A DNA stretch of 32,803 nt from Oscillospiraceae bacterium (GTDB lineage Bacteria; Bacillota; Clostridia; Oscillospirales; Oscillospiraceae). Position numbers and translations under genes: made by a program. Of this stretch, positions 1-32,803 are shown in pieces. Below the pieces are notes generated by a model. The model saw nothing but the letters and a program-made list of their open reading frames with translations, ran no database searches and was not told the origin of the DNA. The stretch is from the NCBI GenBank assembly GCA_017624715.1, contig JAGAMN010000019.1:1-32803 (forward strand). Direction: 5' to 3'. The first letter of the stretch is position 1. The number at the start of each line of letters is the position of its first letter.

Positions 1-54
1 TCGGCAGCCATTCGGACGAGCAACACCCCTTCGGTGGCCTCTCTTGCCCCTATG

Positions 55-87
55 GGGCAATTCACCTCCTGCTCGCCCCTACAATTT
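55..87. repeat. Partial intergenic repeat arm (CGCCCCTACAA end)
   Basis: The end CGCCCCTACAA at 74-84 is the reverse complement of the TTGTAGGGGCG end seen at 12671 and resembles the ends of the palindrome at 18695-18769. It looks like one arm of a dispersed element. Nothing else recognisable lies in 1-96 apart from a small GCCCC/GGGGC hairpin at about 48-58. Confidence 0.35.
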
Positions 88-96
88 CTAAATATG

Positions 97-172
97 GTGG
101 GTATAGTTCAATTGGCAGAGCACTGGATTGTGGTTCCAGGCGTTGTGGGTTCGAGTCCCATCACCCACCCCA
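97..172 (+). tRNA. tRNA-His (GTG anticodon)
   Basis: The cloverleaf can be read directly. The acceptor arm starts GTGGGTA. The anticodon stem CTGGA/TCCAG encloses loop TTGTGGT with anticodon GTG at 130-132. The T-arm is GTGGG-TTCGAGT-CCCAT, and CCA is encoded at 170-172. G at 96 can serve as the G(-1) that is the hallmark of tRNA-His, pairing with C169. Position 7:66 (A103/C162) is an A-C mismatch at the base of the acceptor stem. A terminator follows immediately. No promoter is visible in the 96 bases upstream. Confidence 0.95.
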
Positions 173-179
173 GAAAAAA

Positions 180-214
180 GAAAGGATACCTTTTGGTATC
201 CTTTCTTTTTTCTA
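180..214 (+). terminator. Rho-independent terminator of tRNA-His
   Basis: A perfect 10-bp stem AAAGGATACC/GGTATCCTTT with a TTTT loop is followed by a T-rich run, starting about 8 bases after the tRNA CCA. It ends the tRNA-His transcript. Confidence 0.85.
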
Positions 215-216
215 TT

Positions 217-349
217 TGGGGCGGTGATGGGACTCGAATCATCTAAATGCAACAGTCCGGTGGACTGTTGCTCGCCGGGTTAGGGGCCCGGCGACACCTT
301 AGTTGCCGTTCATTCCCGAACGGCAACGCAAACGAGTCCCATCACCCAC
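217..349. repeat. Four-armed palindromic element with tRNA-His-derived ends
   Basis: Bases 223-236 (GGTGATGGGACTCG) pair perfectly with 333-346. Inside lie three hairpins: 249-271 (10 bp), 273-293 (7 bp) and 302-327 (10 bp). The right arm (333-349) is identical over 17 bases to the 3' end of the tRNA-His gene (152-168). The left arm on the - strand also ends in CCCCA like the tRNA. The whole could fold into a cloverleaf as DNA or RNA. No protein-coding capacity is seen. Origin by insertion at the tRNA 3' end is an inference. Confidence 0.7.
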
Positions 350-499
350 AAGTTGGATACCCAACAAGCCCGCTGTAGACACTTTTTTAGCCGGGGGGAG
401 TCCATAGGTCGCAGTTTGCGAGTGATGAAACTCGAAGAATTAGATTTACCCTCATCCGTCTGCCCTGGCGGGCAGCCACCTTCCCCCAGGGGAAGGCTT
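350..499. repeat. Intergenic stretch with a GGGGAAGG-type repeat
   Basis: No gene is seen. Bases 449-497 hold a dispersed repeat (CTCATCCG...CCACCTTCCCCCAGGGGAAGGC) found in inverted orientation at 31170-31218 and in fragments at 26386-26547. Its CCTTCCCC/GGGGAAGG hairpin followed by CTTTTATT could act as a + strand terminator. Confidence 0.55.
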
Positions 500-1294
500 T
501 TATTCCCCAAAAATTTCTTTTCCCAACCCGTAATCCGTAAACATCAAATCGATATCCACATTGCCCTGGATTCCGGGCACGCTACCCTGGTCGGTATACT
601 GCCAAACATCCACCCGGCAGAAAAACTCCGAGGTCAAATTGTACTTTGCCAGCCACCAGGGATATGCCCCCAGCTCCTCCAGCTCCAGCCGGAATTGCCC
701 CTGGCTGGTGTTGAAATACACCATGCCCCGGTATCCGGCCCTTTCCACCGCCTGGCAAAATGCATGGGTCGCATCCGTCAAGGTCCTGCGATCCACCGCG
801 CCGGTCCGGGCTTCCTCGCTGATATATTCCCAATCATAAACCAAGGGCAGATCCAGCTTGAATCCCTCCAAAATATCCAGAGCAAACTCTGCCTCTTCCT
901 GAGCCTCCTCCGCAGTCACCGCCTGGGAGAAGAAGTAAGCGCCCACCTTCAAGCCGGCAGTCCTTGCGCCCACCAAATTCATTCTTGCAAAATCATCCTC
1001 ATGGAGCGTGCCGCTTTCGTAGCCCCGATATCCCAGCCGTATGAACGCAAATTCCACGCCGCTGGCGGCAACCATTTGCCAATCAATGGCCTGCTGATGG
1101 GAGGAAACATCGATTCCCAACACCGTATTTCCTTCCGTACACTGCAGGTAATCTCCCACCAGCACAAAATCCTCCGGCGAATACGGACTCTCCGGAATTG
1201 GTGACACTTGAGGCTGCACATTCCCCTGAGGAATCTGAGCACCGCAGCCCACCAAAACCAATGCCAACGCCAAAAATACTGCCAACCGCTTCAT
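500..1294 (-). CDS. GH25 family lysozyme lipoprotein
   Basis: A predicted surface-anchored muramidase that would cleave the MurNAc-GlcNAc bond of peptidoglycan. The start at 1294 is chosen because it follows GGAGGG at good spacing and gives a clean lipoprotein signal, MKRLAVFLALALVLVGC, with the lipidated Cys at residue 17. A longer frame upstream has no signal. The mature part begins with a Pro-rich linker. GH25 hallmarks follow: GIDVSSHQ with Asp62, and the strand LPLVYDWEY with Asp154 and Glu156, which fit the catalytic D-x-E. The tail VDIDLMF matches the usual GH25 end. At 264 aa it is one catalytic domain without extra repeats. It is transcribed alone from a promoter divergent to the next gene. 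A housekeeping or remodelling role is inferred. Confidence 0.9.
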   Translation of the reverse strand: MKRLAVFLALALVLVGCGAQIPQGNVQPQVSPIPESPYSPEDFVLVGDYLQCTEGNTVLGIDVSSHQQAIDWQMVAASGVEFAFIRLGYRGYESGTLHEDDFARMNLVGARTAGLKVGAYFFSQAVTAEEAQEEAEFALDILEGFKLDLPLVYDWEYISEEARTGAVDRRTLTDATHAFCQAVERAGYRGMVYFNTSQGQFRLELEELGAYPWWLAKYNLTSEFFCRVDVWQYTDQGSVPGIQGNVDIDLMFTDYGLGKEIFGE

Positions 1295-1322
1295 ATTGCG
1301 CCCTCCTTCCGCCTTTTTCGTC

Positions 1323-1351
1323 AGTATATCACAATTCCGCGCTCTTGCCAA
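1323..1351 (-). promoter_or_regulatory. Promoter of the GH25 lysozyme gene
   Basis: On the - strand, TTGGCA (1351-1346) and TATACT (1328-1323) are separated by 17 bases, about 30 bases upstream of the lysozyme start. It sits back to back with the + promoter at 1354-1381. Confidence 0.7.
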
Positions 1352-1353
1352 GG

Positions 1354-1381
1354 TTGAAAAGCGGCTTAATTGTGGTATACT
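1354..1381 (+). promoter_or_regulatory. Promoter of the DUF2156-GNAT pair
   Basis: TTGAAA (1354-1359) and TATACT (1376-1381) with a 16-base spacer lie just upstream of the start codon at 1403. Confidence 0.7.
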
Positions 1382-1402
1382 AAATCCAAGGAAGTGATTA
1401 TT

Positions 1403-2314
1403 ATGATCAAATTTGAACGCTTAACCCCCGATGACCGGGAAAAATACCAAACACTTTTGTTTGCCGACGGCGCGCGAGGCTGTGAATATTCCTTCGCCAA
1501 CATCAACATATGGGGTCGCCAGCGGATCGCATTTTTGCATGACCGGGCCATTCTCTTTTCCCAGTACGACCGGGTCAGCCTGTACCCCTTTCCTGTAGGC
1601 ACAGCCGATGTCAAGCCCGCCCTGGACGCCATCATCCATGATGCCGCCAAACGGGGCATTCCCTGCCGTCTGTCCTCCATGAACCAGGCCGATTGTCAGC
1701 TGATTGAATCCCTGTACCCCGGCAGATTCCAGTTCCACACCGACCGGGATCACTTTGACTATGTCTACGCCATCGATGACCTGGCAGAGCTCACCGGCAA
1801 GCGTTACCAGAGCAAGCGGAATTTTGCCAACCGGTTTGCATCCAACTACCCGGACTGCCAGTGCCTGCCCATTGACAAATCCACTGTTTCCGCAGTACAA
1901 ACTATGCTGGAAACATGGTTTGCCGACCGATTAAAAATCGCCCCGGACAGCGATTTTGTCCTGGAAAAGGTAGCCCTGAACCGGGCCTTTGCCCATCTGC
2001 AGGAATTGGGATTGGAAGGTTTGGCTGTGATGGTGGACGGAAAGTGCATCGCCATGACCATGGGTAGCCGGCTGTCAGCAGACACCTTTGACATCCATTT
2101 TGAGAAAGCTCTGGATGGCTACGACGGCGCTTACGCCTTCATCAACCGCAGCTTTGCCCGGCATCTCCGGGAAACCTATCCCGATCTGCGGTATCTGAAC
2201 CGTGAAGACGACATGGGTATCCCCGGCCTGCGCAAGGCCAAAATGTCCTATCACCCCCACCATATGGTGGAAAAATATTGGGCACGGCTCTGGGAGGACG
2301 ATTATGACAATTGA
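1403..2314 (+). CDS. DUF2156 (lysyl-PG synthetase C-terminal-like) protein
   Basis: A 303-aa protein resembling the DUF2156/LPG synthetase C-terminal family, which has two GNAT-like folds and in MprF moves aminoacyl groups from tRNA to phosphatidylglycerol. This copy has no membrane segments, so it is a free-standing cytosolic member whose substrate is unknown. The family-like parts are the start FERLTPDD, the centre GKRYQSKRNFANRF, and the C-terminal FINRSFARHL...LNREDDMGIPGLRKAKMSY. The start follows AAGGAAGTGA and excludes the longer upstream frame. Its stop lies 11 bases inside the next gene, also an acetyltransferase-like protein, so the two are probably translated together. The function of the pair is not established. 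Confidence 0.8.
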   Translation: MIKFERLTPDDREKYQTLLFADGARGCEYSFANINIWGRQRIAFLHDRAILFSQYDRVSLYPFPVGTADVKPALDAIIHDAAKRGIPCRLSSMNQADCQLIESLYPGRFQFHTDRDHFDYVYAIDDLAELTGKRYQSKRNFANRFASNYPDCQCLPIDKSTVSAVQTMLETWFADRLKIAPDSDFVLEKVALNRAFAHLQELGLEGLAVMVDGKCIAMTMGSRLSADTFDIHFEKALDGYDGAYAFINRSFARHLRETYPDLRYLNREDDMGIPGLRKAKMSYHPHHMVEKYWARLWEDDYDN

Positions 2315-3050
2315 TTATCCCATGCAAACCACCGGCCTGCGGCAGCTTTGGAAAGAAGCCTTCGGCGACAGCGATGCCTTTCTGGATGTCTTTTTCAGCC
2401 ACGGCTACAGCCCCCGGCGTTGCCGGTGCATCACAGACGACGGACAGGTTGCCGCCGCCCTATACTGGTTTGATTGCAGCTTTGCGGGCAAAAAAATCGC
2501 CTATCTGTACGCCGTGGCTACCGCTGTTTCCCACCGGGGAAAGGGCTTGTGCCGCAAATTGATGGCAGATACCCATGCACTTTTGGCAAATCAGGGCTAT
2601 GCCGGGGCGATTTTAGTCCCAGGAGAGGGTAGCCTTTTTGATTTCTATGCCGCTATGGGCTATGAAACCATATCCTGTGCAGACACGATCCGCTGCATAG
2701 CCGGCGAAAAGCCCGTCCCCGTCGCCAAGCTCTCCCCCGAAACCTACGCCGCCCGTCGGTGGCAGCTCTTGCCGGAAAAGGGTGTGCTCCAGGAGGGCGA
2801 AAATCTGACCTTTTTGGCAGAAATCTGCACGCTTTACGGTGGCGACGGCTGGATCATGGCCGCATCCACCGAAGAAAAAGCCCTCACCGCTATGGAGTTC
2901 TTAGGCGATTGCGCTGCCATCCCCGGCATTCTCACCGCCCTGGGAAAGCAGGAAGGCACATTCCGCACCCCTGGCAGCGCCCCCTTTGCCATGTACCTTC
3001 CCTTTGACGGTGGCGCAGCCCCCACCTACTTCGGCCTGGCCTTTGACTAA
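2304..3050 (+). CDS. GNAT family N-acetyltransferase
   Basis: A 248-aa GNAT-type acyltransferase. The acetyl-CoA-binding motif A is seen as VATAVSHRGKGLCRKLM around residues 71-87, with R78-G79-K80-G81 as the pyrophosphate-binding loop. GSLFDFYAAMGYE downstream is the usual motif B-like segment. The start at 2304 is supported by GGGAGG eight bases upstream and by the coupling to the preceding gene (ATG inside its last codons). The C-terminal 90 residues look like a second, degenerate GNAT-like or specificity domain. The substrate cannot be read from the sequence. It shares an operon with the DUF2156 protein. Confidence 0.85.
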   Translation: MTIDYPMQTTGLRQLWKEAFGDSDAFLDVFFSHGYSPRRCRCITDDGQVAAALYWFDCSFAGKKIAYLYAVATAVSHRGKGLCRKLMADTHALLANQGYAGAILVPGEGSLFDFYAAMGYETISCADTIRCIAGEKPVPVAKLSPETYAARRWQLLPEKGVLQEGENLTFLAEICTLYGGDGWIMAASTEEKALTAMEFLGDCAAIPGILTALGKQEGTFRTPGSAPFAMYLPFDGGAAPTYFGLAFD

Positions 3051-3055
3051 ATAAT

Positions 3056-3090
3056 TGTCATTGCGAGGCCGCAGGCCGTGGCAATCCCCC
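3056..3090. repeat. Solo arm of the TCATTGCGAG repeat
   Basis: TGTCATTGCGAG followed by a GGCCGC/GCGGCC-like hairpin and GTGGCAATC. This is one arm of the element present in full at 11426, 13382, 21002 and elsewhere. The second arm is missing here. Confidence 0.75.
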
Positions 3091-3142
3091 GATGGAAACC
3101 TTGGCTCCCTCTCTGAGGGAGTTTATAATCAAAAACTTCATC

Positions 3143-3229
3143 TGTCATCCTGAGCGTAGCGAAGGATCCGTTCTTCTCTATAAAAGAATACGGATTCTTC
3201 GACTCCCCTTCGGGTCGCTCAGAATGACA
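3143..3229. repeat. TGTCATCCTGAGCG palindromic repeat
   Basis: Begins TGTCATCCTGAGCGTAGCGAAGGATCC and ends GGATTCTTCGACTCC...CTCAGAATGACA. The two arms are imperfectly complementary over the whole length. A second copy lies at 31222-31348. Repeats of this general sequence are widely dispersed between genes in many bacteria. Confidence 0.8.
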
Positions 3230-3254
3230 CAGGATTGTTATATCACCACTGCCA

Positions 3255-3283
3255 TTGACACCCCGGTTTCCGGGTGCTATAAT
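3255..3283 (+). promoter_or_regulatory. Perfect-consensus sigma-A promoter
   Basis: TTGACA (3255-3260), a 17-base spacer and TATAAT (3278-3283) match the consensus at all 12 positions. The spacer contains a CCCGG/CCGGG palindrome. It lies 40 bases upstream of the zinc-ribbon gene and predicts strong constitutive transcription. Confidence 0.85.
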
Positions 3284-3322
3284 GATCCTGTTATCAAAAC
3301 AAATTGAAAGTGAGGTAACCCC

Positions 3323-4168
3323 ATGGGCAAATTCTGTTCCAATTGCGGTACCGCTCTGGATGAAGGCGCAGCCTTCTGCCACAACTGCGGTAACCAGATT
3401 CCCCAGGCTGCTCCCGCAACCCCCCAGTTCATCCCTGCTGAGGAAGTCACCCCCGCACCCCAGTTCGTTCCTGCAGAGCAGGCCGCTCCCGCACCTCAGT
3501 TCATTCCTGCAGAGCAGGCTCAGCCCCAGTTTGTCCCTGCTGACCAGGCCGCTCCCCAGTTCGTGCCTGCCGCATCCGTGGCTCCTGCCGCTCCTGCCAA
3601 GAAGAAGCCCAGCAAGAAGGCTCTGATCATCGGTGGTGTTGTTGCCGCCGTTGCAGTGGTTGCCATCATTCTGATCATCGTCCTCGGCGGCAATGGCGGT
3701 TCTGCCAACTCTCCCCAGGGCGCTTTGGACAACTATGTTGCTCTGATGAACGGCGACACCAGCAAGCTGGACGCCTTGGCTCCCGACGAGTACTGGGAAG
3801 CTATGGCAGAAGAGGAAGGCTGCTCCAAGAAAGAGCTTCTTGCCGAAGGCAGAGAAGCCATGGCTGAAAATGTCGACGAACTAAAAGAAGAGTACGGCCG
3901 CAACTACAAGGTCACCGGCAAGATCATGGCCGAAGACGAAGTTGACGACGACACCCTGGAGAAGATCGCCGAGGCCCTGTCCGAGTACGGCATCAAGGAA
4001 AGCTCCATCAAGGCCGCCAAGGACCTGACCATTAAGCTGACTATTAAGGGTTCCGACGGTGAAGATGAAAACACCACCAGCCTCTCCGCCATCCAGATCG
4101 GCTCTACCTGGTATTTGATCCAGTATCGCGAATACAACGGCAATGTTTACGTAGGCTTTATCTTCTAA
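3323..4168 (+). CDS. Zinc-ribbon membrane protein with PQFxPA repeats
   Basis: A 281-aa protein in four parts. Residues 5-23 form an N-terminal zinc ribbon with two CxxC knuckles (Cys5, 8, 19, 22). Residues 34-83 carry five PQF(I/V)PA repeats. After a Lys-rich stretch, about residues 100-121 form one strongly hydrophobic membrane segment. The remainder is an acidic domain of about 155 residues, probably outside the membrane, starting SPQGALDNYVALMNGD, like small lipoprotein or DUF4878-type folds. Orientation by the positive-inside rule puts the zinc ribbon in the cytosol. It has its own perfect promoter and terminator, so it is a monocistronic and probably abundant product. Its function is unknown. 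Confidence 0.8.
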   Translation: MGKFCSNCGTALDEGAAFCHNCGNQIPQAAPATPQFIPAEEVTPAPQFVPAEQAAPAPQFIPAEQAQPQFVPADQAAPQFVPAASVAPAAPAKKKPSKKALIIGGVVAAVAVVAIILIIVLGGNGGSANSPQGALDNYVALMNGDTSKLDALAPDEYWEAMAEEEGCSKKELLAEGREAMAENVDELKEEYGRNYKVTGKIMAEDEVDDDTLEKIAEALSEYGIKESSIKAAKDLTIKLTIKGSDGEDENTTSLSAIQIGSTWYLIQYREYNGNVYVGFIF

Positions 4169-4184
4169 TCAACCTACTTAACCA

Positions 4185-4217
4185 AAAAAACAGGGTGCAA
4201 ATTGCACCCTGTTTTTT
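4185..4217 (+). terminator. Terminator of the zinc-ribbon gene
   Basis: CAGGGTGCAA/TTGCACCCTG hairpin at 4191-4211, preceded by seven A and followed by TTTTTT, 20 bases after the stop codon. The flanking A and T runs make it potentially bidirectional. Confidence 0.9.
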
Positions 4218-4219
4218 AC

Positions 4220-4302
4220 TGTCATTGCGAGGCGGCTCCGCCGCCGTGGCAATCCCCCGGATATAAGAACGGATTCTTCGACTCCGCTACGCTCAGAATG
4301 AC
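4220..4302. repeat. Chimeric repeat: TCATTGCGAG arm joined to CTCAGAATGACA arm
   Basis: The left half (4220-4258) is an arm of the TGTCATTGCGAG family with a GGCGG/CCGCC hairpin. The right half (GGATTCTTCGACTCC...CTCAGAATGACA) is an arm of the TGTCATCCTGAGCG family. The arms are not each other's usual partner, so this is a recombinant between two element families. Confidence 0.7.
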
Positions 4303-4322
4303 ACCCCAGATTTTCAATTTCC

Positions 4323-4895
4323 TCAATCCCGATGAAGCTCAATGCCCACCACGCCATACTTTTCCTGCTCTTCCGCAGAATAATAGACTTCCATATCGGA
4401 CGGGTGCGCCGTGTCAATATCTTCTGCTGTGTATCCGCATTGCAAAAGCGGCAACACTTCATACAGCTGCACAAAACTCTCAAAGCGGTGTAGCTTCACC
4501 ACCCTTTTGGTGAGCGTTTCTCCGGTAGTGGTGTTGGTAAACACAATCCGATCACCCGGCTTGATTTTCTGCCGCTTTTCGTCAAACAGCCGCAGCTCAA
4601 TGGTCTTTTCGCCGCTCTTGATCTTCTCAAAGGGCGCGCTCTGCAGCTTCATATGATGCTTGTCTTTGCTTTTGCAGGACCTTTTTACGAAACTAATCAC
4701 AGCTATAATCACAGCCAAGAAAATAATCCCAATAAGCACAAACCAATCAAAATCCAACTCCGTTATGTCCACCGAAAAAACTGAGCTTACTCCTAAGCAC
4801 ACAAGAAACCCAATCGCAAATAGGATCATCGCAAGTACGATTTCCATAACGCCTTCAAGTAACGCCTCGCGTATTTTCTGTTTTTTCTTCTTCAT
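4323..4895 (-). CDS. Two-TM protein with C-terminal ASCH domain
   Basis: A 190-aa protein. The start at 4895 follows GAAAGGG. An earlier in-frame stretch runs through junction repeats and is not protein-like. After a Lys-rich start come two hydrophobic segments (about residues 18-38 and 51-72), a basic linker, then a cytosolic ASCH-like domain beginning MKLQSAPFEKIKSGEKTIELRL and containing IKPGDRIVFTN. ASCH domains belong to the PUA-like superfamily and are thought to bind RNA. The usual stand-alone ASCH protein starts at exactly the MKLQ methionine, so the membrane part looks like an added module. It is the last gene of the AT-rich block downstream of rlmD. Function is unknown; RNA binding at the membrane is an inference. 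Confidence 0.75.
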   Translation of the reverse strand: MKKKKQKIREALLEGVMEIVLAMILFAIGFLVCLGVSSVFSVDITELDFDWFVLIGIIFLAVIIAVISFVKRSCKSKDKHHMKLQSAPFEKIKSGEKTIELRLFDEKRQKIKPGDRIVFTNTTTGETLTKRVVKLHRFESFVQLYEVLPLLQCGYTAEDIDTAHPSDMEVYYSAEEQEKYGVVGIELHRD

Positions 4896-4930
4896 TTTAA
4901 GCCCTTTCCAGACACAACTGCTTTCCACTC

Positions 4931-4991
4931 GGTTCAAGACTCCAAAAGGTATATTTTTGTGCAAAAAATAGGGGTGGAAACTCCAAAAGGT
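4931..4991. repeat. Unit junction repeat, copy B (paired CTCCAAAAGG motifs)
   Basis: Two related motifs, GGTTCAAGACTCCAAAAGGT (4931-4950) and GGGGTGGAAACTCCAAAAGG (4971-4990), are 20 bases apart, between the ASCH and 92-aa genes. The same pair in the same order and with similar spacing occurs at 5312-5372. On the - strand the sequence just after the pair (around 4930-4907) reads as codons RVES, a possible worn copy of the rlmD tail. Confidence 0.6.
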
Positions 4992-4995
4992 ATAT

Positions 4996-5274
4996 TTATT
5001 TACCCTTTTTGAAGTAGCCTTTACCCTTAAAAGTATCGTACCATAAGGTATAAATCGCGCCGCAGTTTTTGCATTTAATTCTATACCACAATCCGTCTTG
5101 AGGCCAATTTTTGATAGTGTCGGCGGGGTTATTTCCTCCGGCATATTCGTAATTCTCACTTACCAATAATCTCTTGAGTTCTTCTAATATGGCAAAAAAT
5201 TCTTCGGTAGTTTTAAGCGACTTTACAGTTTCAATGGTTTTACACCTGTCGCATGTTTTTTTGAATGGTATCAT
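4996..5274 (-). CDS. Small protein with two CxxC pairs
   Basis: A 92-aa protein of unknown function. CDRC at residues 8-11 and CKNC in the C-terminal third could form a split zinc-binding site. Between them lies a charged helical segment (EEFFAILEELKRLL). The tail GKGYFKKGK is basic. The start at 5274 follows AAGGAGA. The reading frame of a second rlmD-like 3' end (see 5287-5312) runs into this gene and ends in TTATGA, so its stop overlaps this ATG. That would couple this gene to an rlmD-like message in the donor arrangement. The size and position in an accessory array are like those of immunity or regulatory cargo, but no family was recognised. Confidence 0.65.
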   Translation of the reverse strand: MIPFKKTCDRCKTIETVKSLKTTEEFFAILEELKRLLVSENYEYAGGNNPADTIKNWPQDGLWYRIKCKNCGAIYTLWYDTFKGKGYFKKGK

Positions 5275-5286
5275 AATTCTCTCCTT

Positions 5287-5312
5287 GTGAGACAAACGAC
5301 ACTCTCGACGTG
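5287..5312 (-). other. Second copy of the rlmD 3' end (tail footprint)
   Basis: Read on the - strand, this stretch encodes HVESVVCL followed by T. The true rlmD end at 8028-7993 encodes HVESVVCLSRK. The two nucleotide copies differ only in synonymous Ser (AGT against TCG) and Leu (CTC against TTG) codons across these eight codons. The frame continues TRREL and stops at a TGA overlapping the next ATG. This is what an inserted unit that brings its own version of the target gene's end would leave. Confidence 0.7.
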
Positions 5313-5372
5313 GGTCAAGACTCCAAAAGGTCTCAAAATCGGGCAAAAACGGGGGTGGAAACTCCAAAAAGT
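5312..5372. repeat. Unit junction repeat, copy A (paired CTCCAAAAGG motifs)
   Basis: GGGTCAAGACTCCAAAAGGT (5312-5331) and GGTGGAAACTCCAAAAAGT (5354-5372) flank a spacer of about 22 bases. The organisation matches copy B at 4931-4991. It lies directly next to the rlmD tail footprint. Confidence 0.65.
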
Positions 5373-5389
5373 CCCACTTTTATAGGTGG

Positions 5390-5409
5390 AAATCATCATT
5401 TGTCCCTAT
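5390..5409. repeat. 20-bp direct repeat, left copy
   Basis: AAATCATCATTTGTCCCTAT occurs here and, identical, at 7880-7899. The two copies bound the four-gene AT-rich unit between the 92-aa gene and rlmD. Confidence 0.8.
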
Positions 5410-5412
5410 TTT

Positions 5413-6204
5413 TCACAACCTTGATTTTAATTCGTGAATGGTTTTTACAATCACAATACCGAAATCTACAAAAAAGTTTTTTTGAGCATCGGTGTAACTT
5501 CTTCTTTCAGCAACTGCTTCTTCCGATGAATGCCTAAAACATTGCATTTGCTTTCTGTAATTTTTTATAGTTTCATCGCTTAAATACTCAAAGGCAAACG
5601 AAGCATAGTCGAGTGTAATGAACTTGCCATTTTCTTTGAGCATATTCTCTATAAGATTTGCGATTTCTTGCAGTTTTTCGTCAAGAGCCATTTCTTGAAA
5701 ACTTGCATTGCGAGTAGATATTTTTTTGAATTTTTCTTCGATTGACTCTCCAAGATCAAGAGTAGTTCCGTTAGTCTTAAATGCAAGTTGTGCAACAATT
5801 TGTCTACGCACACGATATGGTATTGTGCCATTTACATTTAGTCCCAAAGCAAAAGCTTTATTTCGAATCTCGGTGTACGTAAATTCCGTTGGCTCATTCG
5901 GAGGTCTTCTCAAAACATGAGGAAATTCTTCTATGTAGTACCCGTTGTGATGAAAGAAAAAAGTGAGCAAATAAAACCAACACGTTTGTTCTTTTGAAAA
6001 AGTTTGTATTTCGGGCTGACATAATGACTTGAATTTTTCAATAGCCTCTTCAATATCAATTATTAAAAATTCAAGTTCTTCATCCTCCTCTTCGCCAAAG
6101 AAGTCATTATATTTTTTGTTTGAGGCTAAAATGTACGAACGAAACCTATAATGATACTCGTCATCTGAAATGTTTTTTAAATAGTATTCTTTTAAGTCTA
6201 TCAT
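5413..6204 (-). CDS. Hypothetical protein, 263 aa
   Basis: Not recognised. It is a soluble, charged, mostly helical protein with no signal peptide or membrane segment. Features seen are an acidic patch (EEEDEELEFLIIDIEEAIEKF) near residues 38-60, an aromatic stretch CWFYLLTFFFHHNGYYIEEFPHVLRRPP around 75-102, a basic segment YRVRRQIVAQLAF near 130, and a helical C-terminal half. Base composition is much more AT-rich than the rlmD operon, which suggests transfer. The ribosome site before the start is weak. It ends 4 bases from a 20-bp direct repeat, at the end of the unit next to rlmD. Placement in an accessory array fits cargo such as defence or stress genes, but nothing in the sequence proves that. 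Confidence 0.6.
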   Translation of the reverse strand: MIDLKEYYLKNISDDEYHYRFRSYILASNKKYNDFFGEEEDEELEFLIIDIEEAIEKFKSLCQPEIQTFSKEQTCWFYLLTFFFHHNGYYIEEFPHVLRRPPNEPTEFTYTEIRNKAFALGLNVNGTIPYRVRRQIVAQLAFKTNGTTLDLGESIEEKFKKISTRNASFQEMALDEKLQEIANLIENMLKENGKFITLDYASFAFEYLSDETIKNYRKQMQCFRHSSEEAVAERRSYTDAQKNFFVDFGIVIVKTIHELKSRL

Positions 6205-6236
6205 TGTTGCCTCTTAATGAATTTGTGGAAATTATA

Positions 6237-6677
6237 TTACTTAAATTCAAGGTTGATAATATCCATCGCAACGTCAAGGTTAGTCAGTACAACCACACAA
6301 CCGTCGCGTGCAATTCTCCAATTATTAGAGTTCTCACCCTTTGCAAAATATTCAATGTTCAATTCTGCAAAATTGGTTGCCTGTTCCTCGGTAGCGAATG
6401 TAATAAATGTGCAAGACTTGGAATGGTCGCCGTTTTCAATCAAATCATACTGCTTAACGATTTCAACGGTAAAGTCGCCGCCCATAAACGCAATTTCACT
6501 GTTTGTAAGCGAGGTTGCACGTTCGCATTCTTCCTCTGTGATGTAGCACATACCTTCGGTCAAGCCCTTTTCCTTGAGCTTTTCGATACTCTTATCCATA
6601 TCGAATTTTCCGGCACAGCCAACGAGAAGCATAGCGAATACTGCCAATACGGCTACAAGTGATACGATTTTTTTCAT
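6237..6677 (-). CDS. Small lipoprotein, 146 aa
   Basis: A predicted membrane-anchored lipoprotein. The signal MKKIVSLVAVLAVFAMLLVGC has the lipobox LVGC with Cys21. The start follows AAGGAG. The mature part is a small alpha/beta domain with FITFATEEQATNFAELNIEYFAK and a WRIARDGCVVVLTN strand pair. The same pattern of (Y/F)ITF...EEQA...W(R/L)...G occurs in the next gene upstream (6711-7127), so the two are probably distant paralogues. Function is unknown. It is AT-rich like the rest of the block and follows the other two lipoprotein genes on the same strand. Confidence 0.75.
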   Translation of the reverse strand: MKKIVSLVAVLAVFAMLLVGCAGKFDMDKSIEKLKEKGLTEGMCYITEEECERATSLTNSEIAFMGGDFTVEIVKQYDLIENGDHSKSCTFITFATEEQATNFAELNIEYFAKGENSNNWRIARDGCVVVLTNLDVAMDIINLEFK

Positions 6678-6710
6678 AGTGTTTTTTCTCCTTTTATTTG
6701 TTTTTGCTTT

Positions 6711-7127
6711 TTATTTAATAAGCTCGTTGAATGGCTTTATTAACTTGGAATTATAATAACTGTATTCAATTTTTCCGTAAGTTCCGGTTTTGAGCCATCG
6801 ACTTTCTCCGCTTACAGTAGCATACAACCATACTGCCAAATTGTATTTATCTGTTTCAGCAGCTTCTTCGGCTTGTTCATCTGTAAAGCAAGTTGTGAAG
6901 TAGATGTAATCGCTGTCAGAATCTTCGGTTAAACTCGCTTTTATGTAGCAAAGCTGTGAGCCTTCTGCCTGCGTCTTATGCTCTCCGTGTGTCACGAAAT
7001 AGCCTGCATCCTCGTATGCCTTTATAATATCCTCGCAGGATATTTCTTTCGGCTCGGCGCTATTACCGCAAGCCGTAAACAAAAAGCAGAGCGAGAGCAG
7101 TAAAAGTATTGATATTATCTTTTTCAT
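6711..7127 (-). CDS. Small lipoprotein, 138 aa
   Basis: The signal MKKIISILLLLSLCFLFTAC has lipobox FTAC at Cys20, followed by GNSAE. The mature domain contains DIIKAYEDAGYFVTHGEHK, YIYFTTCFTDEQAEEAAE and SRWLKTGTYGKIEYSYY, similar in layout to the 146-aa lipoprotein downstream. Only 2 bases separate its ATG from the stop of the preceding lipoprotein gene, which implies coupled translation. No catalytic motif is seen; a surface binding or sensing role is a guess. Confidence 0.75.
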   Translation of the reverse strand: MKKIISILLLLSLCFLFTACGNSAEPKEISCEDIIKAYEDAGYFVTHGEHKTQAEGSQLCYIKASLTEDSDSDYIYFTTCFTDEQAEEAAETDKYNLAVWLYATVSGESRWLKTGTYGKIEYSYYNSKLIKPFNELIK

Positions 7128-7129
7128 AG

Positions 7130-7681
7130 TTATTCTTCGTTTAATACATAGAAGCCACTAAGGGGGGCTTCTGATTTGTAATCGAGTGTAATTAAGGTGT
7201 TATACGAAAAATCCTTCGTTCCGTATTCAAGTGTCTTGGTTTCATAGTCATAAATTGAAATGATGCAAAAAATTAGTTTACCGTCCTCGTCAAGAGTGCC
7301 ATCGGAATAAACAAATCTGTAAGCGCTGTCAACGTTAAATTCAGAAAGCTCGGTTGCAGGCTCAAAGTAATATGTAGTCAATGATCCTGCCAAAGTGCCT
7401 TTTTGTTCTCCGCGTGTTCCAAAATACTTGAAATTCTGCGATTTAAGATATTCAAACACCTCGGAGACATAGGCTTCGCGCTCCTTGCTTGTGAAGCTAA
7501 CGTAAATATCCTCATCGTTATGTTTTATGTAATCCTTTGTGATTGTGGGCAAATCACCTACAAGGCATTGTGTAAGTTTTTCTTCTGAAAACCATTTGTT
7601 TTCTTTGTGCGCACTACCGCACGATGCAAGACAGCATAAGCATAAAACTGCTGTCAAGCATAAAGATAATAACTTTTTCAT
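7130..7681 (-). CDS. Small lipoprotein, 183 aa
   Basis: First gene of the three-lipoprotein group. The signal MKKLLSLCLTAVLCLCCLASC has lipobox LASC at Cys21, then GSAHKENKW. The start follows TAGGAGGT. The mature part includes YVSFTSKEREAYVSEVFEYLKSQNFKYFGTRGEQ, where the helix-turn before GTRGEQKGTLAG resembles the HGEHKTQAEG turn of the next lipoprotein, suggesting all three share one fold. Function was not recognised. The gene lies about 310 bases downstream of rlmD on the same strand, so it may use a weak local promoter or read-through. Confidence 0.75.
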   Translation of the reverse strand: MKKLLSLCLTAVLCLCCLASCGSAHKENKWFSEEKLTQCLVGDLPTITKDYIKHNDEDIYVSFTSKEREAYVSEVFEYLKSQNFKYFGTRGEQKGTLAGSLTTYYFEPATELSEFNVDSAYRFVYSDGTLDEDGKLIFCIISIYDYETKTLEYGTKDFSYNTLITLDYKSEAPLSGFYVLNEE

Positions 7682-7992
7682 TTGATTTACCTCCTAAACA
7701 CTAACAACAACTTATTTTACGGAATCCTATTAATTGGTTCATGGAAACATATCAACTGTATAAATACTTTGTGGCACTTGTATTTTTAAGAAAATTAGGT
7801 GATTCTCGTTTGCAAATTGCCGTTTTTATACGATATGTTATACCAAACAGGTGTAAATTGAAGTTTCGAGCTTCGCTCAAAATCATCATTTGTCCCTATG
7901 TGATTTCGAGGTGTTTTTGATTTCAAACACATCTTTTTGCTCAAAAATCTCTTAAAACGCCGAAAAAAGTGCCATTTTAGGGTCAAAATCGC
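7682..7992. other. AT-rich gap between lipoprotein genes and rlmD
   Basis: No gene is supported. It contains the right copy of the 20-bp direct repeat and several A/T runs. On the - strand a possible weak promoter TTGATA-17-TAATAG lies close to the first lipoprotein gene. No clear terminator follows rlmD. Confidence 0.4.
7880..7899. repeat. 20-bp direct repeat, right copy
   Basis: Identical to 5390-5409 (AAATCATCATTTGTCCCTAT); the match stops at both ends. It lies 94 bases downstream of the rlmD stop codon. Confidence 0.8.
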
Positions 7993-9342
7993 TTATTTTC
8001 GTGACAAACAAACGACCGACTCGACGTGTGCACACCTGGGGAACAGATCCGCTGCCATAGCATTTTTGACCCGATATCCCCGCTGCTTCAGCAGAGCCAC
8101 ATCCCGAGCCAGGGTGGCCGGGTCGCAGGAAACATACACGATCCGCCGGGGAGCCATCCGGGCCAGCGCCTCGATGGTGTCGGCATTCAAGCCCTTCCGG
8201 GGCGGGTCTACCACCGCCACATCGGCTTTGATTCCCTGCTGCTCCAGGCTAAGCGCCGCCTGACCCGCGTCACCGCAGAAAAACTCCGCATTTTCGATGC
8301 CGTTGCGCACCGCATTGTCCTTGGCATCTTCCACCGCCTGGGGCACAACCTCCACGCCGATGACCTTGCCGGCGGCCTTTGCCATGCACAGGGTAATCGT
8401 GCCCACACCGCAATAAAGGTCCAAAACCGTGTCATCTTTCGTGATCTCCGCCTGAGAAATCGCCGCCTCATACAGCCGCTGAGCCTGATGGTGATTCACC
8501 TGATAGAAAGACCGGGGCGACAGCCGAAAATTCAGGCCGCACATGGTGTCCTCAATATACCCCGGGCCATAGAGGACGATCTCCTCATCCCCCAAAATGG
8601 CATTGCCCTTTTTGGTATTTACCGACAGCACCAGGGTCGTAAAGCCCGGCACGGCCTTCAGTTTCTCAATCAACTGCTCCGGCTTGGGGATGGCCCGGCC
8701 ATTCACCGCCAGGCACACCAAAATCTGCCCGCTCACCGCCCCCCGACGGACATAGATATGCCGCAAAAGGCCGGTGTGGGCGGCTTCATCGTAGACGCTC
8801 ACCCGAGTTTGGTTTACATAATCTACAACAATGTCCTTGACCCGATCCGTTTCCCGGGGCAAAATCAGACAGCGGTCATTTTCCACCACCTGATGGGTTC
8901 CCGCCTTAAAAAAACCGGCAAAGGCCTTATTTTTCTTTGCCGCCACCGGATACTGGGCCTTGTTCCGATATTCCCGGCAGGTCGGTGCCCCCAAAATCGG
9001 CACCTCCGTCAGCTTTTCGCCACCCAAACGGTTCAGGCAATCCCGCACTCGCTGGGCTTTCAGCCGGCTCTCCTCCTCGTAATCCATGTGCCAAAAGTCG
9101 CAGCCGCCGCAAAGCTTGGCCACCGGGCAAGCCCGGTTCATCCGATGTTCGGATTTCTCCAGAATCTCCACGATCTTGCCGGAGGCCCAGGTTTTTCCCA
9201 CCTTTTCAATGCGAACGCGGCAGCGCTCCCCGGCGATGGCATTGGGCACGAATACCGTCCACCCCTCAATTTTGGCAATTCCCTGCCCCTCGGCAGTGTA
9301 ATCGGAAATCACTGCCTCATATATTTGATTTTTCTGAAGCAT
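7993..9342 (-). CDS. rlmD: 23S rRNA (uracil-5-)-methyltransferase, RlmD/RlmCD type
   Basis: A SAM-dependent enzyme that makes 5-methyluridine in 23S rRNA. An N-terminal TRAM domain covers about residues 3-60. Cys72, 78 and 81 with Cys158 are placed to hold the 4Fe-4S cluster of this family. The SAM-binding motif is VLDLYCGVGTITLCMA, followed by VVDPPRKGL. The catalytic cysteine is Cys406 in YVSCDPATLARD. Length (449 aa) is normal and the end HVESVVCLSRK is complete. It is the last housekeeping gene of a four-gene operon; the preceding stop codon overlaps its ribosome site. Which uracil it modifies cannot be told (Gram-positive homologues can do two sites). Its 3' end appears to be the attachment point for the accessory array downstream. 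Confidence 0.92.
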   Translation of the reverse strand: MLQKNQIYEAVISDYTAEGQGIAKIEGWTVFVPNAIAGERCRVRIEKVGKTWASGKIVEILEKSEHRMNRACPVAKLCGGCDFWHMDYEEESRLKAQRVRDCLNRLGGEKLTEVPILGAPTCREYRNKAQYPVAAKKNKAFAGFFKAGTHQVVENDRCLILPRETDRVKDIVVDYVNQTRVSVYDEAAHTGLLRHIYVRRGAVSGQILVCLAVNGRAIPKPEQLIEKLKAVPGFTTLVLSVNTKKGNAILGDEEIVLYGPGYIEDTMCGLNFRLSPRSFYQVNHHQAQRLYEAAISQAEITKDDTVLDLYCGVGTITLCMAKAAGKVIGVEVVPQAVEDAKDNAVRNGIENAEFFCGDAGQAALSLEQQGIKADVAVVDPPRKGLNADTIEALARMAPRRIVYVSCDPATLARDVALLKQRGYRVKNAMAADLFPRCAHVESVVCLSRK

Positions 9343-9358
9343 TGGCAGTTTCCTCCCC

Positions 9359-9826
9359 TTACAGAACGGTTTCCATTCCGTATTTTTGGGGCAACAACCC
9401 CATTTTTTCGTAAAACTTCAGGGCGCTTTTATTTTCCGCCCAGACATTTAAGGTCACATTGTACGCACCCAGGCCCTTAGCGTAATCCAGCACTGCTCCG
9501 TACAACGCCTTGCCGATGCCGCCACCACGGCAAGTTTCATCCACGCACAGATCGTCGATGTATACCGTGAGTCTATCCTGTAAAACCGGGTCGCCCTGGG
9601 TATTTTGGAGAATGCAGAAGGCATAGCCCACCACATTTTCCCCATCCTCCGCCACCAAAATGGGGCGATTTTTGTCCTGCAGCAGCGCAGCCAGGGCCTG
9701 TTCGTCGTATTTTTGGGCATCGGCCCGGAAAATATCCGGCCGCCCGTCATAATGCACCCTGCCCACCTGCTTCAGCAGCCGGATCATGGCAGGGATATCT
9801 TCCATTTTCGCAAAACGAATCTGCAT
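9359..9826 (-). CDS. GNAT family N-acetyltransferase
   Basis: A 155-aa single-domain acetyltransferase. Motif A is visible as IDDLCVDETCRGGGIGKALYGAVLDYA, with the acetyl-CoA loop RGGGIG around residues 95-100. The C-terminal NVTLNVWAENKSALKFYEKMGL is the standard motif B. The start follows AAGGAG, which overlaps the stop region of thiN (10 bases between the genes), so it is part of the same operon as thiN and rlmD. The substrate is unknown; sequences like this are often annotated as RimI-like or small-molecule acetyltransferases. Confidence 0.88.
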   Translation of the reverse strand: MQIRFAKMEDIPAMIRLLKQVGRVHYDGRPDIFRADAQKYDEQALAALLQDKNRPILVAEDGENVVGYAFCILQNTQGDPVLQDRLTVYIDDLCVDETCRGGGIGKALYGAVLDYAKGLGAYNVTLNVWAENKSALKFYEKMGLLPQKYGMETVL

Positions 9827-9836
9827 TTTTTACTCC

Positions 9837-10463
9837 TTACCGAATCGGAAATCCGTTTATCCGATCCCACAACACCAGCAAACTGCCGTCCTTTACCTCG
9901 ATTTCGGCTGTTTTTCCAACAAATGCGTTGCTCAGCCCTAAAGGATGCCCGGCGGTCAATACGCCGTCATTCAGTTCGTATTTGAATCCTTGAAGGGTCA
10001 CACCGGAAGCATCGCTTCCCATGCAAAACACCGAGAGTGTGCCCGTAGCCGTTCCGGGAAACACCAGCTTGCCGTTCTTGACCACGGTCACCGCCGTGTC
10101 TTTTCCCAGCAAATAACCCACCGCGCCCCGGTCCGCCAAAAACTGCAGAGTCTGAAAATTGGCCACCGTGTGGTCAAGCCGCTTTCCTGCCAGCGCGCCG
10201 TAGAAAATGAATTCCTCGCAGCCTTCTGCAAGGCCTCGACGCACCGCCAGCATGGAGTCGGAATCGTCTTTCTCCACCGGGAAAACCTCCGCCCCCTGAG
10301 GCGTATAGCCCAGGGAATCAAAATCTCCCAAAATCACATCCGGCTGAACGCCCAGTTTTTTTGTATGCTGAAGTCCCCCATCGGCGGCAATCACCAGCGC
10401 ACCGTCAGGAACGGTAACCGGTGCATCCAGCTCTCCGGCACAAAAAATTACACATCTTTTCAT
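9837..10463 (-). CDS. thiN: Thiamine pyrophosphokinase
   Basis: Transfers pyrophosphate from ATP to thiamine to give thiamine diphosphate. Family motifs are all present: AADGG (about 26-30), GDFDS (46-50), EKDDSDS (64-70) and RLDH (95-98). The C-terminal half has the beta-rich thiamine-binding region. At 208 aa it has the usual length. Its ATG overlaps the stop codon of the lipid kinase gene by 4 bases (ATGA), so translation is coupled. No TPP riboswitch sequence was noticed in front of the operon. Confidence 0.93.
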   Translation of the reverse strand: MKRCVIFCAGELDAPVTVPDGALVIAADGGLQHTKKLGVQPDVILGDFDSLGYTPQGAEVFPVEKDDSDSMLAVRRGLAEGCEEFIFYGALAGKRLDHTVANFQTLQFLADRGAVGYLLGKDTAVTVVKNGKLVFPGTATGTLSVFCMGSDASGVTLQGFKYELNDGVLTAGHPLGLSNAFVGKTAEIEVKDGSLLVLWDRINGFPIR

Positions 10464-11386
10464 ACTTCCACCGGCTCTTTCACCGCAAAACTAAGCCCCT
10501 TGGGGTAGAAGAAACGAACCTTTTCCTTGGCAACAGTCATCTCCACCTTCTGGGCAAGTCGCAGCTCGCCGTCCAGGTTGATGGGGGTGGGCTTGTCGCA
10601 AAGGATGGTAACCTTATCGGTCCTAAAATGCCGCACCAGCTTGGGCAGTTCCTTATAGCGGCCGGACTTATACTTGCCGATGACCGCCGGCACCTGCAGC
10701 CGGGAAACCTTCTTCACCAGCAGCACATCCAGCACCCCATCGGTGGGGTCTGCCGTAGGCACAGGGTTGAAGCCGCCGCCATAAAATCTGCCGTTGCACA
10801 CGCAGATCATGGTCTGCTCGGCATCGATGGTCTCGCCGTTGATCTGCACCACATAATGCTCAGAAATTCCCCGGATCACATTGACCACCGTGGACACCAC
10901 ATAGGCCCGGAAACCGCTGAGCAAGGGTAGGCGCTTGTAGTGGGCAACATCCGTGCCGATCCGGGCATCCAGACCCACGGAGCAGATGTTTAAGGAGATA
11001 TCGTCATTGCATTTGATCAGATCAAAGGTAGCTTCTTCCGCATCCAGCAGCCGCTCCAGGTCAAAAAACGCCTTGGGATCGTCAAAGAGCTTCACAAAAT
11101 CGTTGCCGCTGCCGCCGGACAGCACGGACACCGCCACATTGTCGAATCCTGCCGCACCTGCCACCACCTCGTTCAGCGTACCGTCACCACCGCAGGCGTA
11201 GACCCGGTAATCCTCACCGGTCAGTGCTGCTTCCCGGGTCAGCCGGGTGCACTCACCGGGAGCACCGGATACCTGGATTTCGTAATCCAACCCCTGTTCG
11301 CCGCAGGCCTTTTCGATGATTTCCGTATACATTTTCGTCCGGTCTTTGCTGCCTGCCGCCGGGTTAATGATGAATAAATGCTTCAT
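10460..11386 (-). CDS. Diacylglycerol kinase family lipid kinase
   Basis: A soluble lipid kinase of the DgkB/YegS type, phosphorylating diacylglycerol or a related lipid at the membrane surface. It has the nucleotide-binding NPAAGS at residues 8-13 and the signature GGDGT at 66-70, followed by SGGSGNDFVK. The second domain contains CNGRFYGGGFNPVPTADPTDGVLDVLL and the closing INLDGE. 308 aa is normal. It is first in the operon with thiN, GNAT and rlmD. The ribosome site is AAAGGTGG. Lipid specificity cannot be decided from the sequence. Confidence 0.9.
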   Translation of the reverse strand: MKHLFIINPAAGSKDRTKMYTEIIEKACGEQGLDYEIQVSGAPGECTRLTREAALTGEDYRVYACGGDGTLNEVVAGAAGFDNVAVSVLSGGSGNDFVKLFDDPKAFFDLERLLDAEEATFDLIKCNDDISLNICSVGLDARIGTDVAHYKRLPLLSGFRAYVVSTVVNVIRGISEHYVVQINGETIDAEQTMICVCNGRFYGGGFNPVPTADPTDGVLDVLLVKKVSRLQVPAVIGKYKSGRYKELPKLVRHFRTDKVTILCDKPTPINLDGELRLAQKVEMTVAKEKVRFFYPKGLSFAVKEPVEV

Positions 11387-11425
11387 AAATTGCCACCTTT
11401 CGTGGATTGTTGGCTCCCTTTACTG

Positions 11426-11511
11426 TGTCATTGCGAGCCAGTGGGCACACTGGCGTGGCAATCTCCTTCGATCCGAGGGATTGCCACGTCGCTTTGCTCC
11501 TTGCAATGACA
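11426..11511. repeat. TCATTGCGAG palindromic element (full)
   Basis: Starts TGTCATTGCGAGCCAGTG and ends with the complement GCAATGACA. Internal GTGGCAATC and GATTGCCAC also pair, and each arm has its own small hairpin (CCAGTGGGCACACTGG on the left). It sits between the RNA methyltransferase and the lipid kinase genes. Confidence 0.85.
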
Positions 11512-11519
11512 GAAAAACG

Positions 11520-12644
11520 TTACTTTCTACCGCCCAAATACATATAGTAATCGCACTTGATCATGCCGTTGTAGAGCTTACGCCTCTTGTCCGCCCGGCG
11601 GCCAAAATAATGCTCAAATTCCGGCTCGGAGGTAATGATATACTTCTTCCAGCCGTCCGCAAATTTCAAATGCCGCCCCAGCGCACCATAAAGCCGCTGG
11701 GCGCTGTGCTGCTCCATCATCCGCTGACCGTAGGGAGGATTGCAGATGAGAATGCCGCTGTCGGTGGGCAGGCTCATTTTAGTAGCATCGCCATCCTTGA
11801 AGGTGATGCAATCCGCCACACCGGCCTTTTTCGCATTGGCCATGGCCAGGCTGACGCATTTGGGGTCGTTGTCTGAGCCCAAAATCCGGTAGTTGCCCTT
11901 AAATTCCTTGTCCATCGCCTCGCTCCGGGCAGCGCGCCATATGGCATCATCGGACCAGGCAAAATGCTCCGCGCTGTACCGGCGACCCAGACCCGGTGCC
12001 CGGTTTTTGGCGATCAGCGCTGCCTCAATGGGAATGGTGCCGCTGCCGCAGAAGGGATCCCAAACGAACTCCCTGCCCCGATACTTGGTCAGCATCACCA
12101 TGGCCGCCGCCAAGGTCTCCCGCAGGGGCGCATCGTTGCCTACAGCCCGGTAACCCCGCTTGTGCAGACCTACGCCGGAAGTGTCCAGGTACAGCTGCAC
12201 CCGGTCATTCATGATAGAAAACTGGAGCTGATATTTCGCGCCATCCTCCGGCAGCCAGCTAAGGCCATACTTTTCGCCCAACCGCTTGCAGGCGGCCTTC
12301 TTTACGATAGCCTGGCAATCGGGAACGCTCATTAGCTGGCTGTTCAGGCAGTGACCCTTCACGGGAAACGCACCGTTTTTTGGGATAAAATCCTCCAAAT
12401 TGGCGTTATACACGCCTTGAAACAGCTGTTCAAAGGTCTTTGCCTCAAAATCCGCCAGCACCAGCAAAATCCGCTCGCCGGTCCGCAGATTCACATTGGC
12501 CCGGGCCATGGCGCTTTCATCGCCGGAAAACAGCACCCGGCCGTTCTCCACCCGGACATTTTCCAAATCCAGCCGCCGCAGCTCATCGCCGGCGATACCC
12601 TCCAGGCCGAACAAAGTCGGCACAGCAAATTCAAATTTCGACAT
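11520..12644 (-). CDS. THUMP-domain class I RNA methyltransferase
   Basis: A SAM-dependent guanine-N2 type RNA methyltransferase of the UPF0020/YpsC family. The N-terminal THUMP-type region covers about residues 1-155. The methylase domain has DPFCGSGTIPIEAAL at 196-210 (SAM site) and the catalytic ILICNPPYGQRM with NPPY at 302-305. The start at 12644 follows GGAGG and gives the family-like MSKFEFAVPTLFGLEG. 374 aa matches the single-methylase Gram-positive members rather than the two-domain E. coli RlmL. It is probably an rRNA methylase; the exact site is inferred only by homology. It stands alone between two repeat elements. Confidence 0.88.
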   Translation of the reverse strand: MSKFEFAVPTLFGLEGIAGDELRRLDLENVRVENGRVLFSGDESAMARANVNLRTGERILLVLADFEAKTFEQLFQGVYNANLEDFIPKNGAFPVKGHCLNSQLMSVPDCQAIVKKAACKRLGEKYGLSWLPEDGAKYQLQFSIMNDRVQLYLDTSGVGLHKRGYRAVGNDAPLRETLAAAMVMLTKYRGREFVWDPFCGSGTIPIEAALIAKNRAPGLGRRYSAEHFAWSDDAIWRAARSEAMDKEFKGNYRILGSDNDPKCVSLAMANAKKAGVADCITFKDGDATKMSLPTDSGILICNPPYGQRMMEQHSAQRLYGALGRHLKFADGWKKYIITSEPEFEHYFGRRADKRRKLYNGMIKCDYYMYLGGRK

Positions 12645-12670
12645 AGTATCCTCCAACTGTACAAGCATCA

Positions 12671-12698
12671 TTGTAGGGGCGATTCACGAATCGCCCGC
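12671..12698. repeat. TTGTAGGGGCG hairpin repeat
   Basis: TTGTAGGGGCGATTC followed by its complement GAATCGCCC. Same end sequence as the repeats at 74-84 (inverted) and 18695-18769. It abuts a TCATTGCGAG element. Confidence 0.6.
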
Positions 12699-12700
12699 TT

Positions 12701-12799
12701 TGTCATTGCGAGGGAGCAGAGCGACCGTGGCAATCTCCATAGGTTTCCTCCCGATTTAGAGGGATTGCCACGCCAGTGTGCCCACCGGCTCGCAATGAC
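12701..12799. repeat. TCATTGCGAG palindromic element (full, inverted)
   Basis: Here the GGGAGCAGAGCGACC arm comes first and the CCAGTGTGCCCACCGG arm last, the opposite orientation to the copy at 11426. Ends are TGTCATTGCGAG and CTCGCAATGAC. Confidence 0.85.
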
Positions 12800-12806
12800 G
12801 ATGTAT

Positions 12807-13352
12807 TTACGGAATAATCTTCTTCGGTTTCAGGTATCGCTCCTGCTCGGAGAAGATACAGCCACAAAACTTCTGAATATACATTTCCAGCTCTCGGGCC
12901 TTTTCCTGTCCGGCCTTGAAATAGGGGCGAAAATCCCTGTACAAGAATTCCACACCGTATTCCTTCGCCGCCCGCTCCGCGGTTTCCCGCATCAACTCGT
13001 GATTCTGGTAAGGGCTGATAAACAGGCTGGAAGTAAAGCTGTCAAAGCCACCCTCTTGAGCTTGCCGTGCGGCGTCGAACAGGCGCATTTCGTAGCATTT
13101 TCCGCAGCGGTGGCTGATATCCTCCGCCACTTCCCGGACAAACGGCCGCAGGCCGTAGTCGTCCCGCTCGATCAGGGGCAATTCAATCACTTTGGCATAG
13201 TCCCGGAGGCAATTCCGCCGTTCCCGGTATTCGGTAAAGGGGTGGATATTGGGATTGTACCAATATCCCGTCACCTCAAAATGGTCGGTGCGCAGCACCT
13301 CGATGCACTGATTGGCACAGGGTGCGCAGCAAATATGGAGAAGTGTTTTCAT
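12807..13352 (-). CDS. queH: Epoxyqueuosine reductase QueH
   Basis: Catalyses the last step of queuosine synthesis, reducing epoxyqueuosine in tRNA to queuosine. This is the QueH (DUF208) type and unrelated to QueG. It has HICCAPC at residues 6-12 (Cys8, 9, 12), RCGKCYEMRL with Cys83 and Cys86, and CGCIFSEQERY with Cys163 and Cys165, the set that holds the iron-sulfur and accessory metal sites. 181 aa is normal. The start follows GGAGG. No other queuosine gene lies in the window, so the precursor genes must be elsewhere or queuine is salvaged. It is flanked on both sides by palindromic elements. Confidence 0.93.
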   Translation of the reverse strand: MKTLLHICCAPCANQCIEVLRTDHFEVTGYWYNPNIHPFTEYRERRNCLRDYAKVIELPLIERDDYGLRPFVREVAEDISHRCGKCYEMRLFDAARQAQEGGFDSFTSSLFISPYQNHELMRETAERAAKEYGVEFLYRDFRPYFKAGQEKARELEMYIQKFCGCIFSEQERYLKPKKIIP

Positions 13353-13381
13353 AAATTCCTCCGTTCATAACAAATAGCATG

Positions 13382-13478
13382 GTCATTGCGAACCAGTGCG
13401 CACACTGGTGTGGCAATCTCCTAAGGGATTCTCCTAACCGGGGGATTGCCACGGTCGCTTCGCTCCCTCGCAATGACA
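13382..13478. repeat. TCATTGCGAG palindromic element (full)
   Basis: GTCATTGCGAACCAGTGCGCACACTGG at the left, GATTGCCACGGTCGCTTCGCTCCCTCGCAATGAC at the right, with pairing GGCAATC/GATTGCC inside. It lies between mtaB and queH. Confidence 0.87.
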
Positions 13479-13486
13479 GACCCGTT

Positions 13487-14776
13487 TTACCGCAGAATCT
13501 CTCCCAGCAGACCGTCTCTAAATATTTCGGTCACAGTCACATTCCGCACCTGATTGTGTAAGTTCTCGCCCTTGGCGTAGATCTTCACATAGTTGGGTGC
13601 GTGGCCGATCCAATATTCCCCGTCTTCCTCCTCGAAGAGTACTTCCACGGGCTTGCCTACCAGCTTATCCAAATAGGCCTGCTTCATTTCCTCCGCCACG
13701 GCAATGGCCGCCCGGCTTCTTGCTTCCTTGGTGGCATTGTCGTGCTGCCCAGGCATTTTATCTGCCGGTGTGCCGGGACGACGGGAGTAAGGAAAAATGT
13801 GCATATCCGCAAAGGCGCACTTGCGGATAAAGTCCAGGCTTTGGGCAAATTCCTCCTCCGTCTCACCGGGGAAGGCCACGATCATATCGGTGGTCACCGC
13901 GCAGCCGGGAAAATACCGATTCAGCAATTCCACGCTTTTCAAATATCGAGCCGTGTCATACTTTCGCTTCATGCGACTAAGAACCGTATCGCAGCCGGAC
14001 TGCATGCTCAAATGGAATTGAGGACACAAATTTGGGTATTTTGCCAACTTTTCGCAAAATTCCTCGGTGATGACCCGGGGTTCCAAACTGCCCAGCCGTA
14101 CCCGGAGATCCGGCACAGCTTCGCAAACCGCCGCCACCATATCGGTCATCGGTGGCTTGCCCGGCAGATCCACACCCCAGGATGCGATCTCGATGCCGGT
14201 GATCACGATTTCCTTGTAGCCCTTCTGCGCCAGTTCCTTTGCCTGTTCCGCCGCCAACTCCAGAGGCGCAGACCGCACCGGCCCACGGGTGTAGGGAATA
14301 ATGCAGTAGGTGCAGAAATTCACACAGCCGTCCTGGACTTTCAGCATAGCTCTTGTCCGCTCAGAAAGACCGCCCGCCGGTAAAATTTCAAATTCCCGGC
14401 GCTTCAAGGCCACATCCAGTTTTTCCTGGTGGGTCTTGGTTTCCAGGCAAAAAAGCATCATTTCCACAAATTCTTTCCGTCCACCGCTGCCGGAGAGCAC
14501 ATCCACCCCCAGCTTTCGCACTGCATCGGGGTCATGCTGAGTGTAGCAACCGCAAACGCCGATGACCGCGTTGGGATTTTCCCGACGGCAACGACGGATC
14601 ACTGCCCGGTTTTTCTTGTCTGCCACAGCCGTCACCGAGCAGGTGTTGATAATATAGCCATCGCAGGGCTCCTGAAAACTGCCTACGGTGTGTCCCAGGG
14701 ACAGAAAAAACTGCTCCATTGCCTGGGTTTCATATTGATTTGTCTTGCACCCCAGGGTGTAAAAACCAAACTTCAT
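13487..14776 (-). CDS. mtaB: tRNA t6A37 methylthiotransferase MtaB
   Basis: A radical-SAM enzyme that turns t6A37 of ANN-decoding tRNAs into ms2t6A. The N-terminal UPF0004 domain carries Cys10, Cys46 and Cys75 for the auxiliary 4Fe-4S cluster. The radical-SAM motif is CVNFCTYC (Cys151, 155, 158), and a TRAM domain closes the protein. The start TLGCKTNQYET is the MtaB version (MiaB and RimO differ). 429 aa is normal. Enzymes for its t6A substrate (tsaE, tsaB) are encoded at 26568-27690. The ribosome site is weak (GGTGA), and the leader contains an oppositely directed promoter (14832-14860). Confidence 0.93.
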   Translation of the reverse strand: MKFGFYTLGCKTNQYETQAMEQFFLSLGHTVGSFQEPCDGYIINTCSVTAVADKKNRAVIRRCRRENPNAVIGVCGCYTQHDPDAVRKLGVDVLSGSGGRKEFVEMMLFCLETKTHQEKLDVALKRREFEILPAGGLSERTRAMLKVQDGCVNFCTYCIIPYTRGPVRSAPLELAAEQAKELAQKGYKEIVITGIEIASWGVDLPGKPPMTDMVAAVCEAVPDLRVRLGSLEPRVITEEFCEKLAKYPNLCPQFHLSMQSGCDTVLSRMKRKYDTARYLKSVELLNRYFPGCAVTTDMIVAFPGETEEEFAQSLDFIRKCAFADMHIFPYSRRPGTPADKMPGQHDNATKEARSRAAIAVAEEMKQAYLDKLVGKPVEVLFEEEDGEYWIGHAPNYVKIYAKGENLHNQVRNVTVTEIFRDGLLGEILR

Positions 14777-14831
14777 GTCATTTTCACCAAATTTACCTTG
14801 TTGATTTTGTTATAATCGTCCAAACCGTCAA

Positions 14832-14860
14832 TTGAAAAACCGGAAAAACTCCTGTATAAT
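14832..14860 (+). promoter_or_regulatory. Strong promoter with no gene downstream
   Basis: TTGAAA (14832-14837), 17 bases, TATAAT (14855-14860). It points right, away from mtaB, into a stretch with no + strand gene but a terminator 150 bases on. Confidence 0.75.
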
Positions 14861-14892
14861 ACGCTTGTGTTTGGTAAGGCACTATTTTGTAC

Positions 14893-14921
14893 ATTATACA
14901 CGATTCTCGCGGTTTTGTATA
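14893..14921 (-). promoter_or_regulatory. Putative mtaB promoter
   Basis: On the - strand, TATACA (14921-14916) and TATAAT (14898-14893) are 17 bases apart. It faces the + promoter at 14832-14860, so the two transcripts would overlap. The -35 matches consensus at four of six bases. Confidence 0.5.
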
Positions 14922-15006
14922 GTGTAAATGGAAAAAGGCCTCGGAATTCGTTTTTTGTTCCTCCTCGTCCGGGCCTTTTCCCCCATAATTGGGGCTCTTT
15001 GAGCAT

Positions 15007-15036
15007 CGTCCCGGGAATACCCGGGGCGGTTTTTTT
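15007..15036 (+). terminator. Terminator of the candidate sRNA
   Basis: CGTCCCGGG/CCCGGGGCG stem of 9 bp (one G-T pair) with an AATA loop, then seven T after GG. Confidence 0.85.
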
Positions 15037-15049
15037 ATTTTCAAGTGCG

Positions 15050-15146
15050 TCATTGCGAACCAGTGCGCACACTGGTGTGGCAATCCCCTGGATAGGAGAA
15101 ACACTTAGAAGATTGCCACGGTCGCTTATGCTCCCTCGCAATGACA
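15050..15146. repeat. TCATTGCGAG palindromic element (full)
   Basis: TCATTGCGAACCAGTGCGCACACTGG...GATTGCCACGGTCGC...CTCGCAATGACA. It lies between the sRNA terminator and the hairpin at 15165. Confidence 0.85.
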
Positions 15147-15164
15147 AGTCCTTAGTAATGGCAC

Positions 15165-15203
15165 AGACCGGCGCTGCCCTTTGGGGTAGCGCCGGTCTTT
15201 TTT
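15165..15203 (+). terminator. Strong hairpin with T run
   Basis: AGACCGGCGCTGCCC pairs with GGGGTAGCGCCGGTCT around a short loop, followed by TTTTTT on the + strand. It may stop + strand read-through from the sRNA region toward the convergent amylase operon; on the - strand there is no T run after the stem. Confidence 0.75.
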
Positions 15204-15366
15204 ATTCCTTTTCCGCAATCGCCTTAGCAATGGTGCAATTTTTCTCATAGGGGCAATTGCCGTAGCTGCAATCCACGAACATCTCCCCATTTTCCACTTC
15301 CACTGTCACCATCCGGCTTTGATCCTGGGTGCGGCAGTAGCCGGTCAGGATATACTCCTCATTCAT
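15202..15366 (-). CDS. 54-aa cysteine-containing small protein
   Basis: Starts MNEEYILTGYCRTQDQSRMV and ends CSYGNCPYEKNCTIAKAIAEKE. Four cysteines (about residues 11, 33, 38 and 44) with the spacing C-x4-C-x5-C in the second half suggest a small metal site or disulfide knot. Its ATG overlaps the stop of the amylase gene by 4 bases (ATGA) and has GGAGGAAGAGG upstream, so it is a coupled, genuine gene. No family was recognised. The genes share an operon, which hints at a shared regulation and not at a defined role. Confidence 0.65.
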   Translation of the reverse strand: MNEEYILTGYCRTQDQSRMVTVEVENGEMFVDCSYGNCPYEKNCTIAKAIAEKE

Positions 15367-17210
15367 GCCTCTTCCTCCAGGATGCATACGCCCATGGGGG
15401 AAATGGTCAGCCAGTTGGGCGCAACGGTCCGCAGGTTATTCCCTAACAGGATCTTACCTGCCGGCACATCCCAGGCATCACAGCTGCGGTTGATATACAC
15501 CCGGACAGTTTTACCGCCGTAGGTTCTGGTAAAACCGATCCGCTGATCGCCAGCCTGGAAGAATTTGATATCGCCTAACCGCAGGGCTTCATTCTCCTTC
15601 CGCAGGCGACCCAGCGCCCGGAAGAACTCCACCAGGGTCTGGTTTTCCTTGCCCCAGGGGTAAGTCCGACGGTTAAAGGGATCTTTGCCGCCTTCCATAG
15701 CCGCCTCGTCGCCGTAGTACAGGCTGGGGCTGCCGGGGAGGGTGTACTGCAAGCTTGCCGCCATCAACAGCCGTTCCACCGCCACCATATACTGCTGCTG
15801 CGACAGCTTTCGCTTGGAAAGCGCCTCCCGTCCGCCATCGAAATCGTCCACCAACGCGGTCAGAATTCGGGGGGTATCGTGGGTGCCCAGCAGGTTCATG
15901 TTGCTCAGGAAGACCTCCGGCGGATAGTTCTCTGCAATGGTCATTACCACTTCTTCCAAGGTCCGTCCGTCATCCCGTTCCCGGAGGAAATTGATGATAG
16001 CCGTTCGGAAGGGATAGTTCATGGCGCTATCCAGCGTGCCGTCCACAAAATACCGCCGGCGAAGGCCGTAGGCGGTCTTGTTGGAAGCATCCTCCCAAAC
16101 CTCACCCACCAGCAATGCATCGGGCTTGAGCTTGCGCAGATGCTTCTTGAGAATGTCCATAAATTCATTGGGCAGTTCGTCGGCTACATCCAGGCGGAAG
16201 CCATCAGCACCGGCCTTGATCCAATGCTCCAGCACGCTATCCTTGCCTGTGATGATGTATTCCACAAAGAAAGGCTCCATCTTCTTCACCGTGGGCAGGG
16301 TGTCAAAATCCCACCAGGCGTTGTAGCTATTCGGCCACTGCTTGAAGGTGTACCAGTCGTAGTAGGGGGATTCCTTGGAATTGTAGGCGCCGTTGCTGCC
16401 GAAATTACCCTTCTTGTCGAAATACAGGCTGTCCGAACCGGTGTGGGAATACACACCGTCCAGGATCACCTTGATGCCCAGCTTGTGTGCCGCGTCACAC
16501 AGGGCGGTAAAATCCGCCATGGTGCCCAGCATGGGGTCAGGGGTCTTATAGTCACCGGTATCATAGCGGTGAGAAGAAAAGCTCTTGCTGATGGGGTTCA
16601 AGTAGAGAATTGTCGTACCCAGGGAGGCGATATAGGGCAGTTTTTCCATAATACCCCGGAAATTACCGCCGTAGAAATCGTTATTGAGCACCTCACCCTC
16701 GGGGGTAGGCTTCCACTCCACCTCTTCGTCCCAGTTTTCATGGACGGTGTAAGGCTCCAGCTTGCCGGTCAGATCGCATTTTCCCGCCTTGTGGAAGCGA
16801 TCCGGGAACACCTGATAAAACACCGCGCCCTTGGACCAATCCGGGGTGTGAAAATCCGCCGGTACACAACTGACCTGCCACAGGTCGCCGGCTTCCATGT
16901 TGGTGTCGTTGCCGTACTTATACAGATCAAATTCACCGGTACGGGTGGTAATGTGGAAGCCGTAAAAATACAGGCCGGGCTTTTCAAAGCAAAATTTTCC
17001 GCCAAACTGCTCGTAAGCACCCTTCTTAAACTGGAAACTCATGGGCACAGTCTTAGCCGGGCTATGATCCTCATTTAGAATCACGCACTCGACCTTGGTA
17101 GCCTGTACCGTTGCAGGAATATGGATTCGCAGGGTACACTCCTGCCTGGGAATCAGCGTTCCGAAAGGCTCTTTGAACTGAGTATCTTTGCTGTTGAACA
17201 AAATACGCAT
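15363..17210 (-). CDS. Glycoside hydrolase family 13 alpha-amylase/neopullulanase-like
   Basis: An intracellular alpha-glucanase; there is no signal peptide. The N-terminal 125 residues form a beta-sandwich of the kind seen in neopullulanase or maltogenic enzymes. The catalytic barrel starts at GAVFYQVFPDRF. The four conserved regions are DGVYSH (251-256), GFRLDVADE with nucleophile Asp341, VGEVWED with acid/base Glu370, and LLGTHDTPR with Asp445. Region I has Ser where Asn is most common. The C-terminal beta domain follows. 615 aa is typical. It is likely active on maltodextrins or pullulan fragments taken up by the cell; exact specificity is not readable. It has its own promoter and is followed by a coupled 54-aa gene. 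Confidence 0.9.
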   Translation of the reverse strand: MRILFNSKDTQFKEPFGTLIPRQECTLRIHIPATVQATKVECVILNEDHSPAKTVPMSFQFKKGAYEQFGGKFCFEKPGLYFYGFHITTRTGEFDLYKYGNDTNMEAGDLWQVSCVPADFHTPDWSKGAVFYQVFPDRFHKAGKCDLTGKLEPYTVHENWDEEVEWKPTPEGEVLNNDFYGGNFRGIMEKLPYIASLGTTILYLNPISKSFSSHRYDTGDYKTPDPMLGTMADFTALCDAAHKLGIKVILDGVYSHTGSDSLYFDKKGNFGSNGAYNSKESPYYDWYTFKQWPNSYNAWWDFDTLPTVKKMEPFFVEYIITGKDSVLEHWIKAGADGFRLDVADELPNEFMDILKKHLRKLKPDALLVGEVWEDASNKTAYGLRRRYFVDGTLDSAMNYPFRTAIINFLRERDDGRTLEEVVMTIAENYPPEVFLSNMNLLGTHDTPRILTALVDDFDGGREALSKRKLSQQQYMVAVERLLMAASLQYTLPGSPSLYYGDEAAMEGGKDPFNRRTYPWGKENQTLVEFFRALGRLRKENEALRLGDIKFFQAGDQRIGFTRTYGGKTVRVYINRSCDAWDVPAGKILLGNNLRTVAPNWLTISPMGVCILEEEA

Positions 17211-17239
17211 ATCGTTCTCCTAAAGGAAATTTCATTGAA

Positions 17240-17268
17240 ATTATATCATAAATGGTAGTTCGACGCAA
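17240..17268 (-). promoter_or_regulatory. Promoter of the amylase gene
   Basis: On the - strand TTGCGT (17268-17263), a 17-base spacer and TATAAT (17245-17240), 30 bases upstream of the start codon, with AGGAG before the ATG. No obvious CcpA-type operator was noticed. Confidence 0.7.
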
Positions 17269-17281
17269 GCCCTCACGCCAC

Positions 17282-17380
17282 TATCATTGCGAGGGAGCGA
17301 AGCGACCGTGGCAATCTCCGTAGGGTATTTCCTGATCCAGGGGATTGCCACACCAGTGTGCGCACTGGTTCGCAATGACA
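17282..17380. repeat. TCATTGCGAG palindromic element (full, inverted)
   Basis: TCATTGCGAGGGAGCGAAGCGACC comes first and CCAGTGTGCGCACTGG...CGCAATGACA last, the same orientation as 12701-12799. It fills the gap between tatD and the amylase promoter and ends exactly at the tatD stop codon. Confidence 0.87.
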
Positions 17381-18145
17381 TCAATCAATCCGATATAGCC
17401 GTTTGCCGTTTTCGAAGGTAACCGCCCGGGCTTCTTCAGGGGTGATGCCCCGAATTTCCGCCAGTTTGTCAGCAACGAAAACCACCCGGCTGGGGTCATT
17501 TCGCTTGCCCCGGAAGGGCTCGGGGGACATATAGGGGCAATCCGTTTCGATGACGATCCGCTCCAAAGGAATCGCCTGAGCAACTTCAATGGCCTTTTTC
17601 GCATTTTTGAAAGTCAACACACCGGTAAAGCCAATGTACCAACCCAGGTCCACCAGCTGCTTGGCCATCTCCGCTGAGCCGGAGTAGCAATGGAACACGC
17701 CCTCCACTGTAGGAAATTGTTTCACGATCTCCAGTCCGTCCTGATGGGCCTCCCGCTCATGGACGATCACCGGCAAATCCAGTTCTTTTGCCAGCTCCAT
17801 CTGGGCAATAAAGGCCTTTTTTTGCAACTGACGGGGAATGTCCTCATAGTGATAATCCAAGCCGATCTCACCAATGGCCTTAACCTTGGGATGAAGTTTA
17901 CATAACTTTCTGTATTCCTCCAAAACTGCATCGCAAACCTCGTCGGCAGAATCGGGATGGGAGCCGGCAGCAGCATAGGCAAAGTCGTATTTTTCCGCCA
18001 GTGCAATGCACTCTTTTGTAGATTCCAAACTGCAGCCTGCGTTCATCAGCAGGCCGACGCCCTTTTCGGGAAGAGATGCCATCAGCACATCCCGGTCAAC
18101 ATCAAATGCCCGGTCATTCATATGGGCATGGGTATCAAAAACCAT
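17381..18145 (-). CDS. tatD: TatD family metal-dependent hydrolase
   Basis: A TIM-barrel metal hydrolase, known in the family as a 3'-5' DNase or RNase. Metal ligands are visible: FDTHAHMND with His6 and His8, EIGLDYHY with its Glu, IVHEREA, GVFHCYSG, and the late Asp in IVIETDCPYMSPEPFRGKRN. 254 aa is normal. The ATG at 18145 is preferred to a GTG one codon earlier, because AAGGAG is placed for it and TGATG overlaps the stop of the PPTase gene. The two genes are therefore translationally coupled. Confidence 0.92.
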   Translation of the reverse strand: MVFDTHAHMNDRAFDVDRDVLMASLPEKGVGLLMNAGCSLESTKECIALAEKYDFAYAAAGSHPDSADEVCDAVLEEYRKLCKLHPKVKAIGEIGLDYHYEDIPRQLQKKAFIAQMELAKELDLPVIVHEREAHQDGLEIVKQFPTVEGVFHCYSGSAEMAKQLVDLGWYIGFTGVLTFKNAKKAIEVAQAIPLERIVIETDCPYMSPEPFRGKRNDPSRVVFVADKLAEIRGITPEEARAVTFENGKRLYRID

Positions 18146-18621
18146 CACTTTTCTCCTTCCAATATGGCCACAAAACAGCCGTCAATACAGGTGATCCGGG
18201 AATCTTCCGGATCAAAATCCGTACCCTTGAGCCAGTTGCCAATGCCCCGTCCGGTCAGCTTGGCATAGGCCTCTTTCAAGACCCATAGCCGCAGCAGAGC
18301 GGCGTTTTGATCCGAGGCGTTTTCCACAGATTTTTGTTCCTTTTCCGACAGGTATCGTCCTGCCAACCGGGGGTCGATTTTCCTGTCCATAGCCTCTGCG
18401 TCGATGCCCACATTGACCCTGCTCAAGCAGCAAAAACCATGCCTGTCCGTGTGAGAAATGGAGAAATGCCAATCTCCCTCAGAAAAGTAGGGTTTTCCCT
18501 GCTCTGTGTAGAAAATCGGGGGGATTTCACATCCGGTTTTTTTCCGATAAAGTGCCGCCAGCAGCTCTCTTCCGGCATCGTGACCGGTCTGATTCCGCAA
18601 TCGCTTCCACTTCAGTTCCAT
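18145..18621 (-). CDS. 4'-phosphopantetheinyl transferase (Sfp/AcpT-like)
   Basis: Moves phosphopantetheine from CoA to a carrier protein serine. Motifs of the Sfp superfamily: HFSISHT, VGIDAEAMDRK with the metal-binding Asp and Glu, and LWVLKEAYAKLTGRG. At 158 aa it is shorter than Sfp (about 220), missing part of the N-terminal half. It still holds the catalytic core, so it may be a reduced member. The start follows AGGAGGGGG. No polyketide or peptide synthetase lies in the window, so the partner may be the fatty-acid ACP or something encoded elsewhere. Confidence 0.85.
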   Translation of the reverse strand: MELKWKRLRNQTGHDAGRELLAALYRKKTGCEIPPIFYTEQGKPYFSEGDWHFSISHTDRHGFCCLSRVNVGIDAEAMDRKIDPRLAGRYLSEKEQKSVENASDQNAALLRLWVLKEAYAKLTGRGIGNWLKGTDFDPEDSRITCIDGCFVAILEGEK

Positions 18622-18651
18622 GCGCCCCCTCCTTTCCTGGCATTTACCCAT

Positions 18652-18680
18652 AGTATACGGCAAAAAACCTCATTGGTCAA
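18652..18680 (-). promoter_or_regulatory. Promoter of the PPTase-tatD operon
   Basis: On the - strand TTGACC (18680-18675), 17 bases, TATACT (18657-18652), about 30 bases upstream of the PPTase start. Confidence 0.75.
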
Positions 18681-18694
18681 CGAGAATTCACTTT

Positions 18695-18769
18695 TTGTAG
18701 GGGAGGGTCTTGACCCTCCCGTAAGTTTTGCTGCTCGCATAAGGGCGGGTCAAGACCCGCCCCTACAAG
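18695..18769. repeat. TTGTAGGGG palindromic repeat
   Basis: Ends TTGTAGGGG and CCCCTACAA are inverted repeats. Inside are two strong local palindromes, GGGAGGGTCTTGACCCTCCC and GGGCGGGTCAAGACCCGCCC. It lies in the divergent gap between the PPTase and U32 peptidase genes. Confidence 0.8.
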
Positions 18770-18841
18770 GCCTGGCTTAACACTTCCCTCCCCTACGGGG
18801 AGGGACTTTTCGGAAATTCTCAAAAAATTCACGGAATAGAC

Positions 18842-18870
18842 TTTATCTCTGCACTCATTTGTGCTATAAT
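18842..18870 (+). promoter_or_regulatory. Extended -10 promoter of the U32 peptidase gene
   Basis: TGCTATAAT (18862-18870) is an extended -10. The -35 (TTTATC, 18842-18847) is weak at 17-base spacing. It lies 31 bases upstream of the start codon. Confidence 0.65.
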
Positions 18871-18901
18871 GCAATAGAGTATACCATACAGGAGAAAGAC
18901 T

Positions 18902-20983
18902 ATGCTGGAACTTCTGGCCCCTGCCGGTTCTATGGAAGCTTTGCGTGCCGCTGTGCAGAACGGCGCCAACGCAGTTTACCTGGGCTGCGGCAGTTTTAAT
19001 GCCCGCCAGGGCGCAAAAAATTTCACACCCCAGATGCTGACCGAGGCAGTCAAATACTGCCATGTCCGCGGCGTTGCCGTGCATCTGACTTTAAATACCC
19101 TGGTTTCCGACCGTGAGACCGGGGATGTTGCCGCGCTGATCAAACAGGCCGCCCTGAGTGGTGTAGACGCTTTCATCGTCCAGGATCTGTCCGTAATTCA
19201 GCTGTGCAAGCAGATTGCTCCCCATATCCCCATCCACGGCTCTACCCAAATGACCATCCATTCCCTGCCCGGGGTGCTGATGTGTGCCGCCTGGGGTTTG
19301 CGCCGGGTGGTGCTGAGCCGGGAGCTGGGACGGGACGAGATCCACTATATCTGCGCCAATTCCCCCATCGAGATCGAGGTTTTTGCCCACGGCGCACTGT
19401 GCATGGGCTATTCCGGTCAATGCTACCTGTCCGCAGCCATCGGCGGCCGCTCCGGCAACCGGGGTCGCTGCGCCCAGCCCTGCCGTCAAAGCTACGGCTA
19501 CGGCCGCTGGGAAAACAAGCATCCCCTGAGCCTGAAGGATAACTGTCTGGTCACCTACCTGCAGGAGCTGCAGAACATGGGTGTGGCCTCCATCAAGCTG
19601 GAAGGCCGCATGAAGCGGCCGGAATATGTGGCCGCTGTTACCAATGTGTACCGGGCAGCCTTGGATTCCGGTGTGGTGACCCAGCCCATGATGGATACCT
19701 TGCTTGCCGCTTTCAACCGCCAGGGCTTTACCGACGGTTACTATACCGGCCAAACCGGTGCCGGTATGTTTGGTGTCCGGGAGGATAAATACGACGATAA
19801 CAAGTGGCTGCAAGCCGTCCGCCAAAGCTACGAAACCACGGAAAACGGTCTTGTGCCCATTACTTTCCACGCAGTGATCACAGAAGATGAAACCAAGCTC
19901 ACCGTCACCGACCCGGAAGGCAGAAGCTGCACCGCCACCGGCAGCAAGGCAGAAGCCGCCCGGACTACCCCTTTGACAGAAGAAACCCTGGCAGACCGGC
20001 TGAAAAAGACCGGCGGCACGCCCTTCCGCTGCCAGGAAGTCACCGCCGAGATCGGTGACAATCTGACCCTCTCCGCCGCTGCTATCAACGGCCTGCGCCG
20101 GGATGCGCTGGATCAGCTTCAGGCACTCCGGGGCCGTCGTGAACGCCCCAATCTGGGCAAAGCCAAGCGGATCCCCACCTTCCCCGGCTACCGGGAGCAC
20201 CCGGGCTTTACCGTCCAGGTCACCGACCGGGAACAGATTACCGATAAGTTGCTGAAAATGCGCCCCCAGGTGCTGTATGTGCCCCTACACATTCTGGCAG
20301 CAGACCCCATTTTCTGCCATGAGCTGTGCCGTCGGGTACATGTTGCGGCAGTCCTGCCCCGCATCGTCCACGACAGCGAAATGGATCGGATGAAAGAAAA
20401 TCTCCGTCTGGTGCGGCAGATGGGTGTCCGGGAAGTGCTGGTGGGTAATTTGGGTCTATTAATCCCTGCCCGGGAAATGGGCATGAAGATCCGGGGCGAC
20501 TTTGGCCTGAACCTGTACAATTCCGGCTCTGTCAATCTGATGAAGGATCTGGAGCTGACCAGCGCCACCTTGAGTTTTGAAATGACCTTGCCCCAGATCC
20601 GGGATGTGAGTAAAGCCGTGCCTTGCGAGATCTTTGCCTATGGCCGGTTGCCGCTGATGGTCACGGAAAACTGTCTGATCCGGGGGCGTACCGGAGGTTG
20701 TACCTGCAACCTGGGTAACACCAAGCTGACGGACAAAACCGGCGCTGACTTCCCCATTATCAAAGACGGCGAAAAGTGCCGCAGCATCCTGCTCAACGGC
20801 AAGAAGCTGAGCTGGCTGGACCGCCAGAGTGACCTGGCCCGGCTGGGCCTGTGGGCCGTTCGCCTGTACTTTACCACGGAAAATGCCAAGGAAGTGGACC
20901 ATGTGCTGGCCGCTTACCGCAACCCCCCGGCCTTTGACCCCGGTGCCTGCACCAGAGGTCTGTACTTACGGGGACTAGAATAA
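18902..20983 (+). CDS. U32 family peptidase / RlhA-like protein
   Basis: A 693-aa protein with an N-terminal U32 barrel starting MLELLAPAGSMEALRAAVQNGANAVYLG. The U32 signature EVFAHGALCMGYSGQCYLSAAIGGRSGNRGRCAQPCR is at residues 159-195, with Cys167, 174, 190 and 194 conserved for a likely iron-sulfur cluster. A long C-terminal half has a DUF3656-like region and a second barrel-like segment. E. coli RlhA, which hydroxylates C2501 of 23S rRNA, has this architecture, so an RNA-hydroxylation role is at least as likely as proteolysis. The start follows AGGAGA. It has its own promoter and may lead into maf. Confidence 0.85.
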   Translation: MLELLAPAGSMEALRAAVQNGANAVYLGCGSFNARQGAKNFTPQMLTEAVKYCHVRGVAVHLTLNTLVSDRETGDVAALIKQAALSGVDAFIVQDLSVIQLCKQIAPHIPIHGSTQMTIHSLPGVLMCAAWGLRRVVLSRELGRDEIHYICANSPIEIEVFAHGALCMGYSGQCYLSAAIGGRSGNRGRCAQPCRQSYGYGRWENKHPLSLKDNCLVTYLQELQNMGVASIKLEGRMKRPEYVAAVTNVYRAALDSGVVTQPMMDTLLAAFNRQGFTDGYYTGQTGAGMFGVREDKYDDNKWLQAVRQSYETTENGLVPITFHAVITEDETKLTVTDPEGRSCTATGSKAEAARTTPLTEETLADRLKKTGGTPFRCQEVTAEIGDNLTLSAAAINGLRRDALDQLQALRGRRERPNLGKAKRIPTFPGYREHPGFTVQVTDREQITDKLLKMRPQVLYVPLHILAADPIFCHELCRRVHVAAVLPRIVHDSEMDRMKENLRLVRQMGVREVLVGNLGLLIPAREMGMKIRGDFGLNLYNSGSVNLMKDLELTSATLSFEMTLPQIRDVSKAVPCEIFAYGRLPLMVTENCLIRGRTGGCTCNLGNTKLTDKTGADFPIIKDGEKCRSILLNGKKLSWLDRQSDLARLGLWAVRLYFTTENAKEVDHVLAAYRNPPAFDPGACTRGLYLRGLE

Positions 20984-21001
20984 TCTATTTTCCCATATTT
21001 C

Positions 21002-21097
21002 TGTCATTGCGAGCCAGTGCGCACACTGGTGTGGCAATCCCACGGTTAGGAGAACTATTTGGGAGATTGCCACGTCGCTTCGCTCCTCGCAATGACA
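21002..21097. repeat. TCATTGCGAG palindromic element (full)
   Basis: TGTCATTGCGAGCCAGTGCGCACACTGG...GATTGCCACGTCGCTTCGCTCCTCGCAATGACA. It sits between the U32 peptidase gene and maf, two genes on the same strand. Confidence 0.88.
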
Positions 21098-21125
21098 CAA
21101 CCCAACCCACGAAAGGACACACACC

Positions 21126-21701
21126 ATGCAGTTGATACTTGCCTCCCAATCTCCCCGCAGAAAAGAATTGCTGGGACTATTTCATATTCCCTTCACTGTC
21201 CGGGTGGCAGATATCGACGAAGCTATGGACGCTACCGCCGCGCCCTTTGATGAAGTTGCCCGGGTCAGCCGCTTAAAGGCCCAGGCCATCCCCCGGGATG
21301 CCGGGGATGTGGTCATCGCCGCGGATACCATCGTGGTCTGCTGCCACTGCATTTTAGGCAAGCCCCACAACGAAGCCGAAGCCATCGAAATGCTGCGGCT
21401 GCTCTCCGGCCGGGATCACCAGGTCATGACCGGTGTCACCGTGCTGACGGATGATGACTGCATCACTTTCACCGATGTAACGGATATCCACTTCCGGGAG
21501 CTGTCCGATGCTGAGATCCTCCGGTATGTGGAAAGCGGCGAGCCCATGGATAAGGCCGGCAGCTACGGCATCCAGGGTGGCGCTGCCCTCTTCGCTGAAA
21601 AAATGGTGGGCGATTACTACAATGTTATGGGTCTGCCGGTGTGCAGACTTTGGCAGGTTCTGCAGCAGGCAGTACCGGAAATCATGGAGGAGATGCAATG
21701 A
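21126..21701 (+). CDS. maf: Maf family nucleotide pyrophosphatase
   Basis: A house-cleaning enzyme hydrolysing non-canonical or dTTP/UTP-type nucleotides to monophosphates. The N-terminal LILASQSPRRKELL binding loop, AADTIV with catalytic Asp67, and DKAGSYGIQGGAALF near residue 140 are all family motifs. 191 aa is usual. AAAGGACA lies before the ATG. Its TGA overlaps the mreC start (ATGA), the classical maf-mreC linkage in Firmicutes, which ties it to the cell-shape operon. Confidence 0.92.
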   Translation: MQLILASQSPRRKELLGLFHIPFTVRVADIDEAMDATAAPFDEVARVSRLKAQAIPRDAGDVVIAADTIVVCCHCILGKPHNEAEAIEMLRLLSGRDHQVMTGVTVLTDDDCITFTDVTDIHFRELSDAEILRYVESGEPMDKAGSYGIQGGAALFAEKMVGDYYNVMGLPVCRLWQVLQQAVPEIMEEMQ

Positions 21702-22528
21702 GACACTTTTTTACCACCAAAGTTCGGGTGGCCCTGATCGTGGCGCTGCTGCTGACTGCTGGCCTTGCGGTGCTGACCAGCCTCACCGGCACCACCGTGG
21801 GCGACCTGTTTGTAAAAACCGTGCTGACTCCCCTGCGTTCCGGTGCCCAATCTCTCACCGCCCAGGCAGAGCAGATCTACAACTATATTTTCGAATACGA
21901 ATCCATGGCCGTGGAAAACGAAGCCCTGAAGCAGGAGCTGGCAACTCTGCGGGACAACGCCTTGAAGGCCGCTGCCACCCAGCGGGAAAACGAACGGCTG
22001 CGCAAGCTTCTGGAGCTGAAGGCCATGCACGAGGATTACTCCCTGGTGGATGCCTATATCATCGGCCGCAGCAGCGTGGACTGGACCCATACCTTCACCA
22101 TCAACCGGGGCACCAATGCCGGCATTGAGCCGGGCATGTGCGCCATAACAGAAAACGGCGAAGTCGTGGGCCTGGTCATCGAAGCCGGCAGCAATTACGC
22201 CGTGATCAAATCGGTGCTGGACTCCTCTCTTGAGATCAGTGCCACCATCGCCTCCTCCGGTTACAGCGGCATGGTCCAGGGCGCATACTCTACCGAGCAC
22301 GCAGGACTGCTGCTGATGGATTATCTGCCTTCTTCCTCCGTCATACGCAACAACGACCGGGTGGTCACCTCCGGTTCTATGGTGTATCCCCGGAATCTGA
22401 TCCTGGGCTATGTGGTGGATGCCGGCTTTAACGACACCGGTGTGGCCAAATTTGCCCTGCTGCGTCCTGCCGCAAACATCGACACGCTGGAGCAGGTCTT
22501 CATCATCACATCCTTCCGTACGGAGTAA
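21698..22528 (+). CDS. mreC: Rod shape-determining protein MreC
   Basis: A bitopic membrane protein that scaffolds the elongation complex. After a short basic N-terminus, residues 8-28 (KVRVALIVALLLTAGLAVLTS) form the membrane anchor. A coiled coil follows (about 50-95, NEALKQELATLRDNALKAAATQRENERLRKLLELK), then the double beta-barrel MreC core. The ATG overlaps the maf stop; a longer frame has no ribosome site. 276 aa is normal. Its partners mreD and mrdA follow directly. No mreB lies in the window. Confidence 0.92.
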   Translation: MRHFFTTKVRVALIVALLLTAGLAVLTSLTGTTVGDLFVKTVLTPLRSGAQSLTAQAEQIYNYIFEYESMAVENEALKQELATLRDNALKAAATQRENERLRKLLELKAMHEDYSLVDAYIIGRSSVDWTHTFTINRGTNAGIEPGMCAITENGEVVGLVIEAGSNYAVIKSVLDSSLEISATIASSGYSGMVQGAYSTEHAGLLLMDYLPSSSVIRNNDRVVTSGSMVYPRNLILGYVVDAGFNDTGVAKFALLRPAANIDTLEQVFIITSFRTE

Positions 22529-22534
22529 CCGTCT

Positions 22535-23116
22535 ATGCTGCGTAAAAAACATGAATTCAAGCCGGATCGCACCGACTCCGGCACCTTAAACAAGCTGTAC
22601 ATTACCAAAAAGCAGCGGCTTTCCCTGCTGAAATGGTTTTTGTTTGGCCTGGGTCTTTTGGTGCTGTCGCTGGTTCAGGACGTCATTATGAGCCGTTTTA
22701 CCATTCTTGGTGCCACCACCGACTTGGTCTGCGGCGGCATTTTTCTGATCTGCCTGCTTATCAGCGTGGACAGCAGTGCGATCTTTGCGCTGACCGCCTC
22801 TGTGATTTACTATTTTGCCGGCTTTTCTCCCGGTGTCCACTGCATCATCCTGCTGACTGCATTGGGCATATTCTTGAACATTCTGCGACATAATTACCTG
22901 AAAAAGAGCTTCTTTTCTGTGGTTTTATGTGCATTATTGGGTCTTTTGGCCTACGAATTGCTTTGCTTTTTCCTTGCCCTGTTTGTGGAGCAGACCAGTC
23001 TGCCCCGCATCGGCATTGCCTGCATGACCTGCCTTTTGACCGGGGCTGTCCTGCCTATTTTGTACCCCATTTTTGTGTCCATTGGTAAAATCGGAGGAGA
23101 AACATGGAAAGAATAA
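22535..23116 (+). CDS. mreD: Rod shape-determining protein MreD
   Basis: A 193-aa polytopic membrane protein with about five hydrophobic helices after a basic, soluble N-terminus of about 30 residues (MLRKKHEFKPDRTDSG...), which is longer than in many MreD proteins. MreD is poorly conserved, so the call leans on position between mreC and the PBP2 gene together with the membrane pattern. The ribosome site CGGAG overlaps the mreC stop region, and its last 13 bases overlap mrdA. Confidence 0.85.
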   Translation: MLRKKHEFKPDRTDSGTLNKLYITKKQRLSLLKWFLFGLGLLVLSLVQDVIMSRFTILGATTDLVCGGIFLICLLISVDSSAIFALTASVIYYFAGFSPGVHCIILLTALGIFLNILRHNYLKKSFFSVVLCALLGLLAYELLCFFLALFVEQTSLPRIGIACMTCLLTGAVLPILYPIFVSIGKIGGETWKE

Positions 23117-25188
23117 CCCGGGTCCGCGCCGGAATTTTATTATTGATATTTTTGGTGTCCATCGCCTTTTTCGCCCTGCGTGTCTATGATCTGCAGATCA
23201 TCCAGACCGACGGCACGGTAAGCAACCAAAAAACCTTCACTATCTATACCCGTGTCAAGGCCGCCCGGGGCGACCTTTTGGACAGCAACGGCAACAAGCT
23301 GGTCACCAACCGCGCCAGCTATGACCTGACGCTGAACCACTATGTGCTCCTCAGCGCCAATGGCACCAACGATTACCTGCTGAAAATGGTGCAGCTTTGC
23401 CGGGAACTGGAAGTGCCCTACGTGGATCACTTCCCCGTGTCCAAAACCGCCCCCTTCACCTACACCCTAAGCGACTATAATTCCACCTGGCAGGGCTATT
23501 TTCAGAAATATCTGCCCTCCAAGGGCGGCCTGGATTCGGATATCACCGCCCCCCTGCTGATGAAAAAGCTCCGGGACCTGTACCGCATCCCCGAGGAATG
23601 GTCCGACGAAGATGCCCGGGCGGTCATCGGCCTGCGCTATGAAATGGACCTACGCCGGGATCTGACCAACCTTCCCATCTATGTGTTCATTGAGGACGCT
23701 TCCACCGAAGCGCTGTCTGCCATGCTGGAGCTGAACGTGCCCGGACTAAACACCGAGGCCTCCTCCGTCCGGCAATATTCCACGAAATATGCCGCCCACA
23801 TCCTGGGCTACTGCTCCCCCATGACCGCCAAACAGTGGGAAGAATATAAAAAGCTGAAGGATGAAAACGGCAAGAACATCTACGAAATGGATGCTTTGGT
23901 GGGCCAGGCCGGCCTGGAAGCGGCCTTTGAAGAGTACCTTCACGGCATCGACGGCCTGCGTAAGGATGTGGTAGCCGTAGACGGCACCTTGATTTCCCAA
24001 AGCTATGTGGTCGAGCCCAAAGCCGGTAAGAATGTGGAGCTGACCATCGACCTGAACCTGCAGATGGCCGCGGAAGACTCCCTGGCCAAGCTGATTGAAG
24101 ACCTCCGGGCATCAGCCCAGGAAGGTAAAAAGGTGGACGGCGCCGACGCCGAAGGCGGCGCGGTGGTGGTTATGAACGTCAAGACCGGCGAGGTTCTGGC
24201 CTGCGCCAGCTATCCCACCTATGACCTGTCCAAGTTCTTTGAAGAATACGAATCCATCAAAGAAATGCCCTATGCCCCCTTGTTCAACCGGGCACTGCAG
24301 GGTGAATATCCCCCCGGTTCTACCTACAAAATGTCCATGGTGGTAGCCGGTATCAACTCCGAAACCGTCCAAAAGTACACCAAGATCCGTGACAAGGGTG
24401 TCTTTGAGATCAACGGATTTACCGCCAACTGCTTGAAGTATACCCAGAGCCATGGCAACCATGGCGACATTACCGCCATGGAAGCCCTGAAAGTTTCCTG
24501 CAACTACTACTTCTACGAGCTGGCGAACCGGCTTACCCTGGAAACCATCGACTCCACCGCCAAGGGCTTGGGCCTGGGTGAGCCCACCGGCATTGAGCTG
24601 TATGAAAAACTGGGCTACCGTGCCAACGCAGAAAACAAAGCCGCTATGTACACCGGTGACGATGCCCGTTGGTATCCTGCCGACCAGGTCATGGCAGGCA
24701 TCGGTCAGTCCATCAACAAGTTCACCCCCATGCAGCTGTGTGTATACACCTGCACTCTGGCAAACAAGGGTATCCGCTACAAGGCAACCTTCTTAAACCG
24801 TGTGGTTTCTTCCGACTACCGCACGCTGGAGCTGGAGAACGCACCGGTGATCCTGAGCCAGATGAATATCTCCCAGGAGGCTTACGAAGCCTACACCGAG
24901 GGTATGCGCCTGGTGGCCACCGAGGGTACTGCCCAGCGTCTTTTCAAAAATTACCCCGTTGAGATGGCCGCCAAAACCGGTACTGCCCAGCATGGCCCCG
25001 GCGGCAGCGACCACGGCGCATTCGTCTGCTACGGTCCTGTAGCCGATCCCGAAATTGCCGTGGTCGTCTACGGTGAGAAAGCCGGCCACGGTACTACCGT
25101 CGCCCAGATCGCCAAGGAAGTGCTGGATGTTTACTTCAGCGTGGATGAAATTGGCGACGTCATCACCAACGAAAACCAGGTGAGCTAA
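23104..25188 (+). CDS. mrdA: Penicillin-binding protein 2 (peptidoglycan transpeptidase)
   Basis: A class B PBP that cross-links side-wall peptidoglycan together with RodA. Residues 9-27 are the membrane anchor. The PBP dimerisation region begins at VKAARGDLLDSNGNKL. The transpeptidase domain has S406-T-Y-K (PPGSTYKM), the SCN triad motif in KVSCNYYFYE, and KTGTAQ. 694 aa is usual. The three motifs are intact. The start lies 13 bases inside mreD after GGAGGAG. With maf-mreC-mreD this forms an elongation operon; rodA is not in the window. Confidence 0.93.
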   Translation: MERITRVRAGILLLIFLVSIAFFALRVYDLQIIQTDGTVSNQKTFTIYTRVKAARGDLLDSNGNKLVTNRASYDLTLNHYVLLSANGTNDYLLKMVQLCRELEVPYVDHFPVSKTAPFTYTLSDYNSTWQGYFQKYLPSKGGLDSDITAPLLMKKLRDLYRIPEEWSDEDARAVIGLRYEMDLRRDLTNLPIYVFIEDASTEALSAMLELNVPGLNTEASSVRQYSTKYAAHILGYCSPMTAKQWEEYKKLKDENGKNIYEMDALVGQAGLEAAFEEYLHGIDGLRKDVVAVDGTLISQSYVVEPKAGKNVELTIDLNLQMAAEDSLAKLIEDLRASAQEGKKVDGADAEGGAVVVMNVKTGEVLACASYPTYDLSKFFEEYESIKEMPYAPLFNRALQGEYPPGSTYKMSMVVAGINSETVQKYTKIRDKGVFEINGFTANCLKYTQSHGNHGDITAMEALKVSCNYYFYELANRLTLETIDSTAKGLGLGEPTGIELYEKLGYRANAENKAAMYTGDDARWYPADQVMAGIGQSINKFTPMQLCVYTCTLANKGIRYKATFLNRVVSSDYRTLELENAPVILSQMNISQEAYEAYTEGMRLVATEGTAQRLFKNYPVEMAAKTGTAQHGPGGSDHGAFVCYGPVADPEIAVVVYGEKAGHGTTVAQIAKEVLDVYFSVDEIGDVITNENQVS

Positions 25189-25194
25189 ACGATA

Positions 25195-25295
25195 TGTCAT
25201 TGCCACGCCAGTTCGCAAACTGGCGTGGCAACCCCCCGGTTAGGAGTGATACTTAGGAGATTGCCACGTCGGGCTTCGCCCTCCTCGCAATGACA
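25195..25295. repeat. TCATTGCGAG palindromic element (full)
   Basis: TGTCATTGCCACGCCAGTTCGCAAACTGGCGTGGCAA...GATTGCCACGTCGGGC...CTCGCAATGACA. The left arm carries a longer perfect palindrome (TTGCCACGCCAGTT/AACTGGCGTGGCAA) than the other copies. It lies between mrdA and prfA. Confidence 0.85.
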
Positions 25296-25326
25296 GCACA
25301 ATAATGCTTACGAAAGGAGCAACATC

Positions 25327-26385
25327 ATGCTTGACAAACTCCAGGCGGTAGCCAACCGCTACGAAGAGCTGTGCGCCAAATCCGAACAGCCGGATTTCTA
25401 TAACGATCCCAAGCAGGCTGCCAAGTTGCTCCGGGAGAAAAACGACTTAGAGCCTATTGTAGAAGCCTTCCACAGTTACAACGCTGCCCTCCGGGATATG
25501 GAGGAAGCCCTGGAGCTGATGAGCGAGCCGGACATGAAGGAATTCTGCCAGGAAACCTATCAGCAGGCAAAAGAAAACAGCGAAGACCTCTACCGCCAGC
25601 TGCAAATTTTGCTGCTGCCCAAAGATCCCAACGACGAAAAGAGCGTCATTGTGGAGATTCGCGGCGGTGTGGGCGGTGAGGAAAGCGCCCTGTTTGCCCA
25701 CAGCCTGTTCCGGATGTACTCCATGTATGCCGCCCAAAAGGGCTGGAGCATTGAGCTTATGACCTATAACGACACCGAGTTGGGCGGCGTAAAAGAGGCG
25801 GATTTTGTCATTCGCGGCCGGGGTGCCTGGTCACGGATGAAATACGAATCCGGTGTCCACCGGGTCCAGCGAGTGCCGGAAACCGAGTCCGGCGGCCGTG
25901 TTCACACCTCCACCGCCACCGTGGCGGTGCTTCCCGAGATGGAAGAAGTGGATGTGCAGCTGAATCCTGCGGACATCGAAATGCAGGTCTACCGGGCCTC
26001 CGGTGCCGGTGGACAGCATGTCAACAAAACTTCCTCCGCCGTCCGGCTGATCCACAAGCCCAGCGGCATCGTTGTGGCCTGCCAGGAAGAGCGGAGCCAG
26101 GTGCAAAACCGGGAAAAATGTATGCGCCTGCTTGCCTCCAAGCTCTATGAGATCGAGCAGGAGCGCTTGGAATCCGAAGTAACCGGTATGCGCCGCAGCC
26201 AGGTGGGCACGGGCATGCGCAATGAGCGTATCCGTACCTATAATTTCCCCCAGGGCCGTGTCACCGACCATCGGGTGGGGCTGACCCTTTATAAGATCGA
26301 TGCCATTATGGACGGCGCAATTGACGAGATCATCGATGCCCTGGCCACCGCCGATCAGGCCGAAAAGCTAAAGAACGCAACCTAG
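25327..26385 (+). CDS. prfA: Peptide chain release factor 1
   Basis: Recognises UAA and UAG and triggers peptide release on the ribosome. The stop-codon reading tripeptide is PET in RVQRVPETESGGRVHTS, the RF1 type (RF2 would have SPF). The catalytic GGQ is at residues 228-230 in SGAGGQHVNK. 352 aa is normal. The ribosome site is AAAGGAG. No prmC, the methylase that modifies the GGQ glutamine, lies next to it. Confidence 0.96.
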   Translation: MLDKLQAVANRYEELCAKSEQPDFYNDPKQAAKLLREKNDLEPIVEAFHSYNAALRDMEEALELMSEPDMKEFCQETYQQAKENSEDLYRQLQILLLPKDPNDEKSVIVEIRGGVGGEESALFAHSLFRMYSMYAAQKGWSIELMTYNDTELGGVKEADFVIRGRGAWSRMKYESGVHRVQRVPETESGGRVHTSTATVAVLPEMEEVDVQLNPADIEMQVYRASGAGGQHVNKTSSAVRLIHKPSGIVVACQEERSQVQNREKCMRLLASKLYEIEQERLESEVTGMRRSQVGTGMRNERIRTYNFPQGRVTDHRVGLTLYKIDAIMDGAIDEIIDALATADQAEKLKNAT

Positions 26386-26547
26386 CCTTCCCCTAAAGGA
26401 AGCCTTGCCTCCCTCTCTGAGGGAGGTGGCTCGCTACAAGGCGAGACGGAGGGAGTTAACTCCCCCAGCTTCGCTGACGCTCAGCAGCCCCCTCAAAGAA
26501 GGGGCCGAGGGCAGCTACGGTGCCACCTTCCCCCAGGGGAAGGCATT
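26386..26547. repeat. Compound CTTCCCC/GGGGAAGG repeat region
   Basis: Several palindromic pieces are stacked: CCTTCCCCTAAAGGAAGCC, TGCCTCCCTCTCTGAGGGAGG, AACTCCC, CAGCTTCGCTGACGC, CCCCCTCAAAGAAGGGG and the CCACCTTCCCCCAGGGGAAGGC end also seen at 478-497 and 31170. It separates prfA from tsaE. Confidence 0.65.
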
Positions 26548-26567
26548 AAAGTAAAAGAGGAAACCTT

Positions 26568-27005
26568 ATGGAATTCATCACCAACTCTCCGGCGGAAACA
26601 GAAAAACTGGGCGCTGCCCTGGGTAAAGTATTGCCCTCCGGCACGGTCCTGGCCTACCAGGGGGATCTTGGTGCCGGCAAAACCGCCTTCACCCGCGGCC
26701 TTGCCAAAGGTCTTGGCTGTACCGACATGGTCACCAGCCCTACCTACACCATCGTCAACGAATACCTGTCCGGCCGTCTGCCTCTGTTCCATTTTGATAT
26801 GTACCGCCTTGGTTCTGCCGACGACCTGTGGGACATCGGCTGGGAGGACTATCTGGACCGAAACGGCATCTGCGCCGTGGAATGGAGCGAAAATGTCCGG
26901 GAAGCCCTGGAAAATGCCATTACCGTAACCATCGAAAAATTAAACGGTGACAGTCGCCGTATCACCATAGAAGGAGGAGATTACCTTGCTTCTCTTAGCC
27001 TTTGA
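26568..27005 (+). CDS. tsaE: tRNA t6A biosynthesis ATPase TsaE
   Basis: The ATPase partner that cycles the TsaBD complex making t6A37 on tRNA. The P-loop GDLGAGKT is at 32-39, then SPTY (57-60), the HFDMYR motif (75-80) and VEW (104-106). 145 aa is normal. It overlaps tsaB by 20 bases. The last step of the pathway needs TsaD and TsaC, not encoded here. mtaB at 13487 uses the product. Confidence 0.93.
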   Translation: MEFITNSPAETEKLGAALGKVLPSGTVLAYQGDLGAGKTAFTRGLAKGLGCTDMVTSPTYTIVNEYLSGRLPLFHFDMYRLGSADDLWDIGWEDYLDRNGICAVEWSENVREALENAITVTIEKLNGDSRRITIEGGDYLASLSL

Positions 27006-27690
27006 AACCTCCGCAAAAGCCGCATCCGTAGCCCTGTTCCGGGACGATAAGCACCTGGGTGAAAGCTACCAGAATACTGGCCTGACCCATAGCCAAACCT
27101 TGATGGTCATGGCGCAAGACCTGCTGGCCCAATGCGGTCACACGCCCCAGGAAGTGGAAGCTGTTGCCGTTGCGGAAGGCCCCGGCAGCTTTACCGGTAT
27201 CCGCATCGGCGTGGCCGCCGCCAAGGGCTTCGCCTGGGGAAGCGACATCCCCTGCTACGGCGTTTCCACACTGGAAGCCATGGCCCTGGGCCTGGGCGCA
27301 TACCGGGGCTACATTTGCCCTGTCATGGACGCCCGCCGCAGCCAGGTCTATAACGCCCTGTTTTATGTAAACCAAGGTGCTGTTTCCCGGGTATCGGAAG
27401 ACCGGGCCATCGCCCTTGCCGATCTGAAAACCGAACTGCAAGCCCTGAACGAACCCATTTTCCTGGTAGGTGACGGCAGCACCTTGACCTACACCACCCT
27501 GGCAGGCGAAATCCCCCAGTTGGTTCTGCCGCCGGAGCACCGGATGCACCAACGGGCTGTGGGTGTCGGACTTGCCGCTCTGCAAAAAATTGCCAACTGC
27601 GAACCCGGCGACGGCAATGCCCTGACCCCCAATTACCTCCGCCTTTCCCAGGCCGAACGGGAACGCCTGGAAAAGCAAGGAAAAGCATAA
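26986..27690 (+). CDS. tsaB: tRNA t6A biosynthesis protein TsaB
   Basis: A non-catalytic ASKHA-fold partner of TsaD. The N-terminus [16 protein letters not shown] and the conserved [25 protein letters not shown] (around residues 60-84) identify it. 234 aa is usual. The start is a TTG at 26986, chosen because AAGGAGGA lies 8 bases upstream. No in-frame ATG lies near the ribosome site. It overlaps tsaE. The rimI gene that often follows is absent; upp follows after 89 bases. Confidence 0.92.
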
Positions 27691-27779
27691 ACACTTCACC
27701 CCTTGCCTCTCCCTCCGGGAGAGCCAAGAACCCCTCTATAAAAGAAAGTAATCAACCTTACAAAAGGAGAGATAAAACC

Positions 27780-28409
27780 ATGTCCAATGTACACGTACTC
27801 GATCATCCCCTGATCCAGCACAAGCTGGCCATTCTTCGCGATAAGAACACCGGCGTCAAGGAATTCCGTGAGCTCATCGGTGAGATCGCCGGTCTAATGT
27901 GCTACGAAGCCACCCGGAATCTGCCCACCTGCGAAGTGGAAGTGGAAACCCCCGTTGCTGTGGCAAAGTGCCGCATGCTGTCCGGCAAGAAGCTGGCCAT
28001 CGTGCCGGTGCTTCGTGCAGGCCTGGGCATGGTAGACCATATGGTCAGCCTGATCCCTTCCGCCAAGATCGGCCACATCGGACTGTACCGTGACCCCGAG
28101 ACCCATATGCCCGTGGAATATTACTGCAAGCTACCCGAGGATATCGAAAACCGAGTGGTTTTCGTAGTCGACCCCATGCTGGCCACCGGTGGCAGCGCCG
28201 TCGCTGCCATTGACTTCCTGAAGAAGCGGGGCTGCAAGCACATCATCATGATGAACATCATCGGCTGCCCCGAGGGTGTCAAGACCGTCCAGGAAGCCCA
28301 CCCCGATGTGGAGCTGTACCTGGCCGCGGTGGACGAAAAGCTCAACGACCACGCCTACATCATCCCCGGCCTAGGCGATGCCGGCGACCGCATTTTCGGC
28401 ACAAAATAA
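27780..28409 (+). CDS. upp: Uracil phosphoribosyltransferase
   Basis: A salvage enzyme making UMP from uracil and PRPP. The PRPP loop [12 protein letters not shown] is at residues 130-140, and the uracil-binding [17 protein letters not shown] closes the protein. The N-terminal [17 protein letters not shown] is typical. 209 aa is standard. The ribosome site is AAAAGGAGA. A uridine kinase gene (29217) lies nearby on the same strand, so both pyrimidine salvage routes to UMP are encoded here. Confidence 0.95.
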
Positions 28410-28447
28410 CATTTTCCCTCAAAAACAAACAGACAGTGGGTGAGACC

Positions 28448-29212
28448 ATGAACGCCAAAACCGACGCCATCGCCGTATTTGACTCCGGCGTAGGCGGCAT
28501 CAGCGTCCTGCGGCAGCTGCGCAAGCTGATGCCCGGCGAAACCTTTTTGTACTTAGGCGATTCCGCCAACGCTCCCTACGGCACCCGCCCCACAGAGGAG
28601 ATCCGGCAGCTTTCGCTGAATGTGGCTGCCAAGCTGATCGATCGGGGCATCAAAGCTCTGGTGGTTGCCTGCAATACCGCCACCGCCGCGGCCATCGATA
28701 TCCTGCGGCAGACCTATCCCGATTTGATCGTAGTGGGCATTGAGCCGGCCCTGAAGCCGGCGGCCGACCGTTTCCCCGGGGGCACAATCGGCGTTTTGGC
28801 CACCCCCGTGACCCTGAACGAAGAAAAATTCCAGCAATTGGCCGCCCATTACGCCCAAAAATGCACCGTCATCAAACTCCCAGCCCCGGGCCTTTCGGAG
28901 CTGGTGGAGCACGGTAAAGGCGACAGTGCCGATGCTGAAGCTCTGCTTCGTCCTCTGCTTTCCCCCTGGGCAGGCAAGCTGGATGCCCTGGTCTTAGGCT
29001 GCACCCACTACCCCTTCGCTGAGTCCACCATTCGTCGGATTTTAGGCGACGAAGTGCCGCTCCTGGACGGCGGCGAGGGCACAGCCCGGGAAACCAAGCG
29101 CCGCCTGGTGCAGGCCGGTCTGCTGAACGAAACTAATGGCAGCATCACCATCGAAAACAGCCTGGACGATCCCAAGCTTTTGGAATTGTCCCACAAATTG
29201 CTGGAGGGCTAA
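28448..29212 (+). CDS. murI: Glutamate racemase
   Basis: Supplies D-glutamate for peptidoglycan. The catalytic cysteines are Cys75 in VACNTATA and Cys185 in LGCTHYPF; the N-terminal FDSGVGG is at 11-17. 254 aa is normal. An upstream GTG at 28436 is in frame, but the ATG at 28448 has GGGTGAG at the right distance and gives a family-like start. It is followed by udk after 4 bases. Confidence 0.93.
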   Translation: MNAKTDAIAVFDSGVGGISVLRQLRKLMPGETFLYLGDSANAPYGTRPTEEIRQLSLNVAAKLIDRGIKALVVACNTATAAAIDILRQTYPDLIVVGIEPALKPAADRFPGGTIGVLATPVTLNEEKFQQLAAHYAQKCTVIKLPAPGLSELVEHGKGDSADAEALLRPLLSPWAGKLDALVLGCTHYPFAESTIRRILGDEVPLLDGGEGTARETKRRLVQAGLLNETNGSITIENSLDDPKLLELSHKLLEG

Positions 29213-29216
29213 GGCT

Positions 29217-29861
29217 ATGGGTAAAAATATTTTGGTCATTGGTATCGCCGGCGGCACCGGCAGCGGAAAAACCACCCTGATGAAAAACATTGTGGCCCAG
29301 TTTGGCGGCATGGTGTCCGTCCTCAGCCACGACAACTATTACAAGCGCCGGGACGATCTGAGCTTTGAGGAGCGCTGCAAGATCAACTACGATGAACCCG
29401 CCGCCCTGGACACCAGCCTGATGGTGTACCACTTGGAGCAGCTGCGCCAGGGCTTTGCCATTGATTGCCCGGTGTACGATTTCGCCCAGCACAACCGCAG
29501 CAATGAAACCCTGCGGATCGAACCCAATCGGGTCATCATTGTCGAGGGCATCATGATCTTCGAAAATGAAGCCCTGCGGAATCTGATGGATATCAAAATT
29601 TTCGTGGACACCGACGCGGATATCCGCCTGTGCCGCCGTATCAAGCGGGATGTGAACAAGCGCGGACGATCCTTGGAGTCGGTGCTGACCCAGTACCAGA
29701 CCACCGTCAAGCCCATGCACGAAAAGTATGTCGAGCCCAGCAAGAAATTCGCCAACCTGGTGGTTCTTGAGGGCGGTAAAAATGTAGTAGCCCTGGACAT
29801 GATCCTGGGCCGGATCCAGCGTCATTTGGACTGCGCTGAGAATAAGGAGGTAACTGTATGA
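29217..29861 (+). CDS. udk: Uridine kinase
   Basis: Phosphorylates uridine and cytidine with ATP or GTP. The Walker A GIAGGTGSGKTT is at residues 9-20; LSHDNYYKRRDDLSFEERCKINYDEP and the PVYDFAQHNR segment are typical of the family, as is FVDTDADIRLCRRIKRDVNKRGRS. 214 aa is normal. The start is 4 bases after the murI stop; GGAGG lies in the murI end. Its TGA overlaps the next ATG. Confidence 0.94.
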   Translation: MGKNILVIGIAGGTGSGKTTLMKNIVAQFGGMVSVLSHDNYYKRRDDLSFEERCKINYDEPAALDTSLMVYHLEQLRQGFAIDCPVYDFAQHNRSNETLRIEPNRVIIVEGIMIFENEALRNLMDIKIFVDTDADIRLCRRIKRDVNKRGRSLESVLTQYQTTVKPMHEKYVEPSKKFANLVVLEGGKNVVALDMILGRIQRHLDCAENKEVTV

Positions 29862-30298
29862 TCGTTTGTCCCTGGAAAGAACTGCACCGCTATGCGGACC
29901 TTTTGCCCGGCCTGGAGGAGGCCGTAAAACTGGTGGATTCTCTGGAAGACCTGACCCCCGCCACCTATCCTTTGTCTGACGGCAACAAAGTGCTGATTCA
30001 GCAGGGCACCACCAAGAGCGCCGACGGTGCTTTGGCAGAAGCCCACCGGGAATACCTGGACATCCAGTACATTCTGGAGGGGCAGGAAACCGTAGGCTGG
30101 GCGCCGGTGGAAACCATCCATTTGGAGGGCGAATTCGATACCGCCAAGGATAAGGGCAAGTACTCCGGCCACTTTGATTTCATGACTATCCGGGCAGGCT
30201 ACTGCTATGTGGTCTTCCCCGAGGACGGCCACATGCCCGGCGTGCATCTGGATGCCCCTGCAGAATACAAGAAAGCTGTGGTGAAGCTGAAGGTATGA
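29858..30298 (+). CDS. YhcH/YjgK/YiaL family protein
   Basis: A 146-aa cupin-like protein of the DUF386 family. EAHREYLDIQYILEGQETVGWAP is the core signature, with His and Glu as probable metal ligands; FMTIRAGYCYVVFPEDGHMPG is the second strand pair with another His. Family members are linked to sialic-acid or other sugar metabolism (EbgC, NanQ are anomerase-like), but no sugar genes are nearby here. It is coupled by ATGA overlaps to udk upstream and to the DUF89 gene downstream, so a metabolite-repair role alongside DUF89 is possible (inference). Confidence 0.85.
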   Translation: MIVCPWKELHRYADLLPGLEEAVKLVDSLEDLTPATYPLSDGNKVLIQQGTTKSADGALAEAHREYLDIQYILEGQETVGWAPVETIHLEGEFDTAKDKGKYSGHFDFMTIRAGYCYVVFPEDGHMPGVHLDAPAEYKKAVVKLKV

Positions 30299-31167
30299 GC
30301 GTACCCATGGACAGCCAGTGCTACCTGTGTCACCTCCGGCGGCACGTGGGCAACGCCCGGGCGCTGGGCGACGAATCCACCGCCACCGCTTTTGCTCAAG
30401 AACTGATGCAATTGTACATAGACGCCCCCGCAGATGCCGGTTCTCCCTGGTTCGGCCCGCACTTGACTGCGATGTACAAAAAATACTACGGCATCACCGG
30501 CGATCGGTTTTTGGAAGAAAAGCAGGAATCCAATCGCTTCGTGATGGCGCGCATGGATGCCATTCGTGCTTTGGTGGAAGCCCAACCGGACCCGGTTTAT
30601 GCGGGTCTTCAGTTTGCAGTGCTGGGCAACTATATCGATTTTTCCGCTCTGCAAGGGGAGGTCAGCTTTGAAAAGCTGGACGAGATGCTGAAGACCGGCA
30701 CCTCTTTGGAACTGGACCGGGAAAACTACCGCCGGTTCTGCGCTGACCTGGAAACGGGCAAAACCTTGCTGTATGTAACAGACAATGCCGGCGAGATCGG
30801 CTTTGACCGGATCTGCGCCGAGCAGATTCAGAAGAAGTACCCCCACATTGCCATCACCTTCTGTGTCCGGGGTGGCCCGGCCAACAACGATGCGCTTCGG
30901 GAAGATGCCGAAGCTGTGGGCATCCCCTTCCCCGTCATCGATAACGGCACCTGCATCGCCGGTACGCAGCTGGATATGGTCAGCCAGGAAACCCTCACCG
31001 CCCTGCGGGAAAGTGATGTGGTGCTGAGTAAGGGCCAGGCTAATGTGGAAACCATGCTAGGCTGCGGCTACAATATCTATTACGCATTTTTGATCAAATG
31101 CCAGCGGTTCATCACCCTTTTCGACAAGCCCAAACTGACACCTATGTTCCATTGTGAACGGCCATAA
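30295..31167 (+). CDS. DUF89/ARMT1-like damage-control phosphatase
   Basis: A 290-aa member of the DUF89 family, metal-dependent phosphatases that remove harmful sugar-phosphate or nucleotide by-products. An N-terminal CYLC (Cys9, Cys12) is typical of the bacterial subgroup. The metal site is TDNAGEIGFD at about 162-171, with Asp163, Asn164 and Glu167; KGQANVET at 246-253 is the second conserved loop. The ATG overlaps the preceding stop. It closes the murI-udk-YhcH-DUF89 run. The substrate is not predictable from sequence. Confidence 0.88.
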   Translation: MSVPMDSQCYLCHLRRHVGNARALGDESTATAFAQELMQLYIDAPADAGSPWFGPHLTAMYKKYYGITGDRFLEEKQESNRFVMARMDAIRALVEAQPDPVYAGLQFAVLGNYIDFSALQGEVSFEKLDEMLKTGTSLELDRENYRRFCADLETGKTLLYVTDNAGEIGFDRICAEQIQKKYPHIAITFCVRGGPANNDALREDAEAVGIPFPVIDNGTCIAGTQLDMVSQETLTALRESDVVLSKGQANVETMLGCGYNIYYAFLIKCQRFITLFDKPKLTPMFHCERP

Positions 31168-31169
31168 AA

Positions 31170-31218
31170 GCCTTCCCCTGGGGGAAGGTGGCGCGCCCAT
31201 AGGGCGTGACGGATGAGG
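31170..31218. repeat. CCTTCCCCTGGGGGAAGG repeat
   Basis: CCTTCCCCTGGGGGAAGG followed by TGGCGCGCCCATAGGGCGTGACGG and ATGAGGG. The reverse complement lies at 449-497. It begins 3 bases after the DUF89 gene and may act as its terminator hairpin. Confidence 0.7.
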
Positions 31219-31221
31219 GTC

Positions 31222-31348
31222 TGTCATCCTGAGCGTAGCGAAGGATCCATATCCTTGCGGTGCTGCGCACCGCGCCGCCTTTGGCGGCAGAGAAAACGGA
31301 TTCTTCGACTCCCCCTTCGACTTCGCTCAGGGTTCGCTCAGAATGACA
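31222..31348. repeat. TGTCATCCTGAGCG palindromic repeat (long copy)
   Basis: TGTCATCCTGAGCGTAGCGAAGGATCC at the left, GATTCTTCGACTCC...GCTCAGAATGACA at the right. The middle carries an extra GCGGTGCTGCGCACCGC palindrome and a duplicated GCTCAG at the right end, making it longer than the copy at 3143. Confidence 0.8.
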
Positions 31349-31400
31349 ACCGGGAGAGTCAAGGCTCTCCCCTAAGCCTTCTCCATTCCTTCACATAGCA

Positions 31401-31434
31401 AAATCCCCGCAGTGCAAAAGCACTGCGGGGATTT
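31401..31434. terminator. Bidirectional terminator hairpin
   Basis: A perfect 15-bp stem AAATCCCCGCAGTGC/GCACTGCGGGGATTT with an AAAA loop, between the + operon end and the convergent HTH gene. T runs follow on either strand. Confidence 0.88.
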
Positions 31435-31436
31435 CT

Positions 31437-31652
31437 TTATCGTTTCTTTAGAGGGCGGGATTCTTTACTCAATCCCAAAATGTAGTCTGTGGATACATTA
31501 TAGAATTCCGCCAACCTTATCAGTTTTTCACCACTAATATCAGCCTTGCCCGTTTCAATCTTGCTGTACTGCTGTTGCGTGGTCTGAATAACCTTGGCTA
31601 TATCCGCTTGACTTAAATCCCGATCTTCTCTCAAATCTCTGATTCTGTACAT
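31437..31652 (-). CDS. XRE family HTH regulator, 71 aa
   Basis: A small DNA-binding protein consisting almost only of a Cro/CI-type helix-turn-helix: MYRIRDLREDRDLSQADIAKVIQTTQQQYSKIETGKADISGEKLIRLAEFYNVSTDYILGL. The recognition helix is near TTQQQYSKIE (residues 24-33). The tail SKESRPLKKR is basic. The start follows GGAGGGG. It is divergent from another HTH gene with 121 bases between, which contain a spaced inverted repeat (31693-31732) that may be its operator. Confidence 0.9.
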   Translation of the reverse strand: MYRIRDLREDRDLSQADIAKVIQTTQQQYSKIETGKADISGEKLIRLAEFYNVSTDYILGLSKESRPLKKR

Positions 31653-31692
31653 AGATGCCCCTCCGGAATTCTTGATGGTATCATTCTATTCC

Positions 31693-31737
31693 ACATCTAA
31701 AAATTGTATTGACTTTTACACCTATTAGATGTAGTAT
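31693..31737 (+). promoter_or_regulatory. Promoter with spaced inverted repeat (putative operator)
   Basis: TTGACT (31709-31714), 17 bases, TAGTAT (31732-31737) form the promoter of the + HTH gene. ACATCTAA (31693-31700) and its complement TTAGATGT (31725-31732) lie on either side of the -35, centres 32 bases apart, about three helix turns. The right half touches the -10. This fits repressor dimers at two sites with a possible loop (inference). Confidence 0.7.
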
Positions 31738-31773
31738 ATCTATGCACTTAAGGTTGTATTGGGAGGTAATTCT

Positions 31774-32013
31774 ATGTCCACCACAGATATTTGCGATTGC
31801 TTTGTAATCTTTCTTCATAATGTTGCGTGGCTGCGCAGGCATTATGGAATCTCAAAAAAGCGAATGGCGAAATTGCTGGGCATCGGTCTATGGAGTTTAA
31901 ATAAAATCGAAAAGGGCGAAATACCGCCAAGGTTGGATGTGAGCATCATCTTCGCTATCAGCAGGCAATTTAGCATTCCTCCTGCCGAGCTATTTAGTGT
32001 ATATCTGCAATAG
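31774..32013 (+). CDS. Small HTH protein, 79 aa
   Basis: Starts MSTTDICDCF after GGGAGG. An XRE-like HTH is seen in WLRRHYGISKKRMAKLLGIGLWSLNKIEKGEIPPRLDVSIIFAISRQFSIPPAELF. The N-terminal cysteine-containing helix (TDICDCFVIFLHNV) precedes the HTH. There are few polar surface residues beyond it, so it may act as a partner or antagonist of the divergent XRE protein, in the way of phage-type switch pairs; that is inference. An in-frame TTG at 31759 is less likely as the start because it lies upstream of the ribosome site. Confidence 0.82.
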   Translation: MSTTDICDCFVIFLHNVAWLRRHYGISKKRMAKLLGIGLWSLNKIEKGEIPPRLDVSIIFAISRQFSIPPAELFSVYLQ

Positions 32014-32018
32014 TAAAA

Positions 32019-32044
32019 CCCCACAGTGCGTTCGCACTGTGGGG
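32019..32044. terminator. Bidirectional terminator hairpin
   Basis: CCCCACAGTGC/GCACTGTGGGG stem with a GTTC loop between the HTH gene and the convergent pnp end. On the - strand TTTTACTA follows. Its stem nearly repeats that of the hairpin at 31401-31434. Confidence 0.82.
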
Positions 32045-32057
32045 CGTTTCATTTTAC

Positions 32058-32803
32058 TTACTGGTTCTCCAGTTCCTTCAGAGCGTCCTTGCGGCTGAAG
32101 TTTGCACGGCCCTTCTCATCGAAGCCCATGAACTTAACCCAAGTCATGTCGCCCAGGTTCAGAACATCCTCAACCTTCTCAACGCGGCGGTTCTCCAGCT
32201 TGGAGATGTGCACCATGCCGTCGTGGCCGGGAGCGATCTCAACGAACGCACCGATGGGCAGGATGCGAACGACCTTGCCGTAGTACAGCTTGCCAACCTC
32301 GGGAACAAAGCAGATGTCGTCCACCATCTTCTTGGCAGCGTAAGCGGCGGCGCTGTCCACAGCGGAGATGAACACGGAGCCATCGTCTTCGATGTCGACC
32401 TTAGCGCCGGTGTCGGCGCAGATCTTCTGGATGGTCTTGCCGCCGGAGCCGATGACCTCGCGGATCTTGTCCACGGGGATCTTCATGCTGATCATCTTGG
32501 GAGCGAACTCGGAAACCTCAGCGCGGGGCTCGGGGATGCAGGGCAGCATGATCTCGTTCAGGATCTCCAGACGGGCAACGCGGCAGCGCTCCAGAGCATC
32601 GGCGATGATCTCCATGGTCAGGCCCTTGTTCTTCAGGTCCATCTGGATGGCGGTAACACCCTCGGTGGTACCGGCAACCTTGAAGTCCATCTCACCGTGG
32701 AAGTCCTCAACACCCTGAATATCAGTGAAGGTTCTCCACTCGCCGGTCTCCTGATCGGAGATCAGGCCGCAGGAAATACCTGCAACGGGGCGGCGGATCG
32801 GCA
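32058..32803 (-). CDS. pnp: Polyribonucleotide nucleotidyltransferase, C-terminal part
   Basis: The 3' part of PNPase, the phosphorolytic 3'-5' exoribonuclease; the start lies beyond the window edge. The visible part begins in the second RNase PH domain (RRPVAGISCGLI, TFTDIQGVEDFHGEMDFKVAGTTEGVTAIQMDLK). It continues through the KH domain (IPVDKIREVIGSGGKTIQKI) and the S1 domain (GKLYYGKVVRILPIGAFVEI...GMVHISKL), and ends right after S1 with KDALKELENQ. There is no C-terminal extension. Catalytic metal residues of the DFKVAGT segment are intact. Confidence 0.95.
   Translation of the reverse strand, partial: PIRRPVAGISCGLISDQETGEWRTFTDIQGVEDFHGEMDFKVAGTTEGVTAIQMDLKNKGLTMEIIADALERCRVARLEILNEIMLPCIPEPRAEVSEFAPKMISMKIPVDKIREVIGSGGKTIQKICADTGAKVDIEDDGSVFISAVDSAAAYAAKKMVDDICFVPEVGKLYYGKVVRILPIGAFVEIAPGHDGMVHISKLENRRVEKVEDVLNLGDMTWVKFMGFDEKGRANFSRKDALKELENQ

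Follow-up and report, generated by a model that had tools for sequence, protein, structure and literature searches.

Candidate mobile gene cassettes stacked serially at the 3′ end of rlmD in gut-type Clostridia

The window analyzed here is a stretch of 32,803 nt from an Oscillospiraceae bacterium (contig JAGAMN010000019.1), and every feature described below lies on its reverse strand. The target gene rlmD (7993..9342; TIGR00479 rumA, 3e-122), whose 3′ end is the presumed insertion site, terminates in tail 1 (8005..8030; tail score 31.4), which is in frame and encodes HVESVVCLSRK followed by the stop codon. As proposed in the original prediction, an AT-rich block of six ORFs on the same strand follows rlmD, and the GC content per 1-kb window was 35–40% in 5001–8000 compared with 52–58% in 1–4000 and 8001–12000. 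A second tail (tail 2, 5287..5312; tail score 43.7) is located 2716 bp from tail 1. The rlmD tail is written with the codons CAC GTC GAG TCG GTC GTT TGT TTG and tail 2 with CAC GTC GAG AGT GTC GTT TGT CTC; both specify the peptide HVESVVCL, and the codon changes are confined to Ser and Leu, in agreement with the synonymous second rlmD tail that had been reported. When a 23-nt pattern spanning both tails (≤2 mismatches) was searched for, two matches were obtained in the window and none in 100 shuffles. In the bacterium's own genome, a similar pattern (≤3 mismatches) matched only tails 1 and 2, each mismatch-free; the backwards control pattern gave one match.

Tails 2 and 3 are adjoined on the rlmD side by a conserved arm that the original prediction had overlooked; a related repeat is located another 41 bp upstream. 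For unit 1, the right arm consists of a first direct repeat (5352..5372) and a second direct repeat (ACCTTTTGGAGTCTTGA, 5315..5339; arm score 43.4), which adjoins tail 2, and that of unit 2 consists of a first (4971..4991) and a second (4934..4958; arm score 37.9) direct repeat. Tail 3 (4908..4933), the weak third trace of the original prediction, is decayed (RVES...; score −6.6), but it was taken as a real unit boundary because an exact copy of ACCTTTTGGAGTCTTGA stands ahead of it, within 4958–4934.

Unit 1 (5314..8030; 2716 bp) runs tail-to-tail and contains four same-strand ORFs behind a leader without an annotated gene (7682..8004), which by eye resembles the unit leaders in locus L128, where the cargo differs, and in L174, at the tRNA-Ser site. 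The ORFs of 183 aa (7130..7681; no family), 138 aa (6711..7127) and 146 aa (6237..6677; no family above the cut-off for either) appeared lipoprotein-like by eye, and the ORF of 263 aa (5413..6204) matched no family. Unit 2 (4933..5314) is a 381-bp single-gene unit, in which an ORF of 92 aa (4996..5274) shows possible zinc-ribbon residues (match below the cut-off) and carries AAGGAG just 5′ of its ATG. The last gene of the array is an ASCH-domain ORF (4323..4895; PF04266, 4.1e-07). No match was returned by PADLOC for the six window proteins. The gene content downstream of rlmD varied across 19 congener stretches, and the same six genes in a fixed order, which would have refuted the original prediction, were not seen; of the window array genes tested (a comparison that left out the 92-aa and 146-aa ORFs), only the ASCH ORF recurred, its relatives lying in the rlmD islands of L041 and L047.

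An exact arm was found by scanning in 57 stretches, 52 of which were titled as Clostridia, Clostridiales or Oscillospiraceae MAGs. Five loci of other phyla were dropped before counting, together with L175 (the L154 junction), L180 (the L128 contig) and L149 (the L200 contig); L182 and L199 belong to one genome. Since the loci were picked via the exact arm, the sample is biased toward intact arms, and the genomes are fragmented. In the 52 retained loci, a tail scoring above 18 followed 51 of the 59 exact arms, a threshold passed by 1 of ∼1.02 million control positions (peak 19.6); such a tail was missing after eight arms, including that of the window's tail 3. The score still exceeded 18 in 49 of 58 cases when one locus at a time was left out. 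Arm-like matches elsewhere (five other records and three viral contigs) were followed by such a tail in 0 of 8 cases. The combined arm and tail score was 28.8–87.3 for the listed junctions, on some of which the matrix was trained, and peaked at −22 in the reverse-strand and reversed controls (1.02 Mb). A same-strand rlmD end lay upstream in 32 of the 52 loci. In the window's order, the arm and tail were present in 3 of 197 genomes, and in its genus the arm (≤2 mismatches) was present in 3 of 136, the window's own included both times, so the window represents an outlying carrier. The genus scan gave four matches and its backwards control two, and the real matches were accepted on context. A 93-nt blastn query of the junction found no match in phages or plasmids; of two scans of viral contigs, one gave three matches, none with a tail following, and the other gave none.

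The recognised rlmD-end tails were in frame in 30 of 30 cases. Insertion would therefore exchange the end of rlmD and leave the gene unbroken, and the distal tails appear to stay further out as unit boundaries. Among 92 distal tails, 75 distinct DNA versions were counted, 40 tails read exactly HVESVVCL, and the entropy at codon positions 1, 2 and 3 was 0.47, 0.29 and 1.14. The variation thus still falls mostly on third codon positions, which bears out the claim that the tail copies derive from rlmD ends.

The tails divided 41 loci into 83 units with a median of 747 bp, although the 41-bp "unit" of L199 is an artefact of two arm repeats and further units may be merged or partial. Unit ORFs accounted for 19342 residues on the rlmD strand versus 1122 on the opposite strand. 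ORFs shared at 75–100% identity connected 55 unit pairs across loci (42 of the 83 units, 27 loci); in one of these pairs, L162/L186, the shared ORF (58 aa) lies in a leader. RlmD identity between the paired loci was 27–64% in 41 of 42 measurable cases, a value that can understate host kinship since some loci may hold an rlmD paralogue. No common neighbour was seen in 31 of the 33 pairs in which both units have neighbours; in the other 22 pairs one side has no neighbour to compare. Of the 55 pairs, 22 share IVP-type proteins, which might be mobile in their own right. When their cluster was removed, 33 pairs remained (35 units, 23 loci), and a neighbour was shared in 1 of the 24 non-IVP pairs with neighbours on both sides. 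Single-gene units of ∼290–500 bp were common to different neighbourhoods at 78–100% protein identity. Unit 2 of the window, for which the boundaries were compared side by side, was found in five further arrays (L152, L156, L158, L184 and L190; 80–96% protein identity), and the congener L038 carries tandem one-gene units. L166 and L199 are 96.8% identical over a 1515-bp match that extends through the rlmD end and cassette 1 and breaks off inside the arm.

In one locus, L174, the gene in front of a unit is not rlmD but a tRNA-Ser, and the unit starts directly at its CCA end. G229 and G224 have a tRNA-Ser with an uninterrupted flank, but its anticodon is tga and that of L174 is cga, so they provide no proven empty site. 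The array of L184 lies behind an epimerase-like gene, for which a search for the exact empty site found none.

On these comparisons, a unit spans one rlmD tail to the next, with HVESVVCL or a close variant at its left end, often followed by a leader, and the conserved arm, usually a double repeat, at its right end. Units recur singly and with changed neighbours in loci of widely differing RlmD. The window block is probably made up of mobile gene cassettes that were inserted serially and site-specifically at the rlmD 3′ end and that each supplied a tail of their own. Serial insertion restoring the rlmD end, as originally predicted, is supported well outside the window by the same junctions in other Clostridia, by the in-frame tails and by the recurrence of units with different neighbours. 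Since like cassettes occur in other combinations behind rlmD of gut-type Clostridia, the data point to a gene-swapping system resembling that of integrons. A circular cassette would be joined, at its arm–tail junction, to the rlmD tail by a site-specific recombinase provided in trans, and rlmD would thereby act as attI does in an integron. Cargo with a ribosome-binding site right behind the tail, as in unit 2 of the window, would use the rlmD transcript for its expression. A wider reading, with slightly less than an even chance of being right, is that gut-type Clostridia possess a cassette-capture system distinct from integrons, with the rlmD end as a fixed platform, a replacement end and an arm on each cassette, a trans-acting recombinase of its own kind and mostly promoterless genes moved between bacteria while rlmD always stays intact.

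The same stacking could also have arisen as CIMEs, with ICEs or IMEs targeting rlmD inserted in turn and then deprived of integrase and transfer genes, so that the tails would be old att sites and no cassette would move today. Accretion of CIMEs with IMEs is described (PMC5704250), CTn5 was found relocated into rumA in a laboratory strain of C. difficile (PMC4320837), and the original prediction was right that the rumA/rlmD 3′ end is in print as a site of streptococcal conjugative elements: PMC4701971 gives rumA as the target of a serine integrase, with attR inside the integrase gene. L202 and L204 also have a large serine recombinase gene whose end falls within such a tail, and recombinase fragments occur in L051, L042 and G160. 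However, independent decay would not readily yield a common right arm on units of unrelated cargo, nor the small single-gene units shared between different neighbourhoods, and the arm was missing from the recombinase stretches checked, namely the rlmD-type stretches L053, L055, L056 and L129 (best score −8.6), and from the stretches L057–L062, where a descent from an ICE or IME sharing its ends would have placed it. We regard this origin as unlikely.

Homologous recombination alone, with tails and arms serving as short homology and uptake or transfer shuffling the downstream genes, is considerably less probable still. It would draw on the ∼90 bp conserved at junctions and on the leaders and arms, which differ around the same cargo in different loci; this mosaic indicates that homologous recombination also acts. 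A 41-bp length difference between L166 and L199 fits an exchange between the two arm repeats. Against this stand the L174 unit, which joins tRNA-Ser with little shared sequence, and the precision of the junctions despite the divergence of RlmD. A regulatory or accidental origin of the tails, e.g., a terminator or leader hairpin resembling an rlmD end, is barely credible: a mirror repeat of ≥11 bp follows 12 of 152 tails, but none follows the other 140, the codon pattern of the distal tails still resembles that of coding DNA, and the chance expectation in the window, judged from the shuffles, is nil. The hairpin was rejected as a general recombination substrate on the same count. The cassette reading given above for the window block is the one compared with known systems below.

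Integron cassette arrays, including the integrase-less CALINs, consist of small cassettes, mostly of one or two genes, in one orientation. The arrays described here are alike in orientation and size, in their unrelated cargo, conserved junctions and varied combinations, and the comparison of loci suggests independent cassette movement of the integron type; they differ in that no integrase was seen at the platform and that the site is the rlmD coding end, renewed at each insertion. SCC and pseudo-SCC elements lie in tandem at the 3′ end of rlmH, a gene for a 23S rRNA methyltransferase, and restore that end. Tandem stacking, a restored methyltransferase gene end and recombinase-less members are common to both, whereas the gene here is rlmD rather than rlmH, the hosts and the junction are others and the units are far smaller; for a ccr-type enzyme, no serine-recombinase profile match was found in the window array. 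The dif (pdif) modules of Acinetobacter plasmids likewise place gene modules between recombination sites and do not encode the recombinase that moves them, but the units here are chromosomal and at one gene. The ICEs, IMEs and prophages at rumA (rlmD), such as ICE_Spy2096_rumA and phi-SgaBSJ27_rum, share the target and the 3′-end swap, and in the rumA ICEs the tail lies inside the integrase gene as in L202 and L204 (PMC4701971). However, the phage records seen are 71–111 kb long compared with a unit median of 747 bp, and the units here show no recombinase or transfer genes and terminate in an arm that the element stretches checked do not have. CIMEs formed by accretion resemble the present units in being recombinase-less, with att-like ends, and stacked at a gene end; they are described products of ICE or IME decay, whereas the units here have a right arm in common and single genes recur among them.

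Two site types were tried and rejected as candidates. The attC motifs RYYYAAC and GTTRRRY each occurred in 2 of 58 junctions, compared with ∼7 expected in shuffles. In a crude comparison with one dif, that of B. subtilis, the consensus junction matched 11 of 28 positions (shuffled mean 11.9).

The original prediction noted no recombinase in the block, so that it would act in trans or have been lost, and the window units indeed contain no serine integrase, transfer or mobilisation genes; none were noticed in other units. It had also suggested a search of related genomes for a recombinase beside the tail: a gene ending in the tail is present in L202 and L204, and none of the units showed a recombinase when the unit ORFs were read and the serine-recombinase profile was run on the rlmD-locus ORFs. 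Among the 2840 ORFs of the rlmD loci, this profile had matches in L202, L204, L051 and L042 only; the sole match of a Tn916-like tyrosine integrase query was to itself, in L036. No IntI was noticed when the unit ORFs were read. Recombinases of the L204 type were missing (E ≤ 1e-40) from 37 of 49 cassette-bearing genomes. This result and the lack of the arm in the rlmD-type recombinase stretches weigh against the cassette reading. The enzyme that would move the cassettes is about equally probably a serine recombinase targeting rumA/rlmD or one of another kind.

Cassette capture is best known from integrons and dif modules. If this reading is true, the present arrays would be a counterpart in uncultured Clostridia that has a junction of its own and whose platform leaves a housekeeping gene functional. 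It would also explain the spread of short accessory genes, including those for restriction-modification, IVP, membrane and unknown proteins. In the open-licence literature, no description of such cassettes was found in the titles and abstract openings among the matches listed. The arm–tail junction offers a search handle for collecting cassettes from metagenomes. Tails on other contigs of cassette genomes (eight places, G160, G170, G059, G364 and five loci), when opened, proved to be either rlmD ends or arrays in a stretch that lacks rlmD. The exception, L302, shows a tail but no rlmD and no arm. In G077, an exact arm was found together with the window's 23-nt tail, but with another gene.

The rlmD gene (7993-9342, minus strand) is the target gene, and the array lies on its 3' side. 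The AT-rich block behind rlmD comprised six ORFs on the rlmD strand, and a second copy of the last rlmD codons (here termed tail; tails are numbered 1-3 from rlmD outward) was confirmed at 5312-5287, encoding the same HVESVVCL as rlmD with changed Ser and Leu codons. The tail pattern gave two matches in the window versus none in 100 shuffles, and a chance origin of the copy is ruled out; no further copy was found in the window's own genome under the pattern used, for which a backwards control matched once. Among the distal tails of all loci compared, third codon positions varied most, a pattern that would be expected if each had formerly been the end of an rlmD gene. Tails 2 and 3 are each preceded by a conserved right end (the arm), which contains a pair of direct repeats spaced at 41 bp; ACCTTTTGGAGTCTTGA is the second of the pair. 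With the tails as boundaries, the array divides into unit 1 of 2716 bp with its four ORFs, unit 2 of 381 bp with a single 92-aa ORF, and a last stretch that holds the ASCH ORF. The cargo of unit 1 is bracketed by a perfect 20-bp direct repeat (7880-7899, in the leader, and 5390-5409, just before the arm).

The six genes were not a fixed set among the congeners compared: 19 stretches 3' of rlmD from other genomes of the genus carried differing genes, and the rlmD end itself was variable among them. L038 held two units of ∼340 bp with related ORFs and tails at each boundary, followed by a degenerate third tail; in L041, a relative of the ASCH ORF lay in frame directly behind rlmD; and in G077 (locus L128), the arm and 23-nt tail were the same as those of the window and the leader was similar, with a different gene between them. 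RlmD carried a 90-aa extension in at least four congeners (L039, L042, L044 and L045). Since a relative of this extension, read from L022, matched streptococcal rum-site phages as well as plasmid pAPRE01, and in G064 it lay in frame behind a serine recombinase, known rlmD-site elements also occur in this genus. The extension, grafted by rlmD-site elements, was also seen at L053:8001-8234, L055:6420 and 9001, and L129:4501-4731, and pAPRE01 has two copies 2.6 kb apart; for two versions, no Pfam family scored above the cut-off (one gave HTH_33 at 0.043). Among 28 congener contigs listed by hand, eight ended ≤700 bp downstream of rlmD and two ≤700 bp upstream (10 and six, respectively, within 2 kb), as if the assembly had been broken there by strain mixtures.

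The arrays spread beyond the genus. When species genomes were scanned for the exact arm, 57 stretches were obtained. For 52 of them the record title reads Clostridia, Clostridiales or Oscillospiraceae, and 36 of the 52 records name a rectum, colon or cecum source, from deer, sheep, goat, cattle, yak and similar animals. Two of the 52 were duplicates and were dropped; with the window and L128 added, the analysis covered 52 oriented loci. Exact arms met a tail in 51 of 59 cases, and an rlmD end lay upstream in 32 of the 52 loci; of the other 20, 15 met a contig edge within ∼2.3 kb of the arm, L160 was not extended, and L174, L184, L202 and L204 held >4 kb without rlmD. With L172 and L207 set aside (no tail over threshold at the rlmD end), the recognised rlmD-end tails were in frame in 30 of 30 loci, despite differing codons before them (DLFPRTG, DMFPQTK, DLFPRCA). 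Contig G170:C11 carries a pair of rlmD-like methyltransferase genes, and a tail forms the end of each (near 11814 and 20095). The L213 array (7112-7865) lay behind an aldose-epimerase-like gene, not rlmD, and no tail or arm was seen by eye in the matching gap of the relatives compared. In the L308 array, the uncommon peptide HVESVVGL is encoded by both the rlmD tail and the distal tail (oriented positions 2324 and 2792), as though the host end had been displaced to the distal position.

Single units recurred between loci. From 41 of the loci, 83 tail-to-tail units (median 747 bp) were delimited; nearly all ORFs lay on the rlmD strand, and the chief departure from this was a cytosine methylase in L174. 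For 42 of the 83, a unit at a different locus matched with ≥75% identity over ≥55 residues, giving 55 pairs in 27 loci; where both units had neighbours (33 pairs), 31 shared none. The largest cluster, of 23S_rRNA_IVP-like proteins (n = 14; one tested member was PF05635), accounted for 22 of the 55 pairs, and the 33 pairs outside it (35 units, 23 loci) gave the same picture, a neighbour being shared in one of 24 comparable pairs. Over alignments 248-479 residues long, RlmD identity was 27-64% in 41 of the 42 measurable pairs and 98% in one; some of these figures may be too low because of paralogues. The unit 2 protein of the window was 96% identical to those of L152 and L158 units, whose RlmD proteins showed 39 and 48% identity to the window RlmD. 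Other cargo included a helicase, a restriction-modification pair of HpaII type and numerous unknown proteins; in L225 (2680-4765), a single unit carries a cytosine methylase together with an HpaII restriction endonuclease. Behind 12 of 152 tails, a mirror image of the tail comes next, with stems of 14-18 bp that track the tail's codon changes; places where this was noted include oriented L167:1500, L167:2280, L187:5025, L194:5758, L196:691 and L197:1610, and the rlmD end in L040 and L047. Several such units hold an IVP-type protein (23S_rRNA_IVP, PF05635), which parallels rRNA intervening sequences.

One unit in L202 and one in L204 are preceded by a tail inside which a large serine recombinase gene ends. 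The encoded enzyme has Resolvase, Recombinase and zinc-ribbon domains, and PMC4701971 describes such an arrangement for streptococcal rumA ICEs. The overlap points to use of the tail by serine recombinases. It is no proof that these enzymes move the cassettes, because no arm was found in the rlmD-type element stretches examined and L204-type enzymes were missing from 37 of 49 carrier genomes. The L174 unit began directly behind the GCCA that ends tRNA-Ser(cga); the right arm of this unit ended in GACCCA, with AATGAAACTG after it. Two genomes from the genus of L174 have tRNA-Ser(tga) genes in which AATGAAACTG or AGTGAAACTG comes immediately after the GCCA. Because the anticodon differs, these genes show such a flank in its uninterrupted form and not an orthologous empty site for L174; the flank itself resembles the tail, and therefore use of a secondary site is plausible.

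The structure of the arrays, their spread and the recurrence of single units are established by the comparison of loci. The window array probably functions in the manner of an integron cassette array: rlmD would be the platform, on which a recombinase supplied in trans would act by site-specific recombination, and the cargo would be expressed from the rlmD transcript. The arm-tail junctions are unlike the attC sites of integrons and unlike dif, the junction site of dif modules. No intact rlmD-site ICE or IME was found in the window. Accretion of CIMEs, which are decayed and recombinase-less, comes closest in mechanism, but the shared arm is not readily explained by CIME decay. Beside the array, at 3057-3240 and 4222-4310, dispersed palindromic repeats (TGCGAGGC...GCAATCCCCC and TCATTCTGAGCG-like) were noted by eye.
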